A DNA stretch of 64,000 nt from Heloderma charlesbogerti (taxonomy: Eukaryota > Chordata > Lepidosauria > Squamata > Helodermatidae), in NCBI GenBank assembly GCA_026122225.1, contig JANEZZ010001632.1, positions 434,001 through 498,000 of the forward strand. Reading direction: 5' to 3'. Below the pieces are notes generated by a model that was not told where the DNA came from, ran no database searches, and saw only the letters and a list, made by a program, of their open reading frames with translations. This document shows, in pieces, positions 1 to 64,000 of this stretch. Position numbers and translations under genes: made by a program. How positions within the stretch are numbered: position 1 is the stretch's first letter; each line of letters begins with the position of its first letter.

Positions 1-25
1 GCCTAGATGGACCATCCTAAATAAT

Positions 26-147
26 GGGCTCAGATGTAGAGTGCATGCAGAAAGTCCTGCTTCAACCCACGGCATCTTCAAGTCAGGCTGGAATAAAACG
101 CTTGCCTGAAACCCTGCATGCTTTCCCGAAACCCTGCATGCTTTCCC
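26..147 (+). repeat. tRNA-Ala-derived SINE, fragment
   Basis: The stretch matches the middle of the better-preserved SINE at 6145-6331: the GCATGCAGAA segment after the anticodon region, a decayed B-box area, and a GCCTGAAACCCTG block. Its last part is duplicated: GAAACCCTGCATGCTTTCCC occurs twice in tandem at about 108-147. The 5' promoter half is badly eroded, so I call it a decayed SINE and not a tRNA gene. Confidence 0.6.
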
Positions 148-1157
148 TTCCTCTTCCCCAGGCCATACTTGTACAAAAGAAATAGTTGGTTCCCATCCAT
201 TTCGCCACTTCCTGCCTACTTGTTCTCTTCCTCACCTCCACTTCCTCCTCTGGCTTGGGAAATTCATCAAAACACCTTGCAGCTAGGGCTGCTTCCAGAC
301 AGATGGCTGCCAGCACTACCAGTCAAACGACATGGCACAGCTATTCTAACTTCCCCTACTGAGTGGACTTTCTGTGGTAAAATAAAAGAAAGAAGAAGCG
401 ATGGGTAAACAAACACTGAAGGGTTGGAAATGGAAGACAAGATCATCTGGACTCCTCATAAGATTCAGTGAATGAGGAAAGGTGATTGCACAATAGAAGT
501 CTTTTCTGGAGGCGCCTTAGGGGCCTAATATGAGAGGGTTCACCACTTTTGCCTCAGGCACCAAGAGGTGGTTTTGGCAAGCACTTTAGTTGCTTCTAGA
601 CCAGTGACCCATAGTGCTATCCAATCATTGCTCTTCCACTGTGAGCTACATGCAGATCTGCAATTTACTGTACTGGCGGGGGGGGGGGGATAGGGCTTTT
701 TCTGTATGTACCTCCCGCTATGTTCCATCCAGTGGTGCAGTTAGATCATTTTAGACTCTGGACATGATGGCCTTACAATAGGCGGCACTTTAGGTGTTAA
801 TGTGTATTACTTCACTTACTTCAAAGTGTTGTAAGCCAACCCTGCTGTGTCTGGGGGCCCTCTTGTTCATTCTGCTGAGTGAGGCCCTAGACCTCTGCCC
901 CAAAGTCCTTCTCTGATGACACCATTGGTTTCATCCACAGCATTGGATGTGACAGAACCATGTGAGTAGGGAAGGACCAATTCACCCAAGCATGCAATGC
1001 TTCTAAACATTTTTTACAGGTCCCCGCCCCTTAATCATTTTCTCTAATTTTTTAAATCCTATTTTAAAATGTGTGCTAAAATGCATTTCAATTTAAGTGC
1101 AATCATACAAATATTGTTACTTTTATAAGTGAAAAAGTGCAAATTAAAAGGTACAGA
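148..1157. other. no gene recognised
   Basis: About 1 kb with no convincing coding frame or recognised repeat. It contains a polyguanine run of 12 at 678-689. The short open frames here show no codon structure or family motif. Confidence 0.5.
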
Positions 1158-1340
1158 GTTAGATCCAGATTCATGCTGGATCAGCTGTGCTGGAAGAAGT
1201 GGACTTTCCCAACTTCTCTTCCCATGGCAGCTCCACCAGCCCCCTGAAAAGGCTACACAGAGAGTCAGGAGACCCTGTGGCATGTGGGAGGGAATGGGGA
1301 TCATCCACAAGTGGAGGAAAGCAGACCATGGATCCAACCC
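1158..1340 (+). repeat. family K MITE-like repeat, copy 1
   Basis: The 183-bp unit begins GTTAGATCCAGAT and ends ATGGATCCAACCC, which are imperfect inverted copies of GGTTGGATCCAG. The interior (AGTGGACTT, CAGCTCCACCAGCCCC, GGCTACACAGAGAGTC) recurs in both orientations near 2.4, 10.8, 18.0, 44.1 and 56.1 kb. Short terminal inverted repeats without a coding region suggest a non-autonomous DNA transposon. I could not settle the target-site duplication, so the superfamily is open. Confidence 0.65.
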
Positions 1341-1862
1341 TAAGAAAGCAATGCAAGGCTAAAATGGTGCCCACTGGAAGGGTAACAGGGAAGGTGTACT
1401 AAGGTCTATTTGTGTGGGGAGGGGCTCACTTGAGTACTGTGTCACAGCACACATCAAAACCACACCTCTTAAAAAGATTGAAGAGTAGCGCTATGCCTAT
1501 CTACATCTAGGGGAGAGCACTACTGTTCCATTCTTTCTAAAAAGCTGGATTTTCTGAAATCTGAAGAAAAGTAAAAGGAGCTTGGGAAGCCACAAGGGGA
1601 GCCGGTGGAGGGGAGGCAATGATTTGCTGATGATGTTAAACAGGTAAAGTGAATGAACAAAGCACAGCTGCTCCAGAGTGAAACACCTAGTGTAAAAACA
1701 AGGGAAGTCAGCGGGATCCATCTGGGTGGGGTGAGGGTGGAGCTCGCCAAGCTTTCATCAGCCTGCCCCCATCCCTGGACTTCTTCCCTGCAAACTGGCC
1801 TGTCTTGATTTGCATAGAGTTGGGCCAGCTTGCGGATTTTCCAGGTTTTTCCCACGAATTGA
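1341..1862. other. no gene recognised
   Basis: About 520 bp between a K repeat and the minisatellite. A 153-codon minus-strand frame crosses 1520-1981 but runs through the minisatellite and shows no domain, so I treat it as fortuitous. Confidence 0.5.
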
Positions 1863-1972
1863 AATTTGCACAAATTGTGGCTATAATTTGCACAAATTAT
1901 GGCTGTAATCTGGGCAAATTGCAGCTGCAATTTATGCAAATTATGGCGGCAATTTGAGCAAATTAAGCCAAT
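1863..1972. repeat. 22-bp minisatellite, five units
   Basis: Five consecutive 22-bp units start at 1863, 1885, 1907, 1929 and 1951. The unit follows the pattern AATTTGCACAAATTATGGCT plus two bases. Units 1 and 2 differ at two positions and later units are more diverged. Each unit carries an AATTTG...CAAATT inverted core, so the array is also a run of small palindromes. Unit 4 contains ATGCAAAT, the octamer motif. Confidence 0.85.
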
Positions 1973-2417
1973 TACAGCCAAAATTTTAGCGAATTTCTAT
2001 TAATAAAAGTAACCCCCAAAAGTTCCCAGATTTTGGGCAAAACCCACAGCTCAGCTTGTGAAAGTAAGTTGAGCCAGGCAGGTAGTGGGAATCCATCAAG
2101 GCCCAAAAGGGCCGGATTTTCAAACGAGGGCCATCCCTAGCAAAAATACCCTACAAAAACAGTAATGCAGTAAAAGGCAAGATGGATGGACTTGAAACAC
2201 ATGCTCTTCATTTGAGAGTTATGCTATGAAGATGTGCTTGTAGCAGAGCTGAAAACAGTCCTCCTCCTCCTCCTCCTCCTTTACATCTATTTTCAACTGA
2301 AGTATGGCAGCCTATCAAAATGATGAAACTGACTGTGTGCAAAGCAGGTCTAAAAGTACCTGGTCAGTCACAGAGTTTTTAAGGTGTTGCAGCAGCAGAA
2401 GTAAAATGCTGAGAGCT
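1973..2417. other. no gene recognised; includes a short (TCC)n tract
   Basis: No open frame of interest. A perfect TCC triplet run lies at about 2259-2280. Confidence 0.5.
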
Positions 2418-2590
2418 ACGCTGGGTCAGCTGGTGGAAGTGGACTTCCACTGATGGAAGTGGACTTCCTCATCCATGCCTTCCCACGGCAGCCCCTCCAG
2501 CCCCATGAAAATGCTACACAGAGAGCTGGGGGACCCTGCTGAATGGGGAGAGCTGTGTTGTGAGGGGAGGGGTGTAAGGACCGGAGGCCT
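2418..2590 (+). repeat. family K repeat, copy 2 (partial)
   Basis: It shares with the copy at 1158 the GTGGACTTCC block, the CACGGCAGCCCCTCCAGCCC block and the ATGCTACACAGAGAG block in the same order. GGAAGTGGACTTCC is locally doubled at about 2433-2468. The right terminus is not recognisable. Confidence 0.6.
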
Positions 2591-2812
2591 TTTTGACCAC
2601 ATCCTACATCAAGTCACCCGGTCAGGTGCTTTGGTCAGTGTCTCTCCTCACACTGCCAACTTAGGCTCTCACCCACAACCTTCTGTTGGTGTATTGAGAT
2701 GCTTCACCACTCTCACAATTGCTGCCACCAATAACCCTTTTAGAGCTGCTTTCTTTTTGGCAGCACAGAGCAAGCAGCCAGCTCATGGGTGCTCTTCCAC
2801 AAAACCCTAATC

Positions 2813-3150
2813 TAGGGATGTTAGAGAAGTCCGCCACAGATCCCAGGGAAGCTGAATTCCAGTGAATTCGGTCCTCCAGAATCCGTGGTGGAACGGAGCA
2901 ACCCACCCCACTACCCTGCGAAAGCCCCGCGAAACGGAGCCTACCTGGCTGTGGCTCCGGCGGCAGCTCCAGCGGCTCTAGCCACTGCCGGGCTGCGGCC
3001 ACAAAGCCGGCCGCCATTTGCATCCTTGGCAAGCCGTGATAGGCTACTTAAGTATCTACATAGCCTATCACAGCTCAGGGCAGGGGCGCAAATGGCGTAG
3101 CGGCCGCCATTTGCGCCCCTGTCTTTAGCCATGATAGGCTATGTATATAT
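2813..3150 (-). mobile_element. palindromic hAT MITE, copy A (damaged)
   Basis: It starts TAGGGATGTTAGAGAA and continues with a decayed version of the end seen in copies E, G and H (CCGCCACAGATC, then a decayed GAATTC region). It then shows the diagnostic modules: GCCGTGATAGGCTACTTAAG with its inverted partner, and GCAAATGGCG with CGCCATTTGC. The far end is lost. A CCGACATCCCTA at 3310-3321 resembles a family terminus, but the two flanking 8-mers agree at only about four positions, so the right boundary is unresolved. Confidence 0.6.
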
Positions 3151-3692
3151 TTACTAAATGTGCATAAAATTCCGGAATGTAAAAATCAATCAATAAACCA
3201 GTCTGCAAGTCCATGGAATCCATCTGACTCTGGAAAAGCCAGTCTGCTGCAGAACCTGTGGGTCAGGTTCATAGAAATCTGAACTACTTTGGTTCCATTG
3301 CAGATTTCTCCGACATCCCTACCCCACAGCCAGCATGCCGATTGGCTGGGGAGTCCGGGTAGTTGTTGTCCCACACATCTGGAGGGCACCACAATGGGGA
3401 AGGCTGGCTTAACTCTTAAAAGTCCGGGTTGAATCCCTGTGTATTCAACCCTGTTTGGTGTGGTGGTGAATTAGGTTTGCCATCTCTTTTTTTTCCTGAC
3501 GTCTTTAGCAGCCTCATGACAGGCAGGCACAACATGGTCCTGTCCATGTTAGGAACAGTTGTCCCTATTGCATTTGGCTGGTGCAGAAGGGTGAGAATTT
3601 GGCTTCAATTCATGTTTTTAATCAGAACTTACTAAAATCTGTAAAAACAGATTTAAAACAGGTTTTAAAGCAGATTTTAAAGCAGATTTTAG
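3151..3692. other. no gene recognised
   Basis: About 540 bp. The only patterns are the terminus-like CATCCCTA at 3314-3321 and a short imperfect repetition of CAGATTTTAAAG at about 3650-3690. No protein-coding signal. Confidence 0.5.
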
Positions 3693-4294
3693 AATTTCCC
3701 CAAATTTCCCCTAGGGAAAGAGAAATTCTCCAACAGTATCTCACATATAGGGCTTACTATTGGCAGAGGTTGTAACTTGTAGCACAGGGTCTTTCTTTTT
3801 TCCTCAGGATTTTTGGTTTATTGCCCTGCTCCTGCAAAGTGGCAACAGCATCAACTGTGCTGAGGCTTCCACTCTTCTGAGGCAGAATTTTGAATTTCTT
3901 TTGGTGGTATTTTTGATCTTACCTAATCCCTGCGAGGTGGCCGAGGGTGTGGTGTGTGTTTTCTCTCCCTCTTATACATCTTTCCATTGCTCTGCAGCCT
4001 CCCAGGTCACCAGCACTTTCTGAACTGAAAAAGCCCCGTGGGAGGAATTGCCTCATGATGGCTTTAACTGGACTGTGGGAAGCTGAGGATGCTACAGGTT
4101 GGCTCTGTATACTCCATGGCCACCTCATAAGAAAAGTAAGCACAAGAACCCCAAACCCAGCCCATGAGACTTTCTCTGAAATTTCTTCTCCCTTGAATTT
4201 CTTTTCAAAAGCAATTTATTTTCTATCAAATCGAATGAGAATGGCTGAAGAAAATGTGGGAGAAATTTTTCGTACAGCACTACTATATGAGTGC
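3693..4294 (+). mobile_element. family J AT-rich non-autonomous element, copy 1
   Basis: It shares with the copy at 44823-45514 the blocks GAGAAATTCTCCAACAGT, GGGTCTTTCTT, TTGAATTTCTTTTGGTGG, GAGGTGGCC, CAGCCTCCCAGG, GAAAAAGCCCC and the 3' block ending GTACAGCACTACTA. The left terminus is missing. It has the internally deleted structure, lacking the middle segment retained at 20.3-20.6 and 23.6-23.9 kb. Confidence 0.7.
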
Positions 4295-4567
4295 CATCTA
4301 GAGGGCCTTGAGAGCTACCTTTACCCCCCCCCCAATTGATTTCCTTGCCCCCGACAAGCTGACACTGACCATAGCTGTTGAGGACAAGGGTATCTAAATA
4401 TAGTTTGTTTGGTTACATTGTGACATCTGCCTCTTTAAAAGGGACAGTTACTATCCCCCCCTCCCCTTTAGGGGGAAGGCTTTGGTAACTTCCTGAACCA
4501 AATCAGCTGGCAATAGCCAGCCAGGAGGGGCCAGGATTCATTACACACATGGTAGCCTGTATCGTTC

Positions 4568-5250
4568 TAGTGTGCAAATGGCCTCATGAAATTCTCCACC
4601 CTATTTGTGGGCAGAAAAATTGGGGGGACAATTTCACCAAATTTCTCCAGGGGAAGGAGAAATTCACAAACAGTTTCTCAGAGGTGAAGCTTACCATTAG
4701 CCGTAGTTGTAGCACACCTTCTTTCTTCTTTCCTCAGGGTTTTTGTTTTTCTGTGCTGCTGCTGCAAGTGGCAACAGAAGCAAATGTATTGGCAGTCTGG
4801 TCACCATTTTGCATCCTTCGCCATGCCCCATACCTAGTGTCACTCCAGGCCATTGTGTGTATGGTGTGTGTGTGTGTGTGTGTTTCTTTTCTATTATACA
4901 CCTCTCCATTGCTTTGCAGCCTCCCAAGCTGCCTGCACTTCCTGATCCAAAAAAGCCCTATGGGAGGAATTACCTCATGATGTCTTCCCCTGGGCTTTAA
5001 TTGAAGTGCGGGAAGCTGAGTTTGCTCCAGGCTGCCAGAAAGATGATTGTGCAATGAAAGATACACACACGCACACACCACACACACACACATTGGCCAC
5101 CTCATAAGAAAGGAAAGCACAACAACACTGAACCTAACCTGTGAGAATTTCTCCAAAATTTTCTTCTTTGAATTTCTTTTCAGAAGCATTTTGTATGACA
5201 ATGGTAAAAAAAAAAAAAGCATGTAGGAGAAAATTTCAACATCATACTAC
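4568..5250 (+). mobile_element. family J element, copy 2
   Basis: It begins TAGTGTGCAAATGGCCTC, matching the family left end, and ends near a decayed ATCATACTAC. It keeps the left internal segment up to CCATTGTGTG. It then passes through a (GT)n tract at about 4864-4882 directly into the right half, so its internal deletion has a breakpoint inside a GT repeat. An (AC)n tract lies at about 5063-5093. No intact target duplication is visible. Confidence 0.7.
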
Positions 5251-5580
5251 TTTCTAAGGACTCTGACCATGTCGGAGGACAAGGCCCGCCTGGTGCCGAC
5301 ATCGTTATCTTTTCAGTAAGATTAAGACCTTTCTGTTCTCTCAGGCATTTCGTTTGGCAGCATATGATGAGCTACGATGAGAAGTCCTGGATTTGTTTTA
5401 TGGTTGATTGCTTAAAGTTGTTTTTAGATATATTTTATCTCTCTGTGTGTTGTCTGTTTGTGTGTTTTTATGTAAATAGTTTTTAAACTTTGTATACTTT
5501 ATTTTTAATGGTTTTTAATCTTTGTAGACTGCTCAGAAAGCTTTGGCTATGGGACAGTACAGAAATGTTACAACAACAAT
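5251..5580 (+). repeat. L2/CR1-clade LINE 3' tail
   Basis: The text reads AAGACCTTTCTGTTC...CAGGCATTT, followed by a T-rich 3' UTR with TTTTTAATGGTTTTTAATC. It then reaches a degraded form of the usual tail, GACTGCTCAGAAAGCTTTGGCTATGGGACAG. This is the 3' end typical of reptilian L2-like LINEs. Only the last residues of the ORF could be present, so it is a 5'-truncated relic. Confidence 0.6.
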
Positions 5581-6144
5581 AGTGGGCCTCAAGTGAAATC
5601 AACTGGAACTCGTCTAAGACAGTGGGACTGGCAAAATATGTGGACACCTCCTTCCTTGAATCTATGTTCAGTCTGGAATCCAAATTAAACAACTGCGAGT
5701 GATTTTATCTGCAAGCTGCCCAGCAAACATGTCCTAGCAGGCTACCCTACATTCAGTCTGTCAGATATTTGCCAATACTCACATAAACAGCTCTAGGCAG
5801 ATGCAAGCAAGGCCGGGTTCATAACTAAGAATATATATTAAGTAACAAGCACACTGTGTAAAGCGAGTAGATAGAACAAAGCAGCAGATTCAGCATAACT
5901 GTGGATTCACTGAGATTCAAATAATTAGCAATTATCTCCCACTGCAAAGAATGAATGTACGGAAAACAGAATTCTCTATGAAAATATCATTAACTACAGA
6001 AGGTGCAGGATCACAAATCAACTCTACCTGGAGGTTTGTCTTTTTGTTCTGGATAGCATTCTGGATACCCTCTATGAGTAGAGGGCGACTGTCCCTAGCA
6101 GGGAGCCCTCTGTGTCCATGGGGGCTCTCATGTGATTAAAGAGA
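5581..6144. other. no gene recognised
   Basis: About 560 bp of apparently unique, AT-leaning DNA with no recognised repeat or coding signal. Confidence 0.5.
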
Positions 6145-6331
6145 GGGCTGTAGCTTAGCGGTAGAGCCCCTGCTTTGCATGCAGAAGGTCCCAGGTTCAA
6201 TACCCAGAATCTCCAGGTAAATCTGGAAATATTCCTGTCTGAAACCCTGGGGAGCCGCTGCCAGGCAGTGCTAACAGTATTGGGGTGGATGGACCCCTGG
6301 TCTGACACGGTATAAGGCAGCTTCCTATATT
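6145..6331 (+). repeat. tRNA-Ala-derived SINE, near complete
   Basis: The 5' half folds as a tRNA-like head. GGGCTGTAGCTTAGCGGTAG gives the A box, CTTTGCATGC gives an anticodon loop with TGC (Ala), and GGTTCAATACC gives the B box. The 3' body has CTCCAGGTAAATCTGG, CCTGTCTGAAACCCTGG, TGGATGGACCCCTGGTCTGA and ends TATAAGGCAGCTTCCTATAT. This organisation is a lineage-specific SINE transcribed by RNA polymerase III from internal promoters. It has no ORF. Confidence 0.85.
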
Positions 6332-6657
6332 AGAAACCTGGAAAATCGATGTTCTAAATTGTACAAAGCATCCACAGATAGAGGAGGCTCCCTGCTGCAG
6401 ATGGCCACCCTCTACGCTGGAGGGTAATGAAAACGGTGATGGAGGGGGCAGAGCTAGCATGCTCCCCTCGTTTCCCCCTCCTCATGTGTAGACCCTATAC
6501 ACTTTTGGAATTCCTGCATAGGGCTCATGTCTTCCTTTTCTAAATGGCCAATTTGGCACCCACTTTGGGCCAAATACTATAAGGAACAGTGTGAAACTTG
6601 GGCAGTGCATTCTCAGCAATTGTCAACTGAGTTTTTGTATATTTTAGAGTTCCTATT
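6332..6657. other. no gene recognised; ends in the BovB target duplication
   Basis: About 320 bp without a recognised feature. The last nine bases (6649-6657, GTTCCTATT) are the left target-site duplication of the BovB insertion that follows. Confidence 0.6.
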
Positions 6658-9600
6658 ACCTCTTCATGGATCACTGCCTTGTTGTGGCGAAGGGGCTTGT
6701 GAAACTCAGTGAAGCCATAAGCTACCCAAGATTGACAGGTCATGGCGGAGAATTCTGTCAAAATGTGGTCCACTGGAGAAGGAAATGGCAACCCACTCCA
6801 GTATTCTTGCCAAGAAAACCCCATGGAACGTATCACAAGGCTAAAAGAGATGACTCTGGAAGATGAGCCCCTCAGGTCGGAAGGTGTCCAATATACTACT
6901 GGGGAAGAGCAGAGGGAATTTCCAAGTAGTGCCAGAAAGAGTGAGGCGGCTGGGCCAAAGCCGAAGGGACACACAGCTGTGGATGTGTCTGGTGGTAAAA
7001 AGAAAGTCCGATGCTGTAAAGAACAATATTGTTTAGGAACCTGGAATGTAAGATCAATGAATCAAGGTAAGCTGGAGGTGGTCAAACACGAGATGGCAAG
7101 ACTGAACATCGACATCTTGGGAATCAGCGAACTAAAATGGACAAGCATGGGCGAATTTAATTCAGGTGACCATCCTATCTACTACTGTGGGCAAGAATCC
7201 CTTAGAAGAAATGGAGTAGCACTCATAGTCAACAAAAGGGTGGCAAAAGCAGTACTGGGGTACAATCTCAAAAACGATAGAATGATCTCAGCACGAATCC
7301 AAGGCAAACCATTCAACATCACAGTAATTCAAGTCTATGCCCCAACCACTGAGGCAGAAGAAGCTGAGGTTGATCGGTTCTATGAAGACCTACAACACCT
7401 TCTAGAACTAACACCAAAAAAAGATGTCCTCTTCATCATAGGGGATTGGAATGCTAAAGTAGGAAGTCAAGAAATCACCGGGATAACAGGCAAGCATGGC
7501 CTTGGTGTACAAAATGAAGCAGGACAAAGGCTAATAGAGTTTTGCCAAGAGAACACGCTGATCATAGCAAATACTCTTTTCCAACAGCACAAGAGGCGAC
7601 TTTACACATGGACATCACCAGATGGTCAATATCGAAATCAGATTGATTATGTACTTTGCAGCCAAAGATGGAGAAGCTCCATACAGTCAGTAAAAACAAG
7701 ACCTGGAGCTGACCGTGGCTCAGATCATGAGCTTCTTGTTGCAAAATTTCGGCTTAAATTGAAGAACATGGGGAAAACCACTAAACCATTCAGGTATGAC
7801 CTAAATCATATCCCTTATGAATATACAGTGGAGGTGAGGAATAGATTTCAGGGATTAGACCTGATAGATAGAGTGCCTGAGGAACTATGGACGGAGGTCC
7901 GTAACATTGTTCAGGAGGCAGCAACGAAATCCATCCCAAAGAAAAAGAAATGCAAGAAAGCAAACTGGCTGTCTGATGAGGCTTTAGAAGTAGCTGAGGA
8001 ATGAAGGGAAGTGAAAAGCAAGGGAGAAAGGGGAAGATATATCCAACTGAATGCAGAGTTCCAGAGAATAGCAAGGAGAGTCAAGAAGGCCTTCTTAAAT
8101 GAACAATGCAAAGAAATCGAGGAGAACAATAGAATGGGAAAGACTAGAGATCTCTTCAAGAAAATTGGAGATCTCAAGGGAACGTTTTGTGCAAAGACGG
8201 GCATGATAAAGGAAAAAGGAGGCAGGGACCTAACAGAAGCAGATGAGATTAAGAAGAGGTGGAAAGAATACACAGAAGAACTATACAGGAAAGATCTTAA
8301 TGTCCCTGATAACCAAGATAGTGTGGTCACTGAACTTGAGCCGGACATCCAAGAGAGTGAAATCAAGTGGGCCTTAGGAAGCATTACTAACAACAAAGCT
8401 AGCAGAGATGACACTATTTCAGCTGAGCTATTTTAAATCCTAAAAGATGATTCTGTTAAAGTGCTGCACACAATATGCCAACAAATTTGGAACACTCAAC
8501 AGTGGCCACAAGACTGGAAAAGGTCAGTTTACATTCCAATTCCAAAGAAGGGCCATGCCAAAGAGTATTCAAACTACTGTACAATTGTGCTCATTTCACA
8601 TGCCAGCAAGGTGATGCTCAAAATCCTACAAGCTAGGCTTTAGCAGCATGTGAACTGAGAACTACCGGAAGTACAAGCGGGGTTTCGAAGAGGCAGGGGA
8701 ACTAGAGATCAAATCGCCAACATTCGCTGGATCATGGAGAAAGCAAGAGAATTCCAGAAAAATGTCTATTTCTGCTTCATTGACTACGCTAAAGCCTTTG
8801 ATTGTGTGGATCACAACAAACTGTGGCAAATTCTTAAAGTGATGGGAGTACCAGACCACCTTACCTGAGAAACCTGTACGAGGGACAAGAAGCAACAGTA
8901 AGAACCGGACATGGAACAACCGATTGGTTCAAAATTGGGAAAGGAGTACGACAAGGCTGTATATTGTTGCCCTGCTTATTTAATTTTTATGCAGAGTACA
9001 TCATGAGAAACGCCGGGTTGGATGAATCACAGGTCGGAATTAAGATTGCCGGGAGAATTATCAACAAGCTCAGATACGCAGACGATACCACCCTAATGGC
9101 AGAAAGCGAAGAGAATCTAAAGAGCCTCTTGTTGAGGGTGAAAGAGGAGAGTGCAAAAGCTGGTTTGAAACTCAACATTAAAAAAACTAAAATCATGGCA
9201 TCTGGCCCCATCGCTTCCTGGCATATAGAAGGGGAAGAAATGGAAGCAGTGACAGATTTTATTTTCTTGGGCTCCAAGATCACCGCAGACGGTGACTGTA
9301 GCCATGAAATTAGAAGACACTTGTTTCTTGGGAGGAAAGCTATGGCAAACCTACACAGCATAGTACGAAGCAGAGACATCACCTTGCCGACAAAGATTCG
9401 TATAATCAAAGCTATGGTTTTCCCAGTAGCAACGTATGGCTGTGAGAGCTGGACTATAAGGAAGGCCGAGCGCCGAAGAATTGATGCCTTCGAACTGTGG
9501 TGCTGGAGAAGACTCTTACGAGTCCCCTGGACTGCAAGGAGGTCAAATCAGTCAATCCTAAAGGAAATCAACCCTGAGTGCTCATTGGAAGGACAGAGAC

Positions 9601-9855
9601 TGAAGCTGAAGCTGAAATATTTTGACCACCTAATGCGAAGAGAAAACTCCCTGGAAAAGACCCTGATGCTGGGAAAGATGGAAGGCAAAAGAAGAAGGGG
9701 ACGGCAGAGGATGAGATGGCTAGATAGCATCACTGATGCAATGAATATGAATTTGAGCACACTCTGGGAAAGAGAGGAGGACAGGAAGGCCTGGCGTGCT
9801 ATGGTCCATGGGGTCACGAAGAGTCAGACACGACTTAATGACTGAACAACAAAGG
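6658..9855 (+). mobile_element. BovB (RTE-clade) LINE, near full length, copy 1
   Basis: An approximately 3.2-kb non-LTR retrotransposon flanked by GTTCCTATT at 6649-6657 and 9856-9864. It opens with the 5' region CTTCATGGATCACTGCCTTG and ends with the BovB 3' signature, GGTCACGAAGAGTC...GACTGAACAACAA. That signature is close to the one known from ruminant and squamate BovB. It encodes an APE-type endonuclease and a reverse transcriptase in one ORF, now broken. BovB is known to have spread between squamates and ruminants by horizontal transfer. Confidence 0.95.
6742..9845 (+). pseudogene. BovB endonuclease/reverse transcriptase ORF, disabled
   Basis: The ORF encoded the bifunctional protein that nicks target DNA and copies the element RNA. 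The endonuclease shows GTWNVRSMN near residue 99, IGDWNAKVG near 235 and SDHELL near 327. The RT core YADD is at 9075-9086, and the protein ends HGVTKSQTRLND. Breaks by comparison with the copies at 51.9 and 25.1 kb: nonsense TGA at 8002-8004 (Arg codon elsewhere), TAA near 8434, TAG at 8641-8643, a further TGA about 12 bases on, and a deletion of about 7 bp near 8867 that shifts the frame. The protein cannot be made, but the pieces show recognisable similarity throughout. Confidence 0.92.
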
Positions 9856-9864
9856 GTTCCTATT

Positions 9865-10699
9865 GCTGGAATAGCGATGGCAGGAGATCACACTAATAGA
9901 ACTTTTCACCAAGCAGTTAATCTGCTGCCAGACTGTTAGAGATGTAATAGGGGTTACCTTGGGTGCAGAAGAGATCGGCTCCCCTGGACACATGCAGATA
10001 ATGCTGCCTAATAGTAAGTCGGCGCTAAAGACGTTTTTTGAGACTTTAACCAGTGCTTCATGAATGGCAAAGATATGCACCACTTAACTTTGCCAGCAGT
10101 TGCTGCCATAGGCTTTAGTGGGGCAAGAAAACCTTGATTGCTTTTGAACCACCACTCAGAACACCACTCGTTGTCTTCTTCAACAAGCCTGAATAAAGTA
10201 CATTGGTAGTACTTTCACCCCAAAATGAAAGAAACATTCGATACAACTTTTGAAAAATTGGAATTAAAATGGCCTATGTGTTAATTTTTCAGTGTTTTTT
10301 ATCTTGCTGTACATGTGGCAATTTGTATCGGCTTGGTTTGAAATTTGGCAGAGTGGTAGAATTCATCAAGTAGATTGCAGATACCAAGTTTCGGGTTATT
10401 AGATCGATGCTTGTAATTTTTATAAACCATATGACTTTGAGTTATACTGCTAGAACTTTCTCTTTTGGGAGGAAAACCCCTAAGCTGAAGGGAGATTCCA
10501 GCATTGGCACAAGGTGGGGAGCACACAGGTGCACATGCCACTCCTATGGACCCCACCCACCTTACTATCACTGTGCCATGTCTGTCCACCCTACCCTACT
10601 GCACACTCTGGAGAGCCACATTAGCTGAAAAAGCATCTGGCATGGCTCTTCAGAGAGCCAGCCAGGCCCAAATGCCTGGCTCTGAGGGGGTCCTTCCTC
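9865..10699. other. no gene recognised
   Basis: About 830 bp. No coding or repeat assignment. The second half contains CCAGGCCCAAATGCCTGG, a small palindrome, just before the K repeat. Confidence 0.5.
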
Positions 10700-10909
10700 A
10701 AAGCCAGGCGTTGTGGGAGGGCTTTCCCAGGAGATTGCCCATGGTACAGAACCCAGTTTGCCCTCCACACTACGGCTCAACCCATTCAGCAGAGCCTCCT
10801 GGCTCTATAGCATTTTCAGGGGGGCTGGAAGGGCTTCCAGGGGAAAGAGCGGGTGGGGAAGTCCACTTCCATCAGCACAGAGTTGATACAGCATAAATCT
10901 GGATTCAAC
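10700..10909 (-). repeat. family K repeat, copy 3, interrupted at its end by element B
   Basis: In inverted orientation it carries the K blocks: ATTCAGCAGAGCCTCC, TAGCATTTTCAGGGG, GGGGAAGTCCACTTCC and the terminal TCTGGATTCAACCC. The last block is split. Element B inserted into it, duplicating GATTCAAC (10902-10909 and 11879-11886), so the K terminus finishes at about 11889. K was therefore present before B. Confidence 0.7.
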
Positions 10910-11878
10910 TAGGGATGGCGGAGAATTTCTCCACAAATCTCTGGGAGGCCGAATGCCAATGCATTCAGCCCCCCGAAATTGGTGGGGAGATTCTCCGCCG
11001 GCCCCCCGCCCCCCCCGGGATGGGACTTACCGTGGCCGAATGTCCCTCTTGGCGGCGGGTCCCGGCGGCGGTTCGGCAGCGTTTCGTGGGGGGCGGCGGC
11101 CGGTCTCCTGACCGGCTGCCGCCGCCGCCGCCATTGCAAAAAAAAAAAGTAAAGTAAAAAAAAACAACACACACCCGTGATAGGCTACGTAACGATTTAC
11201 GTAGCCTATCACGGCTAGATTTCCAAAGTCAGCCGTGATAGGCTACGTAAATCGTCACGAAACCTATCATGGGTGACTTTGGAAAAAAAAAAAAAGCACG
11301 TACGCAAATGGTGGCGGCCCATGGGCGCTGCCATTTGCGTTCCTTATTTTGGCACGTCTAGTCTGTGTAAAGATTTACGTAGACTACAGCGAAAATAAGG
11401 GAACGCTATTTGCGTTGCCCTTATTTTTGCCGTAGTCTACGTAAATCTTTACGTAGACTAGACGTGTCAAAATAAGGAACGCAAATGGCGGTCCCCATGG
11501 GAGCCGCCATTTGCGTACGCGCTTTTTTTTTTCTTTTTCAAAGTCACCCGTGATAGGCTACGTGATGATTTACGTAGCCTATCACGGCTGACTTTGGAAA
11601 TGTAGCTGTGATAGGCTACGTAAATCGTTACGTAGCCTATCACGTGTGTGTGTGTGTGTTTTTACTTTTTTTTTTTGCGGCCGGGTAGACGGGGCGCTCC
11701 TACCCGGCCTGAATTTCGCCGGTGAGGGATGAGGCGCCTCCCCCCGGGCCTGAATTTCAGCCGGGCAAGGCGGGGCGCCTCCCCCCCCTCGCCTGAACTT
11801 CGGGGGGAGAACCGAAGCGCCTGCCCCCCACCGCGAAGCAAGCTTCGAGAACAGCTAAGGGACTTTCGTCCATCCCTA
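10910..11878 (-). mobile_element. palindromic hAT MITE, copy B
   Basis: A 969-bp element with perfect 8-bp target duplications, GATTCAAC, on both sides. Ends are TAGGGATGGCGGAGAATT and ...CGTCCATCCCTA. The interior from about 11150 to 11680 is one large imperfect palindrome centred near 11405. Each arm is a series of shorter hairpins. Two GTGATAGGCTACGTAA / TTACGTAGCCTATCAC hairpins come first, then GCAAATGGTGGC / GCGCTGCCATTTGC, then GTCTAGTCT...TTTACGTAGACTA. Oligo-A and oligo-T spacers separate them. Outer segments are GC- and CpG-rich. A donor-like GGTAAGT faces outward (minus strand, 11035-11041); the partner at the other end is mutated. There is no transposase, so it would need one in trans. 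Target length and ends fit hAT. Confidence 0.9.
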
Positions 11879-11974
11879 GATTCAACCCATTGACAGTTTT
11901 CATTGCTGGATTCTGAATGGTTGGGAGATGGGTCCCAAATGACTCCCTGAGAGATTCTTCCTATGGAGATGAAT

Positions 11975-12362
11975 TAGGGATGGGAGAACCAAGGATGCTC
12001 AAGTTCACAGAGATTATACAAACTCCACTTCGTAGCTCAGTTTGACTCACTCCTGCTCTCATTTGTGACCTGTTTTTCTTTTCTTTTCTTTTTTTGAATG
12101 GGGAAAGTGCACATTTCTAATGGGGAAAGTGTGCATTTTGTGCGTGTTTTTCAAACATGCACACTTTTTTCCCCATTGACTAAAGCATAAAAATGTGTAT
12201 TTTGAGGGGGAAATGTGCATGCTAAAGTACACATTTTCCAAAATATGCATTTTTGAATGCAATTGAAAGTTCAGGAATTTACCATAGAAAAATTGGAAAA
12301 AGACACACGCATTCACATTTGGGATTGCAAGCAGGGCACGTTCAATTTCTCATACATCCCTA
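11975..12362. mobile_element. hAT-type MITE, second family, copy 1
   Basis: It runs from TAGGGATGGGAGAACC to CTCATACATCCCTA, 388 bp. Flanking 8-mers are AGATGAAT and AAAAGAAT, six of eight identical, consistent with an old 8-bp duplication. The interior is a set of GTGCACATTT, GTGTGCATTTT and CATGCACACTTTT stretches in both orientations. The same design occurs at 43395-43833 and 56529-56943. Confidence 0.75.
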
Positions 12363-12370
12363 AAAAGAAT

Positions 12371-13770
12371 CACAGATGCTTTCTGATAAACACCGGACGC
12401 TGTTGTTCAGCAACAGTAGAAGTTCCAGTGTTTTGTCCCTACTATCATCAGTTTAAAGGATCTCAGGGTTGGAAAATATCTCAGCCTGAGACTTCAGAGG
12501 CCCACTGAAAGCCAGAGTAGAAAGTCCTAGGCTAGACAAACAGTCTGACTCAGTATAATATGATTTCATGTATTCATACCCCTTTCACCTTCTGAGAAGA
12601 AGTCAACTCCAAAAACTGTTTCCCTTCCCAACCGTTCTCTCTGTGAACTTTCCTGTGGGCACTTTGACACGGACGCTTCCTGAGGAATCTTTGGACATAT
12701 GGCACGCTTGGAAGAAAGAGTGAGCCATGTTTCCCATAACATGTTGGGGTTGTATATCCTGCCAATAGCATCTGGCTCATTCTAAGATCAAAAGGAGGAA
12801 AAAATATAACCACAAGACTTGCTCAGCAGGAAGACCCAGAATCCAGGAAAATGGGGTCTAGACACAAAGACACGAAGGCAGTCGGGGATTCCAAATCAGT
12901 CTGGGATTTTTCTTCCTTTCCACCGAAACCTTCTTTGGAAGGTACGAGCCTGAGGCAGAAAAAACGAATGCCCTCTCACACACGTGGGAGACCACTCCAC
13001 CTTTCCTCGTCCATTCATGGCAGAATAATGAAGGTTTCAGGGCAAAAGGACACGCCCTCCTCCTCATGTGACTTTTTCTACATACTTGAGCAAACTTGCA
13101 GACACACATAGCATCATATAAGAATGGAATTAGCCACTTTCCAAATACACATGAGCAGCAGTGGGGGGAGAAAATCAGTCTCTCTTCCTGAATATGATGA
13201 GCAGTAACTGTTGGGTGTATTTAGCTACAGTAGTGATCAGGATGTTAGTAAGGGAGTGCGTTGCTTGGCTGTAGTCAAGAGAGGAGGAAGAAGCTGTTTT
13301 TATTGATGGGCTCTGCTCCAAGGTGGCAGAAGAAGGCTTGGCAGAGCTGCCCACTGGAGACAGCACTGAGTGCAGGCTGATCATGTATACCTGCGATTTC
13401 CAAAGCTGGGCCTGTGGCACCAGTGTGCCTGCAGAAACCTCTCTTGGTGCCCACCAGGCTCCCTGCCCCTGCTGATTCATTTCTAAGATTTCTTTAAGTA
13501 GTTTTTTTTTTAACTGGGAGGCTGGCATGATGCAAAGCAAAACGCTGCCCTCCAGCACCATCTTTATTTGGGTTCAAAAGAGTGTTTTTGTGATTTGGAG
13601 CTCAGACCCTACTTCTGCTTTGTACTTAGGTTCTTGGGCAAGTCAAGTTCCGTTTCTTTTAGTCTCACCACTTTGCATTCTAGGAAATAAGTGTTTTGTG
13701 ACTGGTCATGCCCACCGTGGGAGCCATTTTGTGAATGGCCAAGCTCCAGGCCTGTGGCAGCCATTTTGTG
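12371..13770. other. 1.4 kb without a recognised gene
   Basis: Open frames here (for example 128 codons on the minus strand at 13175-13561) have no domain or family motif and look fortuitous. From about 13660 the text resembles 31.18-31.23 kb (CATGCCCACC, GGCAGCCATTTT), so its last part belongs to a dispersed repeat. Confidence 0.5.
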
Positions 13771-13782
13771 AGAGCACCCATG

Positions 13783-13860
13783 TTGTTGTTCAGTCGTTAA
13801 GTCGTGTCTGACCTTTCGTGACCCCATAGACCATAGCACACCAGGCCTTCCTGTCCTGAG
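13783..13860 (-). mobile_element. 78-bp BovB 3' end insertion with perfect target duplication
   Basis: Only the last 78 bp of BovB are present, in reverse (TTGTTGTTCAGTCG...CCAGGCCTTCCTGTCCTG). They are bracketed by AGAGCACCCATG at 13771-13782 and again at 13861-13872. A perfect 12-bp duplication with such extreme 5' truncation shows genuine target-primed insertion that aborted early. It is not decay of a longer copy. Confidence 0.9.
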
Positions 13861-13872
13861 AGAGCACCCATG

Positions 13873-14208
13873 ACATTCTCTTAAAATTCCCAATTTGCTC
13901 GCTGACACAAAAAGGTTGACATATACTTTCTGATTAGGCCAATAGTGCCTTGCAGTGGGAGGCCATAGCTCAGCAACAGAGAACAGGCTGAAGATACCAT
14001 TGCCTTGCCCCATCTGTGGGAGATGTGAACAGTTCCTCAGGTGTCTTCTTGGCCTCTGCATCATGTAGCCCCAGCTGCCTCTTCCTCCACTGTCTCCCAG
14101 CGAGGCTGACCCTGGACCACTTCACCTTACCTCTCCCTCACTGCTCAACATGGCCAAGTGGTGTGCTCCACCAGCCATGTACACTGCTATTGTTTTGTAC
14201 TCACAGGG
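13873..14208. other. no gene recognised
   Basis: About 340 bp of apparently unique DNA between the short BovB insertion and a SINE fragment. Confidence 0.5.
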
Positions 14209-14292
14209 ACATAGGAAGCTACCTTATACCAAATCAGACAATTTGTGCCTCTAGCCCAGTTTTGTTTATTCTGACTGGCAATGGTGATCCCA
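14209..14292 (-). repeat. tRNA-Ala SINE, 3' fragment
   Basis: The inverted 3' body of the SINE at 6145-6331 is recognisable: ATAGGAAGCTACCTTATACC, then CAGACAATTTG, then AGCCCAGTTTTGTTTATTCTG. The tRNA-like head is absent. Confidence 0.65.
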
Positions 14293-15009
14293 TGCTGGCA
14301 ACGGGTCTTTGCCACCTCTTCCTACCTCATCCTTTTAACTGTAGAACAGACCCAAAGTACAAAGATGTAGTGCGTGAAATGGCCCACAGTAATTACTAGG
14401 GGTGTGCTTTGGATTCAACTGACTCCTGAGTCAAAAAACTGAATTGGACAGATCCAGACAGATTTGGGAGTTGTCTAACTCGAAGCAGGGCTTCTCTGAA
14501 GAGAACTGAATCCGAAACCTCCAGAAGCACCATTAGCAATTCAGATCTGGAGGGACCCAGATGCTGTGTCTGCAAAAAATGATATATGTCTCCCCAAGCT
14601 CTCCATATAAGGAAAACATGGTGAGAGAAGGTGGAAGGAGAGGAGGTGGTTAGTTTTATGATTGACAGATCTAGCTTCTAATCATAGTGAATGGCTTTAA
14701 CAGGATCATGGTGTTTTTGAGGAGGGATGGTGAAGTAATATTTTTCAAGATGATTCCAGTGTTCAATGCTCTTTCCTAGTTCTCTTTCCTAGGATCAGAG
14801 ACATTAACAGGGGATTGGTGGAGTCTATGGGACCTGGGAGGATATATAATTGGGTGCTTGTTTGGAAAATGCTGGATGTTCAAGTCCTTGTGCCTCTGTA
14901 TGCTCCACATCCATCATCCAACCCTGTTATTTCACACTTTCTATGTCTCCGTTGCCAACTGAGCAGAAAGCAAACAAACAAAAGACTTAAACTGTTTTTT
15001 ATGCATCAT
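14293..15009. other. no gene recognised; hAT-like terminus at 14399
   Basis: TAGGGGTGTGC at 14398-14408 resembles the terminus of the TAGGGATG-ended elements, but I could not find a partner end or target duplication. The rest looks unique. Confidence 0.45.
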
Positions 15010-15560
15010 GCCTCCTTTGCCCCTGCACCTATCCTTCTGAAATTTTTCAGGTTTCTTGCATAGGAACATCTCTATGGCTTATGCCATTTTTAAAATTGCC
15101 ACCCCCAAAATACAGGGGGGTGGGGAAATTAATCACACACACCCCAATTTGAAGACTCCCCTTCGAGCAAAAATTGCTGCACCTATTCTTCTGGAAATTT
15201 TTTTAGCTTGGGCCACCTCTATGCTGCATGTCATTTATGTAACAATTGCCCATAAAGGACATAGTGGGACATGCTCCTCCTTTTTTGGAAACCCCAAAAC
15301 TGTAAAGGCTGTTGTAGCACAAGAACCCCTGCATCCATTCATCCGAAACATAGCAGGCATGATCCCCTCAGAAGAGGCAACTATGCCTGCAAATTTCATT
15401 CAATTCTGCCAAGAAATTCATATGTCATTGGCAGCTCTCTCTCTCCCCCCCCCCTTAAAGCAGACTTTAAAGGCACCAAGCACAAAAAATCCTTGCATCT
15501 ATTTCTCTGAGATTTGACAGGCTTCATCCCTACACAAGGGGATACTTACATTTTTAATCT
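15010..15560. repeat. degenerate tandem repeat, period about 155-160 bp
   Basis: A shared phrase recurs at near-equal intervals: CACCTATCCTTCTGAAATTT (about 15024), CACCTATTCTTCTGGAAATT (about 15179), CATCCATTCATCCGAAACAT (about 15333) and CATCTATTTCTCTGAGATTT (about 15495). It is followed by related text such as CAGGCTTCATCC or GGCAACTATGCC. Four diverged units are therefore visible. A further single unit occurs at about 30.9-31.05 kb. Confidence 0.6.
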
Positions 15561-16000
15561 AACTGTGTCAAACAGCAAAAACGTTACAGTCATTTCTTGA
15601 TTTCTCAGTTGGGTGCCTTGTGAATCACTTTTGGCAGATCTGATATGCTACAGATAATGGAATTGAGATGATTTTGCTTTTTTTGAAAGCCTAGCAGCCT
15701 GACCCTAACCGTGGTAACGCGAAAGTCACTCCCTCTAATTTCATTGGAACTTAAGACAGCAGGCCTCGTTTTCTTTAGCTCTGCCCACCATGTAGCAGGC
15801 TTTTCAGTACAACTCTTCTTCCCCTCTCTCTTGAGGAATCGGTTGATTTTTGGCAAAGACGCTTTTGGGAAGGTGGCCATAACTGAACGTAACTGAAGAT
15901 GATTTCAGTAGCCTACCTGGTCACTGACGTCCACTGGAAGTCCACCACTGATGGGGTGTTCTTGGTGGTTCTGCATGGACCTGTGGCCTATTTGGAGTCC
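15561..16000. other. no gene recognised
   Basis: About 440 bp of apparently unique DNA. The short frames on both strands have no family resemblance. Confidence 0.5.
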
Positions 16001-16008
16001 ATTCGGAG

Positions 16009-16871
16009 TAGGGATGGTGGAGAATTTCTCCCCGAAACTTCGGGGGGCCGAGCGCCAACATGTTCGGCCCCCCGAACAAGTTTCGGGGAGAAATTCTCCG
16101 CACCCCCCCACTCCCCGCACCCCCCCCGGGACAGGACTTACCTTTGGCGAATGTCCCTCCCGGCGGCGGGTCTGACCGGCGGTTCGGCGGGTGTTCGTGC
16201 GGGGCGGGAGCGGCAGCCGGTCTTTCGACCAGCTGCCGCCGCCGCCATTCCAATAAAAGAAAAAAAAACCCGCCCCCGTGATAGGCTACGTGACGATTAA
16301 CGTAGCCTATCACGGCTAGATTTGCAAAGTCAGCCGTGATAGGCTACGTAAATCATCACGTAGCCTATCACGGGTGACTTAAAAAAAAAAAAAAGTGTGT
16401 ACGGATAATGGCGGCCCCCATAGGGAGCCGCCATTCCCGTTCCTTATTTGGTCACTGTAGTCTATGTAAAGATTTACATAGACTACGGCGAAAATAAGGG
16501 CAACGCTATTTGCGCTTTTTTTTTTTTTAAAGTCACCCGTGATAGGCTATGTGACGATTAACGTAGCCTATCACGGCTGACTTTGCAGATCTAGCCGTGA
16601 TAGGCTACGTTAATCGTCACGTAGCCTATCACGGGGGCGTTTAAAAAAAAACAAAAAAACAATGGAGTTCGCGGCCGGGCGAGGCGGGAAGCTTCCTCCC
16701 CGGCCTGAATTTCAGCCGGGCGAGGCGGGAAACCTCCCCCCGGCCTGAATTTCGGCCGGGCGAGGCGGGAAGCCTCCCCCCCGCCTGAACTTCGCGGGGG
16801 GAGCAGCGAAGCGCCTCCCCCCCACCGCGAACAAGCTTCGATGACAGGTAAGTGACTTTTGTCCACCCCTA
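16009..16871 (-). mobile_element. palindromic hAT MITE, copy C
   Basis: An 863-bp element with perfect 8-bp target duplications, ATTCGGAG (16001-16008 and 16872-16879). Ends are TAGGGATGGTGGAGAATT and ...TTTGTCCACCCCTA. It carries four TGATAGGCTACGT-type hairpins, two on each side of a shortened centre, plus one GTAGTCTATGTAAAG hairpin and an imperfect GCGGCCCCCATAGGGAGCCGCC hairpin. Its central part is shorter than in B and D, with one hairpin pair lost. Donor-like GGTAAGT motifs face outward at both ends: minus strand at 16136-16142, plus strand CAGGTAAGT at 16845-16853. Outer blocks are CpG-rich. Confidence 0.9.
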
Positions 16872-17039
16872 ATTCGGAGTACAGCCTTCAGTATATTCAC
16901 TCCCTCTCTGTGGAACTCCCGGCCTGTTGATGGCAGCAGGCACTGGCATTGTTTTGTTTTTGGCACCTGCTGAAGACAATTTTAATTACACAACCTTTTG
17001 CTGACTGATCAACCACAGCTTTACTGGCATGATTTGATT

Positions 17040-17145
17040 CTACATTTTTTATTTCTGTGTTTTGATTCTTTTTTCTTTTTATTGTTCACCGCTTGGGAAT
17101 CTTATTCGACAGAGCGGGGTATATCAATCCTGTAAATAAATAATT
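17040..17145 (+). repeat. LINE (L2/CR1 clade) 3' tail
   Basis: A T-rich stretch leads into ATTGTTCACCGCTTGGGAAT, then GAGCGGGGTATATCAAT and TGTAAATAAATAA. This is the usual 3' terminus of reptilian L2-like LINEs. Nothing of the ORF remains. Confidence 0.55.
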
Positions 17146-17949
17146 AAACACACATAACTGTTCTCTTTCATTGCAGAAAAAGTATAATATCTCCTCAGCA
17201 TAAGATTGTATGTCAGAACTGGTTCTGTCCTTCATAAAACATTTCACAGCCTTCTTGCTTTGCTTTGTTGAACCAGCATGACTGAGTGGCTTAATTCTTA
17301 GTAATGAGGCTAATTCATCAGAGTCACCAGTGACAAACGGCTTAACATCTCCAAGCAAGCAGAGACAAGAGACTGGAGGTAGCTGAATGCCATGTGAGAA
17401 TAGGATGATACCGCTACCACAAAGAAACTTTGTTAATTAAAAAAGAGATTATATTTTATTGCAGAAGATTAGTGGGGGCTAGGCTGAGCTATAGCCTTGC
17501 TCCCCGCCCCACCGCCATGTGCATGAATAATAGATAACATGATTATGAACATCCCTTTGCTTAATGCTTATGCTCTTCTTAGGGATGACCTGTAAGTGTA
17601 AGAGATTAGCATGAAATTCAGCAAAGAGGTGGATGGAAATGGTTGATGTAGGGCAAGTTTAATGTTTTTTTGCCTTGTTTAGACTAGTGTTCTATGCTTC
17701 TTTTTTCCCATTGTGCTACATGTTTGCTTAACTTCTGTCCTTGTTAATAGAGTAACAGGATAGCACCCTAGTAACACCCAGAGTGAGGGGCAGAACAATG
17801 TCTTGAACTGCTGTGTTTGTCTTTTCAAATAGGGGAAAGAGGAATCCAAATGTTTTTTTCAACAGAACTATTTACACACCTCGGAATCTGTGCAAGCGTT
17901 AGTGTTTTCTTGGGGTTGTTTTTTTTTTTTTTGATAGGCATTGCATATT
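17146..17949. other. no gene recognised
   Basis: About 800 bp, AT-rich, apparently unique. A poly-T run lies at about 17920-17932. Confidence 0.5.
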
Positions 17950-18060
17950 GGGTTGGATCCAGAATCTGCCTTCCATGCAAGGAAGTGTTCTGCTTGTGTA
18001 AGGTCACTCCACCTGATTTCTGGGGATCCCCGCTCCCCCACATGACAGCTCATCCCCCGT
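17950..18060 (-). repeat. family K repeat, copy 4 (truncated)
   Basis: It begins GGGTTGGATCCAGAATCTGC, the inverted K terminus also seen at 56029. It loses similarity after about 110 bp, so the far terminus is missing. Confidence 0.6.
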
Positions 18061-18281
18061 GGAGGCGAATGGCTCCAATGTCAAAAAGGCATATGCTGCT
18101 GCTGCTACTTTGACTACTAGCAGAGGAGAGAGCTTTGCAAGCTTCTACTTCCCACCAAGGCCAGAGGCTGTTTTACTTTGTATTTTTGTTATTCGGAAGC
18201 AATCAGTCAGGATTTATTAGTCAGGCAACCGTAATACACACCAAATGTAGGACAAATCAAAGGAAAAATGTAGTGTACAGT

Positions 18282-18393
18282 GGGTTGGATCTAAGCCTAG
18301 TCATACTTGCAACCATTCAAATCAATGGGTCTAACCGAAGCCCATTGATTTCAATGTTTCTACTCTAAGTATGACTAAAGCTGGATCCAAGCC
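18282..18393. repeat. short palindromic MITE, family L, copy 1
   Basis: It begins GGGTTGGATCTAAG and ends CTGGATCCAAGCC, with TAGTCATACTT near the left end and AAGTATGACTA near the right. The two halves meet at AATGGGT...CCCATTGATTTCAATG, so it is nearly self-complementary. The same unit is at 63392-63515. Confidence 0.7.
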
Positions 18394-18814
18394 ATAATGA
18401 CCACGAACAATTCTAATGACCAAGCATTACAGCTCTGGTATTAAACACAATGTAGAATTTGGCTACTGACAAAGTAAAAGCGACGTTGGGCCCATCAAGC
18501 CAAAAAGCAAGCAGCAACCCATCTTACCTACCTGGAAGTGTCCTTATTAAGGCAAAAGGCAAACATTCCCTTGCACCCTTATTAAAGTTGCAATAAAATA
18601 GAATATGTGCAAGAGATTCGACTTCATCTGAATTACAATTGCAAAAGTGGAATTCTTTGAAAGTGACCGTCCATTACCATAGCTGGCATAGCATCACACC
18701 TAGCCAAAATAGATTATGGATCTCTGTATTGAATTGTCCCATAGATAGAGACAGTAATTTATTGTAGTCTATTAACATTCATCAAGGATGTCCTGCTCAA
18801 AATCCCACCCAGAT
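18394..18814. other. no gene recognised
   Basis: About 420 bp without a recognisable repeat or coding frame. Confidence 0.5.
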
Positions 18815-18967
18815 TATAGCTGTGTGCAAATGGCTTCTTGAAATTCTCCACCCTATTTTGGGCAGAGAAATTGGGGACACTATTTCATCACATTTCTCCA
18901 GGTGGAGGAGAAATTCTTGAACAGTTTCTCAGAATTGGGGCTCACCATTATCAAACATGGCTGTAGT

Positions 18968-19175
18968 AGTGGAGGCTGGTGGCTCCGATTTCGGCGGGGC
19001 TGTGAATCCATTCTGGGTTTCAGGAAGAACCAGCCAGAACTCTAAAGGACCTATCCAAGGCACTGAACCTATTTGGGGGATGGGTTTCAGCACCTTGGAT
19101 AGCTCCTTTAGAGTTCTGACTGAAACCCAGTATGCATTCACAGCCCTACCATAATCGGAGCCGCCAGCCTCCACT
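18968..19175. mobile_element. palindromic hAT-type MITE (CAGTGGAGGCTGG ends), copy 1
   Basis: AGTGGAGGCTGGTGGCTCCG at the left is matched by CGGAGCCGCCAGCCTCCACT at the right. The middle pairs CCAGAACTCTAAAGGACCTA with TAGCTCCTTTAGAGTTCTG, so most of the ~208 bp is one hairpin. The same element is at 59842-60061, where 8-bp duplications are clear, and at 29693-29878. Here the flanking 8-mers agree only partly. It lies inside J copy 3. Confidence 0.75.
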
Positions 19176-19302
19176 GGTTGTACCATAGCTTTTTTTTTTT
19201 CGAAAGGGTTTTTGTTTTTTGCCATGCCACTGCAAGTGGCAACAGCAGCAATTATGCTGGCAGCCTGGCCCCCATTTTGCATTTTCCACAATGCCTCATA
19301 CC

Positions 19303-20139
19303 TAGGCTGACCATATTTCCTTGAGACAAAAATGGGATATTGGGATGACAAAAATGGGATGGGGTTATGTAATATTCCATATTCATGAAAAACAACCTAA
19401 ACTCACTGCAAAAGAACATGGAAAAGGGCGCAAATGAATAACACTAATTTATTGCATATACACACAAAAAACACTCATAAAATACATATATAAAATACTT
19501 ATAAAATGTGACATGAGCAGTAAACAAATCTGTATGGCATACCACACTGAACACTCTAATGCAGGACTGCAGTGGCCAGACTGCAAAAAATCATAAACAT
19601 ACACCAAAAAAAAAAAAAGGAATGAACACCCTGACTGCTATCACCAGCCGGTATATGCTAATGTCCCACCGGAGAGTTCCGCTATAATAAAGAAATAGCT
19701 AACAGCCTGTTGAACCGAAATATGAGTCTGAAAAGTCCGAATCAAACTGAATGTAGGGCAGAAAGAATCTCTATGGGCGGAGTGATGGTAGAAATAGCAG
19801 TAAGACTCACCCTCCTGGCTCCCACACGCTGAATGGGGCTTAGCGACCGCCTCTGGAATTCCCCGCCGCTGCAGACAAGCAGGGGGTGGCGTCTGATCGT
19901 CGCTAGCTCAAGAAGCCTGGCCCTGGCTGGATGAAGTAAATGGGACTTCCTCTTTCGTCACACTACTAGTTTTACTGCACTCATTGATTAGCATAGAGCC
20001 TTATGATAAACGCGTTCAGTTTTTTACAAAAAATTTAAAACGGGACAAAATTGACATTTATATTAAAACGACAGAACGGTTGGGAAATATGAAAAAAACC
20101 GGCACTGTCCCATTTAAAATGGTACGTATGGTCAGCCTA
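19303..20139. mobile_element. hAT-like element with TAGGCTGACCATA ends, inside J copy 3
   Basis: An 837-bp insertion bounded by TAGGCTGACCATATTTCC and, inverted at the other end, TAGGCTGACCATACGTACC. Flanks TCATACC and CCATACC suggest a 7-8 bp duplication of J sequence, since uninterrupted J has CCCCATACCTAG here. Near both ends are GGGAC/GTCCC-type words. No transposase frame is present. Confidence 0.7.
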
Positions 20140-21164
20140 CCATACCTGTTGTCATTCAGGGCATTGTGTGTGTGCATGGGGGTGGGGAGGTACCAACTGC
20201 AACAACAGCAACAATAATGGTGGAGAAAATTTGAAGGAAATTCTGCAGAAAAGAAAAGAGGGTATTTCTAGAGGGTAAGAAAAAGAAACATCTCAGAACT
20301 TTTCTGAGAAAAATGTCTTCTGAGAAATTTTGCCTCAGCTCTAGTTGTCATTCTTCAGGGTTCAGCACCTTCCCCACAGTCTCCCAAAGATTAAAATTCT
20401 GAGGGGTGATTGTGGATCTCTAAATACAGATGCTTATAATACTGCTCCTTCCCTGAAAGTCCTATAACAGGTGTGAGGGGGGCAATGTTGTATCTCATTC
20501 CAAGAACAGGTGGACATAGTGCTGTGCCAGAATCTGTCCTCTTTCCCTTAAAGTTCTCTTCCCCATGAAAGATGCTTCCATTTTTCTGCCTCAGAGTGCT
20601 TTAGAATTTCTTTTTAATTTCTTTTGGTGCTGTTTTGAGTTTATTTTATCATTGCAAGGTGGTCAAGGGTTTTCCCCTTTCTGTTACACATGTCTCCATC
20701 ACTCTGCAGCCTCCTTGGCTTCCCATGCTTCCTGATCTGAAAAATCCCCATGGAGAAGGAGTTACTTCATGATATCTTCCCTGGGCATTAATTGAAGTGT
20801 GGGAAGCCAGGGAGCCTGCAGGAGAGATGATTGCACAATAAGAGCAAGGACACACACACACTCTCTCCTTGGCCATGTCATAAATAAGGTAAACACAAGA
20901 CCCGAAACCCCACCCATGAGAATTTCTTCAATTTTTTCTTCTCCTTTGAACATTTTTTCAAAGGCAATTTCTTTTCTGTCATATTGAGTAAGAATGGTAA
21001 AAAAAAAATGGATTGGGTTTTTTTTGGGGGGGGGAGCACAGGACTAGTGCTCCCCCAGACATGAGGGGAGGCCACAGGAGGGACAGCATCTTGTCTGTGG
21101 TGTCTTCCATCTATTGGAACAGGCTGTGCAATGACATTTGTCTGAGATGAACTTTGCAATTATT

Positions 21165-21257
21165 TAGGCTGAAATCCTATATACACTTACCTCAGAGTAA
21201 GCCTTATTGAACACAATGGAACTTACTTCTGAGTAGATGTGTACAGAATTGCACTGT
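21165..21257. repeat. short palindromic MITE, family M, copy 1
   Basis: The unit reads AAATCCTATATACACTTACC, then TCAGAGTAAGCC, ATTGAACACAATGG, ACTTACTTCTGAGTAGA and ends AGAATTGCACTGT. The halves are inverted copies around ATTGAACACAATGG. Related copies are at 41514-41600 and 43258-43352. Confidence 0.7.
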
Positions 21258-21441
21258 TGGGAAATGTTTTAAGACATTATTGTGGTATTGGATTAACTTT
21301 GTAGTCTCAGTTTTTATCTGACTGCTATTCTATACTATGAATTCTGTTTTTAATTTGTGTTTTCTAAGCTACCTTGAATTTTGATGAATAAATTAAGGTA
21401 TTAATCTTAAAATATTGAAAACAAATTAAATTAAATTAAAT
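21258..21441 (+). repeat. decayed LINE 3' tail (L2-like)
   Basis: A T-rich region is followed by TAAGCTACCTTGAATTTTG and ATGAATAAATTAAGG, a weak match to the L2-like 3' end. It finishes in (AATTA)n. The call rests on layout more than on identity. Confidence 0.4.
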
Positions 21442-22232
21442 TAACACTGGTGGTGGGCTACTTTGGGATGGGTAGTTCCTACTCTTTCATAGTATACAAG
21501 TTCAGCTTTTGAGGTTTAAGAGTCCAGTGGGTTTCCAGCTCTAATGCAGAAAAAAAGTATGCCCCGCTTAAAAAAGAAGTTCAGGAAATCCTGACATTTC
21601 AGAGATTTTGAAAGGGGTTTGGCACACGGTTGATATTCAGCAACTGGAGTCACCCTACTGACCTCCTTTCATGCTTAAATGTGGAGAAGCATTTTGCTTT
21701 CAGTTTGTTAAAGCACACATCATGCATTAGCCTTTGCTCCTGCAAATATAAAACAATAGTAAATGCCATTGGAGAGTCAACCTGAATCAAATTCCCAGGA
21801 AATCTTTCAAGCAGAGTATGACTGCCTTTGCTATACTGGGTGGAGAAATCAATTGCCATTCTTCATGTGTGTGCACGCACACACTTTTAAAGAGCCACAA
21901 GGGGTTGCATCTATACTTGCTAATTATCAGGAGACTTTCAGGGCAGTCTCTTGCTAACCCCACATCAGACACAAATTTCAGTAATTAATAATCAATTACA
22001 ATTTCACTTCTTTCACCAAGCTGACTTCCTACTCAATTGCTCTGGGCTCATAAAAGCTGTACTGACAAGAAACGGAGCTGTGTGTTGTTGTTTCTTTAAT
22101 ACAGATATATGCCTGCCAACAAGAGCCATACAGTGGGCAAAGAAAAGGAATATAAAATGAAACCTTTTTACATGTATGATCCAAAAGATAATTGGATAAT
22201 TACTGATTTCCCTTGCAGCAGCTATGAATGAA
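21442..22232. other. no gene recognised
   Basis: About 790 bp of apparently unique DNA with no coding signal. Confidence 0.5.
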
Positions 22233-22476
22233 AGCCAGTGTGGTGTAGTGGCAAGAGTGTTGGACTAGGAGCTGGGAGATCCGGGTTCTACTCCCCACTT
22301 GGCCATGGAAGCTCACTGGGTGACTTTGGGCCAGTCACAGACTCTCAGCCCAACCCACCTCACAGGGTTGTTGTTGTGGGGATAAAATGGAGAGGAGGAG
22401 GATAATGTAAGCCGCCTTGGGTTCCTTGCAAGAGGAAAAAAAGCGGGGTATAAATGCAATCAATCAATCAATCAAT
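22233..22476 (+). repeat. Sauria-type tRNA-derived SINE, near complete
   Basis: The head AGCCAGTGTGGTGTAGTGGC supplies the A box region and GGTTCTACTCC the B box. The body has GGGTGACTTTGGGCCAGTCA, CTCACAGGGTTGTTGT and GCCGCCTTGGGTTCCTTG. The tail is GCGGGGTATAAATGCAATCA followed by (ATCA)n. This matches the layout of the Sauria SINEs of squamates. The 5' promoter is largely intact. Confidence 0.8.
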
Positions 22477-22659
22477 TCGTGCTATAAACCATTCAGTGTT
22501 ACATACATTGAGAGGTTCTGATTACTGAAAACCTCATCTGAACCAACTTTCTCTTGGTTCTTTTGTGAATGTGGGTTAATGATCATGTGTGTGAATGAAT
22601 GAATGAATATGAATCTGAGTGGGTGAATGAATCAATATATATGAATGGGCTCCATTTTG

Positions 22660-23010
22660 TCCCCTATGTTTTTAACTGTCAGAGTGGTGGGTATCAGGAA
22701 AAGAGCCTTTTCAGTCATAGCCCCACATCTTTGGAATTCCTTCCCCCAGGAGCTGCATTTCATGTCTTTCTGTCTTCAAATTCCTCTACCTTTTCTGTGA
22801 AGCCTTTGAAACAACCCAGTAGTTCTCTCATTCCCTCCTGCAACCTAAGCCTATAACTGAGATGTGTAACTGAAACAAGCACACAGTCCTTCCCTGTTTA
22901 ACCCTGTCTCCCTTTCCCTCTCCTTCTTCTGTTGTTTTACCTGGGTCAAATTTTAGATTGTAAGCTTCTTGGGGCAGGGAACTGCTCTCTTGTACTCTAT
23001 AAAGTGCCAT
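22660..23010 (+). repeat. L2-clade LINE 3' end with C-terminal ORF remnant
   Basis: Around 22695-22770 one frame reads RAFSVIAPHLWNSFPQE, the conserved C-terminal motif of L2-like LINEs (AFSV-AP-LWNSLP). The 3' UTR follows with TTTTAGATTGTAAGCTTCTT, GGGGCAGGGA and ATAAAGTGCCATGCATGCTG. It is a 5'-truncated, dead copy. Confidence 0.7.
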
Positions 23011-23047
23011 GCATGCTGATGATCACACACATACACACACTGATATA

Positions 23048-24030
23048 TGAGCTGTGGGCAAATGGCCTCTTGAAATTCTCCACTAGGGATGTGAGAACCC
23101 ATCCCAGTTCAGGTTCTCCAGGCGCCAGCCGAGCTCTCCACCCACTCTCTGGCCCTCCAGGCTGCAGTCAAGCCTCCCCTCCACACTTGGTAAGCAGCCT
23201 GCAACTTGGTAAGCAGACCAAAACTGGCATCCGTGCCATCCCTATTCTCCACCCTATTTGTGGGCAAGACAATTTCACTGAATTTCTCTGGGGGAAGGAA
23301 AAATTCTCCAACAGTTCCTAACAGGTAGGGCTCAGCATTGGCATGGTAATAGCATAGCTTTTTCTCCCCATCCCTAAGGTTTGTTTGTTTTTTTGGCACT
23401 GTCACTGCAAGTGGCAACCAACAGCATCAACTGTGTTGGCAGCCATTTTGCATCCTACAATGCCCTATACCTACCGTCCTTCTGGGTCATTGTGGGGAGT
23501 GGGTGGGTGGGGGAGGAGGCAGCTACCACCACAAAAAATGGTAAAGAAAGTTCTGCAAATGTATTTCTAGGGGGGAGGGGGGTAAGAAAAGAAAAATCCC
23601 AGAACCTTGTTGGGAAAAAATTATTCTGAGAAATTTTGGCTTGGCTCTAGTTGACATCCTTCAGGGTTCAGCACTTTCCTCAGGGCCTTCCACATGTTAA
23701 ATTTCTGAGGGGTTATTGTCTCTAATCTTGTCTCTAATGCAGTTGCTTATCATACCACTATTTCCCCGGAAGCCCTGTAGCAGCTGTGAGGGGGGCACAG
23801 TTATGTGATGTCCAGCTCCAGGGAAGAGGTGGAGCTAGTGCTCTGCCAAAATCTGTCAATTTCTTTAACATTTTCTTCCCCTGCGAAAGAGGCTTCCATT
23901 TTTCTGCCTCCATCTCAGGGTGTTTTATAATACGTATATTTTGAATTTATTTTTGGTGGTGATTTTGAGCTTGCCTATGCATTGTGAGATGGCCAACAGC
24001 GCGGTGTGTGTTTTCTTTCTATTGCACATG
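23048..24030 (+). mobile_element. family J element, copy 4, interrupted by a MITE
   Basis: The left end is ATGAGCTGTGGGCAAATGGC. After 36 bp it is interrupted by the MITE at 23084-23244, and it resumes with TTCTCCACCCTATTTGTGGG. It retains the long-form internal segment (TTCAGGGTTCAGCAC, CCATTTTTCTGCCTC) shared with copy 3. It loses similarity after CTATTGCACATGAGAATG, so the right third is gone. Confidence 0.7.
23084..23244. mobile_element. small hAT-type MITE inside J copy 4, perfect 8-bp duplication
   Basis: A 161-bp insertion from TAGGGATGTGAGAACCC to GTGCCATCCCTA, with TTCTCCAC duplicated exactly at 23076-23083 and 23245-23252. Removing it restores the J sequence. Its ends resemble the TAGGGATG families, but the interior is short and lacks the hairpin array. 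Confidence 0.88.
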
Positions 24031-24082
24031 AGAATGAGAGTTGTCACCCCCCAAAAGTGGAAGAAATGTTTGGCGCGCCCGT

Positions 24083-24118
<36 letters not shown>
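24083..24118. repeat. (GT)n(AT)n microsatellite
   Basis: A compound dinucleotide tract: about nine GT units followed by about nine AT units. Confidence 0.9.
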
Positions 24119-24518
24119 AAATACAAATCTGAGATCTTTGGAAGCCTTGTACAATTCCTCAAAGGAGCCAGGGTGAAGCTGGTCAGTTTGTGGTTTTAGC
24201 ATTTGCTGTGTTTTGGTGCTTTCGCAGGATGTTTTGCTAGCTATCTAATATATATTTTTAGACTGGGAGAATGTGTAATTCTGTGAGCAGGTTTATGACA
24301 GAAAGAGCAGGCAGGTGCTATTCTGTTAATTAACAGATTAACTGTTAATTAATTAACTGTGGGGATGCTACCTAATGACCCAGTTCTGACCCATTTTACC
24401 ATGATGTCCACCAATCAGAAGATCTGGATTTGAGAACCAAGGGGGGTTCTTATAGAAATTCCACAGATTTATCAGAATCGAACAACATAGCACCTCAGCT
24501 GGCTTTCTGTCACAAAAG
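24119..24518. other. no gene recognised
   Basis: About 400 bp, AT-rich. It contains the self-complementary TTAATTAACAG...CTGTTAATTAATTAA at about 24327-24358. No coding signal. Confidence 0.5.
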
Positions 24519-25105
24519 GATATTGTAGAGTTGTAAAAGATGCAGAAAAGGGCAACCAAAATGATCAAGGGGCTGGAGCAACTCCCCTATGAAGAAAGGC
24601 TACAACAGCTGGGATTATTTAGCTTAGAAAAGAGGCAAGTGAGGGGAGACGTGATCAAGGTGGTCAAAATTATGCATGGTGCGGAGAAAGTGGATAGGGA
24701 GACGTTTTTCTCCCTCTCTTGTAATGCTAGAACCCAGGGTCATCCCATGAAGCTGATTGATGGGAGATTCTGGACAGATAAAAGGAAACATTTCTTCATA
24801 CAGCGCATAGTTAAGATATGAAATTAGCTTCCACATGATGCAGTGATGGCCACCAATTTGGATAGCTTTAAAATTCATGGAGGATAAGGCTATCAATGGC
24901 TAATGGTAATGATAGCTATATATTACCTCTAGTATCAGAGGCAGTATGTCTCTCTATACCAGTTGCTGGGGAACATGACAAGGGGGAGCTTGTGTCCTGT
25001 TTGTGGACTTCCAAAGGGAACTGGCTGGCCACTGTGGGAATAGAATTCTGGGTCAGATGGACCTTGGTCTGATCTACCATGGCCCTTCTTATGTTCTTAT
25101 ATTAT
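24519..25105 (+). mobile_element. CR1 LINE 3' end, copy 1 (5'-truncated)
   Basis: It contains the CR1 C-terminal coding region. The frame at 24540 reads KRATKMIKGLEQLPYEERLQ followed by LFSLEKRQVRGDVIKV, matching LEKVQRRATK-type text in other CR1s. The 3' UTR follows (GTCAGATGGACCTTGGTCTG) and ends in TTCTTATGTTCTTAT. No RT core is present. A BovB inserted exactly into its 3' tail, at 25106. Confidence 0.85.
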
Positions 25106-27148
25106 TTGTTGTTCAGTCGTTCAGTTGTGTCCAACTCTTCGTGACCCCATGGACCATAGCACGCCAGGCCTTCATGTCCTGCGCTCTCTTCAGTTCACAT
25201 ACTGCTGAAGCCTAGCTTGTAGGATTTTGAGCATAACTTTGCTGGCATGTGAAAATGACCACAATTGTACGGTAGTTTGAACACTCTTTGGCATTGCTCT
25301 TCTTTGGAATTGGAATGTAAACTTACCTTTTCCAGTCTTGTGGCCATTGTTGAGTGTTCCAAATTTGTTGGCATATTGAGTGCAACACTTTAACAGCATC
25401 ATATTTTAGAATCTTAAATAGCTCAGCTGGAATACTGTCATCTCCGCTAGCTTTGTTGTTACTAATGCTTCCTAAGGCCCACTTGACTTCACTCTCTAGG
25501 ATCTCCAGCTCAAGTTCAGTGATATCATGGCTATCAGGGACATTAAGATCTTTCCTGTATAGTTCTTCTGTGTATTCTTTCCACCTCTTCTTAATCTCAT
25601 CTGCTTCTGTTAGGTCCCTGCCTTCTTTGTCCTTTATCATGCCCATCTTTGCACAAAATGTTCCCTTGATATCTCCAATTTTCTTGAAGAGATCTCTAGT
25701 CTTTCCCATTCTGTTGTTTTCTTTGATTTATTTGCATTGTTCATTTAAGAAGGCCTTCTTGTCTCGCCTTGCTATTCTCTGGAACTCTGCATTCAGTTGG
25801 GTATATCTTCCCCTTTCTCCCTTGCTTTTTGCTTCCCTTCTTTCCTCAGCTACTTGTAAAGCCTCATCAGACAGCCAGTTTGCTTTCTTGCATTTCTTTT
25901 TCTTTGGGATGGATTGAGCTGCTGCCTGCTGAACAATGTTACGGACCTCCGTCCATAGTTCCTCAGGCACTCTATCTATCAGGTCTAATCCCTTAAATCT
26001 ATTCCTCACCTCCACTGTATATTCATAAGGAATATGATTTAGGTCATACCTGAATGGTTTAGTGGTTTTCCCTACGTTCTTCAATTTAAGCCGAAATTTT
26101 GCAACAAGAAGCTCATGATCTGAGCCACGGTCAGCTCCAGGTCTTGTTTTTACTGACTGTATAGAGCTTCTCCATCTTTGGCTGCAAAGGACATAATCAA
26201 TCTGATTTCGATATTGACCATCTGGTAGATGTCCATGTGTACAGTCGCCTCTTGTGCTGTTGGAAAAGAGTGTTTGCTATGATTAGCATGTCCTCTTGGC
26301 AAAATTCTATTAGCCTTTGTCCTGCTTCATTTTGTACACCAACGCCATGCTTGCCTGTTATCCTGGTGATTTCTTGACTTCCTACTTTAGCATTCCAATC
26401 CCTTATGATGAAGAGGACATCTTTTTTTGGTGTTAGTTCTAGAAGGTGTTGTAGGTCTTCATAGAACCGATCAACCTCAGCTTCTTTGGCCTCAGTGGTT
26501 GGGGCATAGACTTGAATTACTGTGATGTTGAATGGTTTGCCTTGGATTCGTACTGAGATCATTCTGTCATTTTTGAGATTGTACCCCAGTACTGCTTTTC
26601 CCACCCTTTTATTGACTATGAGTGCTACTCCATTTCTTCTAAGGGATTCTTGCCCACAGTAGTAGATAGGATGGTCACCTGAATTAAATTCGCCCATGCT
26701 TGTCCATTTTAGTTCGCTGATTCCCAAGATGTCGATGTTCAATCTTGCCATCTCATGTTTGACCACCTCCAGCTTACCTTGATTCATTGATTACATTCCA
26801 GGTTCCTAAACAATATTGTTCTTTACAGCATCGGACTTTCTTTTTACCACCAGACACATCCAGAGCTGAGTGTCCTTTTGGCTTTGGCCCAGCCGCTTCT
26901 CTCTTTCTGGCACTACTTGGAAATTCCCTCTGCTCTTCCCCAGTAGTACATTGGACACCTTCCGACCTGAGGGGCTCATCTTCCGGCGTCATATCTTTTA
27001 GCCTTGTGATACGTTCCATGGGGTTTTCTTGGCAAGAATACCGGAGTGGGTTGCCATTTCCTTCTCCAGTGGACCACATTTTGTCAGAACTCTCCGCCAT
27101 GACCTGTCCGTCTTGGGTGGCCCTGCACGGCAGTGATCCATGAAGTGG
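25106..27148 (-). mobile_element. BovB LINE, copy 2, internally deleted
   Basis: It is flanked by TCTTATATTAT at 25095-25105 and 27149-27159, an exact 11-bp duplication. It opens on the plus side with the inverted BovB 3' end (TTGTTGTTCAGTCGTTCAG). After only about 80 bp, near 25190, it jumps to text far upstream (ACATACTGCTGAAGCCTAGC). More than 1 kb of the RT C-terminal half, including the YADD region, is missing. The 5' end is at GGCAGTGATCCATGAAG. Length is 2,043 bp. Confidence 0.93.
25190..27075 (-). pseudogene. BovB endonuclease/RT ORF, deleted and frameshifted
   Basis: Reading the minus strand, pieces at about 27187-26774, 26787-26197, 26084-25728 and 25709-25323 cover the N-terminal region, the APE endonuclease (NIDILGISELKW, IIRDWNAKVG where other copies have IGDWNAKVG) and the start of the RT (KANWLSDEAL, GSISNNKASGDD). 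Frame changes separate them, one near 26785 where GTWNVRSMNQ of copy 1 is replaced by a shifted version. The catalytic RT core is absent through the large deletion. Confidence 0.88.
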
Positions 27149-27159
27149 TCTTATATTAT

Positions 27160-28120
27160 ACCCACATGCTACTGGTAATCCTTTCATACCTTCCTTGAGT
27201 CACTGGGATGGGATGGACTCTGTCCATTTAAATAAACACCATTGCCAGTTGGCATGGTAACCTCTCTTTTGGTTTCCCATGAACTATTGGTGGGTCCTCC
27301 AGATCGCTTTTATTTGTGGGAGTCACTGTTCTAAGCCCTCCATCCATGCGTTCTTTCCAAAGTATATATTACTTTTCCGTGTGGAAACGTTCCACCAGTA
27401 TATGTCTCTGCCTTCGATTAAGTCTGTGTGTGTTCTTTTCTCAGGTCACATCTTTTGGATTGTTTTGTCTTCATGTTTAAGCTTTTTTGTTGTTGTTTAA
27501 GCCATTGTACTCTTTGTGCTTGGAACTGCCTTCTTCTCTCCATGCACGAACAGCCTTCCAGTCAATTATTCCTTTGAATGCATTTCCCTAAAGAAAACAT
27601 ATCCAGCCAAACTACATAAGCCTCTCTCCAACTCTGGAATGGACCACTTGTTACTCCTTACTTGTATTAAGCATTAAACATATATTGTCCTCCTAGTTTT
27701 AGACTGTAAGCTTGTTGGGATATAGACAATTTCCTTTCTGATGTTTTTACTGGAGTTGATGGCACACAAAAAATGCTATTTTTCCCTGTCCCCCAAAACT
27801 GAGAAACCATACATTCTAGAGAGCAAATAATTTCTCATAGTAGGTAAAAGTGAGTGCTTTGGAGTTCTGCTTTGTTTTGCGATGCACCTGTACACTAAAG
27901 GGAGCAAGATGTCTCCAAAATATTCTCCTTCCAAAGTTACATTACAGGTATTGTTTTGTTACAAACAGAGCTAATTGTTTTGAGAATAAATGTGGTTTTT
28001 AAAATTAAATATTCTACTTGGGAGTTGGTGGTAGAAAACTTTTCCAACCTTGTATTATAGTTAGGCAGCCAACCAACATTGACTTGATATGGCTCAGGCA
28101 CACAGCCCATTGAAATATCG
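27160..28120. other. no gene recognised
   Basis: About 960 bp of AT-rich DNA. A stretch at about 27700-27770 (AGACTGTAAGCTTGTTGGG) is a weak match to the L2-like 3' UTR. No coding signal. Confidence 0.45.
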
Positions 28121-28165
28121 AAGCCAGTGTGGTGTAGTGGTTAGAATGTCACACTAGGAGTAAGT
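28121..28165 (+). repeat. Sauria-type SINE head fragment
   Basis: AAGCCAGTGTGGTGTAGTGG followed by TTAGAATGTCACACTAGGAG matches the head of the SINE at 22233. Similarity ends after about 45 bp. Confidence 0.6.
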
Positions 28166-28298
28166 TGGTTGTGGAAATGTACTCAGAATTGTTTGTATTG
28201 GCTAACTGCTAGTCTGGCCTTGCTATCATGATTAATTATTTCTTGAGGAGGCTCATATTACTCCAGTAGTTCAGGAATTACATGCAAAGAAACAATGT

Positions 28299-28509
28299 GC
28301 CATTGTGGTTGAAGTGTATGGTTTGGACTAGGGTGATCTGGCTTCAAATTCCATTTTAGCCATGGAGCTGTCTGGATGATCCTGGGCCAGTCACTATCAT
28401 TCAGCTTAGCCCACCCCTCAAAGTTATTGTGAAAATACAATGTAGGGGTAACGATGGGCACCAGCCTCAGCTCCTTGGGGAGAAGGATGAGATAAAAATG
28501 TAATAAATT
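28299..28509 (+). repeat. Sauria-type SINE, old copy
   Basis: Decayed but colinear with the SINE at 22233: GTGGTTGAAGTGTATGG, GGACTAGGGTGATCTGG, TTCAAATTCC (B box), GGGCCAGTCACTATC, CAGCTCCTTGGGGAGAAGG and ATAAAAATGTAATAAATTAA. It is older than the 22.2-kb copy. Confidence 0.7.
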
Positions 28510-28554
28510 AAAAGCAATATTTACCACATCATTGATTTGTTTGTTTACTTAAAG

Positions 28555-28860
28555 TATCTGCCTTTCAGGGGAAAGCTCTCCCAGGGTGGCTTGCAAAACA
28601 TAATTAAAACCATAAAACAAATGTCAAAATACAAATAAAACCATCCAATTACAGAAACTAAAAGCAACAGCAGTTTAAATTCCAGTGCACTGCACTTTAA
28701 CAGAATACAGCTTCAAACAGATACATTTTAAAGATCCATTTTAAAACTAATCAAGATAGGGGCCATGCACACTTTTTGGGGGAGAGAGTTCCAAAGGTAC
28801 GGGGCCACTACTGAAAAGATCCTGTCTATACTACCTGTACATTGGATGGATCTCGATAGC
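28555..28860 (-). repeat. L2-clade LINE 3' end
   Basis: Read on the minus strand, the region encodes RIFSVVAPYLWNSLPQKVC (about 28750-28830), the L2 C-terminal motif. Toward 28555 lies an A/T-rich 3' UTR ending in the inverted form of the CACCCTGGGAGAGC tail. Truncated relic. Confidence 0.7.
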
Positions 28861-29692
28861 AGGCCTGTGAGTAGGGCCTGGATAATATACAAAATATATC
28901 TGCAATTAGACTGCTTATGACTATAGAAATAATTCTGCAAAATAAAAACAGACTTAAAAACAAAAACCATGCTGGCAATGTGCAACACTCAGGGAAAAAT
29001 ATGCAGTGGTATCAGCTGGTGAATGGTAGGATGGCCAGGTGAAAAAGGTTTTTTTCCCCCCAAACGTTTAAACTCCAGTCTATCATACGGGGAAAAACTG
29101 CTTCATAAATAAATACGGCAGCTGGATCTGCTCATCCAGGACTAGAACAAGACATTTTGCTGCCTGAGACTAAGAACAAAATGGTGGCCTCTCTCATTCT
29201 GTGTACAAAAATGGCCAGCTGGACCGGGAGGTGAATTTTGCTTCAACACTGGCAATGGAACAGCATCCTCCACCACACCTGAAGGCAGTAGGCTAGTTTA
29301 TAGGGAGTGGGGCAGGCTGCATGGCCCGTAGCTCTCTCCTCCAAGACCTTGCTGCCACCTCCCAGCATCTGCCACCTGAGGAAACTGATTCACTCTGCTT
29401 TAGGGTAGGGCCAGGCCTATGCTCACCCATTTGATAGAGTAATCTGTATATAACTGTTCAAACAGACTGCAGAGCTAGCCACAGACTAAAATGGTTTTAA
29501 TCGATGATTAGCTGTTATCCACTGGAAACCATAGCCCTTTTTTTTACAATTAGAAAAAGCCGAGGGAGCGGGGTAACAGCCACCTAATCAAAAAGTAAGT
29601 AGACTCCCTGCAAGTGATGTGAATGCTTTAGCCCAGCATGAGAGTAAAAGTGCTGAGCCACTGTGGTGGCCTGTCTGTGCTACAACCCCATA
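28861..29692. other. no gene recognised
   Basis: About 830 bp. No recognised repeat or ORF. The GAACAAGACATTTTGCTGCC to CCACCTGAGGAAACTG part resembles a decayed dispersed repeat, but I cannot assign it. Confidence 0.45.
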
Positions 29693-29878
29693 CCTGGAGG
29701 CTGGTGGCTCCAGTGCCAGTCGGGCAGTAAATCCACTTCGCATTTCAGTCAGAACTCTAAAGTTGCTATCCAACGTGCGTTGCACCTTTAATAGCTCCTT
29801 CAGAGTTCTGGCTGGTTCTGACTGAAACCTGGAGCGGATTTACCACGGTGCTGACATCGGAGCCACCAGCCGCCACTC
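29693..29878. mobile_element. palindromic hAT-type MITE (CAGTGGAGGCTGG ends), copy 2
   Basis: It shares the hairpin design of 59842-60061. CTGGAGGCTGGTGGCTCCAG on the left pairs with GGAGCCACCAGCCGCCACT on the right, and TTTCAGTCAGAACTCTAAAG pairs with CAGAGTTCTGGCTGG. The outermost bases are eroded and no target duplication is evident. Confidence 0.7.
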
Positions 29879-30880
29879 AGATTTATACTGCTTTAACTTT
29901 TGTGGCTTCACCCAAAGAATCCTGGGAATTGTAGTCTGGTGAGGGTGATGAGAATTTTGCTGGAGATGGCCTCCAGCCACAGAACTACAGGGCCAAGGTT
30001 CTCTGGGGAGAAGCGATGGCTTTTAAAGCAGCTTCCACATGCACTGTGGACATGCTTTGAAATTCAAGGAATTAGGAGTGTGAGTGATTTCTAGCGCACC
30101 TCATGTGTGCTTCTTTAACAAAGTTAAATCCTGCTTGTGGATTCCTGTGAGTAAGGAAATTTGCGGACTACTGAGCCTGGTCACACACACGTCTGCATTA
30201 TGCCCACCATTGCTAACTGCTGAGCATAACAAGTATTTGTTCCACTTGAAAGCTTGCAGGAGAATGTACAGAATACCTTGTGCATAATCCCAGATTGTCC
30301 ATAGAATTTCTGAGAACAGGGGGAAAAAAGGCTTCAATTGCATCCATGTCATAAAATGGGAATGAGGCAGCTGAGGGCTTAAAAAAAGATTGTACTGCTC
30401 ACTCCATTCCAGGATGTTCTGACCTTAGTGTTAGCGGTGGCTTTCCCCCTCTTCATGTTATACAGGAGATAGAAGGCTCCTTGTCAGTGGATACTTACAG
30501 GAAATCCATCTCCAATTTCGAGTCCTGCTGAGAATAAGAAACGGTCTTGGATAGCAAGGCCAGAAGCAGAGCGCATGAATAATGAGCAATGACTCAGCTG
30601 CATCTGTTCTGATCTTCGGCTGCAAGCACGTTGTATCTTGTTAACTAAGCAAAGTGATGCCTTCATATTAAGGGATTGGATGGGGCTTCCAGTCAAAGCT
30701 TGAGAGAAAACAAGCGCTGTATAATAGTGCGTAGAAGCACAACACTACTGCACACTTTTGCATGCCAATACATGGTCATCTGCTCCATCAAGGATAAGGC
30801 AGAAGTGTGGCAAAGCTCATGTTGCCCCAAGTGCAGTTTCTGGAAGGAGTGGTGGGGGCAGAGGTAGCAAGGTCAGTTCT
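29879..30880. other. no gene recognised
   Basis: About 1 kb. The segment TGGCTTCACCCAAAGAATCC to GAGAAGCGATGGCTTTTAAA (about 29903-30028) has the look of a dispersed repeat (GGGAATTGTAGT...GGG), but I cannot place it. No coding signal. Confidence 0.45.
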
Positions 30881-31250
30881 CCTCCACTCCCCAAAGCAAC
30901 GTTGAAGGCACCTAGAGCAAAACTCTATCCAGCTATCAGTTTGAAATTTGACAGGCTTCATCCTCTCAGAAGGGGCTACTGTATCAGCAAATTTCATCCA
31001 AATCTGCCGGAAACTAAATATGTTATCGTCCTTTGTTGATTTCCCCATTATAGTCAATGAGGAAGCATATGAAGCGGCATCAAACTTTCCTTTGAGCAGG
31101 GACAGAACAATTGCTTCAAAGCAAAGTGGGAGCCTCATCTTAATTTCCCATGAATGCCTCTGGGCAGGTTACCTGACCTTTGTGACTAGCCATGCCCACC
31201 CATGGCAGCCATTTTATGGTTGTACTCAGGACAGTTTCTCAAATTTCTAA
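30881..31250 (+). repeat. dispersed repeat related to the 15-kb tandem array
   Basis: ATTTGACAGGCTTCATCC, AGAAGGGGCTACTGTATC and GCAAATTTCATCCAAATCTG match units at 15.3-15.5 kb, in the same order. Downstream, CATGCCCACCCATGGCAGCC matches text at 13.70-13.76 kb. The two regions were therefore probably parts of one longer repeat. Confidence 0.6.
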
Positions 31251-31309
31251 AGGTGCTAATGGGCCCAAAGTGTGCCCCTGGGCCTAACCCTGGATTAGTG
31301 GCTCAGATT

Positions 31310-31600
31310 AAAAACACTGAAACAGTGAGAGCCCAAGATTGATTGAAAATACATGTTTGTATAAAAGGCCTGAGTAAATATAAAGGCCTTTACCTGGCAC
31401 CAAAAAGGACCAAAAAGATGGTACCAGGCAAGCCTTTCTGGGAGAAGCTATTACATAGCTGAGGTGCCACCACTGAGAAGCCCATCTTAGGGTGGGGGGC
31501 TTCCTCAGATCCAAATTGAAGTGGATCTTGTCCAAAGTGATCTGAAGTGAGAAGTCTGAAGTGAAGCAGCTCCCTCTCCAAAACTCTGAACTGTTTTTTC
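31310..31600 (-). repeat. L2-clade LINE C-terminal remnant
   Basis: The minus strand reads FSVVAPQLCNSFSQKGLPGT (around 31420-31485), a decayed form of the L2 AFSV-AP-LWNSLP motif. Coding similarity is short and broken. Confidence 0.6.
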
Positions 31601-31602
31601 TT

Positions 31603-31962
31603 TGGAGAAGACTCTTACGAGTCCCCTGGACTGCAGGGAGGTCAAATCAGTCAATCCTAAAAGAAACTAACCCTGCATGCTCATTGGAAGGACAGATACT
31701 GAAGCTGAAGCTCAAATATTTTGGCCACCTAATGCGAAGAGAAAAGTCACTGGAAAAGACCCTGATGCTGGGAAAGATTGAAGGCAAAAGGAGAAGGGGA
31801 CGGCAGGGGATGAGATGGCTAGATAGCATCACCGATGCAATGAATATGGACTTGAGCACGCTCTGGGAGAGAGCGCAGGACAGGAAGGCCTGGCATGCTA
31901 TGGTCTATGGGGTCACGAAGAGTTGGACACGACTGAACGACTGAACAACAACAACAACACAC
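31603..31962 (+). mobile_element. BovB LINE 3' end, copy 3 (5'-truncated)
   Basis: About 360 bp equal to the last part of the BovB ORF and its tail. The open frame 31561-31944 includes RRLLRVPWTAGRSNQSILKE, GKIEGKRRRGRQGMRWLDSI and ends HAMVYGVTKSWTRLND, then GACTGAACAACAACAACAAC. The BovB part is uninterrupted. The frame begins in unrelated upstream sequence, so it is not a gene. I saw no clean target duplication. Confidence 0.88.
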
Positions 31963-31989
31963 CCCTATTGCACATGTGTTCTGTGAACA

Positions 31990-32340
31990 GAAGCATACAG
32001 GACATAGAGAAGAAGAGGCTTCATTTCAATGGAGATTAGGACTGCTAGCGATGCTGTGACTAATAAAGGGGTCAGTGTAATTTGCCAGTGCCTTTTGTTG
32101 TTATACATTTGGTCTGAAGCAATCAGAGTGTATTAGAGACAATGCACTGATCGTGTTGGGCAGTTGTCTTCAGCTAATAGGGCTGCTCTTTTATTCTTCT
32201 GCTCAGAGGAATTTCTGTCTATAGTTATTCTCAGCACAATTATCAGTGCTCTGGAATTACATCTAAAGCACGGTTTGAGGTGAATTTGGGGATCTCTCCT
32301 GATTTTTGGATAATGTAGGTCAGCTCAAAAATCACTGGTT
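31990..32340. other. candidate conserved non-coding element
   Basis: A repeat-free stretch without ORFs, rich in short regulatory-like words: GGAGATTAGG, GACTAATAAAG, GTGTAATTTGCC, CAGCTAATAGG and ACAATTATCAG. The base composition and absence of mobile DNA, in a window otherwise packed with it, resemble vertebrate conserved enhancers. This is inference; no alignment was possible. Confidence 0.3.
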
Positions 32341-32356
32341 CTCCCATCCCTATCGC

Positions 32357-33375
32357 TAGGGATGTACGAAAGTCACTTACCTTTTCGCAGCTTGGCTTCG
32401 CGGTGGGGGGGAGGAGCTTCGCTTTTCCCCCCGAAGTTCAGGCGAAGGGAGGGAGGCTTCCCACCTCGCCCGGCCGAAATTCAGGCCGGGGGGGAGTCTT
32501 CCTGCCTCGCCCGGCCGAAATTCAGGCCGGGGAGAAGCGCCCCGTCTCCCCGGCCGCGAAACAAAAATTAAAAAAAAAAGACCCTGTGATAGGCTACGTG
32601 ACGATTTACGTAGCCTATCACGGCTATATTTCCAAAGTCAGCCGTGATAGGCTACGTAAATTGTCACGTAGCCTATCATGGGTGACTTTGAAAAAAAAAA
32701 AAAAAGCGCGTGAGCAAATGGCGGCGGCCCATGGGCGCTGCCATTTGCGTTCCTTATTTTGGCACGTCTAGTCTACGTAAAGATTTACGTAGACTACGGT
32801 GAAAATAAGGGCACGCTATTTGCGTTGCCCTTATTTTCTCTGTAGTCTACGTAAATCTTTACGTAGGCTAGGGGTGCCAAAATAAGGAACGCAAATGGCG
32901 GCGCCCATGGGCCGCCGCCATTTGCGTACGTGCTTTTTTTTTTCAAAGTCACCCGCTATTTGCGTTGCCCTTACTTTCGCCGTAGTCTACGTAAATCTTT
33001 ACGTAGACTAGACGTGCCAAAATAAGGAACGCAAATGGCGGCGCCCATGGGCCACCGCCATCTGCGTACGCGCTTTTTTTTTTTCAAAGTCACCCGTGAT
33101 AGGCTACGTGACGATTTACGTAGCCTATCACGGCTGACTTTGGAAATCTAGCCATGATAGGCTACGTAAATCATCACGTATCACGGGTGTGGTTTTTTTT
33201 TTACTTTACTTTTTTTTTTTTTGCGGTACCCGCCGCCGGGAGGGACATTCGCCAAAGGTAAGTCCTGTCCCGGGGGGGCGGGGGGGGGCGGAGAATTTCA
33301 CCGCCGATTTTGGGGGCCGAATGCGTTGGCGCTCGGCCCCCCGAAGATTCGGGGAGAAATTCTCCGCCATCCCTA
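32357..33375 (+). mobile_element. palindromic hAT MITE, copy D, with internal tandem duplication
   Basis: A 1,019-bp element. Flanking 8-mers CCTATCGC and CCTATCTC agree at seven positions. Ends are TAGGGATGTACGAAAGTC and ...TTCTCCGCCATCCCTA. The interior holds the same alternating hairpins as B, with both outer TGATAGGCTACGT pairs. One block of 140 bp (from CGCTATTTGCG at 32814) is repeated directly from 32954. Donor-like GGTAAGT motifs face outward: minus strand 32375-32381, plus strand AAGGTAAGT 33255-33263. A small deletion in the last TAGCCTATC arm (about 33180) breaks that hairpin. GC-rich shoulders are full of CpG. Confidence 0.88.
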
Positions 33376-33383
33376 CCTATCTC

Positions 33384-35779
33384 CCACACATTTTGTCAAC
33401 CTGCAGAGTGGTTTCATTTTCAGTGTGCTCTTTCTGGACACCTTCGTTTCAGGGCAGACAGGAAGGCAACTAAGCCAGGGATAAGCCACAGTTTTGGGGT
33501 CAGACATCATGACAAGCCATGGTTTAAAGAAGCCAGACTCTGTAAACCAACAACAAACAATGGCTTCTATTTGTGGTTTGTAGCTGGTTAACAAATCATG
33601 GTTTGTTTCCAGGGATGGGTTCGGGCATAATAACAAGCCAGATTTCAACCAACCACCCCATGGCTTAGTGTCATATGTGAACCAGGCTGATTCCATACAC
33701 AAGTTGGGAGATTTTCTCTATATGACAGGCTTCCTTCTCTTTTTTTAGGCTTGCAGCAGGTTGGAGAAAATCCCTGAATTCCACACGGAATATGGTGTGG
33801 AGATAGTAACCACAGTGAGCAATTTAAAGCAGCATCCACTCAGCATCTGTTCTGTGTGCACCAGCTTCTGAATCTCCTTTTTAAAAAAAATAGGTTGAAA
33901 GGAAAACTGAAAAGGAAGAAAAAGGTTCCAAGTGAAGTTTAACAGAGCTGCTTTCAATAACAAGGCTCTTATTTTATTTGAGGGGGGTGGGATGTGACGG
34001 TAGAATAAACTCAGTAGACAACAAGTCAGAAAAAAAATGATGCTGAGGGGAAAGGAAAACAAGGCTAAGAATTCATGACTTTTCAAAATTATGTCTCTCT
34101 TTTTCCTCCCCCAACTCTGAAGACTCTTTCGCAAAATATAATGAATCAGCATTTGTTCCCCATTCATTTCTCAGGCAGTGGAAACCAGTGGAGTGCAACA
34201 TTCAGAATGAGGTCTGATTAAGTTTCATGTAAGGGAATTCCTCTGTGAACGTCCTTTGTGTTGGCTTCACACCTGCTGAGCTAGGAGAAACATAAGAGCT
34301 CCTTTCATTGCTCCAGTTAAAGCCTGTCACAAGGATGACATCATTGCTCACACAGACATTTTAACGTGGGGCTCTGGTGCCAGGCTTTCAAAATGCTTGA
34401 CAGATAAAAATCTGAACATCTTTTTTTTTTTTTTTGAGGGGTGAGGGTGGAGAACTCGTTTTTTTTAATCCAATAACACTCTACTAACTTGCTGGAGCCA
34501 GTTAGCAGGTATAGTTAGGTTATATGGCCTTTTTAGGGAATTGTGCCTGGGGCTACAGGGGAGGGAGGTAATATATATTTGAGATATATTAAATATATTT
34601 GAGATAGAGATATGGTGAGAAGTGACTTTTATGCTTGCCTAAGTCTTGGTGAATGTCTCAAATACCACAGGGTCTTGATTCTCAATGACAGGGAATCCAT
34701 GACTTTGGCCTGATCTCAAATCCTCAGACAAAGGACAACACAGATGGCCTTAGCAGGCTGAGTTTTCCTTTACTTTTTTTTTTTTTGACTAAGCAAAAAA
34801 AAAAAAAAATTCATTAAGTGAGGCTTATGAATACAGATTAACAGCAGAGGGTATTATTTCTGCCTGCCTCAAGAAGCCTTTGTTCATTGTTAGCCCTGCA
34901 AATGTGAAGGAAGAGCATAGAAACATCAGCATATTTCTCTTACATTTCAAGTGAGGCTACATGGTTAAAATCATTAATCTCCTCACTTCAGCAATGCATT
35001 TAAATTTTATGCAGGCTGGCGTAAAAGAGGTTTAAGAAATCCACACCAATACACTCTGCAAGACAAGTCTGCAAGAGGCAAAGTAGTTACATGGAGCGAG
35101 ATGAAATTTGGTAAAGAAAATAAGAAATGAAATGTTTGGGCCTTGCACACTAGAACATGCACAAAACTTTCATTGCAGAATGAGATGGGTGTAGACCAGT
35201 ACAATTATTCTTGAGGTGCTTCTAGCAGCCTGTTGGAACGCACATCTGGGTGGACAAACCTCTTCCCTTCATACAGGAGTTCACTGTGGAGGCATATTGT
35301 TAGAGGTCTGACTTGTGCAATCTTTCTCTTTCTTTTGAAGGAAAAGAATTGCATAAACTAGGCCTCCAGGGATATGGATTTCCGTGTGGGGTGTGTTATG
35401 TTAATGTTATGTCTGTGCTGGAGGAGGCTGTGCATATGCACTGCACAACCATCATGGGATGAGAACTATTGAGTTCGGTAAGTATGTGAATTACCCTGAT
35501 CTCTCTGGCCTATATCACTAGTGCTGCATACTGAGAAACAATAAAGAGCTTTTCTACACAAGGATGTTAATTTGCTATATCTACTTTGTTTTGTTGCAGA
35601 ATTAAAATCTGAGCGCTACACAAAGAGGGTCTCCTTTCCTGCTTTTCCACTACATAACCTGTAGGTGGTACTGTGGTATAGTGGAATAGCACAATTCCGC
35701 AAGTGAAAAAAGCATTTTCTTTTGCTTTCAGAAATAATCCATTCTCCCTGCTCTAAAAAAACTTGCTGAAAGTGCTGTT
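33384..35779. other. 2.4 kb without a recognised gene
   Basis: From about 33500 to 33690 the words AGCCATGGTTTAA, CAAACAATGG, AACAAATCATGGTTTG and CATGGCTTAG repeat in both orientations, so this part is probably an old palindromic MITE. The rest appears unique. At 34250-34420 (CAAGGATGACATCATTGCTC) there is a short stretch that could be regulatory. Poly-T and poly-A tracts lie near 34420, 34780 and 34797. Frames such as 33745-34167 on the minus strand show no family motif. Confidence 0.45.
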
Positions 35780-36070
35780 TAAAAACAGAAGCGAAACTAG
35801 AGGCTCATAACATCATCTAAAGAATCCGTAAACACCCAAGAGGAGGGAATGATGAGCGCACATTAAATGCCTCATGTGGAAAAGCTCATATTGTTACCAT
35901 CAATTAAATGGGATTCTTTACTAGGTATGAATACTGAAGCCACAAATCCCTTTGCTCAAAAAATGGTTTCTGTTTATCCTGTATTGCTAACACTGCTACA
36001 GTTGCTGTGAGATATTAAAAACATTAATTGCAATAAATGTTCTTAAAGGGCACTACTTGTTTTGCAATTT
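35780..36070. other. candidate conserved non-coding element (weak)
   Basis: Repeat-free, AT-rich sequence with homeodomain-like words (CACATTAAATG, CATCAATTAAATGG, ACATTAATTGC). It lacks ORFs and microsatellites. Support is compositional only. Confidence 0.25.
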
Positions 36071-36166
36071 AACCTTGCATGTACCAAAACCAAGCTGTTT
36101 TGACTTTGCTGGAACCCCCCCCCCCCACTATTTGCTTATATAACAGGCAGAAGAACAGTCTGGTTT

Positions 36167-36235
36167 TTAACAACAAGGTACGCTTTATTCAGGTTGGTTA
36201 CAAGTGGGCATAGTGTACCCTACAGGAGGTAGGCC
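36167..36235. repeat. short dispersed repeat, possible LTR fragment, copy 1
   Basis: GGTTTTTAACAACAAGG, GCTTTATTCAGGTTGGTTAC and TAGTGTAC recur in order at about 41405-41470. On the minus strand each holds a possible polyadenylation signal (AATAAAGC), as an LTR would. No other retroviral feature is visible, so the LTR reading is a guess. Confidence 0.35.
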
Positions 36236-36403
36236 TAAAGAAATCCTTAGGCCTAGAGGCTTCCAAAATTGCCTTTACTTTGTCCGATGTGGGATATAAT
36301 CCTCCAAAAGTATCTTCTTTATATCCCAAATATGTCACTTATGGTACTTAAAAAGAGAGCATTTAAAAAAATGCAATCCATTTTTTTTTCAGTCTGTTTA
36401 AAA

Positions 36404-36680
36404 TAGGGGTGGGCAACATATGGCCTGCAAGCTGCATGTGCCTCCCTGACTTTTTTTGCAGTCTCCATCCCCCCCGCCTTGATGAATTCGCCACTGAAAT
36501 TTGGTTGCATGGCAGCAAAAATGTGTCAATTTCCACTTATTTGCAATAGCTGTGATTTGCTGCCAAAATTCAGCAGCATGGTGGCACTGTGTGTGTGTGT
36601 GTGGGGGGGGGGCAGGAATGTGGCCCTCAGTGAGTGGGGGGGGGAATTGGCCCCAGACCCCCAGAAGTTGCCCACCCCTG
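36404..36680. mobile_element. hAT MITE with TAGGGGTGGGCAAC ends
   Basis: The 277-bp unit begins TAGGGGTGGGCAACATATGG and ends AGTTGCCCACCCCTG. GTTTAAAA is duplicated exactly at 36396-36403 and 36681-36688. Such ends and duplication length are typical of hAT (Charlie-like) MITEs. A (GT)n/(G)n tract lies at about 36587-36612. No ORF. Confidence 0.88.
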
Positions 36681-36954
36681 GTTTAAAAATCTCTTATAAA
36701 TTTGCTTAATGTCTAACTTTGTCTTATACAGACAATGTAGTTTTCCCAGTATCTAAAGGGCTTTTCTTGAACGCGCGTGCAATTTAATATTACCGTTGTG
36801 CAGTGAAGATACCCCTCTTATTTCCATAAGGTCTCATATGGTATTTGCCTCATACAAGTCACAGTGCATCCTGGGTCAAGTTCCATTTTTACCTTCTCAT
36901 TGGTGGCATGGCATCAAATGCATTATGAAAAGAGCTATCTTGGAGGGGGGGTGT

Positions 36955-37107
36955 GGTAAATTTATTTTATTGGGTTTATATCCTGCCTTTCTGCCAAAAA
37001 CTATACTCAAGGTGACTGACAATAGTAAAATACAAATAAAAACAGGCTCTCAATTAAAACATTAAAAAAACCCAATTAAAAACTCAGTCAAAACACATGA
37101 ATGAAAA

Positions 37108-37143
<36 letters not shown>

Positions 37144-37520
37144 CAAAACAAATAGCACCCAATCAGTTAAAAACCCCTTCAGCAACAAACCAATGTACAT
37201 GCCAAAGGCCTGCCTGAATAAAGATGTATTTGCCAGCCGGTGCAAGGACAACAAAGAGGAAGCCAACCTGGTCTCCCTTGACAGGGAGTTCCAGAACTTA
37301 GGAGTGGCCATGGAGAAGGCCCTTTCTCAATTCCGCACCAAACATGCCTCCAATGGGGGTGGGACCACAAGAAGGGCCTCCCCTGAAGATCCTAAAACCT
37401 GGGCAGGCTCATATAGGAGAATGCAATCTTTCAAATAGCTGGGTCCCAAGTCGTATAGGGGTTTTAGGTCATAATCACCACTAAGGACGGACAGACCCCA
37501 CTGTGTCTGTGCCTGGCCAG
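36955..37520 (-). repeat. L2-clade LINE 3' end
   Basis: The minus strand reads EALLVVPPPLEACLVRN (about 37380-37330), a stop, then ERAFSMATPKFWNSLSRE (about 37320-37265) and SLFRQAFG. This is the L2 C-terminal region in order. Beyond it toward 36955 lies the 3' UTR, with an (AC)n tract at about 37110-37140. At least one nonsense codon. Confidence 0.75.
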
Positions 37521-37639
37521 TGCTCCAGCCACCGCCTCTGCTGCTGCTCACCCAGGCGAGCTGGGCTGTGCGAGCCCCTGGGGGGCTTGGTGACTATTCA
37601 ACTTGCGTCTGGGCCTGGCTTGTGCACATCTTTCCTCTA

Positions 37640-37815
37640 CCCGTCCTCCTTTGTGGCCGCCATTTTAACACAAGATGGGGGCTCTTGTTTGTCGTAAGTC
37701 TACTGTACTGTTGTGCACAACGGTGGCCCTAAAGGGCCATTTCTTCAATAATAGACTTATGATAAACAAGAGCCCCCCATCTTGCATTAAAATGTTGGCC
37801 ACTAAGGAGGACGGG
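37640..37815. repeat. 63-bp inverted repeat with about 49-bp spacer
   Basis: The arms 37640-37702 and 37752-37815 pair. CCCGTCCTCCTTTGTGGCCG matches the inverse of the block ending CTAAGGAGGACGGG, and AAGATGGGGGCTCTTGTTTG matches AACAAGAGCCCCCCATCTTG inverted. Pairing continues weakly outward. It is probably the core of a palindromic MITE whose outer ends I could not fix. Confidence 0.75.
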
Positions 37816-38535
37816 TGAGGAAGGACGCGCGTGAGTGGATGGGCCCAGTAAGTCCTCCTGCCCCACCAGCGCCGCTCCCGTCATGGTAGCCAGGGTGGGG
37901 GGAGGTGGAGAAGGGAGCAGCAGCGCCAGCAGTGAGGGGTGAGCTGACCCCGGGTGCTGCCGAGCTCTGGGGCACTCGGCGGCTGGGTCTGTCAGCACCT
38001 TATGCCTCAGCAAGCAGGATCCGGGAGGCTGAGCGTGGGGAGCCTGCTGGCCTCCTGGAGCTAGGCTTTCTTCACACAGAGCTTTTATCTTGAGATTGCT
38101 CTTTCACGGAGGTTTGTGGGCCCTTTACATGACTCCATGGCCCTCCAGGGCGTCACCTGCACTAAATGCCCTTTGTTCCGTTTTTAAATAGATTGCAGAT
38201 AATGAGCTATCAAATTACCCCATTTTGTTCAGCTTGAGTTCCCTCTGGCAAGAAGAGGAGCGAGATCAATGAAAGATAATGGAAGACTCAGATACAGGGA
38301 GGAAGAAGGGGAAAAGGAAGCAAGTATTAAAGGGAGTTGTTGTGATCCTGCATTTAAAACGGAAGCAGAAAGCCCCGTTTTAAATGTGGGATTTTAGGCT
38401 GGTGTAGAGATGCCCCCAGTCAGGCACCCGCAACAACCCTGATCACCACTTTCATTTATTCTATAGACAGTATAGGCCACTTCATCATTCACAGGATCAG
38501 CACTTGTGTCCTCTAATTCATAGGTTTCGTGAAGA
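37816..38535. other. no gene recognised
   Basis: The first 250 bp are GC-rich and may be the outer part of the inverted-repeat element. The rest is apparently unique. The frames on both strands have no domain. Confidence 0.45.
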
Positions 38536-38543
38536 TTAAATTG

Positions 38544-39506
38544 TAGGGATGTATGAAAGTCACTTACCTTTTCGAAGGGTGACATTCGCGGTGGGGGGAG
38601 GCACTCCCCCTCCCCCCGAAATTCTGTCCAGCCGGCTCCGCTCCGCCGAGATTCTGCGGAGCCGCCAGCCAGGGCCGCCCACAGCCAGACATCCGGCCGC
38701 TGGGCAGCCTGCAGGGACACAAATGGCGGCTGCCGGGACCGCCACCGTTTGCGTCCCTGTATTTTGCCGTGATAGGCGTCGTAAATATTTACGTAGCCTA
38801 TCATGGCAAGCAAAAAAAAAACAGCGGACGCAAATGGCGGTGGCTACGGTGGCTGCCATTTGCATTCCCTTTTTTTCGCCGTTTTAGCCAACATAAATAT
38901 TTACGTAGGCTATTACGGTGAAAAAAAAGGGGAACGCAAATGGCGTAGTGGGCACCATTTGCATTCCTTTCCCCCCCGCCATTTTAGCCTACATAAATAT
39001 TTACATAGGCTATTATGGCGGGGAAAAAAGGAACGCAAATAGCGCCCACTACGCCATTTGCATCCCCCCCTTTTTTTTTCTGTAATAGCCTACGTAAATA
39101 TTTACGTAGGCTAAAATGGTGAAAAAAAGGGAAAGCAAATGGCAGCCGCCGTAGCCACCGCCATTTGCGTCTGCTGTTCTTTTTTTTTTTTGCTTGCCAT
39201 GATAGGCTATGTAAATACATAGCCTATCACGGCCTCCGCAGGGACGCAAATGGCGTCCCTGCGTTAGCCGTGATAAGCTAAGTAATTATTTACGTAGCCT
39301 ATCACGGCTATGATGAGGAAGTGAATGGCGGCCGCAGATGCGGCCGCCATTCGCAAGTCAGCACAGACGGCAGCAGGTAAGTGCTCCATTTCGCACGCCT
39401 TTCGTGGGGGGGGGCGGGGGCTTCATTCCGCCACGGATTTCAGGGGGCCGAACGCATTGGCATTCGACCTCACCGAGATCCGTGGCGGAATTCTCTGACA
39501 TCCCTA
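38544..39506 (+). mobile_element. palindromic hAT MITE, copy E
   Basis: A 963-bp element with perfect 8-bp duplications, TTAAATTG (38536-38543 and 39507-39514). Ends are TAGGGATGTATGAAAGTC and ...TTCTCTGACATCCCTA. The interior is one large palindrome centred near 39002 (CCTACATAAATATTTACATAGG region). It alternates GCAAATGGCG / CGCCATTTGC hairpins with TAGCCTACRTAAATATTTAC hairpins. The last 90 bp form their own hairpin: CCGCCACGGATTTCAG pairs with GAGATCCGTGGCGG, with GCATTGGCATTCG inside. Outward donors: GGTAAGT on the minus strand at 38562-38568, CAGGTAAGT on the plus strand at 39374-39382. Confidence 0.9.
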
Positions 39507-39514
39507 TTAAATTG

Positions 39515-41163
39515 TGTTTTCACTTGGCATTGTATAGCTGCATACTCTTCCAATGCAACCTGGAAGACCACAATTGTGGCATTGGTTTCAGTGCTTTCTT
39601 TCTTCCACAATGACAAACCCCTCCCTGAGGCATCTCAGTTTCATTTTCTGGAATCTCTGTCAATTTAAAAACATTTCTGCTTGTCACCTGTCTATTGTTT
39701 TTCTCTCTGCAGTTCCCAGGATTGAGGCCTGTAAATCCTGTATGCTTCTATTTGCAGATTCCATAGCCAGGATCAGCTTTAAAGCGTAGTGAAAGGTTAA
39801 CTGTGGTTCAGACAGTAGTCTCTTCTGCATTTTTTCAGTCATTAATTCCACATGCTTGCCTGTCCCTTAACATCTGTGTCAGAGTTGCACCATTAATTAC
39901 AGTTCTGAGAATGCTGCTCACGCCTGCCACAAATGTTCCTACTGTGTCTCCTCCTTGCCTGTGAGTTAAATTTAAACCATTCTTCTATTTCACTCAGGGT
40001 TGGGCTGCAATGGTTCTTCAACAGATTTACTTGGCCTTGGCCAAAACATTTGGCTTGAAAAAAAATCAGCACTTTGGGGATGTAGGGGTGGGGTGCAAAA
40101 GTACTGAGAAAGTTTGAGGAGAACTCCAACTATTTGTGGAGAATAGGCAAAAAATAATATTTTTCTTCAATACTGAGGGGTGGGGCTTACCAATAAAGGC
40201 AGGTCAGCAGTGTTTTCCTTAACCTTTGTTTTAAAGATAAATTTTCCCAGCTGCTCCCAGCCAGTTGGTAGGGAGCAGCCCTTATGAATTGCCAAACAGG
40301 AGGAAACACATCACCAAAAAAAGAGGATAAAAGAAGACACCAATTTGCATAATATTTGCATATGCTAATTTATATGTATTGATGCAAAATTAGAAATCAT
40401 TATTAGCATTTAAATAGACATGCAGTTCATGTCACCATAGTGCAGATTATTGTGACCAGGTGGCCTGTATGTCTGCCTGTTCGGTCTGCTCTTCAGGTGA
40501 TGACTGTTGATGAGCAACAATTCTTATGGTTCTTTATTGTTAAACCAGAATTGGAGAGGACAGCCTATCAAACAGAGGATGCCTTCAGAGAATGGTCCTC
40601 TGTAAAAGGGGACACATGGCCACCCTAAATTCTGTCATGTCCTTCCATAAAACGAAGGTTGACTGATGCTATGCCATGCTGTAGTTGTGTCCTTCCAGGT
40701 GCATTGTGGGAAGAAGAAAAGATGGCAACCCCCATTTCCTTTTCCCAAACTGCATCTCGAATTGTCATGACATAGCATAATTCAGACCTTGCATTATGGA
40801 AGGAGATGGGAGCCCAGTTGGCTGCTGACCACTTCTGCTTGGGGCAGCTGGGAGAGTTTGTGTATAAAAGTTTAAGAAAGATGCTTCCGCCTTCCCTTTC
40901 TTGTTAAGGCCCCCCGCTATGGCAAATGTTTACACTTTCATATTCCCCCTGCCTTTTCCCCCTTTGTATGCCCCTTCCCCAAATACCACAGAAGAATGCC
41001 CTCCCACTTTCATGGCCTGTGAATGGAGCTGTGAAAGTCGAAGGGTATTCTTTGCCTGGCACTAATATTTACCAGCGCCTTGTAATTCCTATTTCCTGAC
41101 TTAGCAAGATTTAACAGATTTCTTATTAAACTGTTATTGGGAGCCCACACACAGTAGCATCAT
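39515..41163. other. 1.65 kb without a recognised gene
   Basis: Apparently unique DNA. CATATGCTAATTTATATG at about 40358-40376 holds octamer-like words. CATGGCCACCCTA at 40615-40627 may be a decayed hAT terminus. No coding signal. Confidence 0.45.
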
Positions 41164-41206
41164 CTCTCTCTCTCTCTCTCTCTCTCTCCCTCTCCCCCCC
41201 CCCCCC
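41164..41206. repeat. (CT)n tract followed by poly-C
   Basis: About 14 CT units, then a run of C. A pure polypyrimidine stretch of more than 40 bases that ends at GCAGCAAC. Confidence 0.9.
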
Positions 41207-41404
41207 GCAGCAACACAAACATCTGTTATATCACTGGCAGCAAACAAAGTAAGTTGGACTACCTAATCTGGCACTCATTATCTCTCAGCAGCTATAAGTA
41301 CTAAGAAAATAAAACTGTACCTCTTCTTCATTCCTTTCTCTGAACAGACACGGGTTCAGCCTCAGTACTCTACCAATGCTTGTATTGTGGACACAAGAAA
41401 GCTT

Positions 41405-41470
41405 TGGTCTTTAACAATACAATGTGCTTTATTCAGCTTGGTTACCAGCAAGCCAAAACTACAGTGTACT
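41405..41470. repeat. short dispersed repeat, possible LTR fragment, copy 2
   Basis: GGTCTTTAACAATACAATG, GCTTTATTCAGCTTGGTTAC and ACAGTGTACTG match the sequence at 36167-36235 at roughly three positions in four. Confidence 0.35.
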
Positions 41471-41513
41471 GATCAAGAAGGATTTTGCAAGGAGGCAGGA
41501 GGGGCATACATAG

Positions 41514-41600
41514 AGTGCAATCTGATGCTTGTTTACTCAGAAGTACTGTGTTCAATGGGACTTGCTCCTTAGAAAGTGTGTTTAGAATTGCAACCTAAGC
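41514..41600. repeat. short palindromic MITE, family M, copy 2
   Basis: GTGCAATCTGATGCTTGTTT, then ACTCAGAAGTACTGTGTTCA, then ATGGGACTTGCTCCTTAG, ending TTAGAATTGCAACCT. It has the same inverted layout as the copy at 21165. Confidence 0.7.
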
Positions 41601-41731
41601 AGAACACATCCTAAGGGCTGTTTGCACACATTATAATACCTTTGCCTACTGAAATCATAAATGGTTCCTCTGTAATGTGCCACAACCATATGCAGTTCCT
41701 GCATCCTTCCATCCTCTTTGTTCCACGAGTA

Positions 41732-42096
41732 CAGGGCCAGCATCAAGGGCAGGCATGGTGGGGCACCTGCCAAGTGCCCAGAGCCCAGCAGGGGCCCACT
41801 GAGAAGAGCCCCCTAGAGTTGTTCCTCCTCTTCACCATGGCAACCTGCTTGTTCACCTGCCTCTTGCTCTGGCCCAGACAACGGTGGTGGTGAGGAGGAG
41901 GAGCAGGAGACGCCACGGCCTCCTTGCTCACTGGCTCTCTGCCTGTCAAGAAAGCCAGGGATAGCAATGATGAGGAAGAGGACGAGGAGCAGTAAGCAGC
42001 CAGTGATAATGGTGGTGAGAAGGGAGCTTCACTGAGGGAGAGGGCCCATTGCGGGTTACTTGCCCAAGGGCCCTCAAAAACCTGGAGCCAGCCCTG
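41732..42096. mobile_element. decayed hAT MITE with CAGGGCCAGC ends
   Basis: CAGGGCCAGCATCAAGGGC at the left corresponds to GGAGCCAGCCCTG at the right. The flanking 8-mers CACGAGTA and CACTGGTC agree at five positions. Such CAGGGCC-type ends are common in hAT MITEs. A 164-codon minus-strand frame (41743-42237) crosses the element and has no domain. Confidence 0.6.
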
Positions 42097-42569
42097 CACT
42101 GGTCCCTTTGTCTTCTCTTGTCCCTTACCTACTGTAGTAAGCATGATTTTATTTTTCCCTAATAGCAGGCAGGAGAGGTGGGGGCAATGGAATGGAAGAC
42201 TGGGCTGGGTTGCATAATCCCTATCCAAACAGCTCATCTAGGGTGAGGGAATATGCCAGGGGGTGGGGAATGGGACTGTGGCAGTAGATCCTACCTCTAA
42301 CCTACGGTTGTTAAATTGACGAAAATCTGCACGGGGAGTCAATACAGATCCAACGTGCTCCCCCCTTTGCTTCCCCCTGGAGATGTCATTTGTATAGGGA
42401 TATAGTGGCTTCCTGGAGCTGTTAAAGGGATAAGAATAATCACATTTCAGATCCAGCTATTGCTACTAAATAAAAGCAATCTCATGTTTCTGCTCCCCAT
42501 ATAACAGACTGCAGTGTGTGCTGTGACATCGAGCCTAAGAAAACATGTTAAATAAGTAAGAGGGACTCT
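42097..42569. other. no gene recognised
   Basis: About 470 bp of apparently unique DNA. Confidence 0.5.
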
Positions 42570-43056
42570 GATTTCCCCTGCCTTTCCACTATCCTCCCTC
42601 AGAGCTGCAAATTGCTATGGAGAGAAATAAATGGAATATGGCGATATGTGGCAGCCGTCAGACAGAACACATTACGCAGCATTTAACGCTCGGTGCAATT
42701 TCATAAGCAGATGGAGATCATTGCATACAAAACGTAATCAGATCATAAAGCTTTGTTGAACTGCTTGGGCACATTTATGAATGGCGTATCTCTCTGTGCT
42801 CGATTGAAATGAATGAACCAGCCTCCCATATCGCATTAACATGAAGAAAGGAGCACAATTGAATGGCATGCATTTAATGGGAGACATTAATGGCTCATAG
42901 AATTTTAATATGAATGCTATAACATAAGACCATTGATTGCTCGCCTGATAACGGCAGCATTCAAGTCTGGGAGACGGACTGCACCTGTTGGCCTCAAGAC
43001 AATGGAAGCCCTTAGCGATTCAGACTTGATGACAAAACGGAAGCATTAAAGTGTGC
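42570..43056. other. candidate conserved non-coding element (best of the window)
   Basis: Nearly 490 bp free of repeats, microsatellites and ORFs, with evenly mixed composition, retained CpGs (ACGCAGCATTTAACGCTCGG) and many TAAT-type homeodomain words (GCATTAACATG, GCATTTAATGG, GACATTAATGG, ATTTTAATATG). It looks like the ultraconserved enhancers found in gene deserts beside developmental genes. This is pattern-based; I cannot align it. Confidence 0.4.
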
Positions 43057-43257
43057 GTAAACTGGTCTGAATTGGTGTCTGTGTCTGTTCAGCAGCAGGA
43101 TGAGCCCTTGACTTTGGAGGGGAAGCCTTCGTCAGAGTTGGACAATCAATGGGAATCTTTAAACACAACATTTATTTATTGTGTTAAAGATGGGGGACTC
43201 ACAAAACAGAACTATGATGCAGTTAAAGATGAGGTGGCTGGCATTACGTAATTAGCG

Positions 43258-43352
43258 GTATAACCCTGTGCATGATTATGTAGGACTAAGCTTTGTTGAA
43301 CATGGTAAGACTTGCTTCTGAGTAAACATGCATAGGGTTTCACTGCATTATT
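43258..43352. repeat. short palindromic MITE, family M, copy 3
   Basis: CCCTGTGCATGATTATGTAG, then TTGAACATGGTAAGAC, TTGCTTCTGAGTAAACATGC and ATAGGGTTTCACTG. Inverted halves and the TTCTGAGTAAACATG core match the M family. A further core, ACTTACTTCTGAGCAAGC, stands alone at about 43849-43866. Confidence 0.65.
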
Positions 43353-43394
43353 GCAGTCCTAACTTCATTTACTAGGGAGTTACTCGCATAGAAC

Positions 43395-43833
43395 TAGGGA
43401 TGTGTGAATCAACAAAACACAAGCTCAACAAAGTTCTCCGTATTCCACCTCAAAGCTCATTCCGACTCAAGCCCATATCAGATTGTGAGCTTTGTTTCTT
43501 CTTTGAGCATGAAAATCTCTGTGTATTTCGTGCGTATTTTGTTCTAAATGTATGCATCAAGTCCACATATCTTTATGATTCTATGATTCTATGTACGCAT
43601 TTGTCTCCTGTTGACTGAAGCATGTTTGCTCACATTTTTCAAAAGTACACATTTTTTCATGAACATTTTTCAAATATATGCATGCCGTCAAACAAATATT
43701 TTTTGGTCTGTGATTCACATTGCATGCTTGGAAATGTACAGACTTTGACTGAATATATGTTCAGTTTGAAATGTTGTGTACTGGGTAAATCCTGATCAAA
43801 ACCAAACTGAAATGAATTTCTCATATATCCCTG
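43395..43833. mobile_element. hAT-type MITE, second family, copy 2
   Basis: 439 bp from TAGGGATGTGTGAATC to CATATATCCCTG. The flanking 8-mers CATAGAAC and CATCGAAC agree at seven positions. The interior has the family design: GTATTTCGTGCGTATTTTG, TGTACGCATTTG, CATTTTTCAAAAGTACAC and TTTTTCAAATATATGCATG. Confidence 0.8.
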
Positions 43834-44053
43834 CATCGAACTCACTGAGACTTACTTCTGAGCAAGCACGCTCCTCAGTAAATGTGCATGATGGAGGACC
43901 AATGAAGTGGCCTCTGTGTGTGTGTGTGTGTGTGTAGTGGGGGGGGAGAATTGTTTAGCACAGCATCTGGTAGTCTAGTGTGGAATCTAGTACTATACAC
44001 ACAATCCTAAGGACTTTCCTTCCTGTTTTAAAGTGGCACATCTCTAAAGCTCA

Positions 44054-44267
44054 GGTTGGATCCAGATTTACATTTTATCAACTGCGCTGGCACATGTAGA
44101 CTTCCCCACTTTCTCCAGCCCCATGAAAACCCTACACAGTGAATCAGCCCCCTGCTGAATGGGCCGAGCTGTGATGTAGCGAGGAGGCGGATCCCCAAAA
44201 TTGGGTGGAGAGACTTCCTGTGAGAGGAACCTTTCCTCTTGAGGAAAGCAGTTTCTGGATCCAACCC
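44054..44267 (+). repeat. family K repeat, copy 5, both ends present
   Basis: GGTTGGATCCAGATTTAC at the left and TTTCTGGATCCAACC at the right give a clear 13-base terminal inverted repeat (GGTTGGATCCAGA). The interior follows copy 1: GTAGACTTCCCCAC, CTCCAGCCCCATGAAAA, CTACACAGTGAATCAG. Confidence 0.75.
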
Positions 44268-44589
44268 TTCACGGTTAGCAAAGTTTTAAGGCACGTGCCA
44301 GAAATGTCGTTTTCACTGCTTATAACAGCAGTTTTCCCAGTACTTTACCTGCTTACACAATTTATATGCATCATATAACATAACTGTTCTGCAAGATGGA
44401 AGATGCTGAACTCAAGCTATTGGACAACACCAGCACCCAGTGCTTTAACAGACTGTTTCTGTGGAAGGGAATTTCTGTTACTGGCACAGTCCTCCAGATG
44501 GAAAGAGGCCAGTTCCAGTATCCAGTGGCAAAAACACTTGGAGAATGTGGTTGGTTTTTTAAAATTCTGATTTTAATGACTCACTCATT

Positions 44590-44814
44590 TCTTAGAGCTA
44601 CTCTGGTGTAATGGAAAACAGGCCAAGGTATGAACCAGCCAGTCTCCAGTTCAAATTTCACCTCCACCATGAACTCTGTGCCTTCAGCAAGCCATTCCTC
44701 CAGACCTCTGCTCCTCATCTGCCATATGGAGATCATCAGACTCACAGGATTGTTGTACAGGTGACTGAGATAATGTATATGAACATTCCAAAGCAGGATT
44801 ATACCAAGTAGAAT
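44590..44814 (+). repeat. old tRNA-derived SINE
   Basis: It follows the SINE layout with heavy decay: GAGCTACTCTGGTGTAATGG (head), AGTTCAAATTTC (B box), CTTCAGCAAGCCATTCC, CATCTGCCATATGGAG, CTCACAGGATTGTTGTA, GAGATAATGTATATGAACA. It may be a diverged Sauria-type SINE or an older tRNA SINE; I cannot decide. Confidence 0.55.
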
Positions 44815-44822
44815 GAATAAAC

Positions 44823-45514
44823 TAGAGCTGTGCACAAATGGCCTCTCAAAATTCTCCAGCCTATTTGTGGGGAGAGCAATTGGGGGGACAATTTCACCAA
44901 ATTTCTCTTAGGGGAGGAGAAATTCTCCAACAGTTTCTCCCAGATAGGGCTCACCATTGGCAGAGGTTGTAGCACAGGGTCTTTCTTGTTTCCTAAGGGG
45001 TTTTGGTTTATTGCACTGCTTCTGTAGGTGGCAACAGCATCAACTGTGCTGAGGTTTCCACTTTTCTGAGGCAGAATTTTGAATTTCTTTTGGTGGTATT
45101 TTTGAGCTTACCGAATCACTGCGAGGTGGCCAAGGGTGCTAGGTGTGCTTCTTTCTACACACATCTTTCCATTGTTCTGCAGCCTCCCAGGCCACCTGCA
45201 CTTTCCGAACTGAAAAAGCCCCATGGGAGGAATTGCCTCATGATGTCTTCCTCATGACAGCTTTAACTGAGGTGTGGGAAGCTGAGGAGGCTACAGGCTG
45301 CCACAGAGATTACTGTAGAATGACAGACAGGACACTCATCCATACTCCTCAGCCACCTCATAAGTAAGGTAAGCACAAGGACTCCAAACCCAACCCATGA
45401 GAATTTCTCCAAAATTTCTTTTCCTCTGAATTTCTTTTCAAATGCAATTTCTTTTCTGTCAAATTGAATGAGAATGGTTGAAAAAATGTGGGAGAAATAT
45501 TCAGCACAGCATTA
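44823..45514 (+). mobile_element. family J element, copy 5, complete short form
   Basis: Ends TAGAGCTGTGC and GCACAGCATTA are near-inverse. The flanks GAATAAAC (44815-44822) and TAATAAAC (four bases before and four after the later element F) agree at seven of eight positions, placing J in hAT. The 692-bp interior shows a long imperfect inversion: GAGCTTACC...GAGGTGGCC on the left mirrors GCCACCTCATAAGTAAGG...TAAGC on the right. It lacks the middle segment retained in copies 3 and 4. No ORF. Confidence 0.8.
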
Positions 45515-45518
45515 TAAT

Positions 45519-46096
45519 TAGGGGTGTGCGGAACTCATCTCCAAGTCCGCCGGGGGGTCCATGGGGGGGGAGGTGATCCGTTCCTCCCCCCGAATCCTTC
45601 CTGGCTGGCTCCGCTCCACAGCGAGTCCGCAGAGCCTCCGGCCGGATCTGTCCGCTGCTGGACTGCCAGTCTTCAGACGCAAATGGCATCCGGCATAGCA
45701 GACACCATTTGTATCCCTGCCTTTTGCCGTGATAGGCTACGTAAATCTTTACGTAGCCTATCACGGCAAAGAGCAGGGACGCAAATGGCATAGCGGACTC
45801 CATTTGCGTCCCTGCTCTTTGCCATGATAGGCTACGTAAAGATTTACGTAGCCTATTACGGCAAAAGCAGGGACGCAAATGGTGTCTGCTACGCCGGATG
45901 CCATTTGCGTCTGAAGGCAGGCAGGAGCGGACGGGACAGGCGGCAGTGGCCGGCCAGCAGCAGGTGGGATCTGGCCTCGCGCAGCTTCCCCCGGGTGGCG
46001 GAGGTGAGTCCTGTTCTGCCGTGGACTCCGGGGGGGGGGGTGGATTCTTAGAATCCAGCCTCTTGGGGGCCGTGGTAGAATTCTCCGCCATACCTA
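45519..46096 (+). mobile_element. palindromic hAT MITE, copy F, short form
   Basis: A 578-bp element with flanks ATTATAAT and ACTATAAT (7/8). Ends are TAGGGGTGTGCGGAACTC and ...TTCTCCGCCATACCTA. It inserted across the right boundary of J copy 5. The central part (45670-45920) is a palindrome centred near 45797. It is made of two GTGATAGGCTACGTAAATCT-type hairpins flanked by GACGCAAATGGC / GCCATTTGCGTC hairpins. It keeps one donor-like GAGGTGAGT near the right end (46001-46009), and the left donor is absent. Long open frames across it (up to 196 codons) result from the stop-poor GC-rich shoulders. Confidence 0.88.
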
Positions 46097-46104
46097 ACTA
46101 TAAT

Positions 46105-46735
46105 AAACAGTTTGGAAAGCTGTATCGTTGTGAACAGGAGCCACAAAAGAGCACTTTGGTGCTCTTGTGCAACTCCAGTTAATTTCTGTTAGGCTTCTTC
46201 CTGGACGATTGTGCCCATTGACATTAGGAGATGCAACTCTTCTTTTCACTCTCTTTCCAGGAATCTAATTATCCCAAACACTTTAAAAGTACATTTTGTG
46301 GTGCTCAAATTCATTCTCCTCTGTGCTTACTGCATTTTCCTTATTTCAGTGCATTGCAGACTTACACAATCCATTCCTCATGGACTGTTTTGGTTTTGCT
46401 CACTTTTTTCCTGGCATTTGTAGACTTTCCTCCTTTGTCCTGTTTTGCCACGTGTCGCTTCACCATTTGCTATCTCCCTTCCTTCACTTTTGCTCACAAT
46501 GTACCCTTCCAGCATTGTTTCATTGTCTGCTTTCATTCCGTGTGTTCACTCAGCATTCATTGACATTTTCACTCCATTCATCTCCATTCTCTGCATGATG
46601 GCTCTGCATTCATCAAGTTTTCACTCCCTCTTCGCTCCTTCCCATCCATTCAGCTGCAGAGATCTTTTCTTCATTCACAAACGCTTTGCCACTCACCCAA
46701 CAAGATTGCCCTCTACTGGTAGAGGAAGTGATGTG
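46105..46735. other. pyrimidine-rich stretch, no gene recognised
   Basis: About 630 bp strongly biased to T and C on the plus strand, with recurring CATTCATTTTCACTC-like words, mainly at 46230-46690. Several overlapping frames stay open because of the bias. No domain or period was found. Confidence 0.5.
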
Positions 46736-47778
46736 AAGTGGCCAAGTTAGCGGATGACCCCAAATTATTTAGGGTGGTTAAAACAAAAAGGGATTGTGAA
46801 GAGCTCCAAAAGGATCTCTCCAAACTGGGAGAATGGGCATCTAAATGGCAAATGTGGTTCAATGTAAGCAAGTGTAAAGTGATGCACGTTGGGGCAAAAA
46901 AAAATCCCAACTTCAAGTATAGCCTGATGGGATCTGAGCTAGCAGTGACTGACCAGGAAAGAGATCTTGGGGTTGTGCATTGTGGTGGACAGCTCAATGC
47001 AGATGTCAATCTAGCATACGGCAGCTGTAAAAAAAAAGAAAAGGCAAACTCCATGTTAGGCATAATTAGAAAAAGAATTGAGAATAAAACTGCCACTATC
47101 ATACTGCCTTTATACAAATCTATGGTGCAGCCACACTTGGAATACTGTGTACAGTTCTGGTCATCACACCTAAAACAAGATATTGTAGAGCTGGAAAAAG
47201 TGCACAAAAAGGCAACTTAAATGATCAAGGTTCTGGAGCATCTCCCCTATGGGAGAAGGTTACAACAGCTGGGATTGTTTAGTTTGGAAAAAAAGGAGGT
47301 AAGGGGAGAAATGTCAACAAAATTATGCCTGGTGTGGAGAATGTGAATAGGGAGACATTTTTCTCCCTCTCTCAAAATACTAGAATCTAGGGTCATCCTA
47401 TAAAGTTGATAGGTGGGAGATTCAGGACAGATAAAAGGAAGGACTTCTTCACACAGCGCGTAGTTAAGCTATGGAACTCACTACCACAGGATGTAGTGAT
47501 GGCCACCAATTTGGATGGCTTTAAAAGGGGGTTGGACAAATTCATGGAGGAGAAGGCCATCGATGGCTACTAGTCCTGATGGATATGTCCTACCTCTAGA
47601 ACCAGAGGCAGTGAGCCTATGTGCACCAGTCGCTGGGGAACATGGGTGGGAGGGTGCTGTTGCGCTTGTGTCCTGCTTGTGGGTTCCTGATCGACAGCTG
47701 GTTGGCCACTGTGTGAACAGAATGCTGGACTAGATGGACCCTTGTTCTGACCCAGCATGGCTCTTCTTATGTTCTTAT
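46736..47778 (+). mobile_element. CR1 LINE, copy 2 (5'-truncated)
   Basis: About 1.04 kb covering the C-terminal part of the CR1 reverse transcriptase, its 3' UTR (ACTAGATGGACCCTTGTTCT) and the terminal TTCTTATGTTCTTATG. Truncation falls just upstream of the RT catalytic motif. Confidence 0.9.
46738..47220 (+). pseudogene. CR1 reverse transcriptase C-terminal fragment
   Basis: A 160-codon open piece. KLADDPKLFR at its start corresponds to the FADDTKL catalytic motif of CR1 RTs. GEWASKWQMWFNVSKCKVMH, DQERDLGVVHCGGQLNAD and LYKSMVQPHLEYCVQFW follow in the usual order. A TAA ends it at 47218-47220. The coding text then continues (IKVLEHLPYGRRLQQLG) with further breaks near 47300. Only the last third of the protein existed at insertion. 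Confidence 0.88.
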
Positions 47779-47831
47779 GGTAGTGGAATTGCAACGGAGT
47801 ATCAAGGCATTCCATTTTAGAGTAATAAAAG

Positions 47832-48681
47832 TAGGGATGTACGAAATGTACTTACCTTTCCACGGATTATGTTTATGGGGGGGGGAGGCGTTCCGTCCCT
47901 CCCACCGGAATCCTCGACGGGGAGGGAGGCGCTCCGTTCCTCCCCCCCGGAATCCTCGATGGCTGGCTTTGCTCCGCGGCGGCTCCGCAGAGCAGCTGGC
48001 CAGGCCCAGTCCAGAGCCGTCCGCAGCCGGATTTCCGGCTGCAGAGGGCTCTGGGGAAAAAAACAAAACAAAACCGCGTACGCAAATGGCGGCGGCTACG
48101 GCCGCCACCATTTGCGTTCCTTATTTTTGGCCGTCTTAGTCTATGTAAATATTTACGTAGACTATGACAGCGAAAATAAAGGGGAACGCAAATAGCGTAG
48201 CGGGTGCTATTTGCGTCCCTTTTTGATTCGCCGTAAATATTTACATAGGCTAAAACGGCGAATCAAAAAGGGACACAAATAGCACCCGCTACACCATTTG
48301 CATTCCCCTTATTTTCACCGTCATAGTCTACGTAAATATTTACGTAGACTAAGACACCAAAAATAAGGAACGCAAATGGCAGCGGCCATAGCCGCCGCCA
48401 TTTGCGTACGCGGTTTTTTTTTTTTTACCCAGCCATGATAGGCTACGTAAATCTTTACGTAGCCTATCACGTCTTGGGGAAAAAAAAACACACAACCCCA
48501 CAGGTCTGCAAATGGGTGGCGGCCGCCGCCCAGAAGATCCGCCCCAGGTAAGTCTCGTCCTGGGGGGGATCCACGGGGGGGGGCAGGGGGGGGCAGGCCG
48601 TTCCGCCACAGATTTCAGGGGGCCGAATGCACTGGCATTTGGCCTCACCGAGATCCGTGGCGGAATTCTCTGCCATCCCTA
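47832..48681 (+). mobile_element. palindromic hAT MITE, copy G
   Basis: An 850-bp element with perfect 8-bp duplications, AATAAAAG (47824-47831 and 48682-48689). Ends are TAGGGATGTACGAAATGT and ...TTCTCTGCCATCCCTA. The interior palindrome spans about 48072-48412, centred near 48241. In order from the left it holds GCAAATGGCGGCGGC, TAGTCTATGTAAATATT, GCAAATAGCGTAGCGG and the central CCGTAAATATTTAC hairpin, then the mirror images. One more GATAGGCTACGTAAATC hairpin follows at 48437-48472. Outward donors: GGTAAGT minus strand at 47850-47856, CAGGTAAGT plus strand at 48545-48553. Confidence 0.9.
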
Positions 48682-48983
48682 AATAAAAGTAGTAGCATTT
48701 GATTACCAACTCTGAAAATTTAAGGCATTCTAAAAACAGGAAAAACATCCAGGCCAAATGTGGAAAGAATTTAATATGCAGTACTGACCATTCTATTTAG
48801 GTATTTAGTGATTGGTTAATCATTTATGTAGCAATTAGGGCTGGTATACATGTGTTAGGTGCATGCACCTGATTTCCAAGTGTCGAGAGGTTTCAGAGAC
48901 TCCAGCACTTACCCAAGGTTCAGTTTCCTTAGAAGAAGCTCACTGGAGACAGATGGTGTTTCTGTGACGTTTGTTTACAGATA

Positions 48984-50332
48984 CAGAGTGGACCAAAAGT
49001 AGGTATACAGTATAGTTTATTTGCATTTTATTGCATTGTTTATTACATTTACATTTGTTTAACACTGTTTAATCTCGTAAGTGCTCGAAATGAATTCCAT
49101 CAATGTTGCAACGTTCCTCGAACCTGTCTAGAATACTGTGACACACAGTACGACACAAATTCCAGTAAGCATCAATGTCCATAAATGCTTCCAAGATGAA
49201 CTCTTTTAATCCATCCACTATCCAGGGATTCCTCTCAAAAACCTTATTCTTTACTATGCCCCCCCAAAAGAAGTCCATTGGTGTTAAGTCGGGTGAACGT
49301 GGCGGCCATTCCAATGCTGTGGGAAGGTGTTGTCAAGATAGTCCCTTACTGCAAAAGCATAATGAGGAGGTGCCCCATCTTGTTGGAAGAGCAGTTTGGC
49401 GAAGTTAGCCCTGGTTCTGAGTTGTGGCACTACCACGTCGCGTAACATGTTTAGGTAATTGTTGCTATCCACAGTTGTATCGAAGAAAGCCAGTCCTACA
49501 ACACCTTCGCTGGACAGTGCACTCCACACTGTGACACCCGGCTGGTTCAGCTGAGATGTGATAGTCAAATGCGGATTTTCATCTGCCCAATACACACAGT
49601 TATGCCTGTTCACGTGGCGTGACAACTTGAAAGAAGCCTCATCTGATCAGATGATCTTATCAAGAAGGTGTGGTTCGTTAGAGATTTGGTTACACATCAT
49701 CTCACAGAATTGCAACTGGTGGTCTGGGTCGTCCTCCAGAAGACCATGTAACAGTCTTGGACGGTACGGCTTCAATTTCAATGTACGCATTAAGTGTTGC
49801 AAGGACGTTCTAGGTATGGATGGCTGCTTAGACGCATGTCGTGTGGACTTTTTCGGACTGTTCAAAAATGTAAGAGCGACTCTCATCTCATTTTCCTCTG
49901 TCATAGACATCCTAGGAGATCCAGATTTCGGTGCATTAGCCACTGCACCTGTTGCTTCAAATTTATCTCTAAGACATTGTCAGACGTGTTGGTGAAGGAC
50001 TGTCAGATGCTTCTTGCCATGCTGTGTGCACCCGCTCAGCATTTTCAGTCTTCCAGTACTGCTTTAGAATCCACTTTCTTTGTTCTTGACTCAAGTTCGC
50101 TGCCATCCTTCACAATATCAGTAAAAAAAACACCTAAATAACTAAACAACTATATACCTACTTAAGGGCCTCACTCCCCTCACTGTCTACAGTTAACTAA
50201 TTTAACTGTCACTCCCTGTCACTCAGTCTTCCCAACTATCATTCTGACTCCACCCACACATCTTCTACTCACATTCTCTCTCCGTCCCATCAACATTCTA
50301 AACAACTGTATACTTACTTTTGGGCCACCTGG
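48984..50332 (-). mobile_element. mariner/Tc1-superfamily transposon, dead copy
   Basis: 1,349 bp between TA dinucleotides (48982-48983 and 50333-50334). Terminal inverted repeats: CAGAGTGGACCAAAAGTAGG at the left and, inverted at the right, CCAGGTGGCCCAAAAGTAAG. A related terminal motif recurs internally near 50141-50170, as GGCCCTTAAGTAGGTATATA inverted. The element holds a single minus-strand transposase pseudogene. It lies outside the hAT material and is the only DNA transposon here with coding remains. Confidence 0.9.
49069..50106 (-). pseudogene. mariner-like transposase, frameshifted
   Basis: The protein would bind the TIRs and cut and paste the element. It starts MAANLSQEQRKW (ATG at 50106-50104) and shifts frame near 49980. 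Next come the DNA-binding/linker part (SLQHLMRTLKLKPYRPRLLH) and SDEASF after a TGA near 49649-49651. FQQDGAPPHYA carries the second catalytic Asp. A further frameshift near 49310 precedes WPPRSPDLTPMDFFWGG with the third acidic residue. The spacing to the last Asp looks short, suggesting a small deletion at the frameshift. The family resembles transposases common in arthropods. It is clearly non-functional. Confidence 0.88.
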
Positions 50333-50334
50333 TA

Positions 50335-51920
50335 TAGACAGGCTGAGCAGAAGATGAGGGTTCACAGTATTAGCATTCCAATGGATTCCCGTTCCCCATC
50401 AGAATTCTAGGGAACGGATAGCATAGGCTTTCCAGAGAGCAAAGGCAGCTCCCTGACTTCTTTTCAGACCCAGTTCCAGCACAGACTGACGTCCTGCCAC
50501 ATACCAACTCATCCCCTCCCATTTGCTACTGGGGGGAAGATAAGTAATCTCCACCCATCACTTATGTCTTCTTGGAGCATCCGAGCTCCTGTTGAAGCAC
50601 GTCCCCAGAATGTTACTAGCTATCAAATGTCCTCTTTTCAGGTCTTAAGAGATATTAAGTCAAGAGATATTAAGTCAAGCCACAGTGACAGCTCTCCTTA
50701 CAGAAATCTTAGAGTTAAGGATTATGCTATTGGAAGAGATCCTGAATCTCTTTGCAGCCATAGGCATTGTGTTGAAAGGGATCCATGAAAGGTCATTTAG
50801 ACCAACCCCAAACTGTCATGTTTCATTGTCCTCCCCTTGGCCTTTGCAATCAACAAAACATGGACTAGTAGTTCAAGCTATTGTGGCTTTATCATGCTAA
50901 AAGCAAGCCTTTCCACAATGCAGATTCAAGGAAGCTCTCAAACTGCCCCAGGCTTTAAATGACTATTCTAAGATCTCTATTAGGGAAGATAATCCAGAGG
51001 GTAGTGAAGTTGCCCATAGACACTAACGGTCAAATCTGCCTAATGGTGATGCCCCTCCCCTAGGGTGGCTCCCTTCTACGTTGGCTTCTAAGAGTGGCTA
51101 TCCTGGCAGAGTGTCTTAGCCCCATCCCTAACTCCATCCACTTCAACTTGTGATTTGCTCTGGCATCTCTCAAGTTGCACCCCTCTTCCTCTTCCACCTC
51201 AAAAACTTGGGTTCTCATGGTGGGTGGGGGAGGCAGTGACTCAGCCTGGGACATCTGTTTTTCAAGGCCTTGGGATAATTCTCTCCCAATGCTGGAGGCT
51301 GTGGGGGAGGTTCCTCCCCTGTTCTCTGATCTAGGTGTTCTAGCTCTGATTTAGAATCAGAATCCTCAGAACTCTCAATGCGCCTGGGCTCAACTCTGAC
51401 ACAAATCCATAACACATGTTACGCATGGGGGCCTACAATGTAGTCATTACTTGACACAATGGCCATAACTTAAAAAGCAGCTTGCTGCAGGGATCAACTG
51501 ATTGCCCAGAGAGTTTCCATAATCCATCCAGGCTAGGCCACAGAAATGACTCTAGGAGAGTTCTTGAAAGGAGGACAGCTGTCTGTATGGAGAGGCAGCA
51601 AGAAATGAAGTTGTGATCAAACATACTTACAGCTATATTGACTTTATTTCAGTCAAATAAAGCCATTTACTTCACCATATGGCTTGTTTCACCCATGTTT
51701 CACCCACTGGTTTCTCTTCACTTGATTTCTGGACACTCGGTGACTGGCCGTTGAACTGACCACATTGCACTAAGGGATATGAAAGCTCTGTCTCTGGTGG
51801 GAGATCTGTGATGGCTCATTCAAGGGACGAAAATGCATGTGTGAACCATCCCATTTGGATAATGCAGCGTTGTGTATGTCAAACCCTCCGCTGCTCTCAG
51901 TTCATCTTGGACAGAGGGAT
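50335..51920. other. 1.6 kb without a recognised gene
   Basis: No repeat or coding family recognised. AAGAGATATTAAGTC is repeated in tandem at about 50647-50677. Frames of 60-75 codons show no motif. Confidence 0.45.
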
Positions 51921-51931
51921 AACTCTGAAAT

Positions 51932-54900
51932 TGTTGTTGTTCAGTCGTGTCCGACTCTTCGTGACCCCATGGACCATAGCATGCCTGGCCTTCCTGTCCT
52001 GCGCTCTCTCCCGGAGTGTGCTCAAGTTCATATTCATTGCATCGGTGATGCTATCTAGCCATCTCATCCTCTGCCGTCCCCTTCTCCTTTTGCCTTCAGT
52101 CTTTCCCAGCATCAGAGTCTTTTCCAGAGAGTTTTCTCTTCACATTAGGTGGCCAAAATATTTCAGCTTCAGCTTCAGTATCTGTTCTTCCAATGAGCAC
52201 TCAGGGTTGATTTCTTTAGGGTGGACTGATTTGACCTCCTTGCAGTCCAGGGGACTCGTAAGAGTCTTCTCCAGCACCACAGTTCGAAAGCATCAATTCT
52301 TCAGCGCTCAGCCTTCCTTATAGTCCAGCTCTCACAGCCATACATTACTACTGGGAAAACCATAGCTTTGATTAGACGGACCTTTGTCGGCAAGGTGATG
52401 TCTCTGCTTCTTACTAGGCTGTCTAGGTTTGCCATAGCTTTCCTCCCAAGGAGCAAGTGTCTTTTAATTTCATGGCTACAGCCACCATCTGCGGTGATCT
52501 TGGAGCCCAAGAAAGTAAAATCTGTCACTGCTTCCATTTCTTCCCCTTCTATATGCCAGGAAGTGATGGGGCCAGATGCCATGATCTTAGATTTTTTAAT
52601 GTTGAGTTTCAAACCAGCTTTTGCACTCTCCTCTTTCACCCTCAACAAGAGGCTCTTTAGATCCTCTTTGCTTTCTGCCATTAGGGTGGTATCGTCTGCA
52701 TATCGGAGGTTGTTGATAATTCTCCCAGCAATCTTAATTCCGACCTGTGATTCATCCAACCCGGCGTTTCTCATGATGTACTCTGCATATAAGTTAAAAA
52801 AGCAGGGCGACAATATGCAGCCTTGTCGTACTCCTTTCCCAATTTTGAACCACTCGGTTGTTCCATGTCTGGTTCTTACTGTTGCTCCTTGACCCTCGTA
52901 CAGGTTTCTCAGGAGACAGGTAAGGTGGTCTGCTACTCGCATCACTTTAAGAATTTGCCAGAGTTTGTTGTGATCCACACAATCAAAGGCTTTAACGTAG
53001 TCAATGAAGCAGAAATAGACATTTTTCTGGAATTCTCTTGCTTTCTCCATGATCCAGTGAATGTTGGCGATTTGATCTCTAGTTCCTCTGCCTCTTCGAA
53101 ACCCAGCTTGTACTTCTGGTAGTTCTTGGTTCGCATACTGCTGAAGCCTAGCTTGTAGGATTTTGAGCATCACCTTGCTGGCATGTGATATGAGCGCAAT
53201 TGTACGGTAGTTTGAACACTCTTTGGCGTTGCCCTTCTTTGGAATTGGAATGTAAACTGACCTTTTCCAGTCTTGTGGCCACTGTTGAGTGTTCCAAATT
53301 TGTTGGCATATTGTGTTCAGCATTTTAACAGCATCATCTTTTAGGATTTTAAATAGCTCAGCTGAAATAGTGTCATCTCCGCTAGCTTTGTTGTTAGTAA
53401 TGCTTCCTAAGGCCCACTTGACTTCACTCTTAAGGATGTCCGGCTCAAGTTCAGTGACCGCACTATCATGGCTATCAGGGACATTCAGATCTTTCCTGTA
53501 TAGTTCTTCTGTGTATTCTTTCCACCTCTTCTTAATCTCATCTGCTTCTGTTAGGTCCCTGCCTTCTTTTTCCTTTATCATGCCCGTCTTTGCACAAAAC
53601 GTTCCCTTGAGATCTCCAATTTTCTTGAAGAGATCTCTAGTCTTTCCCATTCTGTTGTTTTCCTCGATTTCTTTGCATTGTTCATTTAAGAAGGCCTTCT
53701 TGTCTCTCCTTGCTATTCTCTGGAAATCTGCATTCAGTTGGATATATCTTCCCCTTTCTCCCTCGCTTTTCGCTTCCCTTCTTTCCTCAGCTACTTGTAA
53801 AGCCTCATCAGACAGCCAGTTTGCTTTCTTGCATTTCTTTTTCTTTGGGATGGATTGAGTTGCTGCCTCCTGAATGTTTTGGACCTCTGTCCATAGTTCC
53901 TCAGGCACTCTGTCTATCAGGTCTAATCCCTGAAATCTATTCCTCACCTCCACTGTATATTCATAAGGGATATGATTTAGGTCATACCTGAATGGTTTAG
54001 TGGTTTTCCCTACGTTCTTCAATTTAAGCCGAAATTTTGCAACAAGAAGCTCATGATCTGAGCCACAGTCAGCTCCAGGTCTTGTTTTTACTGACTGTGT
54101 AGAGCTTCTCCATCTTTGGCTGCAAAGGACATAATCAATCTGATTTCGATATTGACCATCTGGTGATGTCCATGTGTAGAGTCGTCTCTTGTGCTGTTGG
54201 AAAAGAGTGTTTGCTATGATCAGCGTGTTCTCTTACCAAAACCCGATTAGCTTTTGTCCTGCTTCATTTTGTACACCAAGGCCATGCCTGCCTGTTATCC
54301 CGGTGATTTCTTGACTTCCTACTTTAGCATTCCAATCCCCTATGATGAAGAGGACATATTTCTTTGGTGTTAGTTCTAGAAGGTGTTGTAGGTCTTCATA
54401 GAACCGATCAACCTGAGCTTCTTCGGCCTCAGTGGTTGGGGCATAGACTTGAATTACTGTGATGTTGAATGGTTTGCCTTGGATTCGTACTGAGATCATT
54501 CTATCATTTTTGAGATTGTACCCCAGTACTGCTTTTGCCACCCTTTTGTTGACTATGAATGCTACTCCATTTCTTCTAAGGGATTCTTGCCCACAGTAGT
54601 AGATATGATGGTCACCTGAATTAAATTCGCCCATGCCTGTCCATTTTAGTTCGCTGATTCCCAAGATGTCGATGTTCAATCTTGCCATCTCATGTTTGAC
54701 CACCTCCAGCTTACCTTGATTCATTGATCTGACATTCCAGGTTCCTAAACAATATTGTTCTTTACAGCCTCGGATTTTCTTTTCACCACCAGACACATCC
54801 ACAGCTGAGTGTCCTTTCGGCTTTGGCCCAGCCACTTCACTCTTTCTGGCGCTACTTGGAAATACCCTCTGCTCTTCCCCAGTAGTATATTGGACACCTT

Positions 54901-55165
54901 CCGACCTGAGGGGCTCATCTTCCGGCGTCATCTCTTTTAGCCTTGTGATACGTTCCATGGGGTTTTCTTGGCAAGAATACTGGAGTGGGTTGCCATTTCC
55001 TTCTCCAGTGGACCACATTTTGTCAGAACTCTCTGCCATGACCTGTCCGTCTTGGGTGGCCCTGCACGGCATAGCTTATGGCTTTACTGAGTTATGCAAG
55101 CCCCTTCACCACAACAAGGCAGTGATCCATGAAGGGGCTCAGTGATCAGGGATCAGTGATCCATG
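51932..55165 (-). mobile_element. BovB LINE, copy 4, full length
   Basis: A 3,234-bp element with an exact 11-bp duplication, AACTCTGAAAT (51921-51931 and 55166-55176). The 3' end lies at 51932 (inverted AACAACAACAA, GTCGGACACGACTG). The 5' end at 55165 has CATGGATCACTGATCCCTGA followed by a second ATGGATCACTGCC, a small tandem duplication absent from the other copies. It retains the whole ORF apart from point lesions, making it the best-preserved BovB in the window. Confidence 0.95.
51935..55072 (-). pseudogene. BovB endonuclease/RT ORF, few lesions
   Basis: Reading down from 55072, the APE endonuclease is intact through IGDWNAKVG. A TAA at 54235-54233 replaces a Gln codon (CAA in copy 1). 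The same frame then stays open through SDHELL and the whole RT domain, with YADD at 52702-52691, to a TGA at about 52300-52298. There copy 1 has CGA, so this is a typical CpG decay. The C-terminal tail to RTRLNN continues with at least one further frame change. A 3-bp deletion near 53876 keeps frame. Two nonsense codons therefore separate it from an almost complete ORF. Confidence 0.9.
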
Positions 55166-55176
55166 AACTCTGAAAT

Positions 55177-55680
55177 ACAACACTGGAAATGCATAGGCCA
55201 ACGTGTCTTTCCCCATTTGCCCTACTATGAACTGGAACAGTAATTGAATTACAGGGTAGCTGAGAGGGCTACCTCTAGTGCTGGGTCCTTTAGCTATCAT
55301 TTTAGAAGCCTTCAAGGGTGTATGATTTGCCCCCTCCGTCTATTCAACAACACCCCCACCCCACCCTGATGGTCTCCCTGCCTGGATCTCTCCACCCTGT
55401 CTAGCTATATGCCTGGCTGTTCTCCAGCTGTCCCCTGCCGTGTTTACTCAGGCTGTTAATCCAGGTCCACCCACATTCAATACTTGAATGACAGAGGGGT
55501 CCTGCCCCTGCCCCCCCATGACTGTTTATAAAAGGTTATGCAGGGCAAGAGTTGGCTAAAATTAGGAGTCAGGGGCAGGGTTTGTGGATTTCATTCAGGG
55601 CCCCTCTACCCACCCTGCTCCATAATTCGAGCACTGAACTGCAATTCTAGCCCAATACCTTGTCCTGATCTTCCCCCTTA
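55177..55680. other. no gene recognised
   Basis: About 500 bp after the BovB target duplication, apparently unique, with C-rich patches. No coding signal. Confidence 0.5.
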
Positions 55681-55689
55681 AATTTTTCC

Positions 55690-55925
55690 ATGAAAATGCA
55701 ATCATTTTACCTCTTCAGAAATAATGCTAAAAAAGAAAAGAGGCCACTCTCTCTTTCATCCTTATATGTATTATATCTGGTGGCGTTTGTGGAATACTGT
55801 TACACTTGACGCAGTGATATTTTAACATGGGCGCTTGTTATGACAGCTCCCTGCTGGGGAGGCTATTTTTGCTATAGCATTATGTTTGTTACGAGGTTAA
55901 TCTAATCATTCGCTAGAGAGCTATG
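55690..55925. other. candidate conserved non-coding element (weak)
   Basis: A repeat-free stretch with an even base mix, retained CpGs (GGTGGCGTTTGTGG, TGACGCAGTGATATTTTAAC, CGAGGTTAATCTAATCATTCGC) and no ORF. Pattern-based only. Confidence 0.3.
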
Positions 55926-56028
55926 CCTGTGTTTTCATGCATCAGGAATGCAATGGCCTTGTTGTGTACTGCTTAGTACATGTCCTTTCCAGGTTGGAGT
56001 TCAAACTTCAAACCAGCTGGGACACACA

Positions 56029-56322
56029 GGGTTGGATCCAGGATCTGCCTTCCGAGAGAAGAAGGGCTGCACTTGCGGATGGTCCCTCTGCCCAATTTTG
56101 GGGGGTCCCCCCTCACCCCACTGCTCACCACATTCAGCAGGGTCACCTGACTCTCTGTGTAGCATTTTCAGGGGGCTGGAGGGGCTGCTGTGGGAAAGAG
56201 GCACAGGGAATTCCACTTCTTTCAGACCAGTGGAATTCCTTCAGACAAGGAAGCTTGCAAGCTTCCTTCAGATAAGGAAGCAGACAAGCTTCCTTCAGAC
56301 AAGCATAAATCTAGATCCAACT
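56029..56322 (-). repeat. family K repeat, copy 6, with internal expansion
   Basis: It begins GGGTTGGATCCAGGATCTGC and ends TCTAGATCCAACTC. The K interior appears inverted (CATTCAGCAGGGTCACCTG, TGTGTAGCATTTTCAGGGGG). Between 56215 and 56308 the word CTTCAGACAAGGAAGC recurs three to four times with small changes, enlarging this copy to 294 bp. An (AC)n tract lies nearby at about 56382-56403. Confidence 0.7.
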
Positions 56323-56528
56323 CTGAAAGTGGTAATGTTTGTCCTCCTGGGCAGTTCAGTGAAGTTTTATTGTATCACCAACACACACACACACACACAC
56401 ACACCTTTAAAGTGATGGATGTCCCAAAGGGATGTCTAAGGCTACCAGAAGAACCGTGGTCCTACATGAGAGTGGCAGAGCATATGGAGCCGCAGGTGAT
56501 GCATCCTAAAGAGCCTAGTAGTGTTTGG

Positions 56529-56943
56529 TAAGGATGCATGAGGAATTCATTTCAGTTTGTTTTTGATCAGGATTTAACCCAGTTTGCGCCTTCTGGACTG
56601 AACATGGACTCAGACACAATCTGCAGACAAAGTCCGTACATTTCTGACCTTGCAGTGTGATTCGTGGACCCCCCCAAAATGTGTTTGATAGCGTGCACAC
56701 ATTTGAAAAATGCATGGAAAAATGCGTACTTTTGAAAAATGCCCACAAATACTCTTTATTAAATGGGAGAAGAATGCGTATATTTCAAAAATGTGCACTA
56801 TTGATGTGTATGTTTGGAAAAATACACATGAAAATATACATGGATTTTCATGCTGCAAGAAAAGAAAAAGCTCACAATCTGCTTCAAGGTGGAATTCGGA
56901 GGACTTGTATAAGCTCGAGTTTTTGCTGATTTGCACATCCCTA
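56529..56943. mobile_element. hAT-type MITE, second family, copy 3
   Basis: 415 bp from TAAGGATGCATGAGGAAT to TTTGCACATCCCTA. Flanking 8-mers GTGTTTGG and GTATTTGG agree at seven positions. The interior shows the family signature: TTTGAAAAATGCATGG, AATGCGTACTTTTGAAAAA, TATTTCAAAAATGTGCAC and AAATACACATGAAAATATAC. Confidence 0.85.
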
Positions 56944-56951
56944 GTATTTGG

Positions 56952-57461
56952 TGCCTAATGACTCGGTGCTTGCACAGGAGGAACCTTTCCTTTTTTTCCT
57001 AGCTGAGGGGTAGATCTTGATCGACATGAGATGGGTGTGTGTGTGTGAAATGAATAGCGGCAGCTCTCAAGCCAAGCAGAAAACAGCCTGCCTTCTTAGT
57101 TTTGGCCCCTTACCCTAAGAGTTTACTCCTTAACCTGGGGACCCTGAGAAGGAAGCTAACACTCTGAAGCTGTGTGTCATACTCTGAGAGCTGGTGACCC
57201 TAGGTCTATAATGTATGCATTGCAGCCACACCTATTTTCCCAGGAGAGTCCCTATTTTCTGGATGTCTCACCTGATAAATCAATTATCTGGGCTGATATG
57301 TTCTGGGCACCCTTTAAAAACATTTGTGTGTGTGTGTGTGTGCGTGCACGCATGTGCAGTAAGATACACTAGCTTCCCTTCCATCCAACCTCACAGAAAC
57401 TGCCTGTCCAAATAGTAAATGTTCCTAAGTGTGCTTGAGTTGCAGCTATTCTATCTAGTCA
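56952..57461. other. no gene recognised; includes a (TG)n tract
   Basis: About 510 bp. A TG dinucleotide run lies at about 57325-57344. No coding signal. Confidence 0.5.
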
Positions 57462-57469
57462 ATCAGAGC

Positions 57470-57814
57470 TAGGGATGTCATGGGAGTCTGAGGGGGGGGG
57501 TGTCTAGTGGCTTTCCCCCACTCAGCCTCCTGGAGTCTGTGGGCCACTGCCACTTACCTACCCCTGTTCGGCTCCCTGGACGAGCCATTGGATGGTCCAT
57601 GGGTGCCCAGCAAGCGGCTGCCCAACCCCTCAGTGAGCTGCCATTTTGCGTAAAAATGGCAGCTCGTTGCTTTACCTAAAAGGCCTTTTATGCAAATGGA
57701 AGCCATAAAGCAGCCATTTATGTAAGATTACAGGGAGTCAAACATTGGTGGGTAAGTGGCAGCAGTCCGGCGAGCAGTGTGCGGGGTGTGCGTGGGGTGG
57801 TTCGTCCATCCCTA
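57470..57814. mobile_element. hAT-type MITE related to the palindromic family
   Basis: 345 bp from TAGGGATGTCATGGGAG to TTCGTCCATCCCTA. Flanking 8-mers ATCAGAGC and ATCAGAAT agree at six positions. The middle has GAGCTGCCATTTTGCG / AAAATGGCAGCTC and GCAAATGG words, but no TACGTA hairpins. Donor-like GGTAAGTGG occurs on the minus strand near 57552-57560 and GGGTAAGTGG on the plus strand near 57750, again facing outward. Confidence 0.75.
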
Positions 57815-57822
57815 ATCAGAAT

Positions 57823-59841
57823 GACTGTGAGATTAAATACTCTATTCAACAGCTTAAAGTTTTAACAAAGGAAACTGTTCCCTAAGCTTGTGCAAGGCAG
57901 GCTATTGCAGAGTAAATGACAGCAGACAGAGAAAAGACTTCTGCAATGTCTAATAACTGGGCAGGACAGGGGGGGCAAACAGACCATCACCCTCGGTGTG
58001 AGAATAAGGGTTACTAAAATAAGTACACCAGAGTGTCCCTATCTACATCTGTAAAGCATTGGAGAGTAGGCGACATCTGTTTTCTGAGCCTATGCATAAG
58101 GTCAATTAAAACTTTCCGTAGTAACCTCACTATGGCTTTCTCTACAGCAGGGGAGTGTTGCTCAAGGTTTGATGTGAATTGTTATCAGATGAGATCAGAC
58201 AAGATGTGCCAACTTTTGATTTCAAACATTCTGCATCCTGGGCAGGGTCCAGGGCAGGACAGTGGTGGTGGAGTCTGGGGGACTCTAATGGGAGCAGCAC
58301 TGAGAGCAAAAGCTTTCCATTTGCTTCTGTGGTGGCAGCTGTCAGATACAGTGGGCTGAGTATGGATTTGCATTGTAGTGCAGGGAAGTGGCTGTCCCTA
58401 CAGTTGCCCCTGCCAAGTTGCCTCATTCCCCTGCCATCTCTTTATCCTGCTGCCTTGGCCCAACAGAGGAGCTAGACCAGGAGTCCCCAACCTTTTTTGG
58501 AACCCATGGGCACATTTAGGAATTTGAGAAACTGCTGTGGGTACCACCACAAAATGGCTCCCACAGAGGACGTGACTAATCACAGACTGGCTGCCGTGGG
58601 GTCCTGGCTAGTCAAAAGTGAGCTAAAGAGGTGGGGTGGGGGAGAGAAATCATGAGGCTAGACGCTGGGAGGAGGAAATAGCAAGGCTAGAGGCTGGGAG
58701 GGGGAGAAACAGCAAGGTAAAGAAGTGGGGGGAGACAAATACTGAAGCTAGAGGTTGGAAGTGGAGAGAAACAGCGAGATAATGGGTGAGAGGGAGAGGA
58801 AGAACAGGTCTTGGGGCCAGGAACGGAAAGAAGGCCAGGGATTGAGAAGGAACAGTGAGGAAAGGGATTGGGGGAAATAGTGAGGCTATGTCTGGGAGCG
58901 GGAAGAGGGAGGGAGAGCAAAGGGTTAAATTCTGTGTGGAGGGAAGATGAGGCAGGGCCAGGAAGCAATTCTTTCCTTCTCTGCCTGCCCGCCAACCACT
59001 GATCTGCAGCAGGTTCAGGAACAGGAAGGAGAACCTGGCACCCTAACACTTTTCAAGTCCTGTATTAAAAATAATTTTTTGAAGGGGCAGGGAGGAGAGA
59101 GCTTTGTGGTTGCTACTGGAGGAGGTCCCTTCAGCTGGATACATACCCTGATGTTTCTCACACAGCACCAAGTAAAATGGTGCATGGGACTGAGTCCAAC
59201 AGGGGTGCAGAACTCGTTTTCAGTGGAGGGCCGGATGCCCCCCCCCCGCAATCCTCCTCAGGCCGTATGAGGTCAGGAGGGTGGGGTCACATCCCCTGGC
59301 CCAAGCACTGGGGTGATCTCCCACCTGGCACTTGGGCCCGGGACCAAGCTTCGCTGCATGCAGGCTTTCCGCATGCAGCAAAACTGAGCCAGGCTAGTCC
59401 CTGTTATGGGAGTGCCCGACCTTCACATGACCTGCCTCCTTCCTGCAATGGGAGAAGGAGGTGAGGTGTGTGAAGGAGAAGCAGCTGAGTCCCTTTGCTT
59501 CTCTGACAGAGGAGCAAAAAGGACTCAGCCCCATTGCCTGCCCCATTGTGGGAAGGAGGCAGAGTGGGCTAAGCAGAAGGGGACTCACTTGAGCACAACC
59601 AGAGAGGTTGCTTTTCCTGGGGCGAGGGAGTCCCAATGTCTGCCCCCCCCCCAATTGCCAGTGCTAACTCCAAGAGCAGAGATAGCTGCAGGGAGTAGGG
59701 GTGGCGGGACCTGGCTGCTCTTCCCAGCAAGGGTGAGTCTCAACACCGGCTGCTTGACCTGGTGTATGGTAGCTTCCTGCATTCCTAATGGAGAATAACT
59801 AAGAGTAGAATCACATGGTGCAGATTTTCCTAGATTGTGTG
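57823..59841. other. 2 kb without a recognised gene; two hAT-like left ends
   Basis: CCAGGAGTCCCCAACCTTTT at about 58477-58497 and CAGGGGTGCAGAACTCG at about 59199-59215 look like hAT termini. I found no partners or target duplications. The region 58620-58930 is purine-rich (GAGGCTGGGAGGGGGAGAAA type), which keeps a 120-codon minus-strand frame open. No gene. Confidence 0.4.
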
Positions 59842-60061
59842 CAGTGGAGGCTGGTGGCTCCAATTTCAGTGGGGCTATAAATCCATTCTGGATTTCGGTC
59901 AGAGCCAGCCAGAATTCTAAAGGAGCTATTCCAGGTGTTGAGGCCTATCCACAAAATAGGTTCAGGGCCTTGGATAGCTCCTGTATTGTTCTGGCTGGTT
60001 GTGACTGAAACCTGGAATGGATTCACAGCCCCACTGAAATCAGAGCCACCAGGCTCCACTG
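59842..60061. mobile_element. palindromic hAT-type MITE (CAGTGGAGGCTGG ends), copy 3, reference copy
   Basis: 220 bp from CAGTGGAGGCTGGTGGCTCC to GAGCCACCAGGCTCCACTG. Flanking 8-mers ATTGTGTG (59834-59841) and ATTGTATG (60062-60069) agree at seven positions. The whole unit is one hairpin with a short loop around CCTATCCACAAAATAGG. No ORF. Confidence 0.88.
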
Positions 60062-60069
60062 ATTGTATG

Positions 60070-61578
60070 TAGCATTTCAGATTGAGATGAGGGAAAGGGC
60101 TTAAATGTGATTGCTTCCCTATGCAGGGGCAGGGGGGATGACCATGCGCTTAGAAAACTAGCATGTCAGGGGAAGGGCTCCAGGCTAGGCTTCTGTCCTG
60201 TGAACTAGTTACCTGTCTACTCTACAGTGAAGTGGGGGTTGGTGGGAGGTTGGATGATCCTTCTGCTTGGAGTCTAAAGCAGAACAGCCCAGGAAAAGCT
60301 GGACCACATCATTCTGTTGCATGTATTCATCAGCTTTTATTCAATTATTCTCTTTTGCAGGAAATCCCCTACAAAGGCTTTCAGTTTTGGCCTTTTCTAG
60401 GAACATTATCAGACTACATGAGCTGTAAAAGAATCTGGCAACCCTGTATTCCAGGCAACACCAGAATGAGAAGTCCTGATAGGAATATTTTGCCTGGCAA
60501 TGATATCCCAGGATGGACCCAACTCAAAGGCTTAGATTCCATTCCAACAACTCCCTTAGCAATGGAAAAACTTCATACCCAGACAATGTGGCTCAGTCCC
60601 ACCTCTAATTGAAACTGTCCGAGTGAAATTGTTTACATTTCCTATTGAATAAGGGAGCGTGTGTCGCAAGGCATATTTCTCCTCCCCCCCCCAACATCAG
60701 AACTAGAGAGAGAGAGAGAGAGAATTTGAGAAGGAAAATTGTTAAAAGGCACAAAAATAAAGATGCTGACATTTAGCAGAATCCATTTGGTTAGCAATGG
60801 TTGGAAGTGAAAATATTTGTGAAGGAAGGACATTGTGTGGATTATATTTTCCCTATTAATAATCATGTCCTCTCCCTGTCTCTCCTATTTTGAAAGGCAC
60901 ATTAAGGAAGGAAAGCTCTTTTGTTGTTGTCTCTAAAGCAGCTGTTTTAAATAACAGCTATTTCAAGGGTATGTGTTCCAGGTCATGGCATCACATCCGT
61001 TTGCCTGCAGCTGCAGATGGCAGTTCTGTGACACTGAAAAAGGAGAGAAAACTCACACAGGGAGCGTTAAAAGAAACACATTTGTCCCATAAAAGCATTA
61101 ATAAACCCCAAAATAAATCAGAATATTCGGAAATAGAAAAAGGTCCCATTTCCAGCTTTGGGCTTCATACTATTACAGTTACAAAGGTTGGTTTGATATT
61201 AGTGTCTTTGAAAAGCAGCACCACAGAGCTCCACCATCTGTTGGGAAGGGGCGGGGGATAGTTTCTTGTGTTGGAGATGGCTCCGTGGTACAGATTTTTT
61301 TGCATCCTATTTTTATAGTTTTGATAAGTAATTTTCCACTCAGCAGGCACAGGCACTTTCATCATTAAAACGAAAGCTTTTTACATGTGCACAGGCACAT
61401 GTAAAGGTTAATACAAACAGACATCGTTGAAGTGGCAACCGAACATTGTGCATATGTAACCACTTGGCAAGCTGCTCATGTGGACGGATAGATGACCATT
61501 CTAGCACATAATTGTCCTTGCTTGGCAAAACCATGCTTACTACTTGGTAGCATGATTCAGGCTATGAAGCTACCATGG
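60070..61578. other. 1.5 kb without a recognised gene
   Basis: Mostly unique. A (GA)n tract lies at about 60705-60722. The part 60760-61230 is repeat-free and AT-rich with few obvious features (ATTAATAATCATG, AAATAACAGCTATTT) and could be regulatory. The largest frame, 149 codons at 60163-60612, shows no recognisable domain and lacks coding bias that I can see. Confidence 0.45.
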
Positions 61579-61586
61579 AGCAAGAG

Positions 61587-62003
61587 TAGGGATGGACAGA
61601 CTCACTCATGCCCAGCTTCAGCAGGCGGTCGCTGAGCTGCTGCCACCACCCGCCCTTGCGCACCTGACGAAGCTGTGAGCTGCTGCCTGTCCACCTAGCA
61701 AACCACCATTGTGCACAATGATGGCGGTTCTGGTGCTTCCGCGTAGGTAACATTGCATAATTGGTGGCCATAAAGGGACTGTTTACAAACATCACAGGCA
61801 AGAACGCTCCAATTACGCAGCATTACCTACTTGGAATGGTGGCTCGCTAGGAGGATGGGGCAGTTGCCAGGTGCTCACCAAACTGCGGGGCACTTGCCAA
61901 GAGGGTCTGCGAGCACCCTGCAGTTCAGCGAGTAGGGTCTGGAAGGGTGGGCAAAGGGGAGCCCATCGGACTCCACCCTCCATGGACTCTTGTAACATCC
62001 CTA
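61587..62003. mobile_element. hAT-type MITE with TAGGGATG ends
   Basis: 417 bp from TAGGGATGGACAGACTC to TTGTAACATCCCTA. Flanking 8-mers AGCAAGAG (61579-61586) and AGCAAGAC (62004-62011) agree at seven positions. The interior has an inversion: GCGTAGGTAACATTGCATAA on the left pairs with TTACGCAGCATTACCTAC on the right, around TGGTGGCCATAAAGGG. No ORF. Confidence 0.82.
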
Positions 62004-62234
62004 AGCAAGACCAGGCCTTATCAAGTAGCTGCATATATTTCTTAACAAGGCACCATATGGAAAGAAGCCTCCCACTGGTGGTAGTGGCTGCTGGGTCCCC
62101 CAAGTCATTCTAAGCAGCAATGCCTGGAAGTCTCTTTCGTGATCTCCCCTTGCCTCACACTTCAGGGAAGGGAAGAGCCTCTGCTGCTATTCACTCACCC
62201 GCTGGTGCCACAGCACCTCACTCTTTCTTTTTTG

Positions 62235-63213
62235 TAGGGATGTATGAAAGGGACTTACCTTTCGCAGATTATGTTGATGATGGGGGGGAGGCGTTCCGTC
62301 CCTCCCCCCGGAATCCTCGATGGGGGGGAGGTGATCCGTTCCTCCCCCCCGGAATCCTCGATGGCCGGCTGTGCTCCGCGGCAGCTCTGCGGAGCAGCCA
62401 GCCAGGCCCAGCCCAGCCCAGAGCTGTCCGCAGCCGGATTTCCGGCCATGGAGGGCTCTGGGGAAAAACACACACAACTGCGTACGCAAATGGTGGCGGC
62501 TATGGCTACCACCATTTGCGTTCCTTATTTTTCGCCGTCTGAATCTACGTAAATATTTATGTAGACTATGACGGCGAAAATAAAGGGGAACGCAAATAGC
62601 ATAGCAGGCACTATTTGCGTCCCTTTTTGATTCCCCATTTTAGCCTACGTAAATCTTTACGTAGGCTAAAATGGGGAATCAAAAAGGGACGCAAATAGCG
62701 CCTGCTACGCTATTTGCGTTCCCCTTTATTTTTGCCGTCATAGTCTACGTAAATATTTAAGTAGACTAAGACGGCGAAAAATAAGGAATGCAAAATGGCG
62801 GCGGCCATAGCCACCGCCATTTGCGTACGCAGTTTTTTTTTTTTAACCCACCCAGCCATGATCGGCTACGTAAAGATTTACGTAGCCTATCATGTCGTGT
62901 TTTTTTTTTAAAACCTAGCCATGATAGGCTACGTAAATCTTTACGTAGCCTATCACGTCTTTTTTTTCTTTTACAAGACTGGAAATGGCGGCAGCGGCAG
63001 CCAGTCGGAAGATCAGCCGCCACAGCCGCCGCTGCTGCCACTGCCGCCGGAGTTGCCGCAGCCCGGAAGATCTGCCCCAGGTAAGTCTTGTCCCTGGGGG
63101 CATCCACCGGGGGGGGGCGGGGGGGCAGGCCGTTCCGCCACGGAGTTCGGGGGGCCGAATGCACTGGCATTCGGCCTCACCGAGATCCGTGGCGGAATTC
63201 TCTGCCATCCCTA
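62235..63213 (+). mobile_element. palindromic hAT MITE, copy H
   Basis: A 979-bp element with perfect 8-bp duplications, CTTTTTTG (62227-62234 and 63214-63221). Ends are TAGGGATGTATGAAAGGG and ...TTCTCTGCCATCCCTA. The main palindrome spans about 62482-62828, centred near 62654 at CCTACGTAAATCTTTACGTAGG. Its arms carry the same hairpin series as copy G. Two more TAGGCTACGTAAA hairpins stand in tandem at 62858-62957, where G has only one. Outward donors: GGTAAGT minus strand at 62253-62259 and CAGGTAAGT plus strand at 63078-63086. G and H are the closest pair. Confidence 0.9.
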
Positions 63214-63391
63214 CTTTTTTGGCCAGAGAAAAAAGGGAAATCTTTGTCCTGGCTCCTTCTTTCCTTCCTTGTCTTCTCTAGCATTCACTGCTCTTTCCTA
63301 TAGCGACTAAGGGAAAGTAGCCAATGCCAGGGAGAACAAGGACAGAAAACACCCACCAAAGGGTTTCTTTGTCATGCTGACAAAAAGCGAG

Positions 63392-63515
63392 GGGTTGGAT
63401 CCAAACTTGAAGTAGACCCACTGAAATTAATGGGACTTAAGCTAGGCATGACTATTTTAAGCCACCTTGATTTCAGCGGGTCTACTTTAAGTATGAGTAA
63501 ATCTGTATCCAACCC
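63392..63515. repeat. short palindromic MITE, family L, copy 2
   Basis: GGGTTGGATCCAAACTTGAA at the left and CTGTATCCAACCC at the right. AGTAGACCCACTGAAATTAA pairs with TTGATTTCAGCGGGTCTACT. Nearly perfect single hairpin of 124 bp, better preserved than the copy at 18282. Confidence 0.8.
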
Positions 63516-64000
63516 AAAGCGCTACATTGCCGTGAGACAGAGAGAACTGGTGACAGTGGCTCGCTTCTTGCCCAAACTTCATTTTTCTGCCCAAATTTTT
63601 GTCTCTAAGGCAAGTTGGTGATTTTGTCTTCCTTCATGTTATACCTGCTATTGTGCATGGCAGTGAGAAAGATCCATAGCTGGAAAGGTTCGTAGTCAGA
63701 TAGGCCTTGTTAGGACCATGGCCTCAATCTCTCCAGTAAGCACTGGCCACGTGAACATGCATCAAGGAATAACAGTGACAAAAAGGGAAATAAAGATTCT
63801 GTTCCAATCTTTGTCTTTAACTGTATCTCTCTTTCATACACACAGGCATATACATAGCTATTCATACAGAAACAAATGTAATTCAAGTCTACTACTGATG
63901 AGATACTTATGATTCATAAGTAATGAAAGAGAACGCATTCACCCTAGCTCCTTACTGATCCATGCAATGAGACATCATCACATTTGACATGACATCATTG
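63516..64000. other. no gene recognised
   Basis: About 485 bp of apparently unique DNA to the end of the window. Confidence 0.5.

Follow-up and report, generated by a model that had tools for sequence, protein, structure and literature searches.

The question raised by this locus is how the interior of a miniature transposon came to be a large palindrome built from smaller palindromes, and whether that symmetry is mended after insertion or made before it. The window, a 64,000-nt stretch of a Heloderma charlesbogerti contig, contained eight elements (A to H) that the first-pass annotation had largely described as one hAT MITE family. Element B was laid out as follows:

10910..11878 (-): element B, a whole hAT MITE of 969 bp, with its A-end at 11878 and its B-end at 10910
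10902-10909 and 11879-11886: target duplication (TSD) GATTCAAC, 8/8
11854..11878 (-): A-end TAGGGATGGACGAAAGTCCCTTA, read on the minus strand and related to the A-end of an autonomous relative
11688..11787: GC-rich 40-41-bp tandem repeats adjoining the A-end, similar to some in the autonomous relative
11144..11676: palindromic array of units T T G t g t G T T, from an inverted-repeat search
11175..11214: level-1 T hairpin, an 18-bp stem (11175-11192/11197-11214) with a 4-nt loop
11172..11275: level-2 palindrome of two T hairpins, with 45-nt arms
11545..11648: mirrored level-2 T-T pair, with 45-nt arms
11479..11516: G hairpin of the GCAAATGGCG type, from an inverted-repeat search
10910..11004: B-end with a hairpin of its own (arms 10912-10945/10971-11004)

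The termini of B were TAGGGATGG and CCATCCCTA, and its interior was nested at three levels: the T hairpin, the T-T palindrome and the whole array. The outer arms of the array (11144-11295/11525-11676) ran for 152 nt at 88%, the inner arms (11318-11401/11418-11501) for 84 nt at 90%, and 16 nt at 11402-11417 formed the centre. T and t units had the core CTACGTAAAT.TTTACGTAG in common, G hairpins were of the GCAAATGGCG type and g hairpins of the GCAAATAGCG type. Folded as RNA, the 532-nt core reached -450 kcal/mol, or -264 kcal/mol with pairing limited to 50 nt. Folds this stable would suit an RNA-level role, with transcripts forming long dsRNA or small hairpins (a source of siRNA, piRNA or miRNA, or a decoy) and the fold itself being conserved. 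Any palindrome gives stable folding, however, the array had no Rfam match at gathering scores, and the sample of B-type copies described below showed no covariation, so that we regard such a role as very improbable. Viral contigs held no match to the hairpin core.

The other elements in the window were:

2813..3321 (+): copy A, a family remnant with no TSD
16009..16871 (-): copy C, with a contracted centre; TSD ATTCGGAG, 8/8
32357..33375 (+): copy D, B-type with a 140-bp internal tandem duplication at 32814-33096; TSD 7/8
38544..39506 (+): copy E, with the longest array; TSD TTAAATTG, 8/8
45519..46096 (+): copy F, with the array GTGTG; TSD 7/8
47832..48681 (+): copy G, H-type, its centre unit partly lost; TSD AATAAAAG, 8/8
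62235..63213 (+): copy H, H-type, with 139-bp arms and a 2-nt loop; TSD CTTTTTTG, 8/8

Together, elements A to H occupied 6,730 of the 64,000 bp, and those with a TSD measured 578-1019 bp. The unit order TTGtgtGTT of B recurred in D, with the inner 140-bp tandem duplication added (its two copies 93% alike), and G and H had the order G-t-g-u-g-t-G-T(T). The first (TACGTA-stem) motif occurred 46 times at up to two mismatches, compared with a mean of 0.13 and a maximum of 2 in 100 shuffles, and the second motif 51 times at up to one mismatch (shuffles: mean 3.4, maximum 9). Aligned to their own reverse complements, all eight elements scored 68-434, above shuffle maxima of 31-61, and hairpins scoring at least 12 were present in 8/8 elements and 0/80 shuffles. 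In 40 stretches of 900 bp drawn at random from the rest of the window, the self-reverse-complement score averaged 39.9 and reached 133 at most, and because of that upper value the palindrome score of A (68) is weak. The first-pass annotation was borne out on its central point: nested inverted repeats were found in B, with motif and hairpin counts far above shuffles, the two-level symmetry was seen in most window copies, and copy C had the same hairpins around a contracted centre, as described. The 8-bp target duplications it reported were complete (8/8) in B, C, E, G and H; D and F reached 7/8 (chance level 0.15 pairs of at least 7/8 per shift), and A had none.

The hAT superfamily has short terminal inverted repeats (TIRs) beginning YARNG, and hAT MITEs, such as mar of Drosophila, make 8-bp TSDs. 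The short TIR of the present family, TAGGGATG../..CATCCCTA, fits the YARNG start, and the elements are short, without coding capacity and present in many copies of similar size, as in MITEs. Like mar, they combine the lack of coding capacity with terminal inverted repeats of hAT type; a nested hairpin array and a large internal palindrome are, to our knowledge, absent from the usual hAT MITEs. Three further insertions with TAGGGATG-like ends, at 23084-23244, 56529-56943 and 61587-62003 (TSD 8/8, 7/8 and 7/8), had no T/G motifs inside and probably represent miniature versions of other, similar hAT elements.

According to the first-pass annotation, genome-wide copy number and an autonomous hAT with the same ends would reveal the source of the family, and we obtained the one and located a likely candidate for the other. 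The genome searched comprised 2.30 Gb in 3,246 contigs. The hairpin core CTACGTAAATNTTTACGTAG had 71,274 exact matches on the forward strand and 71,194 on the reverse strand, with 0 for the reversed control; the variant whose middle base is A is self-complementary and contributes to both counts. The A-end pattern at up to two mismatches gave 44,942 + 44,746 = 89,688 matches genome-wide, with 0 for the control; it recovers four of the eight window elements and favours H-type-like A-ends, and the true copy number, extrapolated from one window, may be about twice that figure. Of the first 40 A-ends listed, all of which lie on contig C1 and were neither selected for palindromes nor random over the genome, 39 carried hairpin units and scored above their own shuffles; the sole exception (L117) had no hairpin array. 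A TSD of 7-8/8 lay within the stretch read for 14 of the first 20 A-ends listed.

Searches with the interiors gave the same two-sided pattern. The best 40 of 2,551 candidate places for the B interior each matched both strands, at 93-95% on the better strand (B itself apart) and 88-91% on the other, and the best 40 of 4,205 candidate places for the H core again matched both. Among the 40 B-type places (39 and B), 31 had a TSD of at least 6/8, 25 of them 8/8, and nine had none, scored as the best candidate end pair (10/1,736 in a control with shifted right flanks). In one of the loci read (L026), a B-type element was nested inside a second TAGGGATG-type end pair with the TSD CAATCCAG (8/8).

Whether the mirror is real is decided by the asymmetric linkers, because palindromes set in tandem give a palindromic array in any case. 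The mirror could be apparent, each tandem palindromic unit being a centre of symmetry in its own right; the units are indeed palindromes, and one autonomous copy (L078, below) carries a direct ~77-bp tandem t-g array. The local score of the two halves was nevertheless 410 mirrored versus 141 direct in the B-type and 374 versus 141 in the H-type. With linkers mirrored and not repeated, a mere tandem repeat of palindromes was rejected for both types, and an apparent mirror is extremely unlikely as an account of the family; it could hold for short arrays such as that of F. The H-type consensus, made from eight copies picked by unit order (six of the first 20 listed A-ends, with G and H of the window), matched at 195 of 197 mirror pairs with no spacer, forming a 394-bp palindrome. 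In the consensus of 31 B-type copies, 221 of 226 arm positions matched, as did 257 of 267 over 201-480, a wider stretch that includes A/T tracts. As reconstructed from these consensus sequences, the palindromes were near perfect when the copies inserted. The arm length of roughly 120-270 bp first proposed stood for the consensus sequences, with about 230-255 paired positions in the B-type and 197 in the H-type; the ungapped arms of individual copies ranged more broadly (68 in F, 139 in H). The array was centred on g in the B-type, on u in the H-type and on a G unit in F.

A candidate for the autonomous partner of the family lay at C235:52195-61581 (9,387 bp; TSD CACAACAC, 8/8). It started with TAGGGATGTCAGAGAAATTCTC at 52195, its last bases were CCACCCCAA, and it contained an 879-aa open frame with PF05699, the domain lying at 57497-57748, between both ends; the PF05699 profile search had returned, as the best 150 of 871 candidate places, hits that were all over the cut-off, and 17 of the 150 fell within open frames of at least 870 aa. 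Ends were read in copies on contigs C235, C1330 and C2152, with both ends read in C235 alone. The C1330 and C2152 copies terminate at ..GTAAGTGACTTTCGTCCACCCCTA, where their similarity stops. A sister copy (L078), whose left end was not found, had an 883-aa open frame with PF05699 at E 6.8e-17, a zf-BED score of 20.2 bits against a cut-off of 20.6, and a match to Hermes in PDB over residues 772-839. The best five of 7,988 candidates scored for the transposase were squamate proteins at 37-41% identity, one of them named ZBED4-like, and distant matches were named 'putative AC transposase'. Judged from these sequence matches, the family is probably an Ac-like, BED-finger kind of hAT. The earlier assignment to hAT MITEs is backed by the ends, the 8-bp TSDs and an element with a hAT-transposase frame that shares with the MITEs its kind of ends and its A-side array. 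Two transposase loci 48 kb apart on contig C307 (L072 and L073) were identical over the matched length, either because the locus was duplicated recently or because the assembly contains it twice.

In all three autonomous copies read there, the array adjoining the A-end comprised one or two t units, G, T and T, followed by GC-rich 40-bp repeats, and the opposite side of the C235 and C1330 copies, over the first 2.5 kb of sequence covered, showed scattered single motifs and no array. In the parts read, the autonomous relative has half the array, beside one end. The A-side of the C1330 copy (536 bp) was colinear with B consensus 1-540 at 82%, and part of it gave a mirrored match to B consensus 403-733 at 83%. 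Read from these alignments, the miniature elements carry the half-array of the relative and a mirror image of that half-array. The B-side of the MITEs (~225 bp) matched the B-end of the relative over the last ~22 bp only, and weakly (86%, E 0.01), and its other matches in the loci read were solely to other miniature elements inserted there. Because this match ends at ~22 bp, this relative is not the direct parent of the MITEs. Another autonomous copy, on contig C1725 (L080), had at 2780-2890 a B-side run of GAAAGTGAAATGGGCTC repeats with AAGT in each, possibly transposase-binding repeats.

The A-end has retained its array in all three autonomous copies examined on that side and at 39 of the 40 A-ends as listed, which raises the possibility that selection keeps the symmetry. 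The hairpin units would then be two-fold sites bound by a host factor or a BED-finger transposase dimer, elements with more and better-paired sites would win, and the symmetry would be adaptive instead of a replication by-product. Hermes, a hAT element, has short scattered repeats and is not known to have a hairpin array. The BED domains of its transposase bind, cooperatively, a quasi-palindromic subterminal repeat, and quasi-palindromic AAGT repeats lie near the tip of the element (PMC10368747); a comparable AAAGTNACTT occurs here, where binding is putative. This motif lay at 13-22 of H-type and autonomous A-ends, with the Hermes AAGT-like pair AAGT and ACTT at 14 and 19. The B-type A-end has its first half only and lacks the second half of AAGT/ACTT, however, and the H-type array is devoid of AAGT/ACTT (found only at 14, 19 and 790), so binding there would have to rely on another motif. 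Nor would binding to single sites need identity over 200-bp arms, and we think selection of this kind possible yet rather unlikely as the source of the symmetry.

The history of the arms was read from their substitutions. The 31 B-type copies had a K2P distance to consensus of 0.049 (non-CpG 2.5%), an age biased young because copies were chosen as nearest to B. Over the whole element (387 pairs), these copies showed 46 double changes against 46.9 expected; in the array alone, mirror pairs gave 23 against 23.8 and local hairpin pairs 6 against 13.8. The arms of inserted B-type copies decayed independently, without correction, and with double changes at expectation, gene conversion of arms after insertion was rejected for this type. 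Of 14 deletions of at least 4 bp inside the B-type palindrome none touched the centre, in a sample that consists of the best full-length matches and is biased accordingly. The eight H-type copies exceeded expectation (29 double changes against 18.7), several of these being transversions on both sides of one pair in one copy. We read this excess as unsorted source lineages or sub-subfamilies; it could also reflect some symmetrising after insertion.

Among more diverse copies, the two sides changed together. In the 21 of 44 copies that passed 85% coverage, 140 mirror pairs had changed on both sides, compared with 43-66 when slid, and 124 local pairs, compared with 41-52 when slid, an excess due in part to the exchange of whole hairpin types (T, t, u) for each other. 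A tree of arms was built from 21 sources chosen for two-sided arrays (two consensus sequences, which have copies in common with other rows, five window copies and 14 of the 40 A-ends). These gave 42 arms, of which one left arm (L112) was dropped as too short, and the first tree also included four autonomous half-arrays. Left and right arms grouped by subfamily (support for F 100/99), with many forks weak. Forcing the 20 left arms together against the 21 right cost 157.9 lnL (p-AU 4e-114), in a test run after the tree had been seen. One ancient mirror event followed by separate evolution of the arms was rejected at that value. Because the arms of each subfamily group together and the centres differ, the symmetry appears to have originated or been renewed within several source lineages.

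Ordinary gene conversion or unequal exchange between the many dispersed copies could also have made the arms alike, with no fold-back involved. The great abundance of the family would favour such exchange, as would the 140-bp duplication in D with its 93% alike copies, whereas the independent change in the arms of the 31 close B-type copies means that it was not frequent after insertion, and the arms tree keeps subfamilies distinct; we judge it unlikely. Autonomous half-arrays nested among the B-type arms in the tree, a position that would also fit the loss of one half by the relative or the acquisition of its half-array from a miniature element.

The reading we favour, and consider reasonably probable, is of non-autonomous hAT elements whose palindrome arose by fold-back inverted duplication of a half-array, which are moved by the ~9.4-kb relative and whose symmetry was remade in source lineages. 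We infer movement by a hAT transposase because of the ends, the TSDs and the array, and the ~9.4-kb autonomous relative, with long open frames still present, probably mobilises the miniature elements in trans. A single-stranded 3' end would fold back at a hairpin, g in the B-type and u in the H-type, and copy its own half-array into a mirror image, either while the gap left behind by excision is repaired or through a template switch where a fork has stalled. Template switches over shorter distances would keep individual hairpins symmetric, and elements thus formed would spread in bursts. The array adjoining the A-end may be a subterminal transposase-binding region, which would explain its retention. 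No break point directly displays the fold-back, and unit exchange within the array would likewise yield concerted change. More tentatively, and with rather less confidence, we suggest that palindrome making may be coupled to transposition, each successful miniature offshoot re-mirroring the half-array by fold-back, so that near-perfect 400-500-bp palindromes would be repeatedly made and spread genome-wide.

Breaks near inverted repeats in yeast give rise to inverted duplications, for which fold-back priming has been proposed (PMC10622511), and hairpins can be created and mended through template switching (PMC8794818). The process proposed here would likewise yield perfect inverted repeats and compensating pairs; the first of these reports concerns yeast breaks and the second RNA genes, whereas the present case is a very high-copy transposon family. 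In Galileo and Foldback elements, inverted repeats grow and change, for example through internal tandem repeats, with high structural turnover (PMC4168063). Galileo is a P-superfamily element with long inverted repeats at its termini, whereas the present elements are hAT, with an internal palindrome of alternating hairpins. Foldback and Galileo elements are defined by long terminal inverted repeats and a P or Mutator-type transposase, whereas we found an internal palindrome and, in the relative, a hAT transposase. We found no description of such an element among the open-access papers searched, and the family may be an undescribed one, as the first-pass annotation inferred.

Large palindromes are generally regarded as unstable, and this genome carries very many of them, near perfect at insertion, despite that expectation. 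Because the copies of a subfamily were nearly alike at birth and then decayed, they amount to a replicated natural experiment, one that can show the rate at which palindrome centres are lost, the mending of arms after insertion (no sign of it in 31 B-type copies) and the formation of mirrors. Beyond what the first-pass annotation had described, the present analysis adds the half-array relative, the independent decay after insertion and the concerted evolution of arms between subfamilies, and the half-array of the relative makes the origin of the palindrome directly testable.

Several smaller observations concern motifs in the elements and other parts of the window. G hairpins (e.g., 11479-11516) contain ATGGCGGC, which we take to resemble a YY1 site, so one G hairpin can hold two back-to-back YY1-like sites. 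Among B and C to H, several copies had outward-pointing motifs, presumably splice-donor-like, with AGGTAAGT/CGGTAAGT close to the B-end (in F, AGGTGAGT) and CTTACC close to the A-end. Broken open frames at 49284-49979 (-) looked, by eye, like a Tc1/mariner transposase. BovB-like RTE pieces with long open frames were present at 6736-9845 (+), 25323-27199 (-) and 52301-55075 (-), the last with ~80% identity to Podarcis and Varanus proteins and ruminant proteins equally near (67-80%). The sole Rfam match in the window, a tRNA-like RF00005 at 6144-6215 (+) with 32 bits, lay ~500 bases ahead of a BovB-like piece and is perhaps a tRNA-derived SINE.
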